From: Proteiniphilum propionicum
Lineage (GTDB): Bacteria > Bacteroidota > Bacteroidia > Bacteroidales > Dysgonomonadaceae
Direction: 5' to 3'
DNA: 64,000 bases
Assembly: GCF_022267555.1 (NCBI RefSeq)
Contig: NZ_CP073586.1
Coordinates: 2,285,501-2,349,500 of the forward strand
The translations under genes were made by a program, and so were the position numbers. Numbering within the stretch: position 1 is the first letter of the stretch; every line of letters begins with the position of its first letter. The notes beneath the pieces were generated by a model. That model worked only from the letters and a program-made list of their open reading frames with translations. It ran no database searches and was not told the DNA's origin. Below, in pieces: positions 1-64,000 of the stretch.

Positions 1-303
1 AATCTCGATAACGTATCAGTTGATCTGGAAATCTTTGAAGCATATGCCAAAGGCTATCTGCAAAAAGCTTCTTCATTCCTTACTGATGTGGAAATTGAAA
101 ATCTTGCTTTTGGTTCAAAATTGCTTACATATATGCAGACTGTACGCTTTTTTACCGATTACATTGATGGAGATACTTATTATAAGATCGCTTATCCCGA
201 GCATAATCTGGTGCGTACCAAAGCACAGTTTAAACTGTTGCAGAGCCTGGAGGAAAATTTTGATGAGATGCAGAATATTGTAATGAAAGCTGCTGTAAAG
301 TAG
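1..303 (+). CDS. Phosphotransferase (APH-like / N-acetylhexosamine kinase-like), C-terminal fragment
   Basis: The reading frame is open from the first base, so only the last 100 residues of a gene that begins outside the window are present. The stretch with FGSKLLTYMQTVRF followed by FTDYIDGD and NLVRTKAQFKLL resembles the C-terminal helical part of aminoglycoside-phosphotransferase-fold proteins, often annotated as N-acetylhexosamine 1-kinase-like in Bacteroidetes. The kinase catalytic loop lies outside the window, so activity cannot be judged. It ends 111 bases before the next gene, with a promoter-like motif between them, so it is probably a separate transcription unit. Family assignment is from recall of the C-terminal pattern and is moderate. 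Confidence 0.6.
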   Translation, partial: NLDNVSVDLEIFEAYAKGYLQKASSFLTDVEIENLAFGSKLLTYMQTVRFFTDYIDGDTYYKIAYPEHNLVRTKAQFKLLQSLEENFDEMQNIVMKAAVK

Positions 304-360
304 TTTGATTTGGAATATCGTATTTCAAACTTCTGATAATAAATATATAGATTAAAACAA

Positions 361-394
361 GCGGTGTAAGAAAAATTTACTATCTTTGCACCGC
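361..394 (+). promoter_or_regulatory. Probable Bacteroidetes promoter for the DUF177-rpmF-fabH cluster
   Basis: TATCTTTG at 381-388 fits the Bacteroidetes -7 consensus TAnnTTTG and lies 27 bases before the GTG start of the DUF177 gene. The motif is enclosed by a 6-bp inverted repeat, GCGGTG at 361-366 and CACCGC at 389-394. The role of the repeat is unknown. Confidence 0.5.
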
Positions 395-414
395 TTTATT
401 TTGAGTAGAAAAAA

Positions 415-999
415 GTGGCAAAGTATAGCTTGTACAATATTTCCCTGAAAAATCTTTCCGCGGGGATTCATACTTTTGAGTATGACCTGGATAGGAAATA
501 TTTTGAAACCATCGATGGCGATGAAGTGAAGAAAGGGAACGTGAAGGTGACGGTAAACGTGAAAAGAACGTCATCTACTTTCGAATTAAATATAGTTTTG
601 AAAGGCGTTATTCAGGTCCCCTGTACACGGTGTTTAGATGATATGGACCTGGAAGTGGATTCTAAAAACAGGCTGATAGTGAAATTCGGAAAAGAGTATT
701 CCGAAGAGAGCGACGAGATCGTAATCATCCCCGAGGACGAAGGGGAGATAAACATTGCCTGGTTTCTTTATGAATTTGTTGCTCTGGCTATCCCTATAAA
801 ACATGTGCATCCTGCAGGAGAATGTAACAGGACTGTGTATTCGAAATTGCGCAAACATCGTGCTGTAAGTTCCGATGAGGATGAAGAAGAAGGCGAGGCT
901 GCCGATGAAGACAACTATCCGGATGATGATGATGATGATACACAAGCAAACGATCCCCGATGGGATACCCTCAAAGGATTGAATTTAGACGAGAATTGA
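415..999 (+). CDS. DUF177 (YceD-like) protein
   Basis: A 194-residue protein with the DUF177 signature: a CTRCLDDM motif near residue 66 and a second conserved region with CNRTVYSKL near residue 139. Relatives in other bacteria sit directly before rpmF and are linked to ribosomal RNA or large-subunit metabolism. Here rpmF follows after 28 bases, the usual arrangement. The start is a GTG at 415. The C-terminal 40 residues are strongly acidic, with runs of Asp and Glu, as is common in Bacteroidetes members. No lesion is seen. The precise biochemical role is not established from the sequence. Confidence 0.85.
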   Translation: MAKYSLYNISLKNLSAGIHTFEYDLDRKYFETIDGDEVKKGNVKVTVNVKRTSSTFELNIVLKGVIQVPCTRCLDDMDLEVDSKNRLIVKFGKEYSEESDEIVIIPEDEGEINIAWFLYEFVALAIPIKHVHPAGECNRTVYSKLRKHRAVSSDEDEEEGEAADEDNYPDDDDDDTQANDPRWDTLKGLNLDEN

Positions 1000-1027
1000 T
1001 TATATAACAGTAAAATTAAATATACAA

Positions 1028-1213
1028 ATGGCACATCCAAAAAGAAGACAGTCTTCTGCAAGACAAGGAAAAAGAAGATCACACGACCATGCCAAACTGC
1101 CCACAATGGCAATTTGTCCAAACTGTGGTGCATGGCATATATATCACACAGTTTGCAATGAGTGCGGCTACTATAGAGGAAAATTGGCTATAGAAAAAAA
1201 TGTGACGGCATAA
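1028..1213 (+). CDS. rpmF: 50S ribosomal protein bL32
   Basis: A 61-residue basic protein beginning MAHPKRRQSSARQGKRRSHD, the standard bL32 N-terminus. It is a structural protein of the large ribosomal subunit near the peptidyl-transferase exit region. Two Cys pairs, CPNC near residue 35 and CNEC near residue 48, form an intact zinc ribbon (the C+ form). It lies between the DUF177 gene and fabH. A strong terminator follows 33 bases downstream, so fabH may have its own promoter or depend on readthrough. In many bacteria plsX lies between rpmF and fabH; it is absent here, as is usual in Bacteroidetes. Confidence 0.97.
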   Translation: MAHPKRRQSSARQGKRRSHDHAKLPTMAICPNCGAWHIYHTVCNECGYYRGKLAIEKNVTA

Positions 1214-1245
1214 TTATTCCTAAATACAATTTTTCGAAATAAAAG

Positions 1246-1282
1246 ACCCTGAAATGTCATGATAACTTTCAGGGTTTTTTTC
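1246..1282 (+). terminator. Rho-independent terminator after rpmF
   Basis: A perfect 9-bp stem, ACCCTGAAA at 1246-1254 pairing with TTTCAGGGT at 1267-1275, with a 12-base loop and a T tract from 1276. It lies between rpmF and the fabH start. Confidence 0.85.
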
Positions 1283-1303
1283 TCACAAATAATTTATACG
1301 ACG

Positions 1304-2308
1304 ATGAAACGACTAAATGCCGTAATCACCGGTATAACAGCAAGTGTACCCGACTACATATTAACCAACGAGGAGCTCTCAACAATGGTGGATACATCGG
1401 ATGAGTGGATAATGACACGTGTTGGAATTAAAGAAAGACGAATCCTTAAGGGTGAACAACAGGGTATTTCGGTGTTAGGAACAAAGGCAGTGAAAGAGTT
1501 ACTGGCAAAAACCGGGACACTTCCGGAGGAGGTAGAGGCTGTTGTTTTTGCAACTTCAACGCCCGATCATATTTTTCCTTCCGCAGCTTCCATAGTTGCA
1601 GAGAACGCAGGTATCAAAAATGCCTTCTGTTTCGATATGGAAGTAGCATGTTCCGGTTTTATATATGGATTGGAAATATGTAACGGATTAATCAAAACAG
1701 GGAAATACAAGAAAATTATTTTACTAGCAGGCGATAAAATGTCTTCCATAACCGATTATAAGGACCGTACAACATGTCCTCTGTTCGGTGATGCTGCAGG
1801 AGCTGTACTTATTGAACCTACCGAAGAAGAGTTGGGAATTATTGATGTTAAACTTCACACAGATGGATCGGGGTATCAGCCGCTGCAGATGAAGGCCGGT
1901 GGAAGCAGATTCCCGGCAACTCATGAAACGGTTGATAAATCGGAACATACAGTGAAACAGGATGGTAAAGTGGTGTTTAAAAATGCGGTTTCTCGAATGG
2001 CAGAGGTATCACTCGATATTATGAATCGAAATAACCTCACCGCCGACTATGTAGACTGGTTGGTCCCTCATCAGGCTAATATGCGTATCATCGATGCTAC
2101 AATTCAACGTACAGGCTTGCCACGCGAAAAGGTAATGATAAATATTGAACGGTATGGAAACACCAGTGCCGGGACCATCCCCCTCTGCTTGTGGGAATGG
2201 GAATCCAGGTTGCGAAAAGGTGATAATGTAATCCTTACTGCATTTGGAGCTGGCTTTTCATGGGGTAGCGTTTACCTGAAATGGGGATACAACGGAAACA
2301 AACAGTAA
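1304..2308 (+). CDS. fabH: 3-oxoacyl-ACP synthase III (KASIII)
   Basis: FabH condenses acetyl-CoA (or branched primers) with malonyl-ACP to start fatty-acid elongation in the cytoplasm. The 334-residue protein has the catalytic cysteine at about residue 116 in VACSGFI, the histidine in VPHQAN and the asparagine in [10 protein letters not shown], so the Cys-His-Asn triad is complete. I chose the ATG at 1304 ([10 protein letters not shown]). An upstream in-frame ATG at 1259 falls inside the rpmF terminator and would add residues unlike any FabH. era follows after 19 bases, probably co-transcribed. Confidence 0.95.
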
Positions 2309-2327
2309 TTACAGAAGAATGTAAGAA

Positions 2328-3221
2328 ATGCAGCAATTAAAACATCGTTCCGGTTTTGTTAATATTGTGGGAAATCCCAACGTGGGGAAATCCACATTGA
2401 TGAACCGGCTGGTAGGAGAGAAGATATCAATAATCACAGCAAAAGCTCAAACAACGCGTCACCGTATTGTCGGAATTGTAAATACCCCTGATTATCAAGT
2501 TGTATATTCAGATACGCCGGGAGTGCTGCGCCCAAATTATAAGCTGCAGGAATCGATGCTGAACTTCTCCTTATCTGCTTTAGAAGACGCAGATGTGTTG
2601 CTATATGTAACAGATGTAGTTGAGAAGATAGATAAGAATGATGAATTTCTTGTCAAAGCACAACAGTTGGATTTACCTCTGTTGTTGCTAATAAATAAGA
2701 TAGACCAGTCCAACCAGGGGGAGCTTGAGAGGTTTGTAGAACAATGGAAAGAATTGCTACCAAAAGCAGAGATATATCCTATATCAGCATTAAATAATTT
2801 TGGCGTAGATATTGTTCAGAAGCGGATCCTGGAACTTCTCCCAGACTCACCTCCCTATTTTGGGAAAGATGCACTCACCGATAAGCCTGCCCGTTTTTTT
2901 GTTGCTGAGATCATCCGCGAAAAAGCTCTGTTGATCTATCAGAAAGAGGTGCCTTACTCAATTGAGGTTGTAGTGGAAGAATTTAAAGAGGAGATTGATA
3001 TCATTCGTATTCGTGCTATTATTCTTGTAGAGCGTGAAACTCAGAAAGGTATAGTCATTGGTCATAAAGGCGATGCACTGAAAAGGCTTGGAATAATGGC
3101 ACGAAAAGACATTGAGCTCTTCTTCGAGAAAAAAATATTTCTGCAACTCTATGTCAAGGTCGAGAAGGACTGGCGCAACAGAGATAATATGCTGAGGACA
3201 TTCGGATACAAGCTCGATTGA
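2328..3221 (+). CDS. era: GTPase Era
   Basis: Era is an essential Ras-like GTPase that binds the 3' end of 16S rRNA during 30S assembly. The 297-residue protein has G1 GNPNVGKST, a G2 region TTRHRI, G3 DTPG and G4 NKID, followed by a C-terminal KH RNA-binding domain (IVIGHKGDALKRLG near residue 245). Length and motif order are standard. It follows fabH by 19 bases; der follows after 116 bases, which leaves room for a promoter. Confidence 0.97.
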   Translation: MQQLKHRSGFVNIVGNPNVGKSTLMNRLVGEKISIITAKAQTTRHRIVGIVNTPDYQVVYSDTPGVLRPNYKLQESMLNFSLSALEDADVLLYVTDVVEKIDKNDEFLVKAQQLDLPLLLLINKIDQSNQGELERFVEQWKELLPKAEIYPISALNNFGVDIVQKRILELLPDSPPYFGKDALTDKPARFFVAEIIREKALLIYQKEVPYSIEVVVEEFKEEIDIIRIRAIILVERETQKGIVIGHKGDALKRLGIMARKDIELFFEKKIFLQLYVKVEKDWRNRDNMLRTFGYKLD

Positions 3222-3337
3222 TTTTTTATTTATAATTTGTTATATTACGAGTTGCAACAGCTGTAGCTTTGTATCTTTTTGACTTCATATAGCGTGGAGT
3301 ATTAGCTATATATCCCGATTCTAAAAAACTAATAATT

Positions 3338-4651
3338 ATGCAAAACTTAGTAGCCATAGTAGGACGCCCCAACGTAGGAAAATCCACACTGTTCAACCGG
3401 TTGACACAGAGCCGTCAGGCCATTGTAACAGAGACAGCAGGGACCACTCGCGATCGCCAGTACGGAAAAGTGAACTGGAACGGTCAGGAGTTTTCGTTGG
3501 TTGATACCGGTGGATGGGTGGTAAACTCCGAGGATATTATGGAGGATGAGATAAACAAACAGGTACGCATTGCCATTGAGGAGGCAGATGTAATTCTTTT
3601 TGTGGTTGACGTGATGAACGGCTTAACTGATCTGGATTCGAGTGTGGCGCAGATGCTGCGCAGATCGGATAAGAAAGTAGTAGTGGTTTCCAATAAATCT
3701 GACAACTTCGATCTTGGGCATCAATCTGCTGAATTTTATTCGCTCGGCCTGGGTGACCCGTTTAACGTGTCTGCAATAAATGGTTCAGGAACAGGTGACC
3801 TGCTTGACCATATCCTTGCACTGTTTTCGAAAGATAGCGAGGAGGAAATTGTAGAGGATATTCCAAAATTCGCAGTAGTAGGACGCCCCAATGTGGGTAA
3901 ATCATCTATCATAAATGCACTTCTTGGTGAAGAAAGGAGCATAGTGACTGATATTGCCGGTACAACACGCGATTCAATCTACTTGCGCTATAATAAGTTC
4001 GGTATGGATTTTTACCTTATAGATACTGCCGGTATACGAAAAAAAGGGAAAGTAACGGAAGACCTGGAGTATTTTTCAGTCATACGTTCCATAAGGGTTA
4101 TCGAAAATGCCGATGTATGTGTGCTAATGGTAGATGCAACAAGAGGAATTGAGAGCCAGGATTTGAATATATTTTCACTTATCCAGAAAAACCGCAAAGG
4201 GTTGGTTGTGTTTGTCAATAAGTGGGATTTGGTTGAAGAGAAAGACAATATTGTGATGAAAACGTTCGAAAATGCTATTCGAAATAGACTGGCTCCCTTT
4301 ACCGATTTTCCAATTATTTTCGGATCGTCTTTAACAAAACAGCGAATTCTTAAAGTAATGGATACAGCCAAAGAGGTTTATCAGAATAAAAAACGCAAAA
4401 TTGCTACCAGCAAACTTAACGAAGTGCTTTTGCCCATAATCGGAAAAACTCCTCCTCCGGCAAATAAGGGTAAATATATTAAGATTAAATATATTACTCA
4501 GCTGCCTAATACACAAGTGCCTTCGTTTGTATTCTTTTGCAACCTGCCTCAATGGGTTAAAGAACCATATAGGCGCTTCATAGAGAACAGAATGCGTGAG
4601 AACTGGAATTTCTCAGGAACGCCTATAAATGTATTCTTCAGGGAAAAATAA
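3338..4651 (+). CDS. der: GTPase Der (EngA)
   Basis: Der is a double-domain GTPase required for 50S subunit maturation. Two complete G domains are visible: GRPNVGKST with DTGG and NKSD in the N-terminal half, and GRPNVGKSS with DTAG and NKWD in the second. A KH-like C-terminal domain follows, ending NVFFREK. The 437-residue length is typical. It sits in the fabH-era-der order usual for this phylum. The downstream 337 bases are non-coding. Confidence 0.97.
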
Positions 4652-4988
4652 TAACCTGCTTCTTTTTATCTGGCTTAAAGATAAAACTTAAGCTAGCTTA
4701 ATATTCAAGATAAACTCAATTTAGTTATCGTTCCAAAGATTAAAGATAACACTTAAGCAAATTTCATATTTTCATCTTTTAACCGTTATTTTAGTTTAAC
4801 TATAAAGATTTTATTCATTGGCAGGTAAATAAAACACCTTCCAATGCATCATTACGCATGTAACTTACGTATTTACGAAAAAAAATGAATTAATCTTATG
4901 CAATCACAAAAAAAATGCCTTAATTTGTGTAACTTTTAAATTAGTATACGACGATAAAATCTGCTATCGTATATTAAAAAAAGAAAAT
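4652..4988. other. AT-rich intergenic stretch with a short repeat and a palindrome
   Basis: No gene is seen between der and the DUF349 gene. Two 18-bp near-identical copies starting TAAAGATAA lie at 4676-4693 and 4741-4758 (17 of 18 bases match). A perfect 14-bp palindrome, TTAAGCTAGCTTAA, is at 4688-4701. An ACGATA/TATCGT inverted pair lies shortly before 4980. The region probably carries the DUF349 promoter, but I cannot place it confidently. Confidence 0.4.
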
Positions 4989-5042
4989 TTGAAACGTAAC
5001 ATCTCGTTTAAAAGGAACGAGTATAATGATGAGGGACTACTG

Positions 5043-7412
5043 ATGGATACGAAAAACAATATTGAGAGCGAAAAACTAACCGTCGACGAAAAAACAACAA
5101 TTAACAATCCTAATCCTGATACAAAGGAACAAGGGTCGACTTTAAAAGGTAATTATCAGGAAATATCTATAGAAGAAGATCCTATGGATGAGCTACTGGA
5201 AGAGGTCGCAACAGAATCAACGAAAGAATCAGAAACGGAAGCAACCGTGAGAGCAGGAGTGAAAGTTGAAGAGACTGCTGCTTATGAAATAATTTCTGTT
5301 GAAGATAGTGCCGCAGAAGTGCCGTCCGAAGAAGCTACTACCGCAGAAATTAATGCCGAAAATCCAGAGGTTGTACCCAATTTGAATATAACTCAAACTG
5401 ATGATGAAACTGGAAAGGATAAGGCTGAGAGCCAGACAGCCGAGAGTGTTGCCGCCAAAAAAAATTCTGATCTAAAGGTAAATGCTGAGCCTTCAGCTTT
5501 AGAGCCGGAAGCAACCGCGCCTGTAACTTCAGAGCCCGAAGCAACCGAACCTTCAGCTTTAATTAAAACTTCTTCAGAAGAGAAAACAAAAGGAGATGAG
5601 TCCGATATTGATTATGTTTTGGAAGATGGAGTTGAAGAGGAGGAGTCCGAAGATGAAGACGACGATGTGGATGAAAATACTGTATCTGAAGATAGTGGTA
5701 TTTCTCTGCTTCCAATAGATGAAATTGTACAACACCTTCGTGATTTGCTAAATTCTGAAAATCCGAAAAGAAAGGATGTTGATGAATATAAAAATCAGTT
5801 CTATCGTTCATTACGAAATGAGATTGAAGCTCAGAAACAGATTTTTATGTCTGAAGGGGGAGAAGAGATTGACTTTGTTGCAAAAGAATCTGAAATTTTT
5901 ATCGAAGGTAAAGATCTGCTTCAGAAAATAAAGGAAAAACGAGCAGCAATTCTTGCAAAAGAGGAGAAAGAAAAAGAGAAGAATGTAGCACGTAAACTGG
6001 CAATTATTGAACAGATAAAAGTACTGACCGAGAATCAGGGACAGGAAGATTTCAATAAAATTTACCAGGAGTTCAAAAATCTTCAGCAGGAGTGGAGCGA
6101 AATTAAACTGGTTCCACAGTCAAAAGTCAATGAGTTATGGAGATCTTATCAGCGCTACGTTGAAAAGTTTTACGATCTGGTTCGAATTAATAACGAATTC
6201 AGGGAGTACGACTTCAAGAAGAACCTTGAATTGAAAACTGAACTTTGCGAAGCGGCTGAAAGGCTCGACGATGAAAAGGATGTGATCTCCGCATTCCATC
6301 AGTTGCAAAATCTCCATCAAGAATGGAGGGAGATTGGGCCTGTTTCCAGAAAAGAGAGAGAGCTTATCTGGGATAGGTTTAAAGAAGCATCTACCAATAT
6401 CAACAAAAAATATCAGGCTCACTTTGAAGAGCTGAGAGGGAAAGAGACCGAAAACCTGGAATTGAAAACAGCTCTGTGTGAAAAGCTTGAAGCAATAGAC
6501 TACAGTCAGTTTAAAACCATTAAAGACTGGAATAATAAGGTGAAGGAAGTGCTTGAAATACAGTCGCAATGGCGCCAAATTGGCTTTGTGCCTAGAAAAT
6601 GGAATACTAAGATATATAAACGCTATCGCGCTGCATGCGATATGTTTTTCAAGAGCAAGAACAACTTCTATAAGTCTCTTCGTGGAGAGATGGAAGAGAA
6701 CCTGAAGAAAAAGACAATCCTCTGCGAACGCGCCGAAGAAATGAAAGATAGTAGGGACTGGAAGAAAACTACTCAGGATATGATCGAAATTCAGAAAGAG
6801 TGGAAAAGTATTGGCATCGTTCCTTACAAATATGTTGACAGTATCTGGAAGAGATTTATCACAGCATGCGATTATTTCTTTGAACAGAAGAAGTTACATA
6901 CTTCATCGCAATATGAAGAAGAGACTAGAAATCTTGAAGCTAAACGAGCAGTTGTCAAGACAATCAACAATCTTGATAACTCATTGAGTGTTGACAAAGC
7001 GTTAGAGGAGTTGCGTGAATTGATGGACGAGTGGTACTCAATAGGGCATGTTCCGTATAAAATTAAGGATCGCATCTATCGCGAATTTTATGAAGCTACC
7101 GAAGCTCAGTTCGATCGCTTGAATATTGACAAGGCTGAACGTAAACTGGAAAGTTTCAAAACCAATATCTCCGATATGGCAAAGTCCGGAAATGCTAAAG
7201 GACAACTTCTCCGTGAACGTGACAGGCTTATGCGCCAATATGAACGTATGAAAGGGGAATTACAGACCTATGAGAATAATATTGGCTTCCTTTCCGTTTC
7301 ATCCAAGAAAGGGAATCATCTTCTCGACGACATGAACCAGAAGATGGAAAAAATAAAATCGGAACTGCAGCTAATTGTCAAAAAAATCGGGGCCATTGAT
7401 GCGGAATTATAA
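5043..7412 (+). CDS. DUF349 repeat protein with acidic N-terminal tail
   Basis: A 789-residue protein if it starts at the ATG at 5043 (MDTKNNIESE); a TTG at 4989 is in frame but less likely. The first 230 or so residues are low-complexity, rich in Glu, Ala, Thr and Asp. From about residue 240 onward come repeated helical units of about 70 residues carrying W-x-x-I-G-x-V-P (for example WREIGPV, WRQIGFVPRKW, WKSIGIVPYKY, WYSIGHVPYKI), the hallmark of DUF349 repeats. The C-terminus is coiled-coil-like. No enzyme motif is seen. The function of the family is poorly defined; a structural or nucleic-acid-binding role is possible. It is the last core gene before the mobile-element region. Confidence 0.8.
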   Translation: MDTKNNIESEKLTVDEKTTINNPNPDTKEQGSTLKGNYQEISIEEDPMDELLEEVATESTKESETEATVRAGVKVEETAAYEIISVEDSAAEVPSEEATTAEINAENPEVVPNLNITQTDDETGKDKAESQTAESVAAKKNSDLKVNAEPSALEPEATAPVTSEPEATEPSALIKTSSEEKTKGDESDIDYVLEDGVEEEESEDEDDDVDENTVSEDSGISLLPIDEIVQHLRDLLNSENPKRKDVDEYKNQFYRSLRNEIEAQKQIFMSEGGEEIDFVAKESEIFIEGKDLLQKIKEKRAAILAKEEKEKEKNVARKLAIIEQIKVLTENQGQEDFNKIYQEFKNLQQEWSEIKLVPQSKVNELWRSYQRYVEKFYDLVRINNEFREYDFKKNLELKTELCEAAERLDDEKDVISAFHQLQNLHQEWREIGPVSRKERELIWDRFKEASTNINKKYQAHFEELRGKETENLELKTALCEKLEAIDYSQFKTIKDWNNKVKEVLEIQSQWRQIGFVPRKWNTKIYKRYRAACDMFFKSKNNFYKSLRGEMEENLKKKTILCERAEEMKDSRDWKKTTQDMIEIQKEWKSIGIVPYKYVDSIWKRFITACDYFFEQKKLHTSSQYEEETRNLEAKRAVVKTINNLDNSLSVDKALEELRELMDEWYSIGHVPYKIKDRIYREFYEATEAQFDRLNIDKAERKLESFKTNISDMAKSGNAKGQLLRERDRLMRQYERMKGELQTYENNIGFLSVSSKKGNHLLDDMNQKMEKIKSELQLIVKKIGAIDAEL

Positions 7413-7774
7413 TGATGTATGAGTCTGCTTGAAAAAGTCTCAAATTAGAAGATTTGATATCATAATCACTTGAAAATCAAATATTATATTTTCACAAAAC
7501 GACTTATTAAAGTGGACTCATGTATTGATTCACTAGATAATAATCAAGGGGGCTGTTTCAAAAGGGCAGCTTCTTTTTTGATTTTTTATGCTGCTGTTTT
7601 CTCAATACTTCGGTAAATATTAAATTAACTAATTAAAATTCAATGATTTACATAACATAGTTTAACATAAAAAAGATGGTTAAGTAGCTGGCTATCAGCA
7701 TCTTTACAGTATTTCGAAGCACTTTGAAGATGGATAAAACCAGCGTACTTAACCAATATAGAGGTGGACTTGCA
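7413..7774. other. Intergenic stretch with a weak terminator-like hairpin
   Basis: No gene is seen. GCTG at 7552-7555 can pair with CAGC at 7567-7570, followed by a T-rich run at 7571-7579, a weak candidate terminator for the DUF349 gene. The segment ends at the left terminal repeat of an IS3 element. Confidence 0.35.
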
Positions 7775-7794
7775 AACTTAATTGAGACAAAAAG

Positions 7795-8594
7795 TTAAGC
7801 GACATTTTTAATTGATTCTTTTTTAAGATTATACTGATTCCAGAATTCATCAATGGTTAAGTTACCCAATGCTGAGAATCTCCTTTTATGATTATACCAG
7901 GATTCAATATATTCAAATACATACAAGCGCATTTGCTCTCTTGTTTTGAGTTTGGTACCATAGACCAATTCAGATTTGAAAGTTTTGAAAAAGCTTTCAT
8001 CCACGGCATTATCCCAGCAATTGCATTTTCCGCTCATGCTTTGTTCCAGCTTCAAGGATTTCAACAGGTTTACAGTTTGTCTGCAGGCATACTGGATGCC
8101 CGGTCAGAATGAAATATCATTCCTTCTACAAAAGGTCTGTTCCTGCCCTGCCATCCTGATGGCCGGAACTACGGTATGGGATATAAGGTCAGGTCAGAGA
8201 CACACGCTTTCACAGGCTCATTCTGATTAAACCTGCGATTCAGCAGATTTGGTGCAACCTTATAGTTGTGAGAGGCATCCGTCGTCACTTTGAATCGTTT
8301 CGAGAGTTTGCTGCGCAAGCCCATTTCTTTCATATGGCATGCTACAGTGGTTCTCGAGACAGGAGTTCCGGATACCTGCAAATCCTTCGCCAGCCGGGGG
8401 CTTCCATTGCGTCCCTTGGCAGCAAAATATGCATCCCTGATCTTTTCATCCAGCTCCATATATTTGCGCATGCGTTGGCCCTCCGGATCTTTAAGCCAGC
8501 GGTAATAACTGTTCCCGGGTACTTTCAATACTCTGCACATCACCTCGATCGTCCATTGTTTCGAGTTATATTCCTTTATGAAGAGATAGATCAA
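7795..8594 (-). pseudogene. IS3 transposase orfB, deleted and frameshifted
   Basis: The N-terminal half (8594-8169) has the HTH-like region and the first catalytic Asp of the DDE core in VSDLT, then runs into a stop after YPIP. The C-terminal part (8064-7795) holds the last catalytic Glu in NCWDNAVDESF. Between them, FHSDR near 8110 contains the second Asp. There a single G appears to be missing after GACCGG, which shifts the frame. About 30-45 residues that normally lie between the first and second catalytic Asp are also missing. The gene therefore cannot make an active transposase. Confidence 0.8.
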
Positions 8595-8899
8595 CGATCT
8601 CTCCTGGAGATGATGCTCAAAGCTTTTTTTAATATGTCCCGCTCCGTTTCAGCCTCGCCAAGACGTTTTTCCAGTTCAGCAATCCTTTTGTTGTCTTCAG
8701 TTAATGACTGGACTCCGTGTCCGGGGAAACTGGCTTCCCCTTTCTGCTGGTATTCTTTCCGCCAACGATATAAAAGAAAGGGTGCAATACCCAATTCCTG
8801 TGCAAGCTCGGAAATATTCATGCGTTCTAAACTGAGTTTGACCGCATTCTCTTTGAATGCCTTGTCAAAATGGGTTCTTTGTTTACTCATATTACACAA
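8591..8899 (-). CDS. IS3-family transposase orfA (helix-turn-helix)
   Basis: A 102-residue protein with the IS3 orfA pattern: an N-terminal HTH (FKENAVKLSLERMNISELAQ), a conserved LLYRWRKEY, and a C-terminal leucine-rich coiled coil. It normally binds the terminal repeats and is fused to orfB by -1 frameshifting. It overlaps the start of orfB by 4 bases. The orf itself looks intact, but its partner is dead. Confidence 0.8.
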   Translation of the reverse strand: MCNMSKQRTHFDKAFKENAVKLSLERMNISELAQELGIAPFLLYRWRKEYQQKGEASFPGHGVQSLTEDNKRIAELEKRLGEAETERDILKKALSIISRRDR

Positions 8900-9637
8900 A
8901 AATAAGCTTTTATGCTTAACTCTGTGTCCTGGCTAAGTTAGTAATTCCAAGGTATCTGTAGTGATGTTCCTGGTAAACTAACTACGAAGTTAAACAAAAG
9001 TTTCAAATCATTCCTTATGGAGACGTTTATTTTATACCTGGTCATTCCCGGCAGGATTAATTTCCTACAATTGGGGAGATATGGCAAGTCGTGTGAACAG
9101 CGATTTCGCCAGAACTTCTCGAAGGATTTTGATTGGCTGGAGTTTAACTTGTCTTTGTCTGACAAGGTATTAACCGGAGATCGCAAGGCTATTGCCATTG
9201 ATCCCAGTTATATATCCAAATCCGGAAAGAATACCCCCTGGATTGGTTACTTCTGGTCGGGTGCAGCCGGTCAGGCGAAAAGAGGATTGGAAATCCTGGG
9301 AGTAGGCCTTATCGACATTGATAACAAGGATTGCATAAGTCTACAGGCCGTTCAGACTCCGGACCGTCAAACCCTGGAGAATCGCGATGCGAACCTGATC
9401 GACTGGTACCTGCTGGTCCTTGAATCGATGCGGGATAAACTCCATCGGACAAGCCGTTACGTGGTTGCTGATGCCTACTTCGCAAAGAACAACTTCGTTA
9501 CGGGTCTGCAGGAGATGAAGTTTGATCTGGTCAGCCGTTTCAGGTGTAAGCTACCCCTTTTTAGGACAGTCTTTGATTAGACTGCTAAATTAGTTATTTA
9601 TGTATACAATGTTATGATGTCGGACAGATTTTTGATA

Positions 9638-9718
9638 AGCCACTCCCAATACTAGACGATACAGCGGGCAAGACTGCCCGCCAGGGCACTCGTCTTGGCC
9701 TTGACCGCTGTAGTGGCT
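9638..9718. other. Highly structured non-coding segment inside the IS407-group element
   Basis: Lying between orfB and the left terminal repeat, this segment has several exact complementary pairs: AGCCACT 9638-9644 with AGTGGCT 9712-9718; TACAGCGG 9660-9667 with CCGCTGTA 9705-9712; AGACGA 9654-9659 with TCGTCT 9690-9695; and GCGGGCA 9664-9670 with TGCCCGC 9675-9681. The second and third pairs cross (pseudoknot geometry), and the second and fourth share bases, so they are mutually exclusive. Function unknown; it could be an RNA or a folded single-strand DNA structure. Confidence 0.45.
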
Positions 9719-9747
9719 AGTGTTACCTTTGCTTGTCAAAACATCTG

Positions 9748-10551
9748 TCATACTGCTTCCTTTCGTTTTATCAGTTCTTCCCTATACTCAAAGGGTGTCA
9801 TGTTGTCCAACGCCTCATGGGGCCGTTCTTCGTTGTAGTCATTCCGCCAGGCTTCTGTCAGTTCCCTGACTTCAGACAAGTTTCGGAAAATGTATCTGTC
9901 AAGTACAGCCCTTCTGTAGCTTCCGTTGAAGCGTTCAATGTAGCCGTTCTGGGTGGGTTTACCAGGCTGAGTATACATAATGTTTATCTCATTGCCTTTA
10001 CACCAATCTTTGAACACCTGGGCGATAAACTCAGGACCATTGTCGCAGCGTATGTTCTTTGGTTTGCCATTAAGCCATAAGACCTTTTCCAGAACTTTGA
10101 TGACACGCTTTGCCGGCATGGACATCGATATCTCCTGTGTCACGGCAATCTTGCAGGCATCATCTATGATATTAAGAACACGGAATTGTCTTCCGCACTC
10201 AATCCTGTCACTGACAAAGTCAATGGACCAGGTAACATTGGGCTCTTTAGGCATAACCAGAGGATTCTTCACTCTTGCAGGCAGACGTTTCTTCAAACGG
10301 CTTCGCTTCTCATAGTGCATTGCCTTGTAAACCCTGTAAACCTTCTTGTGGTTCCATGTCTTACCCTCACGTCTCAGCCTTGAATAAATCTTCCAGAAGC
10401 CATCACCGAAGTTGGCGGCAGCACGGATTGCGTCTTCAACTTCAGTGTCATCTTTCTTGTCAGTATAATAGAAGTAGGAGCGATGGATGTCCATCAGCTT
10501 GCACGCCCGAGAGATGCTTATACCATATTCTTCCACTATATCTCCTGCCAA
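9748..10551 (-). CDS. IS407-group transposase orfB (DDE integrase core)
   Basis: A 267-residue integrase-core protein with WSIDFVSDRIECGRQFRVLN (first Asp), IRCDNGPEF (second Asp) and the Glu in NGYIERFNGSYRR, a complete DDE triad of the IS407 type. It ends in the usual NEERPHEALDNMTPFEY. It is made by -1 frameshifting from orfA at an A8 run on the coding strand (10578-10585 on the + strand), giving an orfAB fusion. No lesion is seen, so the element may still be mobile. Confidence 0.9.
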   Translation of the reverse strand: MAGDIVEEYGISISRACKLMDIHRSYFYYTDKKDDTEVEDAIRAAANFGDGFWKIYSRLRREGKTWNHKKVYRVYKAMHYEKRSRLKKRLPARVKNPLVMPKEPNVTWSIDFVSDRIECGRQFRVLNIIDDACKIAVTQEISMSMPAKRVIKVLEKVLWLNGKPKNIRCDNGPEFIAQVFKDWCKGNEINIMYTQPGKPTQNGYIERFNGSYRRAVLDRYIFRNLSEVRELTEAWRNDYNEERPHEALDNMTPFEYREELIKRKEAV

Positions 10552-10571
10552 TTCCTTCTTTACCTCGGGCT

Positions 10572-10859
10572 CTAGAGTTTTTTTTCGATGACCTCCTTCA
10601 GTATCTTGTTGTCAAGTGCAAGGTCAGCATACATCTGTTTCAACGTGCGGTTCTCATCTTCAAGCTCTTTGAGACGTTTAACCTGACTGATCTCCATTCC
10701 ACTATACTTGGACTTCCAATTATAAAGGGTAGCCCTGGATATATTGTAGTCACGAGCTACAACTGCGGCATCCACCCCACTTTCAAGTTGATGGACTGCC
10801 TTTACCTTCTCTGACTCACTGTGTACTTTTTTTTTCATTTTATTTCCTATGCCAAACAA
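10572..10859 (-). CDS. IS407-group transposase orfA
   Basis: A 95-residue protein with an N-terminal helix-turn-helix (SESEKVKAVHQLESGVDAA, then YNISRATLYNWKSKY) and a leucine-zipper C-terminal part. It is expected to bind the element ends. The first ATG is at 10859; MKKKVHSESEK, eight codons in, is another possible start. The gene ends at an A8 slippery run where ribosomes can shift into orfB. Confidence 0.85.
   Translation of the reverse strand: MFGIGNKMKKKVHSESEKVKAVHQLESGVDAAVVARDYNISRATLYNWKSKYSGMEISQVKRLKELEDENRTLKQMYADLALDNKILKEVIEKKL
10578..10585 (-). promoter_or_regulatory. Slippery A8 frameshift site between orfA and orfB
   Basis: Eight consecutive T on the + strand (A8 on the coding strand) lie exactly at the end of orfA. 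This is the typical place for programmed -1 frameshifting that produces the IS3-family orfAB transposase. Confidence 0.65.
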
Positions 10860-11240
10860 AGTTAATAATTTTGTCTAACTCGGAACTGTCCTACAAATAG
10901 GGAAGGTTACACAGGGATGACGCCGCACTCTATTATCCAACACTGCAGAAACCAACGGGCAAGAAAGGCAGACCTAAACTCTACGACGGAAAGATTGACA
11001 TGGCCAACCTGGATACAACCAGAGTGCAAAAGATCAATATTGATAACGGTGATCTCTACACCTTGATAGCCTATTCAAAATCTCTTAAACAGATGGTCAG
11101 GCTTGTCGTCTGGTATTCCTAAGATGGAAAAAAACCAAAACTGTTCTTCTCTACCGATCCTAAGATGAGCGGGAAGGATGTCATAGAGTATTACCGCACC
11201 CGTTTTCAAATCGAGTTTTGCTTTTATGGGAAGCAAATCG

Positions 11241-11327
11241 TTATGGGAAGTAGAAGTATTGTTTACACTCTACATAGTTGATTTTCCAGAATGTTTTCAA
11301 TCAACTTCACATAATTACTGTCCATAA
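11241..11327. repeat. Imperfect inverted repeats at the left end of RIT-1
   Basis: TTATGGGAAGT at 11241-11251 faces ACTGTCCATAA at 11317-11327 (9 of 11 bases pair), and between them AGTTGATT pairs with AATCAACT. The outer arms resemble the AATATGGGGAGTG / CACTCCCCATATT arms found in the ends of RIT-2, so they may be recombinase-binding sites. TTATGGGAAG also occurs, one base different, about 16 bases further left. Confidence 0.4.
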
Positions 11328-11374
11328 TATTATATTTGAGGCAAGGCATAAGCCCCAACTTAATATCATTGTTT

Positions 11375-12613
11375 ATGGAAGAAAAAGTAACTATCTATGA
11401 GTTGATTGACAGATGCATCGCTTATTTCAGAGACCATTGTTACACTGAACAGCGGATCAGCAGGTACAGGAGTCTTTGGCGAGCCTGCATCCTTCGTTTC
11501 ATGTCCGACAAGGGCATCAAGTATTATTCTCCATCTGTTGGAGAAGAGTTTGTAACCACGTGCCATTTCAACGGCAATGTGCGTCATCATGAACGAGAAA
11601 AGATACGCAGTGTACAGGTCGTTGATGACATGCTGACCATAGGGCGAATCAGGTTGAGATGTCTCAAGCCGGTACATCATGCTCTACTCGGTGAGATTGG
11701 GGGAGAGATGGAGAAACTCATCACCCATCTAACGAACCTGCGCCGCAGTGAGACTACGCTAAAGGATTATCGTTTGTACTTGAGTGAGTTCCTTGCTCAT
11801 CTCACAGCACATAACGTTCGTTGTGTGAGGGAGATAACAGAATGGCATATACTTGTATTCGTATCGTCGCATCCGACGAACAAGGTAAATATTGTATCTG
11901 CACTTCGGGTACTTTTCCGTTTTTGGATGCAGAAGGGAGTGGTAGATGGACACTTTGACGAATTATTTGACACATATAAGGTCAGGCATCCCGAGCGCAT
12001 TCCCTCGTTCTATGCGAAAGAAGAGATCAGACGTGTTGAGGAATCACTCTCCCGCAGCAGTAATGTTGGCAAACGTGATTATGCAATGGTACTGTTGGCT
12101 TCACGTCTTGGATTGAGGGCATCAGATATAGCAAACTTGCAATTTGCCAATCTTGATTGGGATAACAATGTCATCTCACTCAGGATGCAAAAAACGCAAA
12201 AGAGTATCGAGTTGCCTTTGATTGCAGATGTCGGCAATGCGATTATCGACTATCTGCGACATGGAAGGCCAAAGTCCGAGTCGCAGCACATATTTTTATC
12301 CTGTCGCGCTCCGTTTAGGGCAGCGACCAATCACACAGTATGCTCTGCCATTAATCGTGCAATCTTGAAATCCGGAATCGACACGGGTGGTAAACATCAT
12401 GGGCCCCATGCCCTACGCCACTCTCTTGCCACCGCAATGCTTGATGCAGGCACACAGATACCGATAGTATCTGAAACGTTGGGACATCGCAGTACGCAGA
12501 CAACATTGACATATTTGAAAATCGACATTTCATCGCTTCTAAAATGCGCATTGCCTGTAACACCTGTGTCCGATGGCTTCTATATGCAGAGAGGAGGTGC
12601 TTTCTATGGCTGA
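11375..12613 (+). CDS. Tyrosine recombinase, first of trio (RIT-1 A)
   Basis: A 412-residue site-specific recombinase. The catalytic domain has the first Arg in SRLGLRASDIANL, HALRHSLATAMLDAG with HxxRH, and LGHRSTQTTLTYLKID with the GH pair and nucleophile Tyr, so all key residues are present. The N-terminal half is a core-binding region. I chose ATG 11375 (MEEKVTIYELID); an earlier TTG at 11336 is in frame. The stop overlaps the start of the next gene by 8 bases (ATGGCTGA). It closely matches the first gene of RIT-2 in its motifs (both have STQTT). Confidence 0.85.
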   Translation: MEEKVTIYELIDRCIAYFRDHCYTEQRISRYRSLWRACILRFMSDKGIKYYSPSVGEEFVTTCHFNGNVRHHEREKIRSVQVVDDMLTIGRIRLRCLKPVHHALLGEIGGEMEKLITHLTNLRRSETTLKDYRLYLSEFLAHLTAHNVRCVREITEWHILVFVSSHPTNKVNIVSALRVLFRFWMQKGVVDGHFDELFDTYKVRHPERIPSFYAKEEIRRVEESLSRSSNVGKRDYAMVLLASRLGLRASDIANLQFANLDWDNNVISLRMQKTQKSIELPLIADVGNAIIDYLRHGRPKSESQHIFLSCRAPFRAATNHTVCSAINRAILKSGIDTGGKHHGPHALRHSLATAMLDAGTQIPIVSETLGHRSTQTTLTYLKIDISSLLKCALPVTPVSDGFYMQRGGAFYG

Positions 12614-13610
12614 GCAATTCCATTACAACAGTGTGTTGGCTCCGTATATGAACCAACTGATCAGAATAAAAAATTCTGCCGGCATCAGTGCATTGCGCAC
12701 AAAATGGATACTAAAGGAGTTTGACGATTATGCCAGTGCTTATCGACTTACTGACCCACACATATCCGAGGAGTTCATTACCGAATGGCGCAAAACGCGA
12801 AAAGCCGATTGTGACAGGACACTCTATGCAAAATACTCTGTCTGGTCACAGCTCACGACATTAATGTGCCGCAGAGGATGTTCCTGCTTTATACCATGCC
12901 TGCCAAAGCAGCCAAAACCGAATTTTGCTCCCACCATCTTTACAGACGAGCAGATAAAGGCCATATTTGATGCGGCAGACAAATACCGATTGTATGACAT
13001 ACGCATGGGAACGGCACTCATATCCATGCCTGCGCTGCTGCGACTGATGTACGCAACCGGCATGCGGGTATCAGAAGCACTTTCCATAAGAAATTCCGAT
13101 GTGCATCTTGACGAGCATTACATCCTATTGCGCAAGACCAAAAACGGCAGTGAACGGATTTCACCTTTGGGTGATGAAATGACCAAAGTCCTGGCAGAAT
13201 ATATCTCATACCGCAATGCCATGCCATTGGCACATGTCGCAGAAGACAGCGGACTGCTGTTTGTGAAATCCGACGGAACGGGCATCTCTCCCAATGCTGT
13301 ATATCAGCATTTTAAGAAATTGCTTGTCGAATGTGGCATACCACACAAGGGAAACCACATGGGACCACGGGTGCATGACCAGCGCCACACCTATGCCGTA
13401 CATGCGCTGGTACAGATGAGCCGCATGGGAATGGACTTGTACGCAAGTTTACCTATCCTCTCTGCAAACCTTGGTCATCATTCGTTATCTGCAACGGAAC
13501 AATATGTGCATCTCACATGTGCCATGTATCCGGAACTGGAAGAGCAGTGTTCCCCGATTAATGTTTTCGTATATCCGCAAATATGTAAAGCCTATGACTA
13601 CGACAACTGA
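12606..13610 (+). CDS. Tyrosine recombinase, second of trio (RIT-1 B)
   Basis: A 334-residue recombinase starting at ATG 12606 (MAEQFHYNSVL), inside the end of gene A. It shows MYATGMRVSEALSI (first Arg), VHDQRHTYAVHAL (HxxRH) and LGHHSLSATEQYVHLT (GH and nucleophile Tyr). All catalytic residues are present and no lesion is seen. It overlaps the third gene by 17 bases at its end. Together with A and C it is expected to act on the ends of the RIT element; individual roles within trios are not established. Confidence 0.85.
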   Translation: MAEQFHYNSVLAPYMNQLIRIKNSAGISALRTKWILKEFDDYASAYRLTDPHISEEFITEWRKTRKADCDRTLYAKYSVWSQLTTLMCRRGCSCFIPCLPKQPKPNFAPTIFTDEQIKAIFDAADKYRLYDIRMGTALISMPALLRLMYATGMRVSEALSIRNSDVHLDEHYILLRKTKNGSERISPLGDEMTKVLAEYISYRNAMPLAHVAEDSGLLFVKSDGTGISPNAVYQHFKKLLVECGIPHKGNHMGPRVHDQRHTYAVHALVQMSRMGMDLYASLPILSANLGHHSLSATEQYVHLTCAMYPELEEQCSPINVFVYPQICKAYDYDN

Positions 13611-14433
13611 TTTTGCAAAGCACCTGAGTCGTTTCTTTTCAGACTATCTGACACACCAGCGTAATGTGAGTGCGAACACGATATCGTCATACAGGGATAC
13701 GTTTGTCCAATATATTGATTACATGAAGAATGAACGTGGCATATCCGTTGACAGACTGTTATTGAAGCATCTCACCCGTGAGAATGTACTCGGTTTTCTT
13801 GCATGGCTCATTGATGTTAAAAATGTATCGCCGACCACACGCAACTACCGTCTTGCAGCAATACATTCTTTCTGTTCATATTTGCAATATGCTGTCATTA
13901 GTATGATGGATCAGTGGCAGAACATCCTTGTCATCAAAGCAATGAAGAGTGATGCACGTAAACTGAACTACTTATCGGTAGAGGGTGTCAAGTTGCTGTT
14001 GGCGCAACCTGATACATCCACGTGGAACGGCAGACGTCATCTTGCCATTCTCTCTCTGATGTATGACACCGCTGCCCGTGTTCAGGAGATTGCAGATCTT
14101 ACCGTTGACAGCGTCCGCATCAATCATGAACCATATACCATATGTTTGTATGGCAAAGGTCGTAAAGCGAGAATAGTGCCGCTTGTCAAAGAACAGGTTG
14201 CGATACTTAGATCGTATATGGAGGAGAACGAATTGAACAACAGCAACTTGGCTGCTTCACCTCTATTCTTCAACAACCGACATGAGAAACTTACGCGTAA
14301 GGGCATATCTTACATACTAAAGGCCTATGTCGGTATGGCACGGAAAGAATCACCCGAGCTCATTCCCGAGAACATAAGCTGTCACAGTATACGTCAATAT
14401 GTAGAGCGCTACAATATGGGGAGTGAAGAATAA
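13594..14433 (+). pseudogene. Tyrosine recombinase, third of trio (RIT-1 C), cut at HxxR
   Basis: The frame starts at ATG 13594 (MTTTTDFAKHLSRFFSDYL) and reads as a normal recombinase through MYDTAARVQEIADL and up to CHSIR (Arg at about codon 267). After this arginine the frame enters the terminal repeat of RIT-2 and gains twelve foreign residues, QYVERYNMGSEE, before a stop. The second His of HxxRH, the GH pair and the nucleophile tyrosine are missing, so the protein should be inactive. The same twelve residues end the truncated gene at 18967-20118 on the other strand. Confidence 0.85.
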
Positions 14434-14483
14434 AAAGGATTGATATTCTATGATTTATTAATAAAACACTCCCCATATTTATA
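14392..14483. repeat. RIT-2 terminal inverted repeat, left copy
   Basis: Pairs with 18917-19008 over 92 bases with three mismatches (89 of 92). Within the repeat are a perfect 13-bp inverted pair, AATATGGGGAGTG and CACTCCCCATATT, and an outer near-palindrome around TGTAGAGCGCTACA. The two-arm arrangement looks like a recombinase core and binding sites. Confidence 0.85.
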
Positions 14484-14493
14484 TAGTCAATGC

Positions 14494-15522
14494 CTACCTG
14501 CTTAAATTATTTAGCCACTGCATAAGGTTTTCATCTTCATTCCATTTGGGCATTTCATGTGTATAAAGTTCCTTATAGGATTCTTCTAAAGCTTTACGTT
14601 TCATTTCACTATCTGCACGAGCATATACTTCAGTCGTTGAAACATTTGAGTGACCTAGAAAATCCTTGATATATATCAAGTTAATGCCTGATTTCAACAT
14701 TCCGACGGCTTTAGAATGGCGAAGTACGTGCGGTGTAACAGGAAAATTCACCGTGAATTCAATGTCTTTTCTGGCCATTTCAACATACCGCTTCAATATA
14801 AAGGAGATTCCCCACCGCGTTAACGATTGATGTTTTTGATTACAAAATACCGGGATGTCAGATAGTGCTATTCCCCAGGAATATCTTTTATGATCTTCCA
14901 GATATCCGGTTAACAGATCCTTTACTCTTCCTAATATCGGTACAAGCCTGGTTTTATTACCTTTCCCATGAAGTGTTATAACGGCTGGAGTATTCAATCT
15001 TATATCTTTCATTTTTAGATCTGCAATTTCTTGTACTCTTGCGGCGCTGTCATACATCAGTGTTAATAATACCAAATCTCGTTTTCCTTGTTTTGTCCTA
15101 ATATCAGGTTGCTGAAAAAGTATCTTTAGTTCATCTTCAGTCAGATAAGGTACGATTGTCTTCGCAGTTTTTCCAGGTAGGATTCCAATAATTCTTTGTA
15201 CTTCAAACATTCTTTCGGGTAATTCTTTCTGTACGTATTTAAAAAAGCCATGAATGCAAGATAAACGCTGATTTCTTGTCGTAATAGAACATTTACGCTC
15301 AGCTTCCAACCAATCCAGATAATTAATAATAAGTTCTTTAGTGAACAATGAGATTGTTATCCGGTCAGGTGCTATTTTCAGCTTTTGTTCACAGAATAAA
15401 AGGAAAAGCCGAAAAGTATCCCTGTAAACGGCAATTGTATTGGTACTTAGTTTTTTCTCTCCTGATAAATATGTTGTCATAAAACGAGATAAATACCAGG
15501 CAAAATCGTTTGCTTTTTTCAT
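14494..15522 (-). CDS. Tyrosine recombinase, third of trio (RIT-2 C)
   Basis: A 342-residue recombinase with all catalytic parts: MYDSAARVQEIADLK (first Arg), HGKGNKTRLVPI (lysine strand), HVLRHSKAVGMLKSG (HxxRH) and LGHSNVSTTEVYARAD (GH and nucleophile Tyr). It is the intact counterpart of the truncated C genes on both sides. The start overlaps the stop of gene B by ATGA. At the HxxRH codons it reads CGCCAT, whereas the cut neighbouring genes read CGT followed by the element's CA. Confidence 0.9.
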   Translation of the reverse strand: MKKANDFAWYLSRFMTTYLSGEKKLSTNTIAVYRDTFRLFLLFCEQKLKIAPDRITISLFTKELIINYLDWLEAERKCSITTRNQRLSCIHGFFKYVQKELPERMFEVQRIIGILPGKTAKTIVPYLTEDELKILFQQPDIRTKQGKRDLVLLTLMYDSAARVQEIADLKMKDIRLNTPAVITLHGKGNKTRLVPILGRVKDLLTGYLEDHKRYSWGIALSDIPVFCNQKHQSLTRWGISFILKRYVEMARKDIEFTVNFPVTPHVLRHSKAVGMLKSGINLIYIKDFLGHSNVSTTEVYARADSEMKRKALEESYKELYTHEMPKWNEDENLMQWLNNLSR

Positions 15523-16440
15523 AGATGCCTCCCTTCTGGAATAACATATCCCAACGTAGCTTCCGTCTTGCTTATTATATCCGGATAAAGATCTGCTGTC
15601 AAACGAAGATAATATTGTGTCCCCCTAAAATCAGCGTGATCCAAATAAACGCTGAGATAAGGGAAAAGGTTAGTGATATCTTTTCCCTCTAAAACCCATC
15701 GTTTCAAGCAATGAATGCAGTATAAATGGCGGAGATCATGGATTCTTGGTCCGTGACCGGAATGCGGGATGCCCGCAATCCACAAGTATTCGCGGAATCT
15801 CCGGTATGCAGTACTTCTATCAAGACGTCTGTTTAACGGACTTTTAAAATAATATGTATTCTCATCGCTGAACAGGTGTATTTCTTTGTTTAATATTATA
15901 CACCTGTTTACCAAACTTGTTGCCATTGGGATTTTCCGGTCTTTATTGTTTTTAGACTGTATTATATTTAATGTTCCGTCAACAGTATCAACATCTTTAA
16001 GCTTTAGGTTGAGCGCTTCCGACAATCGTAAACCACAACCATAAATCATACGAAACATTAATCTGTCAATCATGTGACGGTTGCTCAACGGATGTGGAGG
16101 GCAATTATCCACCGCCTGAAAAAAAAGGCTGAGTTCCTTTTCGGAAAAAATATATGGTATACAAGTGTGTTATGGAGGAGCCGACTTTACAGGACAGATA
16201 TAAGAGGAATATCCGATACTGCATAAGTATTGAGCCAATCCTCTTAATATTTTTTCCTTTTTATATCTTGTAGAAGCCTTTTCATAATGTATACCGTAAC
16301 AAAAGTTATTAACCAACTCATCATTTAACTCATCGCCGTTAAAACCGGTATCAAAACAATACTGATCAAACATTTCCATCATTCTCCCTTCAGTCTCGTA
16401 TTTAAAGCCCGACATACGCTTCATTAGCAGGTATTACTAA

Positions 16441-17589
16441 GTTCAAGATAGAAGTGCAAAAGATTTGATTACATTACACTTCTTATCTTAATTGTTTTTT
16501 TCCAAAATCCCCTTTCAAAAGTGCTTAAGGGGTTTTGAAAAAAACAATTAGTCAATCAGCAACATAAAAAAATAAAAAAGGAGACCGAAGTCTCCCTAAA
16601 ATTAACTATTATGTTGCTTATGAAAAAATACAAACAGTTAACTTCAGAACAAAGATATGCTATTTATTTAGGCTTACAAAACGGAACAAGCAAGTCTGAA
16701 ATAGCCAAGCAGATAAAGGTAAATATTTCTACGGTTTATAGGGAATTAAGCCGTAACAAAAACAAAACTGGAGGCTACTCATGGCGTTTGGCACAAGAGA
16801 TGGCCCAAGAGCGCAAAGAACGTTTACCGGGCAATAGATCGACATCGGAGTGGATTAAACAGAAAATAATCCGTCTCATTCGCAAAGATTGGTCGCCCAA
16901 ACAAATCAGCGGATATCTCGCAAAATATGATCAAATATCTATCTCTCACGAGACTATTTATCAATGGATCAGGCAAGATAAGAAATCGGGAGGAAACCTT
17001 TACAAGCACTGCCGCCACAAGCTCAAATACAGAAAAAAGACCCGTAGGTTCTGCCACTAACATACCCAACAGAAAAAGTATTCGCCAAAGGCCAAAAGAG
17101 GCCGACGGAAGCCGGTTTGGAGATTTTGAAATGGACACCATAATAGGAAACGGACAAAAGGAAATAATACTGACAATGACAGAAAGAAATACAAACTTTA
17201 TAATGATGAGAAAACTGCCTATGGGCAAAGACTCTAAGCAGGTTTGCAAGGAAGTCATTGCTATGTTGCTGCCTTATAAGGACAAACTGAAAACCATTAC
17301 AACAGATAACGGATCCGAGTTTGCAGCACACGAACTGATAACAAAAAAGTTGAAAGTACCGGTATATTTCACTGATCCTTATTCATCGTGGCAAAAAGGA
17401 GCTGTTGAAAATGCCAATAAATTAATCCGGCAATACATCCCAAAAGGAGCAACATTTAAAGATTATTCTGATGAGAAAGTAAAAGAAATACAGCATAAAC
17501 TAAACAGAAGACCAAGAGAAAAATTAGACTTTAGCAATCCTAAAATAGAGTTTTACAAAAATTATTACTAAATTGCACTTGCTGGTTGA
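16441..17589 (+). mobile_element. IS30-family insertion sequence
   Basis: The element is about 1.15 kb, inserted early in gene B of RIT-2 in the opposite orientation. Both ends, read inward, carry TCAA and then AAGTGCAA (left near 16443-16459, right near 17575-17589), a short imperfect terminal repeat. Exact boundaries and target duplication are uncertain. Confidence 0.7.
16611..17571 (+). pseudogene. IS30-family transposase, frameshifted
   Basis: The N-terminal part (MKKYKQLTSEQRYAIYLGLQ, HTH with KSEIAKQIKVNISTVYRELSRNK) runs to about 17040. The frame then shifts by one base in an A6 run, and the DDE core continues in another frame: FGDFEMDTIIG (first Asp), ITTDNGSEF (second Asp) and WQKGAVENANKLIRQYIPKG (Glu). 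IS30 transposases are normally one reading frame of about 320 residues, so this is probably a loss of function. ATG 16611 and ATG 16620 are both possible starts. Confidence 0.8.
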
Positions 17590-17637
17590 CTCTAGGATTC
17601 CTTGATTTGTACAGCAAATTTGCTTTTCCATTTATAA

Positions 17638-18888
17638 TTACTCATGACATACCTCCTCCGGATCAATTATGCAGTTTCGTAGTCCATTCATATCAATTCT
17701 CAAATAAAATCTGGTGGTCTGGGTGCTTTGATGCCCAAGTGCCTCGGAGATAACCGGGAGCGGGGTGCCTTTTTCAAGTAAAGCAAGTGCTAATGTACTT
17801 CTCAAAGAATGAAGACCATGTTTTTGATCCTGCATTCCTTCAATCTTAGCTTTAACCATATGCCTTGTCAACATTTTATGTAAGCAGTTATGATTTGCAA
17901 ATCCATCATATGGTGCTCTATGACGAATAAATATAATATCAGAATCAGTTTGAGGCCGTCCATTTTTCAAATAATCGATAATTGCCCATCCGACATCTTC
18001 AAGTAACGGCAATTCGAGTCGTTGCTTTGTCTTTTGCATGGTAATGGCAATTAGTTTACGGTTCCAGTTTAAGTCCGGTAGTTTCAATGCACGTATATCA
18101 CCAACACGTAAACCAAGTCTTGCTACCAGTAAAAGAATTGCATAATCTCTTTTCCCCTTCGGATTCTGGCGATCAATTGATTCGAGTAATTTCTTCACAT
18201 CAGTTTGTTTCCAGACTGAAGGGATAAATGGGTTGCGTGTAATCTTCATGTGAGGAAGGTGAGTGCATAAATCATGTTCAATAATTCCCTCTTGATAAAG
18301 AAACTGGAGATAATTTCGTAATCTGAATACTGTAGAAGCAATATACCTTGAACTAAAATCTTTTTGAGATGACAAAAATTTTAGGATATGTATACTTTCT
18401 ATTGCGGAAGAAGAGGTAAGCCCCTCTTTTTCCATGAAGACAAGGAACTTATGCAGCGACCAAAATATTGATGCTTCACCCATAGGGGAGTAATTCCTGG
18501 CACTACATGCTTTCTTAAATAATTCATAATCTGCTCTGAATACATCGGGGCATTCAATCGGTTTTCTTCCATACATTCGCTTCTTTTTATGCAAACCATG
18601 TTCTGTATAATCTGAAAGGACCTTCAAAGCCCTCATGGAAGTTACGAAAGGACGCGTGTTTAAAGGACATTTATCATACAAATCATTTATGATAATGTCG
18701 AATTTAAATCGCATAAAATCAATCGCAAGTGCATTGGAATAAGATTCCACATTTTTCCCTTCAATGAATTTTTTCAGATTATTGTAGCAATGGCGGTAGC
18801 TACCGATAGTATAAGCAGCATATTTTTGCTGCTTTAGATCTGATAATACACAATCCATGAGCTCATGGATATTCAAATTTTGTTTCAT
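17638..18888 (-). CDS. Tyrosine recombinase, first of trio (RIT-2 A)
   Basis: A 416-residue recombinase. The N-terminal half has two helical, SAM-like segments; the catalytic half has ARLGLRVGDIRALKL (first Arg), QKTKQRLELPL (lysine strand), HGLHSLRSTLALALL (HxxR, with Ser in place of the usual second His) and LGHQSTQTTRFYLRID (GH and nucleophile Tyr). It is the paralogue of the first gene of RIT-1. Translation of gene B starts inside its last codons. No lesion is seen. Confidence 0.88.
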   Translation of the reverse strand: MKQNLNIHELMDCVLSDLKQQKYAAYTIGSYRHCYNNLKKFIEGKNVESYSNALAIDFMRFKFDIIINDLYDKCPLNTRPFVTSMRALKVLSDYTEHGLHKKKRMYGRKPIECPDVFRADYELFKKACSARNYSPMGEASIFWSLHKFLVFMEKEGLTSSSAIESIHILKFLSSQKDFSSRYIASTVFRLRNYLQFLYQEGIIEHDLCTHLPHMKITRNPFIPSVWKQTDVKKLLESIDRQNPKGKRDYAILLLVARLGLRVGDIRALKLPDLNWNRKLIAITMQKTKQRLELPLLEDVGWAIIDYLKNGRPQTDSDIIFIRHRAPYDGFANHNCLHKMLTRHMVKAKIEGMQDQKHGLHSLRSTLALALLEKGTPLPVISEALGHQSTQTTRFYLRIDMNGLRNCIIDPEEVCHE

Positions 18889-18916
18889 ACTAAAAATTTA
18901 TTTAATAAATAATCAG

Positions 18917-19008
18917 TATAAATATGGGGAGTGTTTTATTAATAAATCACAGAATGTCAGTCCTTTTTATTCTTCACTCCCCATATTGTAGCGCTCTACA
19001 TATTGACG
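18917..19008. repeat. RIT-2 terminal inverted repeat, right copy
   Basis: Inverted partner of 14392-14483 (89 of 92 bases match). It supplies the last twelve codons and stop of the truncated recombinase gene that arrives from the right. Confidence 0.85.
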
Positions 19009-20118
19009 GAATTGATGCGAATGAAAATCCAAAGGCATCTCATAACATATTTGATGAGCCGCTTCAGCATATTTTGATAATTGTTTACGGATTGTCTCTT
19101 GGGTCAACTTGCAGTTTGGACCTTTATTATTGGAGTAGAATAAGTATCGCGCATCATCATCTGACGGATGATACTTGTGGATATAGGTAGTTAAATTGGA
19201 AACTATATTTTTAGGAATGTACTGGCTTCTCCTGACGCTTCCTTTCCCAAGTATCGACACAAAAGGCCTGTCCTTAACGTTTAGATGTAAATCCCGTAGT
19301 CGTATTGAAAGGACTTCGTCTATCCGGCATCCCGTAGTGTACATCAGCGACATGAGCACATAATCCCGCATGCCAGTAAATGTTCTTATGTCTGGGATCG
19401 AGAGTAATGTTTTCACTGCATTTTTCGACAAACTTTTTACTTGAGGTTTATCGGTTTTGAAAAAAGCGACATCCCTTGAAGATAGGTAAATGGAAGAATA
19501 TCGCAAATTTCTCCTGGAAATAAATTTCAGGAAAGGCCTTAAACATGAGAGTCTTACATTGCAGCTTTGCGGCTTGATTTTTTCTATCGCATACTGATGC
19601 CTTAGTTCTCTTGCATACGCGATGGCTGTATTCTGTTTATACCAACAGGCACGGAACTGGTCTGAAAGCCATTTGTTTCTGTGGTAATTGTCATGCTCAT
19701 CCGGGAAAAGCACCTTATGCCCGGGTAGCAACTTCTCGATGGAAAAGTCATAAGATTCAAGTAATTCTCTCATGCTATCATGAAGGACAACGAAGTGTTC
19801 CACGTGTCCTTTCGTTTGCCTGACTGTAATAACACCGGTCTTAAAGTCGACGTCGCATCGATTTAACATCCGAGCCTCTAATACGCGAAGGCCTGTTGAA
19901 TAAAGTAAACGAAAGATAACCGGCACAACTTTCTTCCTTAGACGTTGGGATAGAGAGTTGTTAGCAGTAAGTCCATCGCAGTTTTCAAAGAAACATGAAA
20001 GTTCTTGTCTTGTAAAATAATGAGGTACAAAAATGTTTCCTACATATGGAGGCTTCGGAGGGATATCTAATGAAGCCGGATTAAGAATACTATTAACGTA
20101 CCTGAGAAAGGGAAGCAC
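18967..20118 (-). pseudogene. RIT-3 remnant: in-frame fusion of second and third recombinases, cut at HxxR
   Basis: The 383-residue frame contains two recombinase pieces. The first has LLYSTGLRVLEARML (first Arg of a B-type enzyme) and breaks off at ARELRHQYAIEK. The second begins around NVRLSCLRPFLKFISR, has MYTTGCRIDEVLSIRL and ends FHSHQFR, followed by QYVERYNMGSEE from the RIT-2 repeat. A deletion has therefore removed the C-terminal end of B and the N-terminal end of C and left the frame open. Neither half retains a nucleophile tyrosine. The annotated start is a GTG. Confidence 0.75.
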
Positions 20119-20409
20119 TTTATAAATCCGTGACCGGTAAGTTATATGTTTTTCCTTTGATGAGATGACTTGTCAAATGATGACGGAATATATGTGTCCC
20201 TTTTCTACCCCCTTCGGTGCGGACCCCTGCCAGTTTGAATACTTTGTCCATCACGTCATAAATAGATCCGCCTTTAAGTCGACTTGGAGCTCTGTCAGTG
20301 GTGAGAAAAAGGCAATATTATTCCACGATATGTAACTGTGACTATAGTCATTTTCCGTCAGATATGCCAAGAGCGCATCACCTTTTTTGTGAATCGTGAA
20401 AATACTCAT
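19009..20409 (-). mobile_element. RIT-3: heavily deleted recombinase-in-trio remnant
   Basis: Reading leftward it contains a collapsed A gene (20409-20120) and a B-C fusion (20118 leftward). It abuts RIT-2 at 19008/19009, where its third gene is cut at the HxxR arginine. No right-end repeat could be recognised up to the IS256 element at about 20580. Confidence 0.6.
20120..20409 (-). pseudogene. RIT-3 first recombinase, internally deleted
   Basis: The start at 20409 gives MSIFTIHKKGDALLAYLTEN, like the N-terminal end of trio recombinases. After about 35 residues the sequence jumps, with a frame change, to LTTDRAPSRLKGGSIYDVMD and then GTHIFRHHLTSHLIKG, the HxxRH region of the catalytic domain. 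It ends soon after without the GH/Tyr motif. About 300 residues appear to be missing. Translation was done by hand on the reverse strand. Confidence 0.6.
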
Positions 20410-20608
20410 GATCTAAAAATTATATTGATTAGGATCTCAAATATAATCACAATTCTTATTGAGCTAGCATTCTATTAATCTGTAATATAGTATCAGTTTT
20501 TGGAGTTATTTCCGAGTTGATATAACCACCGTAATACCAAATTTTGGATTACATATTGCTGTGAGAGGACAGAAAAGTGAGTATTCCATGAACTGTGTAA
20601 ATAGGTAA

Positions 20609-20644
20609 TCTGGAGGGTTGAACTTCGGAGTTTAACCCTCCAGA
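20609..20644. terminator. Strong hairpin just inside the left end of the IS256 element
   Basis: An 11-bp perfect stem (TCTGGAGGGTT at 20609-20619 with AACCCTCCAGA at 20634-20644) continues through a G-T pair into AACT/AGTT around a TCGG loop, making a 16-bp hairpin followed by ATTTTTATTT. It resembles a terminator that would stop outside transcription from entering the transposase gene. Confidence 0.6.
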
Positions 20645-20674
20645 AATTTTTATTTACTTACCACTTCAACAGTT

Positions 20675-21872
20675 ATGAGAAAAGAAGAATTATTTTAACG
20701 ATGATTTTTTTAAACAATTCAAGAGCGGGAGGGAGCTCGAGAGTTTCCTTTCCGGGTTACACAAACGAGGTATCGAGCAAATGCTCGAGGGTGAGCTTGA
20801 TCATCACCCAGGTTACGATAAACACGCCAAAAGTGGCCATTCTAACGTCCGTAACGGATACGGGAGCAAAACGATAAAGACCGATTTCGGTGAAGCCCGC
20901 ATTAACGTTCCCCGGGATCGGGACAGCAGCTTCGAGCCCGCTATTGTGCCAAAGCGAAAGAGCCTGTCGGAGGGGATCGGGTCCCTGGTGGTCTCCTTGT
21001 ACGCCAAGGGAATGAGTAATGCCAACATCGAGAAGCAACTCCACGAAATATACGACTTCAGGCTTTCCACGAGCGCTATATCCAGGATAACTGACCGCAT
21101 GACGGAAGATATCATAGCCTTGCTAAACCGTCCCCTGGAAGAAGTCTATATGATCGTATGGATGGACGGAATCGTTTTTAAGGTACGCGAGAATTCCAAG
21201 GTGGTCAACAAGACCGTTTACATTGCCGTGGGGACCCGTCGGGATGGCAATAAAGAAGTATCGGGCCTCTGGCTCGGTAAGAATGAAAGTGCCTCTTTTT
21301 GGATGAGCGTTCTAACGGATATGAAAGTCCGTGGCGTCAAGGATATCCTGATCACGGCCACCGACAACCTGAACGGTTTCACCGACACCATACAAAACGT
21401 GTTTCCATACTCCAGGACACAAATATGCGTAGTTCACCAGATACTGAACGTGTGCAGGTAGGTGGTCTGTAAAGATAAGAAGGAGTTCACCGCTGACATT
21501 AAACAGATATACGATGCTCCCACCAGGGAGGCAGCGGAAGCGGCGTTGAGCGATTTTGCCAGTAAATGGGAAAGCAAATACGCGTTTGCCGTCAAATCCT
21601 GGAGGGACAACAGGGAGGAACTGACCGTGTTTTTTGATTTCCCGGTGGAAATCAGGCGCATTATTTATACTACCAACCTGATCGAGAAACTGAATGGGAA
21701 GATTAGAAAGTACACGAAAAATAAACTTTCATTCCCTACCGGTGAGGTGGTCATGAAGTCTGTATACCTGGCCGTTAGAGAAGCGACTAAGAGATGGACA
21801 ATGCCGGTGAGGAACTGGGGGATAATTTTAAACCAATTTTTATTTATCTTTGCAGATAGCGTTAAACTCTAA
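20675..21872 (+). pseudogene. IS256-family transposase, frameshift and nonsense codon
   Basis: The ATG at 20675 gives MRKEELF and then a stop. One base later the frame reads NDDFFKQFKSGRELESFLSG and continues into MLEGELDHHPGY, so an extra T near 20693-20697 shifts the frame. The core has MDGIVFKV (Asp), TDNLNGF (Asp) and [21 protein letters not shown] in the C-terminal domain holding the Glu. In the CRYVV position a TAG at 21459-21461 interrupts the frame (normally Tyr). Two lesions, so inactive. Confidence 0.85.
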
Positions 21873-22024
21873 GGCAAAACCCTTATATTACTACTTACAC
21901 ACTTATCGGGATAGTATCTTTTTCTGATACATTTTTGGTATAAATTGATACGGAAATTTTAACCAATTCGGATGAAAGGCAGTTATTTTGAATCCTAATC
22001 ATCTATTTCGAATCATTCAATCGT

Positions 22025-24538
22025 ATGTACAAAAATATTTTGCTGATATATCTTTTGTTTTTATTCTGTTTATATGCATGTTTGCAAGGTGCCTCAAAAA
22101 AAAACATAATTCCTACACCCCTCATCAATGAGCTTCGTGCACCTGCCTACCCCCTGGTAACAGTAGATCCCTATTTTAATGCCTGGTCTAACACGGATAG
22201 GTTGTATGATGATCAGCTCCGACACTGTACTGATAAGGAGTTCTCGTTGTTGGGAGCCTTAAGGGTGTATGGTGATATATACCGGTTCATGGGAAAAGAG
22301 GTGCTTCCGTTGAAACCTATTCTTCCTTCAGTTCAGGAAGAAAAATGGGAAGTCAAATATACTTTTCATCAACCGTTGGGCAATTCCTGGAAAAGCATTT
22401 CATTCGATGACACATCCTGGCATACAGGAAAATCGGCTTTTGATATACCAAATGAACCTCACCTCTCCACTCTTTGGCAAACAAAAGATATCTGGGTGAG
22501 ACGTACGTTTACTCTGGGTGAGGATCTGAACGGTAAAGTTATTTACCTTCAGTATTCACATGACGATGTCTTTGAGCTGTATATCAACGGGATCCAGCTT
22601 GTAGAAACAGGTTATTCCTGGAAATATAATGTATTTACAGAGTTACCGGAAGAAGTGAAAGCTACCCTCAGAAAAGGAGAAAATATCATTGCTGCACATT
22701 GTCATAACAGAACTGGCGGTGGATATGTGGACTACGGCCTGTATGAAAGGGAAGAAGACAAGGTGTCATTCTATCGTACGGCAGAACAGAAGTTGGTATA
22801 CATATTGCCGACCCAGACTGTTTATACGTTCGACTACGGACCCGCAGAGAAGGATGTTATTTTTACCATCCCTTTGCTGCTGGACGATCTGACACTTATC
22901 TCGCGACCGGTTAGCTATATCACTTATCTGGTGAGATCGAAAGACGAAATGTCACACGAGTCACAGATTTATTTTGAAACAACCTCTCAATGGACGGTAC
23001 ATGATGATAGCCAACCGGTTTCTTTCGAGAAAATTGAAAGGGATGGAAGATGCTTTCTCAAAATAGGAACCGTTGCTCAACCCCTCCTTCAGAGGAAAGG
23101 AGACTATGTGCTGATCGACTGGGGCTATTTTTATCTGACCAGTCCAATTAATGATGGTGCAACCCTGAATTTTGGGAACAATTGGGATACCAGAAAGACT
23201 TTTTACACAACAGGCACTATCCCCGGCATGATTCCGGAAGAACTTTTTGGAAACATGCCAAAAGAGAAGACAGTACTCGCTTACAGTCGTGATTTGGGTA
23301 AAGTGACACCGGAGAAGAGAGGCGGCTACATAATGCTTGGTTATGATGATATTTACTCCATACAGTATTTTGATAAAAACCTGAAAGGTTACTGGACTAT
23401 CGATGGTACCGTAGATATTTACCAGACGTTTAAAAGTGCAGAGGCCGACTATGCGTCAATCATGAAGCGTTGTGATGATTTTAACCGGACTCTGATGGCC
23501 GACGCCGAAAAAGCAGGAGGTAAAAAGTATGCAGAACTGACCTATTTGGCTTATCGCCAGACAATTGCAGCCCATAAGCTGGTGAGAGATGAGAATGGAA
23601 CGCTCCTATTTTTGTCGAAAGAGAACAACAGCAACGGTTCCATCGGCACTGTGGATATATCTTACCCTTCCTCTCCTTTATTTTTAATCTATAATCCTGA
23701 GTTGGCAAAAGGACTGATCAACCATATTTTCCATTATAGCGAAAGCGGTAGGTGGACCAAACCTTTTGCGGCACACGATGTTGGTACATATCCAATTGCC
23801 AACGAACAGACTTACGGCGGAGATATGCCCATAGAGGAATCGGGAAATATGTTGATTTTGACGGCTGCCATTGCCGAAATGGAAGGGAATACCGACTATG
23901 CAGCACAACACTGGAAAGTATTGACCACCTGGGCCGATTACCTGGTTAAAGAGGGATTGGATCCCGATAATCAGCTTTGTACTGATGATTTAGTGGAACA
24001 CTTTGCCCACAATGCTAACCTTTATGTAAAGGCAACATTGGGAGTTGCTTCCTATGGAAAGCTGGCATCAGCGTTAGGGAAAACCGAAGTGGTGGAGAAA
24101 TACCTGAGTATTGCCGCCGAGATGGCTGTTGTATGGGAGAAGATGGCGCGTGACAACGATCATTATAAACTTGCCTTCGACAAGCCAGATACCTGGAGCC
24201 AGAAATATAATCTGATATGGTATAGATTACTAGGCCTTAATCTCTTTGACCCTGAAATTGTCCGTAAAGAGATGACCTACTACCTTGGAAGACAAAATTA
24301 ATATGGCCTGCCTTTAGACAATCGTGCCACCTATACCAAATCAGACTGGATCATCTGGACAGCAACCCTCACGGGTGTCAAAAGCGATTTTGAAGCATTG
24401 TTGGATCCCCTCTATAAATATATGAACGAAACCCCTTCCTGGGTGCCGATAAGCGACTGGCATGATACAGTAACTGCAGAAAGAATGAACTTCAAAGCCC
24501 GCTCCGTGGTCGGGGGATATTTGATGAAGTTGCTGTAG
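22025..24538 (+). pseudogene. Secreted glutaminase-family (DUF4965/DUF5127) protein with one nonsense codon
   Basis: The frame runs 758 residues to a TAA at 24299-24301, then continues in the same frame for 78 more codons (YGLPLDNRATYTKSDWIIWT, WVPISDWHDT, FKARSVVGGYLMKLL) to 24536. The extra part is the conserved C-terminal end of the glutaminase_A family, so the full protein would be 837 residues. A signal peptide with a possible lipobox (LYAC) is present. DUF4964-like N-terminal residues (PLVTVDPYFNAWSNTD) come first, then a galactose-binding-like insert (about residues 100-225), then the DUF5127/DUF4965 parts. Such proteins are found in polysaccharide loci; the family name does not prove glutamine hydrolysis. 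The TAA could come from AAA by one base change. Confidence 0.8.
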
Positions 24539-24718
24539 GAGAAACTTAATAGGAAATAATAATTGAGAGTAATTCAGGTGTTTATACATGTCAACAGATA
24601 CTCCATAATGACTTTTTATATTTATTGAGACGATTATGTTATGATAAACTAAAAGAAGAATGTTCTTTTGTCGGAAGATACAAAATATGAAACACAACAG
24701 AAATTAGAAAATCAAATC

Positions 24719-26140
24719 ATGACAACAAGAAGAGAATTTCTCCGGAACGCAGCATTGGCATCTGCTGGATTGGCCATGGGAGGCATATCGACCAAAATGA
24801 ATGCCGCAAGCTACAACAGGGTGGTGGGTGCCAATAAGAAAGTGAACCTGGCCCATATTGGAATTGGAAACAGGGGATGGGAGATCATCAACGATTTCGA
24901 CAAGACAGGACTGGCCAACGTGGTTGCCCTGTGCGATGTTGATCTGAGTGCAGAACACACAAAGAAAGCACTTGCCAAATACCCCAACGCGAAACGCTTT
25001 CGGGACTTCCGGGAGATGTTCGACAAGATGGGCCACGAGATTGAGGCGGTGGCCATTGCCACGCCCGACTTTGCGCATTTTCCTGCCGTGATGATGGCGA
25101 TGTCCGAAGGCAAGCATGTATATGTGGAGAAGCCGCTGAGCCGTACCTTCCTGGAGTCGGAACTGATCATGAAGGCAGCCCGGAAGTATCCCGAAGTGGT
25201 TACCCAGATGGGAAACCAGGGGCATTCCGAGGCCAACTACTTCCAGTTCAAGGCCTGGAAGGAAGCCGGCATCATCAAGGATGTGACGGCGATCATGGCC
25301 CACATGAACAACCCGCGCCGGTGGCACGGCTGGGATCCGGACATCAGGAAGTTTCCCGCGGCGGAACCGGTTCCCGCAACACTGGACTGGGATACCTGGC
25401 TGATGGCGCGCGACCATCATGATTTCAACAAGGATTTCCACTACGGGCAGTGGCGCTGCTGGTATGATTTCGGCATGGGGGCGCTGGGCGACTGGGGCGC
25501 ACATATCATTGATACGGCCCACGAGTTCCTGGAACTCGGTTTGCCGGAGGAGGTAACCCCCCTGCGCCTGAGCGGACATAACGACTACTTCTTCCCGATG
25601 TCGAGCACCATTGAATTCAAATTTCCGCAGCGGGGCAATATGCCGCCGGTGGTGATCACCTGGTACGACGGGGTGGATAATATTCCTGCCGTACCGGATG
25701 GGTACGGCGTGTCGGAGATCGATCCCAATATCCCGACTGTGGCGGGTGGAAAGATCCAGCCTGCGAAGCTGAATCCCGGGAAGGAGATCTACAGCAAGGA
25801 ACTCACCTTCAAAGGAGGCTCGCACGGCAGCACGCTGAGTATTATCCCCGGTGAGAAGGCGAAAGAGATGGAGAAGAAGCTTCCGGAAGTGCCGGAGAGT
25901 CCTTCCAACCACTTCGCCAACTTCCTGCTGGCTTGCCGGGGCAAAGAAAAAACTCGCTCCCCGTTTGAAATATCGGCACCGTTGAGTCAGGTGTTCTGCC
26001 TGGGTGTGGCGGCACAGCGGCTGAACCGTAAGATTGTGTTCGACAGGGAGACCAAACGAGTGACCAACGACGCCTTTGCGGATGCCTTCCTCACGGGTGA
26101 ACCGCCCAGAAAAGGCTGGGAAGATTTTTATAAGATTTAA
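24719..26140 (+). CDS. Tat-exported Gfo/Idh/MocA-family oxidoreductase
   Basis: A 473-residue NAD(P)-dependent sugar oxidoreductase family protein. I chose ATG 24719, which gives a twin-arginine signal (TTRREFLRNAALASAGLAMGG). The Rossmann region follows (VNLAHIGIGNRGWEI), then YVEKPLSRT, the conserved EKP motif, and a family-typical GDWGAHIIDTAHEFL. Export by Tat suggests it folds with its cofactor before reaching the periplasm. Base composition is unusual: by hand count 42 of 60 bases are G or C in 25441-25500, clearly richer than the genes on either side. It is followed by a DUF1080 gene after 21 bases; in other Bacteroidetes this pair is linked to cleavage of glycosides through 3-keto intermediates. 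Confidence 0.85.
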   Translation: MTTRREFLRNAALASAGLAMGGISTKMNAASYNRVVGANKKVNLAHIGIGNRGWEIINDFDKTGLANVVALCDVDLSAEHTKKALAKYPNAKRFRDFREMFDKMGHEIEAVAIATPDFAHFPAVMMAMSEGKHVYVEKPLSRTFLESELIMKAARKYPEVVTQMGNQGHSEANYFQFKAWKEAGIIKDVTAIMAHMNNPRRWHGWDPDIRKFPAAEPVPATLDWDTWLMARDHHDFNKDFHYGQWRCWYDFGMGALGDWGAHIIDTAHEFLELGLPEEVTPLRLSGHNDYFFPMSSTIEFKFPQRGNMPPVVITWYDGVDNIPAVPDGYGVSEIDPNIPTVAGGKIQPAKLNPGKEIYSKELTFKGGSHGSTLSIIPGEKAKEMEKKLPEVPESPSNHFANFLLACRGKEKTRSPFEISAPLSQVFCLGVAAQRLNRKIVFDRETKRVTNDAFADAFLTGEPPRKGWEDFYKI

Positions 26141-26161
26141 ATCACATCAATACAAATAATT

Positions 26162-26896
26162 ATGATACGAAAAACAATAATAACACTTTTAATAGCAATA
26201 GCAACATTGTCATTATGGGCACAGGAAAAGCCCAACACCCTATCCGAAAGTGAGAAAAATGGAGGGTGGCAGCTGCTCTGGGATGGTAAAACCACCGAAG
26301 GGTGGAGAGGCGCCAAACTGGATCATTTCCCGACAAAGGGATGGTCTATTCAGAATGGAATTTTGAAAGTACATAAGAGCGGAGGAGCCGAATCTTCCAA
26401 TGGTGGCGACATTGTCACAACCCGGGCTTACAAGAATTTTATTTTGAAAGTAGACTTCAAAATTACCGAGGGTGCCAACAGCGGTATCAAGTATTTTGTG
26501 GATACAAATCTGAACAAGGGACAGGGATCGGCCATTGGATGTGAATTCCAAATACTTGATGACATGAAGCACCCGGATGCAAAACTGGGGGTTAAAGGGA
26601 ACAGAACGCTGGGATCGCTCTACGACCTTATACCGGCTCCGGAAGAAAAACCGTATCGTAGTGGAGATTTCAATACGGCCGTGGTGATTGTAAATGGAAA
26701 TCATGTACAACACTGGCTTAACGGCATTAAGATTATCGAATACCAACGCAATAGCCAAATGTGGCAAGCATTGGTAAATTACAGCAAATACAAAAACTGG
26801 CCGAATTTTGGCAATGCCGAGGAAGGATTGATACTCCTGCAGGATCATGGAGATGAAGTGTGGTTCCGGAACATCAAAATAAAAGAACTTGAATGA
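26162..26896 (+). CDS. DUF1080 (3-keto-disaccharide hydrolase-type) protein
   Basis: A 244-residue protein with a Sec signal peptide ([20 protein letters not shown]) and a concanavalin-like fold typical of DUF1080: [44 protein letters not shown] and a C-terminal [17 protein letters not shown]. Members of PF06439 are described as 3-keto-disaccharide hydrolases acting after a sugar 3-dehydrogenase. The preceding oxidoreductase could supply that step, although activity on this locus's glycan is inferred. Periplasmic or surface location is likely. Confidence 0.85.
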
Positions 26897-26909
26897 ATTA
26901 AAATAATAT

Positions 26910-28016
26910 ATGATGTGTAAAAAAATAATTTTCTTATTGTGTTTTCTCCCTTTCTATTTATTATCGGCTCAAACAAATGAGTTGAAGAAATTTCCGAAGG
27001 GCTGTAGTCCAAAACAAGTCGGTAATCGTTTGGCATATAATTTTGTAAATGCCCGGCATGATCTGTATGCAGGTAGATATATCCACTATGCCGAAGTATG
27101 TACCTGGAACGGAGCTCTTGATTATGCACTGAAAACAAACGACAGAGAACTTATTAAACAATTACAAAATAGATTCGAACCTTTTTTCACACGCGAAAAA
27201 GTATTGTTACCTCCTATGAATCACGTAGACTACAATATGTTTGGTAGTCTTGCACTCAAACTCTATCAAATTACCAATGACAAAAGGTATCTGGAGATAG
27301 GACTGGCTTATGCCGATAGTCAATGGGAAGTGCCGGTGAATGCAAAACCGGAAGAAAAGGACTGGGCCGAAAAAGGATATTCCTGGCAGACTCGTATGTG
27401 GATTGATGATATGTATATGATTACCGTTATACAAAATGAAGCATATAAAGTTACAGGTGACCCAAAGTATATTGACCGGGCTGCAAAGGAAATGGTTCTT
27501 TACCTCGATGAGTTACAGCGTCCCAGCGGCCTTTTCTATCACGCACCCGATGTCCCTTATTACTGGGCTCGAGGAGACGGATGGATGGCGGTTGGTATGG
27601 CCGATTTACTACGTGAACTTCCCAAAAATCACAAGAACTATGTGCGTATTATGGAAGGTTATCAGGTTATGATGAAGAGTTTGAAGAATCATCAAAGACC
27701 AGACGGCATGTGGAATCAACTGATTGATGAACCGGATTTCTGGCCGGAAACTTCCGGTACAGCCATGTTCACCTACGCCTTTATCATTGGTGTTCAACAG
27801 GGATGGTTAAATGCTTCAGAATATGGTTCTGCCGCACGTAAGGCATGGTTGGCAATGGTTCCCTTCATTGATGAGCGAAATAATGTGACAGAAGTTTGTG
27901 TAGGTACTGGTAAAAAGAATGATAAACAATATTATTATGATCGTCCACGTCTAGCCGGTGATTTTCACGGACAAGCACCGTATCTATGGTGTGCTGCAGC
28001 CTTATTAAGAAAATGA
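26910..28016 (+). CDS. GH105-type unsaturated glycoside hydrolase, first paralogue
   Basis: A 368-residue secreted protein with an (alpha/alpha)6-barrel pattern. MWIDDMYMITVIQNEAY contains the catalytic Asp region of GH105, with LFYHAPDVPYYWARGDGWMA and DGMWNQLIDEPDFWPETSGTA further on, all typical of unsaturated rhamnogalacturonyl hydrolases. These remove the 4,5-unsaturated uronic acid left by a polysaccharide lyase. A signal peptide precedes (FLLCFLPFYLLSAQ). Two adjacent ATGs, 26910 and 26913, are possible starts. It shares operon spacing with the next gene (49 bases) and is related to the genes at 28066 and 48459. Confidence 0.85.
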   Translation: MMCKKIIFLLCFLPFYLLSAQTNELKKFPKGCSPKQVGNRLAYNFVNARHDLYAGRYIHYAEVCTWNGALDYALKTNDRELIKQLQNRFEPFFTREKVLLPPMNHVDYNMFGSLALKLYQITNDKRYLEIGLAYADSQWEVPVNAKPEEKDWAEKGYSWQTRMWIDDMYMITVIQNEAYKVTGDPKYIDRAAKEMVLYLDELQRPSGLFYHAPDVPYYWARGDGWMAVGMADLLRELPKNHKNYVRIMEGYQVMMKSLKNHQRPDGMWNQLIDEPDFWPETSGTAMFTYAFIIGVQQGWLNASEYGSAARKAWLAMVPFIDERNNVTEVCVGTGKKNDKQYYYDRPRLAGDFHGQAPYLWCAAALLRK

Positions 28017-28065
28017 ATTAATTGTTTTTTATAAAGACCATTTAAATTAAAAAAATTGTAATCGA

Positions 28066-29217
28066 ATGAGCAAAAAAATCTTGAGCGGGTGTACACTTCT
28101 CTATTTATTTTTAGTTTCAAATCTGTATGCCAGTATCGGTTCAAATATTGAAACTCTTGCAGTGAAAATAGAGAGTCACGACCTTACAGAATTTCCAAAA
28201 GGAGCCGATCCAAAAGAGATCGGAATAAAACTTACTGAGCGATATATCAGAACTATCGATACGCAGGCTCCCCGCGTAAATTATCCATATGTCTGTACAT
28301 GGTTGGGAGCGTTCCGGTTTACAAAAACTATCGGAGATGATAATTTATTCAATCGATTATTAGAGAGATATAATAATATCTTCTTCAATACGGGTTCGGA
28401 TAATCTTGTCCCTCCTGCAAATCATGTGGACAACAACGTCTTCGGATCCGTTCCTCTGGAAATTTATAAAACAATGAAGGAAGATAAATATCTTAAAATG
28501 GGATTGAAATATAGTGATTTGCAATGGGAGTTACCGAATGATCCCCGAATGTCGGAGATAAAATGGCATGACCAAGGTTATTCCTGGCAGACACGTATAT
28601 GGATTGACGATATGTATATGATTACAACGATACAATCCCAAGCTTATGTGGTGACGAATGAACGAAAATATATCGAGCGAACTGCCAGGGAAATGATACT
28701 GTATCTCGACGAGATACAGCGTCCCAACGGACTATTCTACCATACACCTGATGTGCCTTTTTTTTGGGGAAGAGGAAATGGTTGGATGGCTGTCGGCATG
28801 GCAGATTTATTGAAAGTGTTACCTCAAGACAATCCAGGCAGGGAGAGAATTGAAAAGGCTTATAAACTGATGATGAAAACCTTGTTGAATTACCAGGCTG
28901 AAGATGGTATGTGGAGACAGCTCGTAGATGATAAAACCTCTTGGAAAGAGACATCTGCTTCTGCGATGTTTACATATGCTATGATCGTGGGCGTAAAGAA
29001 CGGTTGGTTGGATGAAGTCACTTATGGTACCGCTGCCCGTAAGGCATGGCTTGCCCTTTTGACTTATCTGAACGATGATGACAATTTAAGGAATGTCTGT
29101 GAAGGAACCAATGCATACAATGATTACCAGTATTATATCAATCGTCGGCAGAATACCGGTGACTTACATGGACAAGCTCCTCTTTTGTGGTGCGCAGACG
29201 CGCTTCTTCATAAATGA
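28066..29217 (+). CDS. GH105-type unsaturated glycoside hydrolase, second paralogue
   Basis: A 383-residue secreted protein with the same landmarks as its neighbour: WIDDMYMITTIQSQAY, LFYHTPDVPFFWGRGNGWMA, and DGMWRQLVDDKTSWKETSAS. Its body is much closer to the third GH105 at 48459 than to the first; both share DPKEIGI-x-LTERYIRT and PRVNYPYVCTWLGAF. It has a Sec-type signal peptide and no extra N-terminal domain. It probably acts on unsaturated oligosaccharides in the periplasm. Confidence 0.85.
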   Translation: MSKKILSGCTLLYLFLVSNLYASIGSNIETLAVKIESHDLTEFPKGADPKEIGIKLTERYIRTIDTQAPRVNYPYVCTWLGAFRFTKTIGDDNLFNRLLERYNNIFFNTGSDNLVPPANHVDNNVFGSVPLEIYKTMKEDKYLKMGLKYSDLQWELPNDPRMSEIKWHDQGYSWQTRIWIDDMYMITTIQSQAYVVTNERKYIERTAREMILYLDEIQRPNGLFYHTPDVPFFWGRGNGWMAVGMADLLKVLPQDNPGRERIEKAYKLMMKTLLNYQAEDGMWRQLVDDKTSWKETSASAMFTYAMIVGVKNGWLDEVTYGTAARKAWLALLTYLNDDDNLRNVCEGTNAYNDYQYYINRRQNTGDLHGQAPLLWCADALLHK

Positions 29218-29241
29218 CAAATAATTGTTTAGAATATCAAT

Positions 29242-30429
29242 ATGAAGTTTTTTTTGATCCTTTTATATAGCCTGTTTTGTTTTATAAGCATGTCCGCCAA
29301 TGACCTTCAAGTGAAAGAAGGTAACGGTGGAGATGGAATGCAAAATATTTTACCGGAGTGGGCCTTGGGTGGGTTTGTACGACCTGCCGGGGCGAATCCG
29401 GTAATCCGACCGATCACGAGTACCAAGTTCTATTGTCCAATGCAAAAGCAAGTAGTTAATTGGGAAGAGAGCGACACCTTTAACCCTGCAGCGGTTGTAA
29501 AAGGAGATAATATCTACGTTATTTACCGGGCAGAGGATAATTCAGGTACAGGGATAGGCAAACGTACATCTCGTCTTGGATTGGCAGAGAGCCCTGATGG
29601 TATCACCATGTGTCGGAGACAAGTACCCGTGATGTATCCCGATGAGGATTATATGAAAAAATACGAATGGCCCGGGGGATGTGAAGATCCGCGTGTGGCA
29701 GTAACAGAAGATGGGCTCTACGTCATGACTTACACTTCATGGAATAGAGAGAAGGCCCGATTATGTGTCGCTACTTCCAGGGATTTGATTACATGGAAGA
29801 AGCATGGTCCAGCATTTGAAGATGCCTATGAGGGCCGTTTTCTGAACATCCATTGTAAGGCCGGATCCATTGTAACGGAGATAAAAAACAACAAACAGGT
29901 TATCTCCAAAATAGGAAATGTCTATTTCATGTATTGGGGCGAACATAGGATCTGGGCGGCTACTTCTGAAAATCTTACCGACTGGAAACCAATTTTGGAT
30001 GAGAATGGAGAATTAAGAACAGTGATTGCGCCCCGTAGAGGATATTTCGATAGTGCCTTAACTGAATGTGGCCCTCCGGCTATCAAGACCAATAAAGGTA
30101 TTTTATTGCTATACAATGGAAAAAATCAAAATCATGATGATCGCCGTGATCGTCGATTCACTGCCGGGACATACAGTGCCGGACAGGTTTTAATGGATTT
30201 AGACGATCCCTTGAAAGTGATTGAAAGGTTAGATGTCCCTTTCTTCCGCCCCTTGGAAGACTTTGAGAAAAGCGGGCAATATGTGGATGGAACCGTTTTT
30301 ATTGAAGGATTGGTTTATTTCAAGAGAAAATGGTATTTATATTATGGATGTGCCGATTCTCAGGTAAGCGTGGCTATTTACGATCCCGAGAAAGATACAC
30401 CTGGTGATATCCTCCCACAATCTCTATAA
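29242..30429 (+). CDS. GH130-type glycosidase or phosphorylase
   Basis: A 395-residue secreted protein with a five-bladed beta-propeller pattern. DTFNPAAVVKGDNIYVIYRAED, LGLAESPDGI, WPGGCEDPRVAVTEDGLYV and FDSALTECGPPA are the signatures of GH130, whose members are mannoside phosphorylases or beta-mannosidases. A secreted form cannot easily use intracellular phosphate pools, so hydrolysis is more likely than phosphorolysis; this is inference. It sits between GH105 and GH2 genes in the same direction, with 24 bases separating it from the GH105 upstream. Confidence 0.75.
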   Translation: MKFFLILLYSLFCFISMSANDLQVKEGNGGDGMQNILPEWALGGFVRPAGANPVIRPITSTKFYCPMQKQVVNWEESDTFNPAAVVKGDNIYVIYRAEDNSGTGIGKRTSRLGLAESPDGITMCRRQVPVMYPDEDYMKKYEWPGGCEDPRVAVTEDGLYVMTYTSWNREKARLCVATSRDLITWKKHGPAFEDAYEGRFLNIHCKAGSIVTEIKNNKQVISKIGNVYFMYWGEHRIWAATSENLTDWKPILDENGELRTVIAPRRGYFDSALTECGPPAIKTNKGILLLYNGKNQNHDDRRDRRFTAGTYSAGQVLMDLDDPLKVIERLDVPFFRPLEDFEKSGQYVDGTVFIEGLVYFKRKWYLYYGCADSQVSVAIYDPEKDTPGDILPQSL

Positions 30430-30481
30430 TATACATTGCGGAAAAACCTTGGATTACCCCTATAATCAGATAGCAAGAACA

Positions 30482-33202
30482 ATGAAAATAAAAGTATTAC
30501 TTTTTTTAGTTATAACTCTATTCTACACAAGACTATCATACGGACAGGAAGCTAAGACTGAACGGGTGTATAATGCCGTACTTTCCTCTCGCGATGGACA
30601 TGAAGGCCAATTTGTCTGGAAGATGAAAAAAGCAGATGAATTAGTGGGAAAAACCGAAGATGTATCTACCTCCAGGATATCTACGAATGACTGGATGTCG
30701 GCCATTGTGCCGGGCACCGTACTTAATTCATTGGTGTATAACGGAGTTTACCCTGAACCCTATTATGGTTTGAATAATAAACTAGCATCGAATCTTATCC
30801 CCGATCTCCAACATGCTGGTCGTGATTTTTATACGTATTGGTTCAGAACGGAGTTTGAAGCACCATCTGAAAATTTCAAGAACAGGAAAACATGGTTACA
30901 GGTCGATGGAATAAATTACCGCGCAGAGATATGGTTGAATGGGAGTATGGTGGGAAATATGGCAGGAATGTTCTATCAGGAGCATCTTGATATCTCCGAT
31001 TATCTCGTTTTTGACAAAACGAACATACTGGCAGTAAAAGTTTATCCGGTAGATGTGCCGGGTACGGTGAGACCAAAGGGTGGAAAAGCGATTGGCGCAT
31101 TGAATAATGAATTTCAGAACGGAGGTAACGGTGAAATCGGGAAAAATGTAACCCAACTGATGACCGTGGGATGGGATTTTACTTTTCTGGATGGTATCAG
31201 GGACCGTAATACCGGGATATGGAAAGAGATCTCCATATATACCACGGGAGATGTAACCCTTCGTCATCCATTTGTGAAGTCCGACCTGTCTAAGCCCGGC
31301 TATAACCTGTCAAGACAAACAATCTCCGTAGAGCTAATCAATCCGAACAATAACTGGAAAACTCATGATCTCATCATAGAAGGTGAAATTTTAGGAGAGA
31401 ACATTGTTTTTGAGAAGCAAGTGCGATTAATCAGGGGACAGCAACAAGAGGTGCTTTTTACCCCTGACGAGTATCCTCAGTTAATCATCGAAGACCCCCG
31501 TTTATGGTGGCCGATAAACAAAGGTGAACAGGAGCTGTATGATCTTTCCTTGAGAGTAAAAGATAAGTCGGGAAATACATTGGATTCCATTTTTACCCGA
31601 TTTGGTATAAGGGAGATAATATCCAATACCGATACGCCTGACAGGTCACGTACTTTTTATGTAAATGGTAAACCCATTTTCATTAAAGGAACCAATTGGC
31701 TTCCTGAGAATATGCTTCGGAATTCAAATGAACGTACCTATGCCGAGTTGCGCTATACGGCACAAGCAGGCATCAATATGATTCGATTCTGGGGTGGCGG
31801 AATCACCGAGTCCGATTATTTTTTTCAGTTGTGCGATGAGATGGGTATCATGGTGTGGACAGAGTTTTGGATGACCGGAGATACAAAACATCCGGCAAAT
31901 AAAAATATCTATTATAACAATGTCACTTCCACTGTGAAGCGTATCCGTAACCACCCCTCTTTGGCTTATTATGTTTCATCCAACGAATCGACAGAAATGG
32001 CCGAAACGGAAAATCTAATTCACAAGCTGGATGGAACACGGGGATACCAGATGCAGTCGGAATGTTGTGGAGTACATGATGGGAGTCCATACAAACAAGT
32101 GAACATTATGCGGCATTATGAAAATACAGCTTCTGACAGAGGCAGTCGCATAGATGGCTTTAATCCCGAGTATGGGGCGCCATCTTTGCCTACAGTGGAA
32201 TGTTTGCGTGAAATGATGGATGAAAAGGATCTTTGGCCAATCAACAAGGAGGTATGGGATTATTCCGATGGAAATGGCTTTCACCTCATGACATCACTCT
32301 ATACCGATATGGTGAATGAATATGGTCTATCCGATAATATTGAAGAGTTTGCTGAGAAAGGACAGTTTGTTGGGGCGTTCAATTATAAAAGCATTTGGGA
32401 AGTCTGGAATTATAATAAATTGAAATATGGTGACCGTTATGCTTCCGGGTTCTTATTCTGGTATCACAATCCTCCTATTCGCCAGGTCTGCGCCCGTATG
32501 TGGGATTGGTCGCTGGAGCCAACAGCTGCTTTATATGCAACGCAGAATGCCTGCGAACCCTTGCATCCCCAGTTCGATTATCTTAAAAACAGTGTTTCTG
32601 TAGTGAATGATTATTACCGGGCTTATCATAACTATAAGGTAACGGCCGATCTGTATGATCTGAATTCAAAGAAAATACTCTCTAAAGAAGCACACATAAA
32701 CATTCCCGAATCCGGAGTATGTGAGGACGTTTTCCAGATTGATTTTCCATCAGATATATCCAGTGTTCATTTCATTAAATTAAGATTGTTGGATGATAAA
32801 GGAAATGAAGTAGGAAGTAACTTCTATTGGCGTTCAAAGAGTAAATACGATGGGAAAAATACTTTGTCCGGGCCTACTACTGCCGGTTTTCAGGACCTTT
32901 CCAAACTGAAGCAATCCAAACTGGATGTTAATTATGCAACAAGAGAAGAAAATAATAGTTATTTTGTGGAAATTGAGATTAACAATAGTTCTGGCTCTAT
33001 TGCTTTTTTTACACAGCTTCAATTACTTGATGAGGAGGATATACCCATTCGTCCTTCTTTTTATACAGATAATTTTTTCTCCTTACTTCCAGGTGAAAAA
33101 AAGACCGTTACAATAGAAACAGACAAAAAGAGATTACCTGAAAAACGGTATTTGATAGTAAAAGGTTGGAATATCAAAAAACAGACTCATTCTTTGGATT
33201 AG
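30482..33202 (+). CDS. GH2-family glycoside hydrolase (exo-glucosaminidase / beta-mannosidase type)
   Basis: A 906-residue secreted enzyme; ATG 30482 gives the signal peptide MKIKVLLFLVITLFYTRLSYG. The domain order is the GH2 one: sugar-binding jelly roll (WLQVDGINYRAEIWLNG), immunoglobulin-like domain (RLWWPINKGEQELYDLSLRV), TIM barrel from about residue 390 (FIKGTNWLPENMLRNSNERTY). SSNES contains the acid/base Glu position, and NPEYGAPSLPTVE a nucleophile Glu candidate. The pattern matches the exo-beta-glucosaminidase and mannosidase branch rather than beta-galactosidases; exact linkage is unknown. It starts 52 bases after the GH130 gene. Confidence 0.8.
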   Translation: MKIKVLLFLVITLFYTRLSYGQEAKTERVYNAVLSSRDGHEGQFVWKMKKADELVGKTEDVSTSRISTNDWMSAIVPGTVLNSLVYNGVYPEPYYGLNNKLASNLIPDLQHAGRDFYTYWFRTEFEAPSENFKNRKTWLQVDGINYRAEIWLNGSMVGNMAGMFYQEHLDISDYLVFDKTNILAVKVYPVDVPGTVRPKGGKAIGALNNEFQNGGNGEIGKNVTQLMTVGWDFTFLDGIRDRNTGIWKEISIYTTGDVTLRHPFVKSDLSKPGYNLSRQTISVELINPNNNWKTHDLIIEGEILGENIVFEKQVRLIRGQQQEVLFTPDEYPQLIIEDPRLWWPINKGEQELYDLSLRVKDKSGNTLDSIFTRFGIREIISNTDTPDRSRTFYVNGKPIFIKGTNWLPENMLRNSNERTYAELRYTAQAGINMIRFWGGGITESDYFFQLCDEMGIMVWTEFWMTGDTKHPANKNIYYNNVTSTVKRIRNHPSLAYYVSSNESTEMAETENLIHKLDGTRGYQMQSECCGVHDGSPYKQVNIMRHYENTASDRGSRIDGFNPEYGAPSLPTVECLREMMDEKDLWPINKEVWDYSDGNGFHLMTSLYTDMVNEYGLSDNIEEFAEKGQFVGAFNYKSIWEVWNYNKLKYGDRYASGFLFWYHNPPIRQVCARMWDWSLEPTAALYATQNACEPLHPQFDYLKNSVSVVNDYYRAYHNYKVTADLYDLNSKKILSKEAHINIPESGVCEDVFQIDFPSDISSVHFIKLRLLDDKGNEVGSNFYWRSKSKYDGKNTLSGPTTAGFQDLSKLKQSKLDVNYATREENNSYFVEIEINNSSGSIAFFTQLQLLDEEDIPIRPSFYTDNFFSLLPGEKKTVTIETDKKRLPEKRYLIVKGWNIKKQTHSLD

Positions 33203-33610
33203 TCCCATCTCGTTTAGAGGTGCACAGTCAATGCATCCTATTTTTTTGTTTTGATTGAAGAGAATAAACTTTATTGTAAAGCGTTAGATGCCATTCATTT
33301 ATTGCTTTAAAGTGAAAATTGATAAATAAGTGTTATTTTATGAGATGAATGTTTCATTAAAATACGCCTTTTTATTTTTACTTTGAAACATCATTCTACA
33401 ATATAATACTAGGATGAATAATCTATACCTCGGATCATCTCAATAAAATATTTTGAGTTCAGGGTTTTGATAAAACATAATATGAATGGAATGCATTTGA
33501 AATAACCATGAAGTTGACTTCCTTCAGCCACCTTACTTGATTTGAAGTTTTATTATAAATTAAATTAATAGTGTGAACTTATTGATAATTTTTTTTTAAT
33601 TATATGTATT
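33203..33610. promoter_or_regulatory. Non-coding region before the SusC/SusD transport operon
   Basis: The 408 bases contain no gene. ATGTTTCA at 33349-33356 pairs exactly with TGAAACAT at 33384-33391, with a T-rich loop region. This is either a weak terminator for the upstream genes or an operator-like site. As the only long gap in this part of the locus, it probably carries the promoter for the transport block. No clear TAnnTTTG motif is seen. Confidence 0.45.
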
Positions 33611-34987
33611 ATGAAAATGAAAAACAGTGTGAATATTGGACGTTGGCAAATCCATTGGATGATGCTTGCGCTGATTACTCTTTGCTTCGCAAGTTGTAAG
33701 GATGACAACGAAGAGCAGGGAGGCGGTTTCGATCTGGATAAGCCGGTAGTCGTTTCAGACTTTATCCCAAAAGTAGGTGGATTGGCTACGCGAATGGTTT
33801 TGTATGGGGATAATTTCGGAAATGATCCTTCCAGGGTTAAAGTGATTATTGGCGGACAAAATGCCAAAGTTGTGGGGGTGAATAACCAGAACCTGCATTG
33901 TATCGTTCCGGCAAGAGCATACGACGGAGACATCAAAGTAATCATTGAGGATGAGAACGGGGAAGAGCTGGCACGTGCAGCTTCCGAATCAAATTTTGTG
34001 TATGAGAAGAAAATGCTTGTTTCGACTTTCCTGGGAGATTATGTGGAGAAAGAATCTGACCGGATAATTAAAGATGGCCCTTTTGGAGATTGTGGCTCTT
34101 TCCGGACCATGAGATGGCTGACATTTGACCCCCAAAATCCCAACCATATGTATGTAGCTTCCCAACAGGGGGGTACGCGTCTGATTGATTTCGAAAATGA
34201 GTATGTTAGTACCTTTACCACCAATATAGACAATGTATCTTGTGTGAATTGGACATTGGATGGGGATATGATTGTTACACGTGACCATGGAAGTGATACC
34301 TCAATAGGGAATTTTATGTTTACCCGTACTTCTGGGTTTACTTCCCGAACCGATGTGTCTCGTGGAAGGGGGGTGAAAGCCACCGCCATCCACCCGGTAA
34401 ACGGAGAAATGTATTTTACCCGTTTCAGGGCTGGTGATGCACAAAGGTATGACTTTGAAACCGGCACGTTAGAGACAATATTCCAAAACCCTTATGGAGG
34501 TGTACATTTTATTTTGATCATTCACCCCACAGGAGACTATGGATACCTGGTCGAATCGGAGCGGCATTATATCATGCGCACGGATTATGACTGGGAAACC
34601 AAGAGATTTACCATACCCTATCTCGTCTGTGGTGCGGCGGCGAATGCCGGATATGCGGACGGGGTTGGCAGTAGTGCCCGTTTAAACTGGCCCATGCAGG
34701 GGACATTTGTGAAGAACCCGGACTATGAGGCACAAGGTGGCGACCAATATGATTTTTATTTCTGCGACAGGGATAATCATGCTATCCGAAAACTGACCCC
34801 AATGGGAAGAGTGGAGACCTTTGCGGGACGGGGAAACAATGGCACCTGGGGATACAATGACGGAGATCTTCGTTTGGAGGCTCGTTTCAATTGGCCGGAG
34901 TCGATCGTGTACGATGAACTTAGGAAATGTTTTTATGTTGGAGATACGCGTAATTTTCTTATTCGCAAGATCGGTTACGAAGAATAA
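33611..34987 (+). CDS. IPT/TIG and NHL-repeat lipoprotein
   Basis: A 458-residue lipoprotein (lipobox CFASC near residue 30). The first 110 residues after the lipobox form an IPT/TIG immunoglobulin-like domain (FIPKVGGLATRMVLYGDNFG, VKVIIGGQNAKVVGVNN). The rest is a beta-propeller with NHL-like units (YGYLVESERHYIMR, YDFYFCDRDNHAIRKLTPMG, VETFAGRGNNGTWGYNDGD). Proteins of this layout sit next to SusC/SusD pairs and are thought to bind glycan at the cell surface. It is 28 bases before the SusC gene, so it is likely the first gene of that operon. Confidence 0.8.
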   Translation: MKMKNSVNIGRWQIHWMMLALITLCFASCKDDNEEQGGGFDLDKPVVVSDFIPKVGGLATRMVLYGDNFGNDPSRVKVIIGGQNAKVVGVNNQNLHCIVPARAYDGDIKVIIEDENGEELARAASESNFVYEKKMLVSTFLGDYVEKESDRIIKDGPFGDCGSFRTMRWLTFDPQNPNHMYVASQQGGTRLIDFENEYVSTFTTNIDNVSCVNWTLDGDMIVTRDHGSDTSIGNFMFTRTSGFTSRTDVSRGRGVKATAIHPVNGEMYFTRFRAGDAQRYDFETGTLETIFQNPYGGVHFILIIHPTGDYGYLVESERHYIMRTDYDWETKRFTIPYLVCGAAANAGYADGVGSSARLNWPMQGTFVKNPDYEAQGGDQYDFYFCDRDNHAIRKLTPMGRVETFAGRGNNGTWGYNDGDLRLEARFNWPESIVYDELRKCFYVGDTRNFLIRKIGYEE

Positions 34988-35015
34988 TGAATGATAAACA
35001 CACAAACTTTATAAG

Positions 35016-38000
35016 ATGAAGAATTTTTTACTGACATGTTTGTTACTCCTTGGGCTTTCGGCAAATGCCATGGCGCAGGAGGAGGTGACTGTAAAAGGAG
35101 TTGTTACCGACACAAACGGGGAACCATTGATCGGGGCGAATATTATTGTGAAGGATATGCCCGGATTGGGCACCATTACAGATCTGGATGGGAAATACAG
35201 TCTAAAAGTGACGACTTTCCGTACACTGGTTTTTTCATATATCGGTTTTCAAAGCGAGGAGGTATTGGTGAAGGATCAGCGCGTGATCAACATGACCCTG
35301 AAAGAGTCGGTGACCCAGTTGATTGATGAGCTGGTGGTCACCGCTACCGGTCCCCAGGAAAAAGTAGCCGTGACAGGAGCCATAACCAATGTCGACGTGG
35401 AAGAGTTAAAGGCCAATCCTACTACTTCCATCGCCAATTCATTTGCTGGCGTGGTTCCCGGAATCATGGCGATGCAGACATCCGGACGACCCGGCAGCGT
35501 TTCTGAATTCTGGATCAGAAGCATTTCCACCTTTGGTGCCAGTAACGCTGCATTGGTGTTGGTAGACGGCTTCGAGCGAGACCTGAATGAGGTCAATGTG
35601 GAGGATATTGAATCCTTTTCCGTACTGAAAGATGCTTCCGCTACTGCTATCTATGGTAGTAAAGGAGCGAATGGCGTAATTTTGATCAATACCAGACGTG
35701 GTAAGGATGGGAAGATCAATATCAGCGCAAAGATGGAAGGTTTTTACAACAGGCTTACCCAACTTCCCGAATTTGTAGATGGATACACCTATGCATCCAT
35801 GGCCAATGAGGCAAAGATTACACGCAACCAAGAACCGTTGTTCCAACCCGAGGAACTCGAGATATTTCGTTTGGGATTGGATCCGGACCTGTATCCCAAT
35901 GTAGACTGGATGGATATGATGCTACGTGATGGAGCCTGGAGCTCACGATCCACTTTGAATATGAGCGGTGGGGGAAGTACAGCCCGTTATTTTATTTCCG
36001 GAAGTTACCAGGATCAACAAGGCATGTACAAAACCGACAAGACTTTAAGAGAGTACAATACCAATGCCAACTTCAAGAAGTATACCTACCGCATGAATGT
36101 GGATGTGGATATCACAAAAACAACCTTGCTAAAGGTAGGTATAGCCGGCTCGCTGCGGAAACAAAACGATCCGGGTGTCGGCAGTACGGCAATATGGACC
36201 GCACTGATGGGATACAACTCCATTATGGTGCCCAAACTTTATTCTGATGGAAAAGTTCCGGCTTACGGGGATGATGGAGGCGATCGTTTCAATCCGTGGG
36301 TACAGGCTACCATGACCGGCTTTAACGAAAGCTGGCAAAACAATATCCAAACGAATGTGACCCTCGACCAGAAACTCGATTTCATTACAAAAGGCCTTCG
36401 CTTTATCGGTCGGTTCGGGTATGACACAAACAACTCGAACTGGATTACCCGTAAGAAAAATCCGGAGCTGTGGCTGGCCAAACGTTATCGTACCCTCGAT
36501 GGCGAATTGATTTTCGAAAGAGTGGCACCGGAAGTGAAAATGACACAGGATTCGAACTCGAACGGGGACCGGCGGGAATTCTTTGAATGGGAAATCCACT
36601 ATAACCGCAGATTTCAGGATCATCGTTTAGGAGGAGTAGTGAAGTATAACCAGGCTTCCAAGATACAGACCCAGCAAATCGGAAGCGATCTGAAGAATGG
36701 TATTTCCCGCCGGAACCAGGGATTGGCAGGACGCCTCAACTATAATTGGGGACTTCGTTATTTTATTGACTTCAATTTCGGATATACTGGTTCTGAGAAT
36801 TTTCATAAAGACAATAGATTTGGTTTCTTTCCCGCAATTTCAGGTGCGTGGAATATTACTGGGGAGCCCTTCATGAAAGACATGAAATGGGTGAATATGT
36901 TGAAACTCCGTTATTCACATGGTAAGACTGGGAATGATAATCTGGGAGACATCCGGTTCCCCTACCTATACACGATTGAGTCGATGATGAACAGCGACGG
37001 CAGTCTTACCGGTGGTTACCAATTCGCCGATTTCAATTTTGACAGATACTACGGTGGTATGCGTTACTCTTCTTTGGCTTCACCCAATGTCTCATGGGAA
37101 ATAGCCACTAAACAGGACCTAGGGCTTGACTTTTCGCTGTTGGGGGATAAGCTTTCGGGTGCCGTGGATTATTTTCGCGAACGTCGTGACGGAATTTACA
37201 TGACACGCAATTATCTCCCATGGATGGTTGGTTTGGAGAGCAATCCTTCTGCAAACGTGGGTATAGTAAAGGCACAGGGATTTGACGGAAATTTTTCGCT
37301 AAAACAGGACTTGGGACAGGTGAACCTGACACTGCGTGGAAATATTACCTACAGCAAGAATGAGATTGTGGAAAGAGATGAAGAAAACACGGTCTATTGG
37401 TACAAGATGCAACAAGGCCACAGAGTAAACCAGGCCCGAGGACTCGTTGCTTTGGGACTATTTAAAGATTACGAGGAAATCAGAAACAGTCCGAGGCAAA
37501 CTTACGGAGAGGTAATGCCAGGTGATATCAAGTATAAGGATATCAACGGTGACGGTGTCATCAATGACGATGACCGGGTGGCTATAGGTGCGACAACAAG
37601 ACCCAATCTTACCTATGGTTTCGGTACTTCAGCCAGATGGAAAGGTTTGAATTTAAGCCTGCACTTTCAGGGTGTAGGTAAATCAACTTACTTCATTGAT
37701 GGGTCAACAGTCTACATGTTTAGTTCAGGAGATGGTTGGGGAAATATATTGAAAGATATGGCCGCTTCGAACCGCTGGATTTCGTCCCAAATTTCCGGCG
37801 ATCCCTCAACCGAGGACCCGAATGCCGATTACCCACGTCTGACTTACGGAAACAATGGTAACAACAACAGACAGTCCACATTCTGGTTAAGGGATGGATC
37901 CTATATTCGCCTGAAAACCATTGATATAGGGTATACACTTCCCAAAGCGTTGGTGAACAGGGCATATTTCAATGAAGTTCGCATATTCTTTATCGCTACA

Positions 38001-38114
38001 AATATGTTAACCTGGTCTGGTTTCAAATTGTGGGATCCGGAAATGGGAAGTTCACACGGAAAGAACTACCCACTTAGCAAAACCCTCTCACTGGGTGTAG
38101 CAGTTAATCTTTAA
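35016..38114 (+). CDS. SusC-type TonB-dependent outer-membrane transporter
   Basis: A 1032-residue protein with a signal peptide ending NAMAQ, a carboxypeptidase-D-regulatory-like domain (VKGVVTDTNGEPLIGANI), a TonB box/plug region (ELVVTATGPQEKVAVTGAI, then ALVLVDGFERDLNEVN and IEDSFSVLKDASATAIYGSKG-like plug motif), and a long C-terminal barrel. It imports oligosaccharides across the outer membrane using TonB energy, working with SusD. It lies between the NHL lipoprotein and susD with 13 bases to susD. No lesion is seen. Confidence 0.95.
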   Translation: MKNFLLTCLLLLGLSANAMAQEEVTVKGVVTDTNGEPLIGANIIVKDMPGLGTITDLDGKYSLKVTTFRTLVFSYIGFQSEEVLVKDQRVINMTLKESVTQLIDELVVTATGPQEKVAVTGAITNVDVEELKANPTTSIANSFAGVVPGIMAMQTSGRPGSVSEFWIRSISTFGASNAALVLVDGFERDLNEVNVEDIESFSVLKDASATAIYGSKGANGVILINTRRGKDGKINISAKMEGFYNRLTQLPEFVDGYTYASMANEAKITRNQEPLFQPEELEIFRLGLDPDLYPNVDWMDMMLRDGAWSSRSTLNMSGGGSTARYFISGSYQDQQGMYKTDKTLREYNTNANFKKYTYRMNVDVDITKTTLLKVGIAGSLRKQNDPGVGSTAIWTALMGYNSIMVPKLYSDGKVPAYGDDGGDRFNPWVQATMTGFNESWQNNIQTNVTLDQKLDFITKGLRFIGRFGYDTNNSNWITRKKNPELWLAKRYRTLDGELIFERVAPEVKMTQDSNSNGDRREFFEWEIHYNRRFQDHRLGGVVKYNQASKIQTQQIGSDLKNGISRRNQGLAGRLNYNWGLRYFIDFNFGYTGSENFHKDNRFGFFPAISGAWNITGEPFMKDMKWVNMLKLRYSHGKTGNDNLGDIRFPYLYTIESMMNSDGSLTGGYQFADFNFDRYYGGMRYSSLASPNVSWEIATKQDLGLDFSLLGDKLSGAVDYFRERRDGIYMTRNYLPWMVGLESNPSANVGIVKAQGFDGNFSLKQDLGQVNLTLRGNITYSKNEIVERDEENTVYWYKMQQGHRVNQARGLVALGLFKDYEEIRNSPRQTYGEVMPGDIKYKDINGDGVINDDDRVAIGATTRPNLTYGFGTSARWKGLNLSLHFQGVGKSTYFIDGSTVYMFSSGDGWGNILKDMAASNRWISSQISGDPSTEDPNADYPRLTYGNNGNNNRQSTFWLRDGSYIRLKTIDIGYTLPKALVNRAYFNEVRIFFIATNMLTWSGFKLWDPEMGSSHGKNYPLSKTLSLGVAVNL

Positions 38115-38127
38115 ACAACACGCACAT

Positions 38128-40203
38128 ATGAAAAAAATAATTATCATTTTATCGATTGTAACAGGATTAGGCGTAATAACGAGTGGATGTACCGATTATC
38201 TGGACTCTGATTACCTGTTTGATGAACGGATGTCTATTGAGGATGTTTTTAAGAATCAGGATTATACGAACGAGTGGATGGCGCGCGCATACGCCTATCT
38301 GGGTAACGGATATCTGCAGGATGTGGCCAGTAAAAAGGAGGTTCCTTTCAATTTTGCCGACGACATGTATTTCGATGGCGAAGGAAATCGGTACGCGAAC
38401 TGGAAAGCGGGCCGGTATAGTGAAAGCGGATTGAATGGTGAAGCCCAAGGTATATGGGAAAATGCATATAAGGGAATTCGCCAGGCTTCCATTTTGTTGG
38501 AATATATTGACCTGAATAAGGAGTTCAGCGAAGTGGAAATCACCGATATGAAAGGTCAGGCACATTTCCTGAGAGCTTACTACTACTGGATTATGCTTCG
38601 CACATATGGTCCAGTACCCGTTGTCCCTGATGCAGGAATAGATTACATGAAAGAGTATGACCAGGTTGCTCAACCCCGTAGTACTTATGACGAATGTGTG
38701 AATTATATCGAAAATGAGTTAATCATCGCTGCGGAAATGTTGCCGCTTCAACGTTCGGTGGAAGCGTTAGCCCGCCCTTCAAGGGGAGCCGCTCTTGCAC
38801 TTCGCGCCAAAGTCCTGTTGTTCGGAGCAAGCCCATTGTTCAATGGAAAAGCCCCGGCAGAGGTGGCAGCCGCCATGGTTGACAGAGGGGGGAATCCGCT
38901 TCTTTCTCCGACCTATGATGAGTCGAAATGGGCCAGAGCGGCTGCTGCGGCCAAAGATGTCATGGATTTGAATTTCTATACATTGCATGTCGCTTATTTC
39001 AAGGATACGGATGCAATTGGGTACCCGGCAACCGTTACTCCTCCCTATGACGAAAACTTTTCAGATAAGGATTGGCCGAACGGTTGGAAGAATATTGATC
39101 CATTTGAGTCTTACCGTTCATTGTTCAACGGTGAAATTCCTGCCAATGAAAATCCGGAATTGATTTTTACCAGAGGACAAAACAATTCGAATGAAAATAT
39201 TGCCACAATGGTCCTGCACCAGCTGCCGCGTACTTGGGGTAAGGGATACAATTCACATGCAATGACACAAAAACAGGTCGATGCTTACTATATGGCAGAT
39301 GGTACGGATACCCCGGGTATGAACTCCATGTATGCGAGCCAACCTGGTTATGAGGGTCGCTATGATAGCCGTGAACGCGCAACAGGGTATGTGGCTGCGA
39401 GTGAACTGGCTGATTATCCCGAATTGGGACCCCAGGGGGCAGGTGTCTCCAAGCAATATGCAAAACGTGAACCTCGTTTTTATGCATCTGTTGCCTACAA
39501 CGGAAGTACCTGGTATTTTCTGAATGCTGATGAATCTGCAGAGGAGCAAAAGAACAAGCAGATATTCTATTACCGCGGTGAGGACAACGGATATAAGATC
39601 AACTATTCACTGCTTACCGGTATTGGAATAAAGAAGTACGTGCATCCGGACGACATCAGTCTGATAGGAGGTTCGTATAACAGAGCCCGTATCCGGCCGA
39701 AAGTGGATCCGGCCATCCGTTATGCGGAAATATTGTTGATCTATGCGGAAGCATTGAATGAACTCACCGGACAGCATAGCATTCCTTCCTGGGACAGGAA
39801 CAAAACGCACTCTATCAGCCGCAATGTTGCTGAAATGAAGGCTGGTATCCAACCTGTACGTATTCGTGCAGGGGTACCCGATTATCCGGATAATGTGTAT
39901 GCCAATGCCGACCGATTTCGTGAGAAATTGAAGCGCGAGCGTCAGATTGAACTGTTTGCCGAAGGGCATCGCTATTTTGACCTTCGTCGTTGGATGGACG
40001 CCCCGGTAGAAGAGGCTGCCTCTACCTACGGTTGCAACATATATGCCGGCAAAGCAATGGCGGATCTTTTCCATACGCCAGTGGAAGTGCCCTCACTGGC
40101 ACCTATATTTGCTTTAAAGTCCTGGTTCTGGCCCATTCATCATACGGAATTGAAAAGGAATAAAGAATTGACCCAGAATCCGGGTTGGACAAATCCTGAA
40201 TAA
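38128..40203 (+). CDS. SusD/RagB-family glycan-binding lipoprotein
   Basis: A 691-residue lipoprotein (lipobox ITSGC near residue 21) with the SusD pattern of tetratricopeptide-like helices: EWMARAYAYLGNGYL, KGQAHFLRAYYYWIMLRTYGPVPVV, and C-terminal RFREKLKRERQIELFAEGHRYFDLRRW. It caps the SusC barrel and captures glycan. Position directly after SusC is standard. At 691 residues it is on the long side for the family. Confidence 0.95.
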   Translation: MKKIIIILSIVTGLGVITSGCTDYLDSDYLFDERMSIEDVFKNQDYTNEWMARAYAYLGNGYLQDVASKKEVPFNFADDMYFDGEGNRYANWKAGRYSESGLNGEAQGIWENAYKGIRQASILLEYIDLNKEFSEVEITDMKGQAHFLRAYYYWIMLRTYGPVPVVPDAGIDYMKEYDQVAQPRSTYDECVNYIENELIIAAEMLPLQRSVEALARPSRGAALALRAKVLLFGASPLFNGKAPAEVAAAMVDRGGNPLLSPTYDESKWARAAAAAKDVMDLNFYTLHVAYFKDTDAIGYPATVTPPYDENFSDKDWPNGWKNIDPFESYRSLFNGEIPANENPELIFTRGQNNSNENIATMVLHQLPRTWGKGYNSHAMTQKQVDAYYMADGTDTPGMNSMYASQPGYEGRYDSRERATGYVAASELADYPELGPQGAGVSKQYAKREPRFYASVAYNGSTWYFLNADESAEEQKNKQIFYYRGEDNGYKINYSLLTGIGIKKYVHPDDISLIGGSYNRARIRPKVDPAIRYAEILLIYAEALNELTGQHSIPSWDRNKTHSISRNVAEMKAGIQPVRIRAGVPDYPDNVYANADRFREKLKRERQIELFAEGHRYFDLRRWMDAPVEEAASTYGCNIYAGKAMADLFHTPVEVPSLAPIFALKSWFWPIHHTELKRNKELTQNPGWTNPE

Positions 40204-40220
40204 TTTTACATACTACAAAA

Positions 40221-41216
40221 ATGAAAAATATATATTATCTTTTTTTAGTGATCACAACAGCAATATGTTGTGTGTCATGCAACAACGAATGGGAAGATGA
40301 ACAATATGTGCAACAGGCTTCCTTTAAAGCCGAACCCGACGGAAATGGAGTGACTTTTGCATACCTGCGCTACCACCCCGAAGGGAAAGTGACCTATCAA
40401 CTTCCTGTAATTATCAGCGGTTCAACTCCGAATATACAAAAGCGTACAGTGCGTATAGGATTGGATCTCGATACAATGGCTGTTTTAAACGAAGAACGTT
40501 ATGGTCACCGTGAAGAACTCTATTTTAGAGTGTTGGATAAAAAATATTACAGTTTTCCGGAAACAGTCGAGGTCCCTGCCGGTGAATCTACCGTCACACT
40601 TCCCATAGAATTTACGTTGGGCGATCTGGATCAGTCTGACAAATGGGTGTTACCTCTGACCATTCTCGAAGATCCGGCGAACAATTACCAGCCGAATCCC
40701 CGGAAACACTATCGGAAGGCGCTGCTGCGGATCAATCCGTTTAATGATTATTCCGGTACATATGCTGGGACATTGTATAAAATTGTGTTGGAGGGAGACA
40801 CCCAGAATCCGATGACGTTAAGTAGTTACAGAACTTTTGTAGTGGATGATAAAACCATTTTTCTCTATGCGGGAGCTAGAAATATTGATTCTCCTGACCG
40901 TAAACTGTACAAGATTTTTGTTGAGTTTACCGATGAGAAGGTAGATCTCCTTACCAAAAAGTTGAATATTTATACGGATAATCCGGATATCAAACTGAAA
41001 GTAATCGGGCAACCGAGTTATTCGGTAGAGGAAGCAATGGATGCAACAAAGCCATACCTGAAGCATGTGTATATCACCTTGAATCTGGCATACGAATTTG
41101 ATGATTATACAACTATTCCGGGCAATGTGATCAAGTACTCGGTATCGGGATCTTTGTCTATGCAGCGTGACCTCAATACTCTGATTCCTGACGAAGATCA
41201 GCAAATTCAGTGGTAA
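40221..41216 (+). CDS. DUF4973/DUF4361-type surface lipoprotein
   Basis: A 331-residue lipoprotein (CVSC near residue 20). It begins with WEDEQYVQQASFKA and a strand-rich region with VTYQLPVIISGSTPN, like DUF4973/DUF1735, followed by a lipocalin-like C-terminal part (YSGTYAGTLYKIVLEGDTQ) like DUF4361. Such proteins commonly follow SusD and act as accessory glycan-binding proteins. No enzyme motif is seen. It is 18 bases after susD. Domain names are from recall of the pattern, so the exact family number is uncertain. Confidence 0.65.
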   Translation: MKNIYYLFLVITTAICCVSCNNEWEDEQYVQQASFKAEPDGNGVTFAYLRYHPEGKVTYQLPVIISGSTPNIQKRTVRIGLDLDTMAVLNEERYGHREELYFRVLDKKYYSFPETVEVPAGESTVTLPIEFTLGDLDQSDKWVLPLTILEDPANNYQPNPRKHYRKALLRINPFNDYSGTYAGTLYKIVLEGDTQNPMTLSSYRTFVVDDKTIFLYAGARNIDSPDRKLYKIFVEFTDEKVDLLTKKLNIYTDNPDIKLKVIGQPSYSVEEAMDATKPYLKHVYITLNLAYEFDDYTTIPGNVIKYSVSGSLSMQRDLNTLIPDEDQQIQW

Positions 41217-41305
41217 TGGAATGTTTGTGAGGGTGTACAGGGTTGCCGCAAATACAGGTAACCCTGTATCCTCCGCTACAAGTCAATAATTTAGAAGATA
41301 AAATA

Positions 41306-42955
41306 ATGATTATGAGTCAGATGAATATTGGTTATTGGTTGTCGCTTATTGTTGGCTTATATTTGTGCTCATGTGGGGATCCCGACAACAAAGTTATCCC
41401 GGCAGAAATTACCTATTTCTCTGTGTGGGATCAAAGAGCAGTCAATCATGTGCTTCACGTGGACAATGTAAATCATATCATTACCAATAAGCAGGAGATT
41501 CCCCCCTATGTCAATCTTTCCCGGTTGATTGCAGAATTCCGGTTAAATAATCAGAATGCAATACTTAAGGTTAACGGTAAGGAGCAGCAGAGTGGGAGAG
41601 GAGAAAACAATTTTTCTGAAGAGATCGTGTATGATCTTTTCGTTGCGGACAAAAAACAACAGTCATACAAGGTTACCATCACCAAGGAAGGATTATCGAA
41701 TAACTTCCGGACATTCACTTTTCCCGGTAAGCAGATGGAAAAATATCAACCCTCCATTCACCTGGAAACCGGGGAGATTTCAAATGAAAATGAAATCCCC
41801 CTGAATATAGATATCTCATCGTTACAACCGGAATTCACAACAATTGAAAAAAATGCGGTTGTCAAAGTAAACGGGGTGGCACAGACAAGCGGAGTTGGCA
41901 AACATGATTTTTCCAAGCCGGTTGTGTATGTCATTGAAGGGGAGGATGGCACTTCGAAAGAATTTACGGTGAGATTGAAACAGGGTCATGAGTATTATCT
42001 TACAAACCCTATTGTGGCGGGTAGTTATGCGGATCCGACAGTGATTCGTGTGGGGAATACTTTTTATCTTTATGTGACTTCAGGCCGTGTGAGAGGTTAT
42101 AAATCGACTGATATGGTTAATTGGAGCCGGATAGCGGGTAGTTCGAGTGAGGTGTTTAGTGAGAGACCGGATTTCACGGAAGATAATGTAAGTGAGACGG
42201 GGATGTGGGCACCCGATATCAACTATTTTGATGGCAAGTATGTGATGTATTATTCCATATCCAAATGGGGCGGGGGGGCCACATGCGGGATAGGTGTGGG
42301 GATATCTGATCTGGCACAGGGGCCTTTTTTGCCTCCTCCGGGCAATTCTGATGGTAAATTATTTGTCAGTTCAGAGATGGGTGTCCATAATTCAATTGAT
42401 CCTTGTTTTTTTGAGGAGAACGGACAACGCTATCTTTTTTGGGGGAGCTTCCATGGTATTTTTATGACAGAGCTGACGGCAGACGGGTATGCCGTGAAGG
42501 ATACGACGAAAAAGAAACAGATTGCCGGTAACTCTTTTGAAGCTACGTATATTCACAAGAGGGGGAGTTACTACTACCTGTTTGCATCTACCGGTGCATG
42601 TTGCGAGGGGATGAACAGTTCCTACAAAGTGGTGGTCGGAAGATCCACTCAGCTTGGAGGCCCTTATCTGAGCAGGAGCGGTGTGGATATGAAGAATTAT
42701 GATGCCTGGAATCCACCCGGTTACCAGCCAGTAGTGATCAGGGGCGATGAGATGTTTGCAGGTCCGGGTCACAATTCGAGAATTATTACCGATGACAAGG
42801 GAGTAGATTGGATGCTTTATCACGCTTATGTCCATAATGGAAGTGACTCCCGTAGTTTAATGATCGATAAAGTGGAATGGGATGCAGAGGGATGGCCTGT
42901 AGTGGGTAATGGTACCCCATCTTTTGCAATGAAAGAAGTTCCATTTTTTAATTGA
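41306..42955 (+). CDS. GH43 family enzyme, endo-arabinanase-like, with N-terminal Ig-like repeats
   Basis: A 549-residue lipoprotein (MIMSQMNIGYWLSLIVGLYLCSCG). Two related beta-sandwich repeats cover residues 30-230 (motif KVNGKEQQSGRGENNFSEE in one and KVNGVAQTSGVGKHDFSKP in the other), then a GH43 five-bladed propeller. The catalytic base Asp lies in GSYADPTVIRV, a second Asp in NSIDPCFFEENG, and the acid Glu in FEATYIHKRGSYYYLF. The sequence STGACCEGMNSSYKVVVGRS strongly recalls arabinan endo-1,5-alpha-arabinosidases. It would cut arabinan at the cell surface. Confidence 0.8.
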   Translation: MIMSQMNIGYWLSLIVGLYLCSCGDPDNKVIPAEITYFSVWDQRAVNHVLHVDNVNHIITNKQEIPPYVNLSRLIAEFRLNNQNAILKVNGKEQQSGRGENNFSEEIVYDLFVADKKQQSYKVTITKEGLSNNFRTFTFPGKQMEKYQPSIHLETGEISNENEIPLNIDISSLQPEFTTIEKNAVVKVNGVAQTSGVGKHDFSKPVVYVIEGEDGTSKEFTVRLKQGHEYYLTNPIVAGSYADPTVIRVGNTFYLYVTSGRVRGYKSTDMVNWSRIAGSSSEVFSERPDFTEDNVSETGMWAPDINYFDGKYVMYYSISKWGGGATCGIGVGISDLAQGPFLPPPGNSDGKLFVSSEMGVHNSIDPCFFEENGQRYLFWGSFHGIFMTELTADGYAVKDTTKKKQIAGNSFEATYIHKRGSYYYLFASTGACCEGMNSSYKVVVGRSTQLGGPYLSRSGVDMKNYDAWNPPGYQPVVIRGDEMFAGPGHNSRIITDDKGVDWMLYHAYVHNGSDSRSLMIDKVEWDAEGWPVVGNGTPSFAMKEVPFFN

Positions 42956-42965
42956 TATATAATCA

Positions 42966-44273
42966 ATGATGAATGCAATCCAATGTGGTTTCCTATTAGG
43001 CTTTTGGTTACTTTTTTTCCCCGTTTCGTCCTGCGGGAGCAGTGGTGACATCCAGGGAGAGGAAATACCAGATAAGAATGAAGAGGAATTGGTAGATCCT
43101 GTAATCGGACTTGTTGCCAAAAAAACTGCTAAGGCGAATGAATTGGAACTTGCCTGGAGTAACCCTCCCAATACCGCATCAGTTGAAATCTCTTATTTAC
43201 GGGAAGATGATGATGAGGCTAGTAACACGATTATCAATGTAAGGGTGTATAGCGAAAAAAAAAGCAGCTACCTGATAAAATTATCGAAATATGGAACATA
43301 TCAAATTGGAGTGGTAGCTATCAATCATTATGGAAGACGTTCCGAGAAAGTTACAATTACTGCTACCCCTGCTAAAGAAGATGCGCCACCTTCATTTGAG
43401 ATCATTCACAACACACTGCCGATTGCAGACCCTCATGTGTTATATCACAACGGTAAATACTATGCTTACGGTACCCGTATCAATGGTTTCGAAGTATATA
43501 TCTCGGAGGATCTCGAGCATTGGAGGCGGAACGAAAGCCTTGCACTGCCCCCGGAGAACTCCTGGGGAACAAGATGGTTCTGGGCGCCTGAAGTCTATTA
43601 CATAGCGTCCAAGAACAGATTTTTCATGTTTTATTCTGTAGATGAACACATCTGTGTTGCTTCAGCCACCAGGCCGGAAGGACCGTTTGTGCAGGATGAA
43701 AGAAGGCCGATTGTACCCAATGAGAAAGGGATCGACACTTCGTTGTTTATTGACGATGATGGTACACCTTATCTTTATTATGTGCGTTTTACTGATGGGA
43801 ACGTGATATGGGTGGCTGAAATGAATGATGACCTGAAGAGTATAAAATCTGAAACACTCACAAGATGCATCACAGCTTCAGAACCCTGGGAGAGAATCCA
43901 GGGTAAAGTTGCTGAAGGCCCCTCAATATTGAAGAGGGGGAATACGTACTACCTGATTTATTCAGCCAATCATTTTGAAAGTAAAGATTATGCGGTGGGC
44001 TATGCCACGTCGAACTCTCCTATGGGGCCTTGGATTAAGTACAGCGGAAATCCGATCCTGCGCAGAGACAAACCAGCAGCATCCGGCTTGATTGGTACTG
44101 GTCATGGTGCACCTTTCGTGACAGCAGATGGGAGTTATAAGTATATCTATCATGCCCATTCGAGCATGAGCAGCGTGGGACCCCGTACCTCGTATATCAA
44201 CGATTTGAACTTTTCGGAAGATGGGGAAATTACCATAACCGGAAAACCAATCAGACCGAAGGTTATAAAATAA
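42966..44273 (+). CDS. GH43 enzyme with N-terminal DUF4959-like domain
   Basis: A 435-residue lipoprotein (VSSCGSSG near residue 23). Residues 38-130 form the fibronectin-like domain also found at 46858, 48459 and 51097 (landmarks ANELELAWSNPP, SVEISYL, YGRRSEKVTITATP). The GH43 propeller follows, with Asp in PIADPHVLYHNGKYY, Asp in IDTSLFIDDDGTPYL and Glu in KVAEGPSILKRGNTYYLIY, so the triad is complete. It is 10 bases after the previous GH43. Substrate is unknown; alpha-arabinofuranosidase or galactanase activity are both possible in this family. Confidence 0.8.
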   Translation: MMNAIQCGFLLGFWLLFFPVSSCGSSGDIQGEEIPDKNEEELVDPVIGLVAKKTAKANELELAWSNPPNTASVEISYLREDDDEASNTIINVRVYSEKKSSYLIKLSKYGTYQIGVVAINHYGRRSEKVTITATPAKEDAPPSFEIIHNTLPIADPHVLYHNGKYYAYGTRINGFEVYISEDLEHWRRNESLALPPENSWGTRWFWAPEVYYIASKNRFFMFYSVDEHICVASATRPEGPFVQDERRPIVPNEKGIDTSLFIDDDGTPYLYYVRFTDGNVIWVAEMNDDLKSIKSETLTRCITASEPWERIQGKVAEGPSILKRGNTYYLIYSANHFESKDYAVGYATSNSPMGPWIKYSGNPILRRDKPAASGLIGTGHGAPFVTADGSYKYIYHAHSSMSSVGPRTSYINDLNFSEDGEITITGKPIRPKVIK

Positions 44274-44462
44274 AAGAGGAAATGAAACGAGCATGATAAT
44301 CATAATCACACAAGTACATGATTAAAGCGAGTTCCATATGATACCTTTGAAGATCAATAATTTTAATCATATGAAACATCCATGTTGAGAATTTAAAACA
44401 TCCAAAGGAATGAAAATGGGGAATTTCCGTACATTTGCCGTACTCATTAAACGGAATAATTT

Positions 44463-45721
44463 ATGGAATCACAAGTGTCATTCAACCAGGTTGTCTCCCG
44501 GGGATGCGGGATAGACGTCCACAAGAAGATGTTAGTGGCCACCATAAGTGGCGAAGGACTTAGGACGGAAACCCATGAATTCGGGACCGTGACGCGCTCT
44601 TTGACAGAATTGAAAGACTGGTTATTGGAAAACAGGGTAACCCACGTTGTAATGGAGAGTACGGGAGTCTATTGGAAGCCTGTCTATCATGTCCTTGAGC
44701 CCTCGGGATTGACAGTTTGGATTGTTAATGCCCGTCACGTGAAGAACGTACCGGGGCATAAGACGGACAAGCAGGACTGCAGGTGGCTGTGCAAGTTATT
44801 GCTTGCCGGCTTGCTAAAACCCAGTTATATTCCCCCTCGGGAACAACGGTAGTTACGGGATTTGACGCGTTACCGGACCAAACTGGTACAGGATATCTCC
44901 TCGAACAGGAACCGTATCATCCGCATCCTGGAAGACTGCAATGTGAAACTTTCAAGCGTGTTAAGCGACACCTCGGGAGTAACGGCAACCAGACTGATCG
45001 ACAAGTTGTGCCAGGGGAAAGAAGTGACCATGGGCGATATTGAAGAGGTATACCACAAAAAGATAGAAGCCACCAAAGAGGAACTTTTTGAAGCCTGTAA
45101 CGGTTACATCACCGACCACCACATCTACCTGCTGGGCACAATCCGGGGGAACAACCGCCACCTGGAGTCTCTCATACGGGATTTGAATGAAAAGATCAAA
45201 CATGCCCTTGCCCCTTATGAGAATGCCCTGGAACGTCTGCGGGAGATCCCGGGATTGAACCGCAAGAGCGTGGAGGACCTTATCGCCGAGATCGGGCTGG
45301 ACATGGATGTTTTCCCAAATGAGAAGCATCTAAGCAGTTGGGTGGGCATTTCACCGGGTAACAATGAGAGTGCCGGTAAAAAAAAACGGACGCACCACCC
45401 ACGGGAACAAGCAGGCTAAATCCATCCTGAGCCAATCGGCATGGGCGGCGTCGCGGACAAAAGACACGTTCTACCATGCCCGGTACCATCGCCTGGCAGC
45501 TCGCCGCGGCAAAAAAAGGGCCATCGTGGCCGTGGCCCACTCCATCCTCAAGTCGGTGTATCATGTCTTAAAAGACTAAGTCCCTTACAATGAACTGGGA
45601 GCCGATTATTTAAACAGCCGGGTGGAAGCAAGGCGCAAAAGGTATCTGAAGGCAGAGTTGGAAAAGATGGGATATTGCGTCGAGCTTGTCCCGCATAATC
45701 CCGTCAGTCCTGCCGGAAGTT
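44463..45721 (+). pseudogene. IS110-family transposase, three or more lesions
   Basis: The DEDD N-terminal domain is recognisable: GIDVHKKMLVATI (Asp), VVMESTGVYWKPV (Glu), HKTDKQDCRWLCKL (Asp). An in-frame TAG at 44850-44852 follows REQR, then RDLTRYRTKLVQDISSNRNR continues in frame. In the C-terminal domain (IPGLNRKSVEDLIAEIG, WVGISPGNNES) an A9 run near 45379 causes a frameshift; the correct frame resumes with RTTHGNKQAKSILSQSAWAA. After HVLKD another stop (TAA) interrupts VPYNELGADYL. The gene is dead. The element separates the transport block from the second enzyme block of the locus. Confidence 0.85.
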
Positions 45722-46023
45722 GAAAGTCACCAACCCTGACATAAACGGGAAACAAGTACCAAAGGTCGATTTTTACTGGCGTACGGCGCGACAAGGCGTC
45801 CAAGTCGAATATGAAACTGACCTCAACAGGTAAGCACCCAAAGTTGTTGCACAAGAGCACGCATATGAAATTTTAAACCCTTCTTACCTGTTTGTCTTTC
45901 CGATAACCGGTGCATTTGTCCAAAAGATGAGTGCTGTCTTTTGTTTTGTCAAAACGAAGAAATATAATTTTTAAAATGAATTAAATCATTAATTAATAGA
46001 TATATATATCGAACAATTTACAT
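45722..46023. other. Non-coding 3' flank of the IS110 remnant and leader of the GH16-fold gene
   Basis: The 302 bases hold no recognisable gene. The first 150 or so probably belong to the IS110 element's non-coding end, but no exact boundary is visible, as IS110 elements often lack clear terminal repeats. The AT-rich last 60 bases before 46024 may carry a promoter for the downstream block. Confidence 0.4.
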
Positions 46024-46833
46024 ATGAAAAGAAACATTCTACAGTTCACGATATTATTGCTTCTTGCCTCCTTTTTTTCTTGTTCAGATAAAAAAGACGA
46101 TCCTGAAAAATATAGAAAAGGGTGGATTCTCGTTTGGGAAGACAATTTCACGGACTCGTCCGATCCAAGTGTTTGGAAGAAAATACCCCGCGGAAAACAT
46201 CCTATGAACAAGTATATGAGCGAGAATAGTTTCCTTTATATTCATCAGGACGGAAACCTTGTCTTACGGGGAATGCAGAATTTATCAGAAAGTAGCGCGA
46301 TTCCTTTTCTCACGGGAGGAATCACCAGAGAAGGTTTTAAAGAGAATGAAACCGGAAGAATAGAAATTAGGGCATCTATTAATCCCGCATCAGGTGCATG
46401 GACTTTCATTCGACTTTTGCCTGAAAATCGGAAGGAGAATATCGCGATCAATATTATGGAGCAGTATAACTATGATGATTTCATTTATCAATCTGTTACG
46501 ACTGAATATACTACAATAAAAAAGATGACTGACAATCCACCTTCCACTATGATAGTGGGAGTAAACCCTGCCCGGTATCATATTTATGGAGTAGAGAAAT
46601 ATCCCGACAGCTTGGTGTTTTATGTAGACGGGGTTCGTACCAGAAAATATCCCAGGATACTGACCCAGATTACTGGGCAATTTCCATTTAATGATCAGGA
46701 TTTAAATCTTCATATTGGTATTTGTATCAATAAAGAAACGGACTCCGATGCGTTACCAGTAGATATGTTTATTGATTGGGTACGCTATTATAAGCAGATT
46801 CCTCCTACCGAGGGTGTAATGAATGACCAATAG
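46024..46833 (+). CDS. GH16-fold lipoprotein with a degenerate active site
   Basis: A 269-residue lipoprotein (FFSCSDKKDD near residue 19) with a concanavalin-like fold like GH16: ILVWEDNFTDSSDPSVWKK at the start, GRIEIRASINPASGAWTFIRLLP in the middle, FPFNDQDLNLHIGICI near the end. The family's catalytic motif E-x-D-x-x-E aligns with IAINIME (residues 140-146): the nucleophile Glu is Ala141 and the Asp is Asn143, and only the acid/base Glu146 remains. Enzyme activity is therefore unlikely; a glycan-binding role is possible. The alignment rests on the surrounding strand pattern. It is 24 bases before the GH76 gene. Confidence 0.75.
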   Translation: MKRNILQFTILLLLASFFSCSDKKDDPEKYRKGWILVWEDNFTDSSDPSVWKKIPRGKHPMNKYMSENSFLYIHQDGNLVLRGMQNLSESSAIPFLTGGITREGFKENETGRIEIRASINPASGAWTFIRLLPENRKENIAINIMEQYNYDDFIYQSVTTEYTTIKKMTDNPPSTMIVGVNPARYHIYGVEKYPDSLVFYVDGVRTRKYPRILTQITGQFPFNDQDLNLHIGICINKETDSDALPVDMFIDWVRYYKQIPPTEGVMNDQ

Positions 46834-46857
46834 TTCTGTATTCAAATTAAATGTAAC

Positions 46858-48399
46858 ATGAAAAATAACAACGCTATATTGTTCTTTGTAGGATGGATTC
46901 TCTTTTCCTTACCATTGGTAATTTCATGTGCTGGTGATGATCCTATACCGGATGACAGTGGCAAGGATAACGGAGGAGGAAATGAGGTCATAACCGTTTC
47001 TCCCGTAAATGATCTGGCAGTGGAAGAAACAGGGAAAGCAAATGAACTGTACGTAACTTGGACTTACCCTTCAGAAGCCCTTTCCGTTGAAATATCCTAC
47101 CTGCCGGAAGGAGAAGATGAAGCCGGAGCAGTGAATAACAATATACGCCGGACTACAGGTGATAAAGGTTCTTTCCTGATAAAAGTATCGGAACACGGGA
47201 CCTATATTGTGGGGGCAGTAGCCATTGACAATTACGGAAACCGCTCGGAGAAAGTAACTGTCAAAGCCACTCCCACGAGGGAAGAAGATGTGCCGAAAAC
47301 CCTTTTTATAGAACGGGCCGATATACTTATGAGTTCGCTTATAGACCTCTGTTTCGGAAAGTCGCCCCGTGATTGCTGGAATACCAGGTATCCCAATGCG
47401 ACAGGCCCCTATTGGGATGGAGATGCTGTGGTATGGGGACAGGGGGCCGGCCTTTCTGGATTCGTGGCATTGCGGAATGCTGCTATTGGTACTGAATATG
47501 AGGCGAAATACACTGCTATGACGGATCGTATGTACAACAGTATTAACAGTTTTATCACTACCGATAATAACCTGAAAGCCTATGCCGTTTATCCGCAGAA
47601 CGGGAATCAAAGATTCTATGACGATAATGTATGGATAGGTTTGGATATGGCCGAGTTATATAGACAAACCGGAGAAAACCATTTCCTTGAAAAGGCTGAA
47701 ATGGTATGGGATTATCTAATGGTAGGAAATACAAGTTCGGCAGGAGGTGGCATTCTCTGGAGAGAAATACCGGCATACAGCAACAAACACACCTGTTCCA
47801 CGGCACCGGCGGCAGTACTGGGATGTAAACTCTATGAAATAACAAAAGAGGAAAAGTATCTCAGTAAAGCTAAAGAATTGTACGCTTGGCTAAAGCAGTA
47901 TTTGCAGGATCCTAGTGACCATCTCTTTTATGACAATATCACCCCGGGGATGGTGGTGGATAAAGCCAAATATAGTTATAATTCAGGCCAGCCGATGCAG
48001 GCTGCCTGCTTGCTCTACAATATCACCGGCGAACAAAAGTACCTGGAAGATGCCAGCCAGATAGCAATTTCTGCCCACCGGAGGTGGTTCTCTTTATATA
48101 ATTCCAAAGAGCTGGGTGAAGAATTCTACCGGATCAATGGAGACCATGCATGGTTCTTTGCCATTATGTTCCGGGGATTTATTGAACTGTACAGGATCGA
48201 TAACAGAAGGACTTATATTAATTCATTTGAAAAGAGTATGTTGCAGGCATGGGAGTCGGAATGCCGTGATAGGGCTACCAATTTGTTGAGTAACAGGTAT
48301 TTTGTAAATCAGACCCAAACCTCCTGGGAAGTATTGCACGAAGGAGGATTTGTGGAGATGCTTGCGCAACTCGCGGCATTGGAAAAAGAGGGGCTATAA
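46858..48399 (+). CDS. GH76-type enzyme with N-terminal DUF4959-like domain
   Basis: A 513-residue lipoprotein (VISCAGDD near residue 24). The shared DUF4959-like domain covers about residues 45-140. An (alpha/alpha)6 barrel follows with RFYDDNVWIGLDMAELYRQTG, where the adjacent Asp pair is the catalytic signature of GH76 alpha-1,6-mannanases. YPNATGPYWDGDAVVWGQGAG and WEVLHEGGFVEMLAQL also fit. Known GH76 enzymes act on alpha-1,6-mannan, which fits the GH130 upstream better than a purely pectic substrate. It has a signal for surface anchoring. No lesion is seen. Confidence 0.78.
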   Translation: MKNNNAILFFVGWILFSLPLVISCAGDDPIPDDSGKDNGGGNEVITVSPVNDLAVEETGKANELYVTWTYPSEALSVEISYLPEGEDEAGAVNNNIRRTTGDKGSFLIKVSEHGTYIVGAVAIDNYGNRSEKVTVKATPTREEDVPKTLFIERADILMSSLIDLCFGKSPRDCWNTRYPNATGPYWDGDAVVWGQGAGLSGFVALRNAAIGTEYEAKYTAMTDRMYNSINSFITTDNNLKAYAVYPQNGNQRFYDDNVWIGLDMAELYRQTGENHFLEKAEMVWDYLMVGNTSSAGGGILWREIPAYSNKHTCSTAPAAVLGCKLYEITKEEKYLSKAKELYAWLKQYLQDPSDHLFYDNITPGMVVDKAKYSYNSGQPMQAACLLYNITGEQKYLEDASQIAISAHRRWFSLYNSKELGEEFYRINGDHAWFFAIMFRGFIELYRIDNRRTYINSFEKSMLQAWESECRDRATNLLSNRYFVNQTQTSWEVLHEGGFVEMLAQLAALEKEGL

Positions 48400-48458
48400 A
48401 ATTAAACGAATTAAATCAACTCCCGTATGGGATATATAAGCAACTAAAGCGAAGACAT

Positions 48459-49937
48459 ATGTCAATGAGATCTATTCAATATAATTTGTTTTTGAGTAAA
48501 TGGTTTATGCTTTTTCTCCTGTTATTCTTGTCATGTGGAACGGACGATCCGATCCCTTCTGATGATGACGATGACGATAATGGAGGAGAACAGGTAATCA
48601 TTATGCCTGCCGTAGAAAATCTGGAGATAACAAGTACGGAAAATCCCAATGAACTGCAGGTTTCCTGGATCTATCCCGAAGAAGCCACTTCTGTGGAACT
48701 ATCTTATCATCCGGAAGGAGAAAACGAAACCAATGCCATCAGGAATAATGTGCGTAGGTCTACGTCGAACGAGGACTCTTACCTGATAAAAGTGCCGGAG
48801 CATGGCACATATGTAGTTGGTGCTATTGCCATTGACAACTACGGAAAACGATCGAAGGAGGTAAAGGGTACTGCTACGCCGTTGCATGAAGATGCCTTGC
48901 TGACGGTTTTTCCCGAGGGAAGTGATCCAAAAGAGATAGGGATAAGGCTTACCGAACGCTATATCAGAACAGTAGATACCCAAAATCCTCGTGTCAACTA
49001 TCCCTATGTCTGTACCTGGTTAGGCGCGTTCTGGTTTTCCCGGACGATAGGGGATGAACAATTATACAATCGGTTACTCGCCAGGTATGACAATATTTTC
49101 TTTATGTCGGGATCTTCCAATTTATATCCCGCTCCCAACCATGTGGATAATAATGTATTCGGATCGGTTCCATTGGAGATATATAAGACTACCGGTGCCG
49201 GCAGGCATCTCGAACTGGGATTGCATTATGCTGATACACAGTGGAAATTGCCGCCCAATGCCACACAGGATCAGAGAGATTGGCATGAGCAAGGCTATTC
49301 CTGGCAAACACGTATATGGATTGATGATATGTTTATGATCACTGCTGTGCAGGCACAAGCGTATCAGGTTACCGGGGACAGGAAATATATCGACAGGACC
49401 GCCAGGGAAATGGCGATGTACTTAGATCGGATTCAACGCCCTAACGGACTGTTTCATCATACGCCTACTGTGCCGTTCTTCTGGGGACGTGGAAACGGAT
49501 GGATGGCAGTAGGCATGGCGGAATTGTTGAGGATACTCCCTGAAGATAATCCCGACAGGCCAAGGATAGAAGAAGCCTATCGGTTAATGATGAGGACATT
49601 ATTGCAATATCAGGCGGAAGATGGCATGTGGAGACAATTGATAGATGATCCGGTATCTTGGAAAGAGACCTCGGGTACTGCCATGTTTGCCTATGCCATG
49701 ATTGTAGGGGTAAAGAAGGGATGGCTCAATAAAGAGACTTATGGAGCAGCCGCCCGCAAGGCATGGCTGTCTCTTTTGACCTATCTGAATGATGATGACA
49801 ATATAAGGGATGTGTGTGAGGGTACAAATGCCCGGAACGACTATCAATATTATCTCGACCGTAAACGAAATACAGGTGACCTGCACGGTCAGGCACCACT
49901 CTTGTGGTGTGCGAATGCTCTATCTAGCGATTTATAA
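48459..49937 (+). CDS. GH105-type hydrolase with N-terminal DUF4959-like domain, third paralogue
   Basis: A 492-residue lipoprotein (LSCGTDD near residue 25) in which an acidic linker and the DUF4959-like domain (residues 50-140) precede a GH105 barrel. The barrel has WIDDMFMITAVQAQAYQVTG, LFHHTPTVPFFWGRGNGWMA, and DGMWRQLIDDPVSWKETSGTA. It is a close paralogue of the gene at 28066, which lacks the extra domain, and less close to the one at 26910. Lipid anchoring suggests it works at the outer membrane, whereas the other two may be periplasmic. Start chosen at ATG 48459; a later ATG (48465) is possible. Confidence 0.85.
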   Translation: MSMRSIQYNLFLSKWFMLFLLLFLSCGTDDPIPSDDDDDDNGGEQVIIMPAVENLEITSTENPNELQVSWIYPEEATSVELSYHPEGENETNAIRNNVRRSTSNEDSYLIKVPEHGTYVVGAIAIDNYGKRSKEVKGTATPLHEDALLTVFPEGSDPKEIGIRLTERYIRTVDTQNPRVNYPYVCTWLGAFWFSRTIGDEQLYNRLLARYDNIFFMSGSSNLYPAPNHVDNNVFGSVPLEIYKTTGAGRHLELGLHYADTQWKLPPNATQDQRDWHEQGYSWQTRIWIDDMFMITAVQAQAYQVTGDRKYIDRTAREMAMYLDRIQRPNGLFHHTPTVPFFWGRGNGWMAVGMAELLRILPEDNPDRPRIEEAYRLMMRTLLQYQAEDGMWRQLIDDPVSWKETSGTAMFAYAMIVGVKKGWLNKETYGAAARKAWLSLLTYLNDDDNIRDVCEGTNARNDYQYYLDRKRNTGDLHGQAPLLWCANALSSDL

Positions 49938-49967
49938 TAAAAATCTAAAAACAAAAAAATTAATGGT

Positions 49968-51113
49968 ATGAAAAAAAACCAAGTAATTGCTTTTTTTGTG
50001 ATATTCGCATTTATTGGAATATCGCTGACAAACTGTAAGGATGATAATGTGCCCGATGATGTGGACGTTAGAGTGGAATCTGTGAAATTGGATGAAGACC
50101 TGAAAAAAGGGTTGACGGTAGAAGTAGGAAGTGAGACGATCAATATCGCTGGAAAAGTAACTATCTTGCCGGAAAATGCCACAAACAAAAAGGCGATATA
50201 TGCCTCTTCCAACTCCGATGTAGCGACCGTAGATGAGCAGGGAAAGATAACAATCTTTGCCGCAGGTACTACGACAATCACGGTAACGGTAGATGAAAAA
50301 TCAGACAGTTTCACACTGACGGTAACCGAAAAAGAACCAATCAGGGCAGCAGAGATACAAGTAGAAAATGCTGAACTGGAGCTTACCGTAGGCGAGTCTG
50401 TGAATATAGCCGAGTGGGTGACTGTGCTACCGGAAGATGCTGAAAACAAAAATGTGACTTACGCATCGGAAGACGAAACAATCGCTGAGGTGGATGCAGA
50501 GGGTAACGTTACTGCCATAGATGCGGGTACTGTTACAATCACCATTACATCAGAAGATGTGCCTACTGTGAAAGCAGAGATCGAAGTAACCGTAGAGGAT
50601 TTCATAGGCGACTATCCGCGTGCCGGATGGAGTGTTACAGCTTCTCAAGAGTTGTTCACAGGTGAAGGGAATTCTCTTACCGGCGCTATTGATGGGGATG
50701 AAAATACAATGTTAGCATTGGTAAGGCCAAGTAAAACATTCAGAGAAATTTCGGTACCGAGTGCTGCCAACGGCGGATATATCCATTTTGTGATAGATAT
50801 GCAAAAGCCGCAGAAGGTAAATTATTTCAGGATACGTCATAGAAATACTACCCAGGTATTCCTCCGCTATTTAATGATTGAAGAGATATCGGGAAGTAAT
50901 GATGGAGTGAATTTCACGACCATTGCCACCGATGTGGAAGTTACCAATGCCAGAACAGCAGAAGAGATTGAATCTCCCAATATTCCGATTCAGGTTTCAA
51001 AATACAGGTATCTGAAATTCTATTGTCAGAAAAATGAATGTTTCTTGTCTATGTCATCAGGCGCTTCAGCCCAGTTGAGAGAGATTTATTTAGGATATGA
51101 ACCAGAAGAATAA
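49968..51113 (+). CDS. Lipoprotein with two bacterial Ig-like domains and a discoidin-type domain
   Basis: A 381-residue lipoprotein (LTNCKDD near residue 23). Two Big_2-type domains follow (motifs SSNSDVATVDEQGKITIFAA and ASEDETIAEVDAEGNVTAID). The C-terminal 170 residues resemble an F5/8 type C (discoidin) carbohydrate-binding domain (GAIDGDENTMLALVRPS, GYIHFVIDMQKPQKVNYFRI, LREIYLGYE). No catalytic motif is seen. The most likely role is surface glycan binding. Its last 17 bases overlap the start of the next gene. Confidence 0.75.
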   Translation: MKKNQVIAFFVIFAFIGISLTNCKDDNVPDDVDVRVESVKLDEDLKKGLTVEVGSETINIAGKVTILPENATNKKAIYASSNSDVATVDEQGKITIFAAGTTTITVTVDEKSDSFTLTVTEKEPIRAAEIQVENAELELTVGESVNIAEWVTVLPEDAENKNVTYASEDETIAEVDAEGNVTAIDAGTVTITITSEDVPTVKAEIEVTVEDFIGDYPRAGWSVTASQELFTGEGNSLTGAIDGDENTMLALVRPSKTFREISVPSAANGGYIHFVIDMQKPQKVNYFRIRHRNTTQVFLRYLMIEEISGSNDGVNFTTIATDVEVTNARTAEEIESPNIPIQVSKYRYLKFYCQKNECFLSMSSGASAQLREIYLGYEPEE

Positions 51114-53193
51114 ATGGGTATTGTTCCTTACGGGATGGGCCATCTTCTCTTTCGCTCTATTGATTTCCTGCGGAACGGAAGATGATCTCATCCCCGATGG
51201 GGATGACAAGGACAAAGAACCGCCGGGGAAAGTGGTTGTCGCCCCGGTAATTGATTTGGTTGCGATAAGGACAGGAAATGCAAATGAATTGCAGGTTACC
51301 TGGATCTTCCCATCAGAGGCGGTTTCCGTTGAGATCTCCTCCCTGCCGGAAGGAGGCAACGAGGCCAATGCGGACAAAAACAGCGTACGCCGAACCACAG
51401 ATGACAAGGGGGTTTTTCTGTTAAAGGTGCCGGAATATGGTACCTATAACATTATTGCCGTGGCCATTGATAACTATGGAAACCGTTCGGAGAAAGTAAC
51501 CATCACAGCTACACCCCGGCAGATAAGTGTGAATATTACACCTATCGCCGAACTGAACCAGGGAAACGCTACCATCAATTCCCACGAAGATGTTATATCA
51601 CGTTCATCGCTAAAGATGAATTACAGGAGTTACGTTGAGTTGGGAAGAAGTTCACTTGGGATTGACCATCCCCGTTATCCGCGGATCAAGAAGATGACCA
51701 ATGGCAACTATATCATGTTCTACCATAACGCCCAGTCTACAATCGGTGCCAGTTGCGATTATGCAATCGGCCAAAACCTCAATTCATGGAGTCACAAAGG
51801 CAAGATATTTGCCAACTATAAAATTATCGACAGTAATGGTAATGACAATGAACGGCGTTATGCAAACTGTGACGGGATAGTACTTTCCAATGGCGATATT
51901 TTAGCCGTGGTGTCATACGGGGCCGACAGGGGATATCGCGATTTGCCCCTCGATGCAGGAATTGAAATCAGGCGCAGTAGAGATAATGGTGTTACCTGGA
52001 GCGATCCTATTGAAATATATCAGGGGGTAAATTGGGAACCCTACCTGCTTGAATTACCTTCAGGAGAGATACACTGCTATTTTACAGACAGTAGCTGTAC
52101 CGGTATTGAATCAACCGATACGGGTACTGCCATGGTAGTGTCTAATGACGGTGGCAACACGTGGACTCCCGCATTCGGTACCAATCCTTATTATGTATTA
52201 CGTACCAAGCACTATAAGGATGGGAATACATATTTCAATAACCAGATGCCGTGCGTGATAAAACTCAATGGAAGCAATGAACTGGCAGCCGCCCTGGAGG
52301 CCAATATTGGAGGATATCACATCTCATTTGCCTATTCGGGCGAAGATGGTGAGTGGAACTATCTCAACCCGGATGAAGAAGGCCCTGCGGATCGGCATGA
52401 TTCTGCTTTCTCCGGTGCAGCTCCTTATATGGTGCAGTTTCCCTCAGGAGAAACGGCCCTTTCATACAATAGTGGCTCTACTTTCTATATAAAGATGGGG
52501 GATGCCAGGGCACGTAACTTCAGTCAGGATGCATACTCTCCCTTCAAGGGTAAGGGATATTGGGGTACACTGGAGAGAGTAGATGGCCATCGGTTGGTGG
52601 GGGCTATGCCCAACACTTCTGTCGGGCAGGTAATGTTGGCTGAGGTTGTGCTCAATCACCGTATTGAAGCAACATCGCGGAGTGTGCAGGTGGATGCGGA
52701 TAACTCCGAATGGAGTAATACCGACCAGGCCCTTTTTGTCGGTGATAGATCGCAGGCACAGGGAACGCTCAGGAGTTCGTTCGATAACGATAGTGTCTAT
52801 TTCTTGGTCGAAGTGCTTGATAACTCCCTGTCGGAGGATGACTACGCGACCATTTATATAAGTCCGGTGACGGATAACGATATGTTGGCCGGTGAAGCTT
52901 TGCGGATCAGGGTGTCACATGATGGACGGAGAAGTGTGGATAGTTATAACGGAGGATGGAGGAGTAGCGATGCGGATGTTACCGTGAGTGCGACTTATAG
53001 AGGAACTGTCTCTAACGCCAGTGATGAGGATTATGGCTATATCGTGGAGATAGCTGTGCCTCGATTAGAACTAGGCATAAAATCTGGAGAATTGTTTGTT
53101 AACTTCTCCTTATTTGACGATCTCGGCGGGGAGGATGCAATCAGCCCTTCTTTTACTAGTGCGGCTAACTGGATTCCAGTAATAGGACTGTAA
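51097..53193 (+). CDS. BNR-propeller (sialidase/GH93-like) lipoprotein with DUF4959-like and CBM9-like domains
   Basis: A 698-residue lipoprotein (LISCGTEDD near residue 23). The shared DUF4959-like domain (about 48-145) is followed by a six-bladed propeller with BNR-type Asp boxes (SRDNGVTWSDPIE, SNDGGNTWTPAFG) and NWEPYLLELPSGEIHCYFTD. The C-terminal 170 residues, from about residue 525, have the sandwich pattern of a CBM9-like domain (VDADNSEWSNTDQAL). The middle domain could be a sialidase (GH33) or an exo-arabinanase (GH93); the WEPYLLELPSGE region and the arabinanase-like GH43 nearby make GH93 slightly more appealing. No arginine triad of sialidases was established. Confidence 0.65.
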   Translation: MNQKNKWVLFLTGWAIFSFALLISCGTEDDLIPDGDDKDKEPPGKVVVAPVIDLVAIRTGNANELQVTWIFPSEAVSVEISSLPEGGNEANADKNSVRRTTDDKGVFLLKVPEYGTYNIIAVAIDNYGNRSEKVTITATPRQISVNITPIAELNQGNATINSHEDVISRSSLKMNYRSYVELGRSSLGIDHPRYPRIKKMTNGNYIMFYHNAQSTIGASCDYAIGQNLNSWSHKGKIFANYKIIDSNGNDNERRYANCDGIVLSNGDILAVVSYGADRGYRDLPLDAGIEIRRSRDNGVTWSDPIEIYQGVNWEPYLLELPSGEIHCYFTDSSCTGIESTDTGTAMVVSNDGGNTWTPAFGTNPYYVLRTKHYKDGNTYFNNQMPCVIKLNGSNELAAALEANIGGYHISFAYSGEDGEWNYLNPDEEGPADRHDSAFSGAAPYMVQFPSGETALSYNSGSTFYIKMGDARARNFSQDAYSPFKGKGYWGTLERVDGHRLVGAMPNTSVGQVMLAEVVLNHRIEATSRSVQVDADNSEWSNTDQALFVGDRSQAQGTLRSSFDNDSVYFLVEVLDNSLSEDDYATIYISPVTDNDMLAGEALRIRVSHDGRRSVDSYNGGWRSSDADVTVSATYRGTVSNASDEDYGYIVEIAVPRLELGIKSGELFVNFSLFDDLGGEDAISPSFTSAANWIPVIGL

Positions 53194-53231
53194 TTCTATA
53201 ATATATAAATGTGCTTCTAAAAAGATTGAAA

Positions 53232-54878
53232 ATGAAAGATAAATTATTCTTTTTGTTTTGCTTGATTACCGTTTTTTCAATGCTATCATGTAAAAATAAT
53301 CCATATAAAGCGGACGTGATCATTTACGGCGGCACGTCGGCCGCCGTGATCTCGGCGGTTGAAGTCGCCCGGTCTGGAAAAAGCGTCATTATTGTTTCCC
53401 CCGACAAGCATTTAGGCGGGCTAACTTCCAGTGGTCTGGGATTTACCGATTCAGGTAATACCGACGCTATCGGGGGCCTCTCCCGCGAGTTTTACCACCG
53501 GGTTTGGTTGCATTACAACGATTCCACGGCATGGACATGGCAAAAACAGTCGGAATACGGTAACAGAGGGCAGGGTACCGTGGCCATGGATGGGGAAAGC
53601 AAGACAATGTGGACATTTGAACCACGCGTGGCCGAAAAAATATTTGAAGATTTTATTGAGGAGTACAATATAAAAGTGTACAGGAATGAATGGCTTGACA
53701 GGGAATCGGGTACCGAGGTGAAAGATAACAGGATTGTTTCCTTTACTACTCTTTCGGGTAAAAAATTCAGGGGTAAAATGTTTATTGATGCTACCTACGA
53801 GGGCGATCTGATGGCGGCCGCGGGTGTTTCTTACACGGTAGGCCGTGAAGCCTGTGGGCAGTATGGCGAAAAGTGGAACGGCGTGCAGGCCGGTGTATAT
53901 CATCATCGACACTATTTCAGCACTCCTATCGATCCTTATATTGTGCCGGGAGATCCGTCCAGCGGATTACTTCCCCATATTTCGGTTGAACCCATACAAC
54001 CCAATTGCACGGGTGACGATAAGATACAGGCATATTGTTACAGGTTGTGTATGAGTAATCATCCCGATAACAGGGTTCCTTTCGAGAAACCGGAAGGTTA
54101 TGATCCTGCCAACTACGAACTGCTTGCCAGGGTCTTTGAATCGGGATGGAACGAGTGGTTTGCCAAATTTGATGTGATTCCTAACAGGAAAACCGATACC
54201 AACAACCACGGTCCTTTTAGTTCCGATTATATAGGAATGAACTATGATTATCCCGAGGCATCCTACGAACGGCGCCGCGAAATTGTGGAAGATCATATAA
54301 ATTATCAGAAAGGATTGCTCTATTTCGTATCTACCGATGAACGGGTGCCTGAGGAGGTGAGAAACAGGATGCAGAACTGGGGACTGGCCAAGGATGAGTT
54401 CACCGATAATGGCAACTGGCCCTATCAGCTCTATGTGCGTGAAGCAAGAAGGATGGTAGGTGCTTATGTCACTACTGAAAACGAAGTGCTTGGAAAGGTG
54501 AATGTGCCCGATCCGGTTGGAATGGGTTCATACACGCTCGATTCCCACAATGTACAGCGTTTCGTAACAGAAGAGGGATTTGTACAAAATGAAGGGGACG
54601 TGGGTGTGAAGCCTTCGAAATCATATCATATCGCTTATGGTTCAATCATACCTGTAAAAGAGGAATGTGAGAATTTGCTTGTGCCGATTTGCGTTTCTTC
54701 CAGCCATATCGCTTTCGGTTCAATCCGCATGGAACCGGTTTTCATGATCCTGGGGCAGTCAGCGGCAGCAGCTGCAGTGATGGCTATCGATAATAAAACC
54801 AGTGTGCAGGATGTCCCGTATGAACAGCTTAAACAGGTGTCGCTGTCTAGAAATCAAGTGTTAAAGGTGAATCAATAA
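53232..54878 (+). CDS. FAD-dependent oxidoreductase lipoprotein (PF12831 type)
   Basis: A 548-residue protein from ATG 53232, with a lipobox SMLSC near residue 17. An FAD-binding Rossmann motif follows directly: ADVIIYGGTSAAVISAVEVARSGKSV and HLGGLTSSGLGFTDSGNTDAIGGLSREFY. LYVREARRMVGAYVTTENEVLGK and HIAFGSIRMEPVFMILGQSAAAAAVMA are typical of this family in polysaccharide loci. Substrate is unknown; sugar or glycoside oxidation is possible. A folded FAD protein with a Sec-type lipoprotein signal is unusual, since FAD is normally loaded in the cytoplasm. Confidence 0.8.
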   Translation: MKDKLFFLFCLITVFSMLSCKNNPYKADVIIYGGTSAAVISAVEVARSGKSVIIVSPDKHLGGLTSSGLGFTDSGNTDAIGGLSREFYHRVWLHYNDSTAWTWQKQSEYGNRGQGTVAMDGESKTMWTFEPRVAEKIFEDFIEEYNIKVYRNEWLDRESGTEVKDNRIVSFTTLSGKKFRGKMFIDATYEGDLMAAAGVSYTVGREACGQYGEKWNGVQAGVYHHRHYFSTPIDPYIVPGDPSSGLLPHISVEPIQPNCTGDDKIQAYCYRLCMSNHPDNRVPFEKPEGYDPANYELLARVFESGWNEWFAKFDVIPNRKTDTNNHGPFSSDYIGMNYDYPEASYERRREIVEDHINYQKGLLYFVSTDERVPEEVRNRMQNWGLAKDEFTDNGNWPYQLYVREARRMVGAYVTTENEVLGKVNVPDPVGMGSYTLDSHNVQRFVTEEGFVQNEGDVGVKPSKSYHIAYGSIIPVKEECENLLVPICVSSSHIAFGSIRMEPVFMILGQSAAAAAVMAIDNKTSVQDVPYEQLKQVSLSRNQVLKVNQ

Positions 54879-54889
54879 TTGGTGTAGAG

Positions 54890-55570
54890 TTGCAAAGGGG
54901 AGAAACTAACATTGGTACTTACGAGTTTTACGAGTCATCTTACATGTTTCATGGTTTCTTGAAAGGGATTATGGGAACTCGATTTAATGGAACTCCAGTG
55001 AACGTTAACTTGGAAGGCGGAAAGTACGTCCGGTTGGAGAGAAACTGGCAGAAAGGCGATAAAGTAACGCTGAATGTTCCGATGACACTTTCACAATCAG
55101 TTTGGCATGTGAATCAGGGTAGTCGTAGCATCAACTACGGACCGCTGACTTTTTCGTTGAAGATCAAAGAAAATTACGAACAGGTAAACAGTATCGAGAC
55201 CGCAATCTGGGATTCAAAATGGCAAAAGAAGGCTGATCCAAGTAAATGGCCTACTTACGAAATTTATCCCGGGAGCGATTGGAATTATGGACTCGTCATA
55301 GATGACAAAGTACCTTTAATAGAAAACTTTGAAATAGTTAAGAAAGACTGGCCTACTGATAATTTTCCGTTCACGGTAAACAGTGTGCCGCTTGAGATAA
55401 AAGCACATGGACGAAAAATAATCGGATGGGATTTTGACCGGCATGGCCTTACCGGTGAACTTCCCATACGAGAGAACCTCCGGTTTGAACCTCACACAGA
55501 AAACATCACTCTCATTCCTATGGGAGCAGCTCGCCTGAGAATTTCAGCATTTCCAGTATATAATCCATAA
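54890..55570 (+). pseudogene. C-terminal remnant of a GH127/DUF1680-like enzyme
   Basis: The open frame of 226 residues lacks a normal start and signal peptide; TTG at 54890 is the only start. FNGTPVNVNLEGGKYVRLERNWQKGDKVTLNVPM is the beta-sandwich C-terminal part of GH127-type beta-L-arabinofuranosidases (given here only as landmarks: GKYVRLERNWQKGD). SINYGPLTFSLKIKENYE and NVNLEGG support this. The catalytic (alpha/alpha)6 barrel is absent; the preceding 11 bases join directly to the FAD oxidoreductase. It is most likely the leftover 3' half of a deleted gene. Confidence 0.6.
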
Positions 55571-55574
55571 TAGT

Positions 55575-56072
55575 ATGAAAATTTCAATAATTGCACCTTG
55601 GTCTATCATTTTATTGACTTTATATTTAAGTTGTGGAATATTAAACAACGAACAAGTTGTCAATCCCGTAGACAGAGTGTCGCTGGCAGATCCGTTTATT
55701 TTGCTATACAAAGATGTTAACTATGCGTATGGAACTCACTCAAAAGACGGGATTGCGGTTTTTACGTCTGATAACTTGAAAGTATGGCAAAAGGGAGAAA
55801 AACTAGCCCTGCATAAAGATGATTCTTTTGGTGAAAAATGGTTTTGGGCTCCCGAGGTTTATTTGGTGGACGGCAAATTTTTCATGTATTATTCGGCAGA
55901 TGAACACATGTGCGTAGCCGTTTCCGATTCGCCGCTGGGACCGTTTATGCAAACTGTACAGAAACCGATGGTTGAAGTAGAAAAAACCATTGACAACAGT
56001 TTGTTTATCGATGATGACGGAACACTATATAACCAAAATGAAGTTAACGTTATTATTGAATTAACGAAATAA
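55575..56072 (+). pseudogene. GH43 family gene truncated after the second catalytic Asp
   Basis: It starts properly at ATG 55575 with a lipobox (LYLSCG) and reads as GH43 for 150 residues: SLADPFILLYKDVNYAYGTH (base Asp), EKWFWAPEVYLVDGKFFMYY, TIDNSLFIDDDGTLY (second Asp). After DDDGTLY it becomes unrelated (NQNEVNVIIELTK) and stops. The acid Glu and the rest of the propeller are missing, so it should be inactive. Its sequence is closest to the GH43 at 42966 (SLFIDDDGT in both). Confidence 0.8.
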
Positions 56073-56123
56073 TTATAATTGTTTTTATTGCTTGCAGTTT
56101 GTGATGTTTGAAATATTATCCAC

Positions 56124-59100
56124 ATGAAAAGTTTTAAAAAAAAATGCGTTGTACTTTTTATACTATTCATTACATTGTTGATGCATAGAACTTTAGCAAT
56201 GCCCTATCCCGAGTATTCTTTTAAACATTACAACATAAACAACGGGTTATCACAGAATACGGTAAGGTCTATTTTTCAGGATAATCAGGGATTCATGTGG
56301 TTTGGCACTAAAGACGGGTTGAACAGGTTTGATGGTACAAAATTTAAAGTTTTCAAATTTTCGCCAAATGGAAAGTTGACCGATAATGTTTTTCATCGCA
56401 TATTGCAGGATAGAAATGATAAGATATGGGTTGCGACTGAAGAAGGTGTATATATATATGATATGCACAAGGAAGAATTTCATCGGTTTAACCGTGTTAC
56501 TATTGAAAATGACTCAGTGATGGGTGTTGTTACTGAAATGGTGACAGATAAGGATGGTGATATATGGATGTCAGTTGAAGACAAAGGTATTTATCATTAT
56601 AGTCTTGCTGAAGATTTGCTTAGTTTTTATGCTATCCCATTGGTAAAGGATGGAATGAAAATGGTTAGTTTATGTGCTGACAGCAATAAAGGTGTATGGG
56701 TATTCCCCTACTCATCACCTTTTCTTTATATCAACAAGCAAACAGGAAAAATTACCCGGCATAATCTGAAAGATGACAATAAATTGATGTCTCAGGTCGG
56801 TGAAGTATCTGATGTTATTATGTATCAGCACAACCTTTTACTTGTAGCAACATCGCAAAAAGGGTTAATAGCGATCAATACCATCAATAAAACACATAGT
56901 ATTTTACTTGATAAGGATGCTTGGGGTGAGCCAATATTCGTCAGGTGTATTGAAATTATTGATTCCAATACTCTTTGGATAGGTACAGAGTCGGGTGTTT
57001 ATATTTATCATACGGATACAGAAGATGTGATAAATCTACGGCATGATGATATTGCTTACAATTCGCTGTCAGACAATGCTATATATTCAATATGCAAGGA
57101 TAGGGACGGGGGGATATGGGTCGGCTCCTATTTTGGAGGAGTAGATTATTATTCTAATCAACAGAATAGCTTCGAATTGTTTTATCCACTTGCCGGCAAA
57201 AAAGGTTTAAAAGGTAAACGTGTCAGGGAATTTTGTCCTGCTCCAAACGGGAATATGTGGATTGGTACAGAAGATGGCGGTCTTAACTTTTTCGATCCGA
57301 AAACAGGAACTTTTTTGCCGCTGCCTCATCAATTGGAAACATTGTACACTAATATTCATGCTTTGTATAATGATGGAGATGATCTTTGGATAGGAACTTT
57401 TTCAAAAGGGTTGAACAGGTATAATCTCAAAACAGGCAAACTGGTTAAATATACTCATTCCGATGATCCTCTTTCGATCAGTCAAAACAGCGCGTTTTCA
57501 CTGTGTAAGGACAGACAGGGGGTATTGTGGGTTGGTACTTTATCAGGGGTGGACATCTACGATGAAAAAAATGATAAATTCAATCGGATTGAAAAGTTAA
57601 AAGGAATATCTATTCAGAATATTTTTGAGGATAGTTATGGTTTTATATGGATATCTACTTTTTTAGATGGGCTTTATCGATTTAATCCTGTAACAAATGA
57701 ATGGAGTATCTTTGTGCACAACGCCCTGTACCCAGGTAGTCTGTCATATAATAAAACCACATCTGTATATGAAGACAGTAAAAATAGACTGTGGATCACT
57801 ACCCAAGGTGGAGGATTTGGCCTTTTCGACAGGGAAAGCGAAACATTTACTACCATTAACAGTTCTCATGGGTTGCCGAATGATGTAGTATACCAGATAG
57901 TTGACGATAGTGACGGTTTTCTCTGGTTATCCACAAATTCCGGGCTTGTAAGATTCGATCCCGAAAGAAGAGTTTTTAAGAACTATACTGTTAACAATGG
58001 GTTAAAAACAAATCAATTCAATTACATGTCGAGTTATAAAACTAGGGATGGGATAATTTATTTCGGATCATTAGACGGATTTGTACGCTTTGACCCAGAC
58101 AATTTTAAAGAAACCCAGATCAATGCCCCACTCCTGTTTACAGATATTTTTGTTAATAATAAAATGATAAGCCCTATTGACTGTAAATCACCCTTAAAAA
58201 AGAGTTTGATGTTTACGGATGCTCTGAGTTTGCCTTATCACCAGAACTCTTTCAGCATAAGTTTTGCCCGTTTGGATTATTCCGGCGCCGACACTGATCA
58301 GATATTTTATATTCTAGAGGGATTTGATAAAACCTGGATATCTGCCGAAGATAACAGAACTATTATCTATTCTAACTTAAAATCTGGTAATTATAAACTC
58401 ATACTCGGAATTTCCGGTGAAGATCGCGGAGAATCCATTGAAAAAGTAAAAACCCTATCCATTCAGATAAGACCTCCTTTTTGGCGCACCCAGCTGGCTT
58501 TTTTTATATATTTTTTGTTTCTTTTAACTGCTACATATATACTTACACGCTTTTTAACCGTACGCGGTAGACTCAGGCAAAAGGTTAAAATGAGAAATTT
58601 TGAACAACAGAAAGAACGGGAACTGTATCGGTCAAAAATAAATTTTTTTACCAATGTAGCCCATGAAATCCGTACACCCCTTACTCTGATTAAAGCACCG
58701 CTCGATCATGTATTGATGACAGAGGATGTCTCTGATAGCGTGAAAGAAAATCTGTTGATTATGAGCAAGAATACAGGCAGGCTGCTTAATTTGACCAATC
58801 AACTGCTTGACTTCCGAAAAACAGAATCTGAAGCCTATCTGTTAAATCTTCAGACACAAAACGTTACTGAACTGATTAGAGAAACCATACTTCGCTTTAC
58901 ACCAATGGCTATACAGAATAATATTACATTGGAGACAGATCTACCGGGTGACGATATGTTCGTCCAACTGGACAAAGAGGCATTTTTGAAAATCATCAGC
59001 AATCTTTTAAATAATGCCATGAAGTTTTGTGATCGTTACGTTAGGCTAGAAGCAAATATCATAGACAATGAAGCTAGTGAGTTCCATCTGATTACAATAA

Positions 59101-60131
59101 ATGACGGAGAGCTTATACCTGAGGCAAGTAAAAAGGAAATTTTCAAACCTTTTATACAGATTGATGAAGTGCAGGAAAAGAATATTTCCGGAACGGGAAT
59201 AGGACTTGCACTTGCAAGCTCGTTGGCTGAACTCCATGGTGGAAGTCTGACCCTTGAAAATAATGACAAATATAACCGGTTCCTTCTGAAACTACCTGTA
59301 GGAAATGTAAGTTTTAATGACTCCTGTATTCATGAGCAGAAGAAAAAAGAGATCCATTTGGAGAAAATTGACGATGAACAAAGAAAAGGAGCTACTGTAC
59401 TGCTGGTCGATGATGATGTAGAGCTGCTTCAATTCGAGGCTAAATTTCTTTCAGCCCATTATCATATCCTTATCGCGGAAAATGGTATTCAAGCATTGGA
59501 ACAACTGAAAAAATCGAATGTTAACCTGATTGTAACGGATGTAATGATGCCTGAAATGGATGGGTTCGAATTCACACGAAGAGTTAAGTCGGAAATTGAA
59601 TTTAGTCATATTCCTGTTATTCTACTGACTGCAAAGGTGATGGCGCAATCTAAAGTTCAAGGGTATGAACTGGGGGCTGATGCATATCTGGAAAAGCCAT
59701 TCTCTGTTGAAGTGCTGCTGGCTCGAATAGAAAATCTGCTTCAGGGCAGGGAAAAACTCCGTGAAACTTTTCTAAAAAACCCTTTCATCGGGGCAAATAG
59801 CATGGCGCTTACAAGGTCGGATGAAGAATTTATTAAAAAACTTCATACAATAGTTCATGAAAATCTTGATAATTCTGATTTTATTGTGGAGAATATCGCG
59901 GAGCAGTTCAATATGAGCAGAGCTAGTTTTTATAGGAAGATAAAGGGAGTTCTGGATTTAACACCAAATGAATACATTAGGGTAGAACGATTGAAAAGAG
60001 CAGCGCAGTTACTCAAAGAGAACGAATATAAAGTTAATGAAGTGTGCTATATGGTAGGTTTCAGCTCACCTTCATATTTTTCGAAATGTTTTCAGCAGCA
60101 GTTTGGTGTATTACCTAAAGATTTTGAATAG
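56124..60131 (+). CDS. Hybrid two-component sensor/AraC regulator of the locus
   Basis: A 1335-residue hybrid two-component system protein. After a signal peptide, residues 30-780 form a periplasmic sensor of propeller repeats (GFMWFGTKDGLNRFDG, IWVGSYFGGVDYY, MWIGTEDGGLNFFD), ending in a Y_Y_Y domain. One membrane helix is near 790-812. The histidine kinase has His in NVAHEIRTPLTLIKAPLD (about 845), an N box (LLNNAMKFCDRY, about 961) and GTGIGLALASSLAELHGG (about 1022). The receiver has LLVDDDVELLQ, phospho-acceptor Asp in VTDVMMPEMDG (about 1137) and the Lys in LEKPF (1189). The C-terminal 100 residues are an AraC-type HTH. It senses an oligosaccharide and activates the locus; it is near the end of the locus, followed by a GH2 gene. 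Confidence 0.93.
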   Translation: MKSFKKKCVVLFILFITLLMHRTLAMPYPEYSFKHYNINNGLSQNTVRSIFQDNQGFMWFGTKDGLNRFDGTKFKVFKFSPNGKLTDNVFHRILQDRNDKIWVATEEGVYIYDMHKEEFHRFNRVTIENDSVMGVVTEMVTDKDGDIWMSVEDKGIYHYSLAEDLLSFYAIPLVKDGMKMVSLCADSNKGVWVFPYSSPFLYINKQTGKITRHNLKDDNKLMSQVGEVSDVIMYQHNLLLVATSQKGLIAINTINKTHSILLDKDAWGEPIFVRCIEIIDSNTLWIGTESGVYIYHTDTEDVINLRHDDIAYNSLSDNAIYSICKDRDGGIWVGSYFGGVDYYSNQQNSFELFYPLAGKKGLKGKRVREFCPAPNGNMWIGTEDGGLNFFDPKTGTFLPLPHQLETLYTNIHALYNDGDDLWIGTFSKGLNRYNLKTGKLVKYTHSDDPLSISQNSAFSLCKDRQGVLWVGTLSGVDIYDEKNDKFNRIEKLKGISIQNIFEDSYGFIWISTFLDGLYRFNPVTNEWSIFVHNALYPGSLSYNKTTSVYEDSKNRLWITTQGGGFGLFDRESETFTTINSSHGLPNDVVYQIVDDSDGFLWLSTNSGLVRFDPERRVFKNYTVNNGLKTNQFNYMSSYKTRDGIIYFGSLDGFVRFDPDNFKETQINAPLLFTDIFVNNKMISPIDCKSPLKKSLMFTDALSLPYHQNSFSISFARLDYSGADTDQIFYILEGFDKTWISAEDNRTIIYSNLKSGNYKLILGISGEDRGESIEKVKTLSIQIRPPFWRTQLAFFIYFLFLLTATYILTRFLTVRGRLRQKVKMRNFEQQKERELYRSKINFFTNVAHEIRTPLTLIKAPLDHVLMTEDVSDSVKENLLIMSKNTGRLLNLTNQLLDFRKTESEAYLLNLQTQNVTELIRETILRFTPMAIQNNITLETDLPGDDMFVQLDKEAFLKIISNLLNNAMKFCDRYVRLEANIIDNEASEFHLITINDGELIPEASKKEIFKPFIQIDEVQEKNISGTGIGLALASSLAELHGGSLTLENNDKYNRFLLKLPVGNVSFNDSCIHEQKKKEIHLEKIDDEQRKGATVLLVDDDVELLQFEAKFLSAHYHILIAENGIQALEQLKKSNVNLIVTDVMMPEMDGFEFTRRVKSEIEFSHIPVILLTAKVMAQSKVQGYELGADAYLEKPFSVEVLLARIENLLQGREKLRETFLKNPFIGANSMALTRSDEEFIKKLHTIVHENLDNSDFIVENIAEQFNMSRASFYRKIKGVLDLTPNEYIRVERLKRAAQLLKENEYKVNEVCYMVGFSSPSYFSKCFQQQFGVLPKDFE

Positions 60132-60247
60132 CAAATGCTTTTATGAGATTGTATTTGTACTTTTTGATCAATTTCTTCTGCTTACTCTCTTTAGTAGTAA
60201 CTATTTTCGTGACGTTGAAATAATACATATCTAAAAATAACATTAGC

Positions 60248-62059
60248 ATGAAATCAAAATTAGTCTTATTTGTTTTATTTGTTACAACTTTATCTCTTTC
60301 TGCCCAGTGGCAACCAGTGGGAGATAAACTCAAAACAAGGTGGGCATCGGAAATCGATGTGAATAATGTGCTCCCTGAATATCCGAGGCCAATCATGGAA
60401 CGTACTGAGTGGCTAAACCTAAACGGATTGTGGAATTATGCCATTTTGCCCGTTGGTAAACAGAAACCTGGCAGTTTCGATGGTGAGATCCTAGTCCCTT
60501 TTGCCATTGAGTCAAGCCTTTCGGGAGTTCAAAAAAGAGTTGGAAAGGATAATGAACTTTGGTACCAGCGGGAATTTACAGTACCTTCAAAGTGGAAAAA
60601 CAACATAATACTACTCCATTTCGGCGCCGTGGACTGGAAAGCCGATGTATGGGTCAACGATGTGAAAGTGGGTCATCACACTGGAGGTTATACACCTTTT
60701 TCATTTGATATCACACCTGCTCTTACGAGTGGAAAAAACACCATTGTCGTGAAAGTATGGGATCCTACTGATCAGGGGTATCAACCACGCGGAAAGCAGG
60801 TGAACAAACCCGAAGGCATCTGGTATACACCGGTAACCGGTATCTGGCAGACTGTCTGGATAGAACCGGTACCTCAGAATTATATCAAAAATATTAAAAT
60901 TACGCCTGATATCGATGTTAATACTCTTACTATCGAAGCTGTTGCAAGTATAGCATCAACAGCAAATAGGGTGGAGGTAAAGGTGCTTGAAGGTACACAT
61001 GTAATTGCTAAGGGTCAATCCATCAACAATCTTCCTGTTGAAGTTTTAATGCCGCAAAACGCCAGGTTATGGTCGCCCGGCGATCCATTCCTTTACGATC
61101 TGGAAATTACACTATCCGATGGTTCAAAACAGCTCGATGAAGTAAAAAGTTATGCTGCAATGCGCAAATACTCAACTAAACGAGACGACAATGGAATCGT
61201 AAGATTGCAGCTAAACAACAAAGATTTGTTCCATTTCGGACCGCTCGACCAAGGATGGTGGCCCGACGGGCTCTATACCGCTCCAACAGATGAAGCATTG
61301 GAGTACGATGTGGTTAAAACCAAAGATTTTGGCTTTAATATGATTCGCAAACATGTGAAAGTCGAGCCTGCACGCTGGTACACCCATTGTGACCGTCATG
61401 GTATCATTGTCTGGCAGGATATGCCAAGCGGTGACAGGAGCCCGGAATGGCAAATGCATCAGTATTATACCGGCGTAGAAAGGATGCGTACTCCAGAATC
61501 CGAAGCCAATTTCCGTAAGGAATGGAAAGAAATTATTGATTATCTATACTCTTATCCTTCCATTGGAGTATGGGTGCCTTTTAACGAAGCGTGGGGACAA
61601 TTCAAAACAAATGAAATTACAGAATGGACAAAACAATACGATCCTTCCCGTCTAGTGAATCCCGCCAGTGGTGGCAACCATTATACAATAGGAGATATGC
61701 TTGATTTGCATAATTATCCGAATCCAAGGATGTATCTGTACGATGCTCAGCGTGCAACTGTTTTGGGTGAATATGGCGGTATAGGTTGGGCAAACAAGGA
61801 ACATCTGTGGGAACCAAACCGTAACTGGGGTTATGTGCAGTTCAACAGTTCAAGTGAGGTGACGGATGAATATGTGAAATATGCCGAACAACTGAAACAA
61901 CTGATTCGTCAGGGATTTTCAGCAGCCGTTTATACCCAGACCACCGATGTGGAGATTGAGGTGAACGGGTTAATGACGTATGACCGTAAACTGGTAAAGG
62001 TTGACGAGGCACGTGTGAAAAAAGTGAACCAGGAGATATGCAACATATTAAAAGATTAA
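60248..62059 (+). CDS. GH2-family glycoside hydrolase
   Basis: A 603-residue secreted enzyme (signal MKSKLVLFVLFVTTLSLSAQ). A sugar-binding jelly roll (WYQREFTVPSKWKNNIILLHF, WKADVWVNDVKVGHHTGGYTPF) and an Ig-like domain precede the TIM barrel. The acid/base Glu is in VWVPFNEAWGQ (about 447) and the nucleophile Glu in VLGEYGGIGW (about 510). The short length and GGYTPFSFD resemble the group of GH2 enzymes that act on small oligosaccharides, including alpha-L-arabinopyranosidase-like and beta-galactosidase-like members. Start is ATG 60248. It lies 116 bases after the regulator. Confidence 0.85.
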   Translation: MKSKLVLFVLFVTTLSLSAQWQPVGDKLKTRWASEIDVNNVLPEYPRPIMERTEWLNLNGLWNYAILPVGKQKPGSFDGEILVPFAIESSLSGVQKRVGKDNELWYQREFTVPSKWKNNIILLHFGAVDWKADVWVNDVKVGHHTGGYTPFSFDITPALTSGKNTIVVKVWDPTDQGYQPRGKQVNKPEGIWYTPVTGIWQTVWIEPVPQNYIKNIKITPDIDVNTLTIEAVASIASTANRVEVKVLEGTHVIAKGQSINNLPVEVLMPQNARLWSPGDPFLYDLEITLSDGSKQLDEVKSYAAMRKYSTKRDDNGIVRLQLNNKDLFHFGPLDQGWWPDGLYTAPTDEALEYDVVKTKDFGFNMIRKHVKVEPARWYTHCDRHGIIVWQDMPSGDRSPEWQMHQYYTGVERMRTPESEANFRKEWKEIIDYLYSYPSIGVWVPFNEAWGQFKTNEITEWTKQYDPSRLVNPASGGNHYTIGDMLDLHNYPNPRMYLYDAQRATVLGEYGGIGWANKEHLWEPNRNWGYVQFNSSSEVTDEYVKYAEQLKQLIRQGFSAAVYTQTTDVEIEVNGLMTYDRKLVKVDEARVKKVNQEICNILKD

Positions 62060-62098
62060 TATTTCACTCTGTACCGTATATATATTTATCTCTTATCA

Positions 62099-62251
62099 GG
62101 AGCAGCGTACGACTGGATTCTCTATCATGCTGTATCGGTGGCTAACCCGAAAGGGAGGGTGCTGATGATGGACCAGATCCTATGGCAAAACGACTGGCCT
62201 TATGTTAAAGGAGGAACGCCATCTTTAGAAGCCGTAAAACCTGTTTTTTAA
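62099..62251 (+). pseudogene. C-terminal scrap of a GH43 gene
   Basis: A 50-codon frame ending in TAA reads DWILYHAVSVANPKGRVLMM followed by DQILWQNDWPYVKGGTPS. This is the closing blade of an arabinanase-like GH43, as in the gene at 41306 (DWMLYHAYVHNGSDSRSLMI, GNGTPSFAMK). There is no upstream coding sequence for the rest of the enzyme; the preceding bases belong to the GH2 stop and a short AT-rich stretch. A leftover of gene loss. Confidence 0.65.
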
Positions 62252-62283
62252 TGCGTATTGGTTATTTATATTGAATAATTGCT

Positions 62284-62291
62284 TACATTTG
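62284..62291 (+). promoter_or_regulatory. Probable promoter of the mutarotase gene
   Basis: TACATTTG matches the Bacteroidetes -7 consensus TAnnTTTG and lies 51 bases before the start codon. Upstream spacing to a -33 TTG is approximate. Confidence 0.5.
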
Positions 62292-62342
62292 TGAAATATA
62301 GGCGATTTTAGCAATAATTTATAAATATAGAGAGAAGAAAAG

Positions 62343-63506
62343 ATGAAGCTTAACAGAATGATCTGGCTGCTGGCAGTTATTGCAGCGGTTGGATGTACGA
62401 ACAAACAAAAAGAGGCTCCCGCTGAGCAGACAACGCTTTCGGGAATGAAGAAAATTGATTTTCAATCGGTTGCGAATGGTGATTCTACCGATTTATATGT
62501 ATTGAAAAATTCTGCTGGCATGGAGGTTACGGTAACTAATTATGGCGGACGGATTGTTTCTGTTATGGTGCCCGGCAATGATGGTAAACTGCAGGATGTT
62601 GTTCTTGGATTTGACAACATTAACGATTATATGAGTATAAACAACAATTTTGGAGCTACCATCGGCCGTTACGGCAACAGGATTGCCAACGGGAAAATAA
62701 CTGTAGAAGGTGTGGAGTACCAGCTTCCGAAAAATAACTATGGCCACACCCTGCATGGCGGGCCTGAAGGGTTTGACAAACAGGTTTTCAAAGCTGTTCA
62801 GCAGGATAGCCAGACCCTTATTCTCACATACTTGTCCAAAGACGGTGAGGCCGGATTCCCTGGTAATCTTAACGTGAAAGTGACTATGGTGCTGACCGAT
62901 GATAATGCTATTGATCTTCAGTATGAGGCTACCACTGACAAGGAGACCGTGGTGAATCTGACAAACCACTCATACTTCAACCTGAGCGGCGATGGCAACA
63001 ACACCATTCTAAAAGACTTGCTAACAATTAATGCCGATGCGTTTACACCAGTTGATGATACCTTTATGACTACAGGAGAGATTAGTCCGGTAGAGGGTAC
63101 TCCAATGGACTTCAGGACTCCTACCGCTATTGGTGAAAGGATTGATAATTACGATTTCGTGCAGTTGAAAAACGGCGACGGTTATGACCATAATTGGGTA
63201 TTGAATACAAATGGAGATATTTCAAAACCGGCCGCCACGGTTTATTCCCCCGTGACAGGTATTCAGCTTGAGGTATATACAACAGAACCGGGTTTGCAGG
63301 TCTATACAGGTAACTTCCTCGACGGAACGGTGACCGGTAAGTATGGGGCTGTATATGCCAAACGCAATGCCATCTGTCTGGAAACACAGAAATATCCCGA
63401 TTCTCCTAATAAACCCGACTGGCCATCACCCTACCTGAAACCGGGTGAGAAATATACCAGCCGCTGTATTTATAAATTCACAGTGATAAATGGTAGTAAT
63501 AATTGA
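62343..63506 (+). CDS. Aldose 1-epimerase (galactose mutarotase) lipoprotein
   Basis: A 387-residue lipoprotein (AVGCTNKQK near residue 19). Mutarotases convert alpha- and beta-anomers of sugars such as galactose or arabinose. The family residues are clear: RIVSVMVPG, NRIANGKITVEG, YGHTLHGGPEGFDK (catalytic His), VNLTNHSYFNLSGDG (second His) and ICLETQKYPDSPNKP (catalytic Glu). Being lipid-anchored, it should act in the periplasm. It is preceded by its own promoter-like motif and followed by a strong terminator, so it looks like a single-gene unit and may not belong to the upstream locus. Confidence 0.9.
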   Translation: MKLNRMIWLLAVIAAVGCTNKQKEAPAEQTTLSGMKKIDFQSVANGDSTDLYVLKNSAGMEVTVTNYGGRIVSVMVPGNDGKLQDVVLGFDNINDYMSINNNFGATIGRYGNRIANGKITVEGVEYQLPKNNYGHTLHGGPEGFDKQVFKAVQQDSQTLILTYLSKDGEAGFPGNLNVKVTMVLTDDNAIDLQYEATTDKETVVNLTNHSYFNLSGDGNNTILKDLLTINADAFTPVDDTFMTTGEISPVEGTPMDFRTPTAIGERIDNYDFVQLKNGDGYDHNWVLNTNGDISKPAATVYSPVTGIQLEVYTTEPGLQVYTGNFLDGTVTGKYGAVYAKRNAICLETQKYPDSPNKPDWPSPYLKPGEKYTSRCIYKFTVINGSNN

Positions 63507-63513
63507 CAAATGG

Positions 63514-63556
63514 ATTTCGGGCTAAAATTATCAAATTGTAGCCCGAAATTTTTTCT
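63514..63556 (+). terminator. Rho-independent terminator after the mutarotase gene
   Basis: A perfect 11-bp stem, ATTTCGGGCTA at 63514-63524 pairing with TAGCCCGAAAT at 63539-63549, then a T tract. It lies 8 bases after the stop codon. Confidence 0.85.
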
Positions 63557-63589
63557 TCGTTTCTTTTTATTTACTTTAAATTTCTAATT

Positions 63590-63805
63590 ATGCAAAATTT
63601 AACAGATCTACCCATTTGGGTAATTGTACTTCTGGGAGTGCTCGCGTTGTTTGACGCGGTAATGAAATTGATTGCTATGTGGAGATCTGCACGGAACAAC
63701 CATCTGGTATGGTTTATTTTCCTTGCCATTTTCAATACGATTGGAATTTTGCCTATTGTCTATCTGATTCTGCATAAGAAAAAAGCAATGCCCGAAGCAG
63801 AATAG
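63590..63805 (+). CDS. Small two-helix membrane protein (DUF5652-like)
   Basis: A 71-residue protein with one hydrophobic segment near residues 9-27 (IWVIVLLGVLALFDAVMKL) and another near 41-61 (WFIFLAIFNTIGILPIVYLI), joined by a polar loop MWRSARNNH and ended by a short basic/acidic tail. The FNTIGILPIVYL motif fits DUF5652, related to the PLDc_N membrane domain. Function unknown. It faces the nth gene convergently. Confidence 0.75.
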   Translation: MQNLTDLPIWVIVLLGVLALFDAVMKLIAMWRSARNNHLVWFIFLAIFNTIGILPIVYLILHKKKAMPEAE

Positions 63806-63846
63806 ACCGGGAAGTTAAATGCATTAGAAGTAGGGGGCTGTCATAT

Positions 63847-64000
63847 TTAAAGATGGCCTTCCTTTTTTTCATAATATTTGCACCATTGAGAAAGACCGCA
63901 TATTTCACATTTCGGCCTTCGTGCCATACATATGTAACGGCCGTGCAGGATTAGCCAGTGATGTGCTTTGGTAAGCATTGACTCCGGGATATACTTTACG
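63847..64000 (-). CDS. nth: Endonuclease III, C-terminal fragment
   Basis: The frame is open to the window edge and gives the last 50 residues. [20 protein letters not shown] and CGLSQWC hold the four cysteines spaced C-x6-C-x2-C-x5-C that bind the 4Fe-4S cluster of endonuclease III, a DNA glycosylase/AP lyase for oxidised pyrimidines. The catalytic helix-hairpin-helix lies outside the window. It reads toward the small membrane gene; the stop is at 63847-63849. Confidence 0.9.

Follow-up and report, generated by a model that had tools for sequence, protein, structure and literature searches.

A RIT element between two facing RitC halves, with a probable target rule for its clade at the HxxR codons of tyrosine recombinases

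In the 64,000-nucleotide stretch of the Proteiniphilum propionicum genome analysed here (the window), a recombinase-trio element, RIT-2, spans positions 14392-19008 and is flanked by the convergent 5′ halves of two different RitC genes, which raises the question of how one element can come to lie between two 5′ halves. RIT elements, in the literature since 2009 (see PMC10214605), carry three overlapping tyrosine recombinase genes, A-B-C, in about 3.5 kb, bounded by a 28-29 bp inverted repeat with an overlapping palindrome (PMC3414803, PMC2864759); in PMC10214605 the terminal repeats are given as 34 bp. RitA has two CB domains and RitC an extra C-terminal helix (PMC8138268). Insertions into IS66 tnpA, radC and a Tn6049-type transposase gene, as well as truncated trios on plasmid pHG1, have been reported (PMC3414803, PMC2864759), and a 2023 comparison lists neither target specificity nor movement as formally tested (PMC10214605, Table 1). 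A target rule, a spacer, a one-sided palindrome rule and a mirror arrangement are not described in the accessible portions of PMC3414803 and PMC2864759; Ricker 2013 (Plasmid) may hold part of this.

Table 1. Features of RIT-2 and its two flanks (window coordinates)
Feature	Position	Strand	Description
RIT-1, left host element	11224..14391	+	left repeat at 11224; A 11336-12613, B 12573-13610, C 13588-14391
RIT-1 RitC, 5′ half only	13588..14391	+	cut at Arg codon of HxxR (HSIR)
Left-junction spacer ACGTCA	14391..14396	+	6 bp; Arg codon CGT, then CA
RIT-2 left repeat	14392..14483	+	92 nt; core [ATATGTAGAG]CGCTACA[ATATGGGGAG] from 14397; outer palindrome absent
RIT-2 gene C	14494..15522	-	342 aa, full-length tyrosine recombinase
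RIT-2 gene B, broken	15519..16433	-	two open frames, 15522-16169 and 16173-16433; IS30-type insert has shifted the start
IS30-family transposase, element inserted in RIT-2	16611..17571	+	two overlapping ORFs
RIT-2 gene A	17638..18888	-	416 aa tyrosine recombinase
RIT-2 right repeat	18917..19008	-	92 nt; core repeat end at 19003; outer palindrome absent
Right-junction spacer CCGTCA	19004..19009	-	6 bp; Arg codon CGT, then CA
RIT-3 remnant	19009..20118	-	fused B-C ORF; RitC part stops at HQFR

As a preliminary description had it, RIT-2 ends in 92-nt inverted repeats; they are 97% identical and form the sole inverted pair of at least 40 nt found in a search of the window. The repeat had just these two matches (E <= 0.001) in the 3,906,720-bp single-contig genome, so RIT-2 is single-copy. 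It contains the two-motif core, present at both ends in 102 of 155 trios, and the repeat proper begins with ATATG at 14397 and 19003. The A and C genes and the larger B fragment matched PF00589, the three genes being adjacent and in the same direction, and their RitA, RitB and RitC subfamilies were tentatively assigned via BLAST to trios of the same genome together with alignment A1; between the repeats no further gene was recognised besides these and the IS30-type transposase. RIT-2 now looks inactive, because the IS30-type element lies at the 5′ part of gene B and the gene is split into two reading frames, versus one in a relative about 80% identical (L104). The same insert accounts for the length of 4.6 kb; the median RIT length was about 3.48 kb over the 85 RITs, duplicates included, that had two resolved ends plus 100 bp of flanking sequence. 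Mobility of RITs is only suggested, by several copies of RIT-5 in this genome and by identical RitC in several Lachnospiraceae contigs.

RIT-2 shares with known RITs the A-B-C trio and the terminal inverted repeats. A palindrome was found beside neither terminal repeat, whereas L104 has one, and we take this absence to mark the mirror form and not to place RIT-2 outside the RITs, whose reported palindrome is not one of their defining features. SE and GInt elements also have several tyrosine recombinases and, in SE, imperfect inverted repeats with a 6-bp joint spacer, but they differ in having their own gene content, IntA, Tfp, IntB and Srap or GinA-GinD (PMC10214605, PMC5385486); RIT-2 lacks this four-gene set with its Srap/GinD-type fourth gene. 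A term search of the accessible text of PMC10214605 found no mention of a palindrome in SE or GInt.

In both flanking genes the cut falls on the Arg codon of HxxR|H. RIT-1, whose left repeat interrupts a transposase gene (..YYRTRFQIEFCF|; IS4-type by motif reading), has a RitC half ending in ENISCHSIR, with 52% and 43% identity to two full-length RitC of this genome, and the half on the right flank ends in FHSHQFR. Both ORFs read on into the RIT-2 repeat as QYVERYNMGSEE, the common foreign tail described before. In both, the match to PF00589 stops at position 135 of 172, with the final two residues coming from the repeat; therefore, the C-terminal portion that holds the catalytic Tyr is missing. 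That the flanks are different genes in opposite orientation, the left one being RIT-1 gene C cut after CHSIR, thus agrees with the earlier reading. On the right the cut at HSHQFR stands, but not an intact RIT-3 gene C: the RitC part, which shares 43% identity with the RitC victim of L213 and 36% with that of L107, belongs to a decayed fused ORF of 383 aa with two PF00589 stretches. Likewise, CGTCA does occur at both junctions, but as part of the 6-bp target spacer and not within the repeat proper.

Whole-genome searches with RitC and with RIT-1 gene C (29 and 11 matches) gave no fragment beginning R|H that could be the 3′ half of either cut gene. Among the weak matches, six of the nine inspected were ORFs of 305-452 aa with an HxxRH of their own, and L024 was a split-integrase end with HSLRH intact; L027 and L029 were opposite-strand matches, judged solely by open frames 405 and 495 aa long.

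The shared cut codon was also seen among relatives. Target labels (13) were assigned by hand from the flanks, with seven rows as "other" and loci lacking readable flanks excluded. On the RitC tree, in which the RIT-2 clade had a support of 99/95, 15 of the 17 labelled clade elements were inserted at the HxxR|H codons of a tyrosine recombinase gene, versus none of the 71 labelled elements outside it (Fisher p 4e-15), and the labels required 23 changes, compared with 64.3 after shuffling (as low in 0 of 200). Four further probable members were not placed on the tree: in L106 and L112 the contig stops at the element, the flank of L150 could not be assigned, and L213 has a stop in its own C gene. 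Among the scanned halves read as recombinases, all 10 upstream ones ended at PF00589 position 133-134 and all 8 downstream ones began at position 133; L108, L113, L216, L119 upstream and the short upstream half of L110 were assigned by motif reading with no Pfam scan. The 6-bp spacer, N-(C/A)-G-N-C-A, comprises the in-frame Arg codon and the first two His bases, and was present at 16/16 non-palindrome junctions and at 10/10 outer palindrome junctions listed. From these sequences it is very likely that the clade follows an HxxR|H target rule, and since relatives in other bacteria cut the same codons, the elements appear to home on the catalytic motif shared by enzymes like their own.

The preference for HxxR proposed earlier for trio C genes thus holds and includes RitC, but is not restricted to it. 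Victims within a recognisable trio were C genes without exception (seven genes: C1 and C3 of the window, L104, L107, L109, L213 and L223), whereas those of L102, L103, L105, L108, L110, L113, L118, L119, L127 and L216 were tyrosine recombinases that were not identified as a trio RitC, the left victim of L102 and that of L108 having a weak best BLAST match to RitB. The trio of L118, from Ruminococcus flavefaciens FD-1, is intact. Two clade members lie outside recombinases by motif reading: L101, the second closest relative of RIT-2 (67%), interrupts an IS91-type gene, and the host gene of L111 is of the IS66 tnpB type; therefore, the target is not absolute. It may also extend beyond the clade, since the inner trio of the Cupriavidus necator H16 plasmid pHG1, which is absent from the tree and whose RitC is 33% identical to that of RIT-2, is likewise inserted at HxxR|H. 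The clade is rare: RitC was detected at E<=1e-60 in 9 of 393 genomes of the order (this one included) and at 1e-100 in 3 of 391 genomes of the class around genome G492 (itself included).

It had been proposed that the element disarms competing trios. Such disarming would be a fair consequence of the cut, which selection need not have favoured, and a safe, common landing site accounts for it equally well. It is somewhat probable that only a landing-site bias is involved, in which a short DNA motif that happens to be conserved in recombinases is recognised, unconnected with competition, and insertions into mobile genes survive with the host unharmed; this reading would deny only an adaptive weapon and would leave the mechanism itself as it is. 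Other RIT clades point the same way, as they use other, unrelated conserved motifs, many in mobile-element genes and read as IstB Walker A, ParA, group II RT, phage portal and PcfJ/PcfK, and so does the position of L101 and L111 outside recombinases. In our preferred reading, loss of the struck recombinase would be a by-product, the benefit probably being a conserved, common landing site harmless to the host.

As to the facing halves, the palindromes are informative. A usual RIT has a palindrome of about 20 bp at one end only. In the sequences, each end consists of a 6-bp spacer, located at the target, and a TTATG-type repeat, and an ordinary insertion reads target 5′ half-spacer-repeat at one end and repeat-spacer-palindrome-spacer-target 3′ half at the other; in L104 the expected palindrome adjoins a 3′ RitC half that begins R|HSKAM. 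Among the 16 elements having no palindrome or two, 10 showed in-register mirrored flanks, whereas none of the 62 one-palindrome elements did; palindromes were called at a score of 6, with L148 (16 and 7) reassigned by eye to one palindrome (62 + 16 instead of 61 + 17). Within the 16, RIT-2 itself, L116 and L164 were mirrors by reading only, L083 was a two-RIT fusion, L088 had doubtful ends, and L178, with a weak palindrome, was probably ordinary. The register of L102 held within 9 bp, and exclusion of L126 and L215, whose mirrored stretch reaches the contig ends after only some 100-130 bp, gave p 2e-7; L148, L154, L224, L226 and L252, flagged by script, were antiparallel or out-of-register matches and were not counted.

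Palindrome-free 5′/5′ mirrors other than RIT-2 were L102, L099, L163 and L164 (the latter two by reading of the last codons), and pHG1 carries a 5′/5′ RitC mirror with both genes cut at HTLR|H and a palindrome at neither junction. The mirror repeats of L102 are 88 nt long. Two palindromes with two 3′ halves were found in L064, L082, L116 and L171. L090, considered as a RitC insertion, was rejected as a PcfK-like mirror. It is highly probable, then, that the palindrome count predicts which gene halves flank an element. Of 18 palindromes listed in five genomes, 17 adjoined a RIT repeat and one was 8 bp from a contig end: the 4 places of the RIT-5 palindrome in this genome were all at a RIT end, and 13 of the 14 places in four Lachnospiraceae genomes were beside a recognised repeat. 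None of the 18 was solitary between two gene halves, nor was the predicted RIT-2-form solitary palindrome found in this genome at <=1 mismatch, which argues against an inversion in which the two products persist and favours a deletion or the partner's loss.

The earlier explanation, two insertions followed by recombination between inverted copies, is not supported as worded, since a crossover within the bodies of two inverted copies would swap the 3′ halves and still leave 5′/3′ flanks; two 5′ halves require a crossover at the terminal repeat or core. The rearrangement should accordingly be placed, on sequence grounds, at the end of the element, most simply as an adjacent deletion. We suggest that the RIT-2 lineage integrates into other tyrosine recombinase genes by site-specific recombination at the Arg-His codons of HxxR|H. 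The putative circular form would have a repeat-palindrome-repeat junction with two mirror-image crossover cores, one serving entry and the second surviving intact beside the palindrome. RIT-2 would first have inserted into gene C of RIT-1; the core left over from this step would then have recombined with the HxxR codons of the convergent downstream RitC (RIT-3), and a single-step deletion would have removed the palindrome and both 3′ halves, leaving facing 5′ halves, one copy of RIT-2 and no palindrome, as observed. Circle, excision and integration are predicted steps of this deduced mechanism. We regard an HxxR|H-targeted lineage combined with adjacent deletion as the best overall explanation and as reasonably probable, while for the deletion step at this particular locus the chances appear about even.

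The two-palindrome mirrors (L064, L082, L116 and L171) could not arise from one copy by deletion, and exchange between copies is needed there. This reciprocal class lends some weight to homologous exchange at RIT-2 as well, with one copy inserted in each RitC, left repeat recombining with right repeat and the partner with two 3′ halves lost later. Exchange between terminal repeats of two copies would give the identical palindrome pattern, and repeats of 92 nt with 97% identity suffice for some RecA-type exchange. Nevertheless, RIT-2 is single-copy, and the matching 3′ halves and second copy that the preliminary description had looked to elsewhere in the genome were not found; moreover, the mirror repeats of L163 and L164 are short or poorly matched (24/29 positions), too short for efficient homologous recombination. 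We therefore consider homologous exchange unlikely. Random insertion with unrelated IS rearrangement, or a chimeric assembly, is very improbable despite a region crowded with broken mobile genes (IS3- and IS4-type, IS30 and RIT remnants), given the same codon pair at both cuts and in 15/17 clade members, the same mirror in L102 and pHG1, and a single-contig genome that is 99.99% complete.

With HxxR|H targeting and adjacent deletion as the preferred reading, we find it rather plausible that RITs as a class are hyperparasites homing to the codons of conserved catalytic or P-loop motifs in core genes of other mobile elements, with a motif for each clade: the RIT-2 clade would recognise the active-site Arg-His of its own family and tolerate synonymous Arg codons, and its double-core site would allow another round of recombination, now at a second target, so that whole elements are deleted or joined and mirror nests with a predictable palindrome count remain. 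Homing introns and inteins also land in the most conserved active-site codons, but they splice out and the protein stays functional, whereas a RIT insertion destroys it. Tn916 and CTnDOT have coupling sequences with a spacer of 5-7 bp whose partners need not match, but their targets are not known to be recombinase coding motifs. A clade-wise target rule, a codon-degenerate 6-bp spacer and the palindrome count would make RIT integration directly testable, and RITs would illustrate how, in a simple way, a mobile element can both knock out others and weld them together. The mirror arrangement would also explain the truncated trio array on pHG1.

RIT-2, a recombinase-in-trio (RIT) element with three tyrosine recombinase genes (RitA, RitB and RitC, or A, B and C), was found only once in the whole P. 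propionicum genome (GCF_022267555.1), a single contig of 3.9 Mb that includes the window. Its left neighbour is gene C of the trio RIT-1 (+ strand), which breaks off at HSIR; its right neighbour, a RitC remnant belonging to the decayed RIT-3 (− strand), breaks off at HQFR. Both cut RitC frames continue into the RIT-2 repeat as QYVERYNMGSEE. Across 14 aligned RitC proteins, His 265 did not vary, nor did Arg 268 or His 269 in the 13 sequences that extend far enough. With an IS30-type insertion in it and gene B split over two frames, RIT-2 is probably inactive now.

Features located in the window, in a RIT-5 copy and on pHG1
Feature	Sequence	Coordinates	Description
RIT-2	window	14392-19008	genes A, B, C on − strand; bounded by 92-nt inverted repeats, 97% identical
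IS4-type transposase gene	window	9017-11240	broken by an IS3-type element; other end broken by RIT-1 at a ..QIEFCF/ motif
Three diverged direct-repeat families	window	27355-28855, 43098-43370, 47002-51516	DNA 61-73% identical over 273-300 nt; genes probably paralogous
RIT-5 copy L063	L063	5550-6920	without A gene and left end; IS3-type element between IS66 5' part and gene B
pHG1 locus (L320)	NC_005241.1	128000-150000	same mirror as the window
pHG1 inner trio	NC_005241.1	131433-134607	between two inverted outer trios

With the RitC alignment as query, the survey collected 80 loci from genomes across many phyla and another 79 from viral contigs; of these 79, the analysis covered the first 31 (L223-L253), leaving out the 48 weaker ones. 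Further stretches came from the own genome (8), relatives (20) and genomes reached via the collected loci (15). A paired motif search resolved both ends in 102 of 155 trios anchored by a C gene, the other 53 often meeting a contig end or having no gene A found (causes not counted). Targets were read by taking each flank alone as far as the junction. In the RIT-2 clade, a tyrosine recombinase cut within its active-site motif, at HxxR/H (slash, cut), flanked the element on both sides in the window and L102, and was also found in L103, L104, L105, L107, L108, L109, L110, L113, L118, L119, L127, L216 and L223, as well as in L213, a locus outside the RitC tree. Pfam scans of 18 halves placed the end of the upstream halves at position 133-134 of the 172 in PF00589 (10/10) and the start of the downstream halves at position 133 (8/8). 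Of the 88 labelled rows (84 different) in a maximum likelihood RitC tree, 17 form the RIT-2 clade (99/95), and 15 of these have this target versus none of the 71 outside; the two exceptions are L101 (IS91-type) and L111 (IS66 tnpB-type). For all 13 target labels, the tree needed 23 changes, compared with a shuffled mean of 64.3.

When junctions were lined up, the 16 non-palindrome and the 10 outer palindrome junctions all showed a 6-bp spacer, NCGNCA or NAGGCA; the window's two junctions stand in this alignment shifted by two bases. Synonymous positions often differed between the two ends of one insertion (CGT/CGG in L105, CGT/CGC in L107, AGG/CGG in L109), and such tolerance is what homing to a coding motif needs. 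Like RITs, SE elements have a 6-bp spacer (PMC10214605).

RIT anatomy could be understood because the other RITs of the own genome supplied the key. RIT-4 (L062) and one copy of RIT-5 (L065) have a repeat shorter than that of RIT-2, of the form [TTATG..]N7[TTATG..], with a near-perfect palindrome beyond one of the two repeats but not the other; a second RIT-5 copy (L063) carries the palindrome at its right end, the left end being lost. Halves of IS66-type transposase genes flank all three RIT-5 copies (AHIRR/ in L065). Since the third copy (L064) has palindromes on both sides and lies between the 3' halves of two different IS66 genes that point away from each other, the mirror arrangement, in which both flanks carry the same gene half, is not peculiar to RIT-2.

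In ordinary insertions, the downstream part of the target, along the spacer strand, lies on the palindrome side and the upstream part on the other. Among recombinase-clade elements with one palindrome and both ends readable, this held in 8/8 (L105, L107, L109, L110, L118, L119, L127 and L223); the zero-palindrome RIT-2 and L102 have two upstream halves each. When outward flanks were compared without reference to target names, in 78 elements flanked on each side by 100 bp or more (85 if repeated names are included), similarity mirrored in register with the junction appeared in 10 of 16 elements with zero or two palindromes versus 0 of 62 with one (Fisher, 6e-9; one palindrome call was altered by eye). 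In four further genomes, 12 of 14 palindromes carry a ParA-like 3' half, from GK onward and reading outward; the other two (L305, L313) adjoin other sequence.

The relative L104 shares 79-81% identity with RIT-2 across A, B and the part of C present. It carries a palindrome, ATATGGAGAGCTCCCCATAT, that is absent from RIT-2, and beyond this palindrome lies a RitC 3' half starting at R/HSKAMHLLQAG. Its second end was unreadable because the match of its own C gene ends at residue 243 and gives way to other sequence near the contig end. A second RIT adjoining this element occupies a similar place in a gene similar to the IS4-type target of RIT-1. In Cupriavidus necator H16, the outer trios of megaplasmid pHG1 share 99.87% identity over 3,119 bp; each has its RitC gene cut at ITPHTLR/H, and the palindrome is absent from both junctions of the inner trio. 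Compared with the RitC of RIT-2, that of the inner trio shows 33% identity; this trio lies outside the RitC tree. Truncated trios on pHG1 are mentioned, without a mirror reading in the available text, in PMC3414803.

Judging from sequence, a circle junction, if arranged as repeat-palindrome-repeat, would hold two mirror-image crossover cores, and entry by one would leave the other beside the palindrome. Crossover of the remaining core with a second target, downstream on the opposite strand, could then delete the palindrome together with the two downstream halves in a single step, giving upstream half-RIT-upstream half. Such a deletion would fit the single RIT-2 copy, its lack of a palindrome, and the failure to find, in the own genome, downstream RitC halves matching its two cut neighbours. 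Two-palindrome forms would need exchange between two copies. Homologous recombination within the terminal repeats would give the same products as the proposed deletion, and may have acted on the 92-bp repeat of RIT-2.

Published work already describes RITs, their repeats, an overlapping palindrome and single insertions into radC and transposase genes (PMC3414803 and PMC2864759); RitA, RitB and RitC each form a defined subfamily (PMC8138268), and PMC10214605 lists RIT target specificity as not formally tested. In the literature searched, which did not cover the 2013 Plasmid survey, neither the HxxR target nor the mirror rule nor motif targets particular to each clade were found stated.

The other RIT targets, as we take them to be from their motifs, are IstB (Walker A and other sites), IstA, IS66, group II intron reverse transcriptase (GTPQGG), ParA, phage portal, PcfJ, PcfK, DUF4314, IS91, IS66 tnpB and IS4. 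One clade (L120, L128, L133, L137, L138, L142, L179; L322) interrupts, at GTPQGG, genes that we read as group II intron reverse transcriptase. For a Rhodococcus plasmid (NZ_CP070614.1), PLSDB annotates the RIT-split gene with reverse transcriptase and intron maturase domains, and the two annotated halves lie either side of the trio. Another (L159, L162-L165, L172, L226; L302-L315), from Lachnospiraceae and one viral contig, lies in the P-loop of ParA-like genes (KGGVG/KTT), with several copies in some genomes and two zero-palindrome mirrors (L163, L164). A supported clade on viral contigs (L232-L247; 8/8 labelled rows, 100/100) lies in phage genes read as portal protein, cut at ..GGDLYLINGNMTKLxDAGAF/ and similar; RITs may inactivate phages. 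In L083 / L180 (G107:C42), two RitC genes stand back to back, with the left end in an IstA-like and the right end in an IstB-like gene, which looks like two trios welded together.
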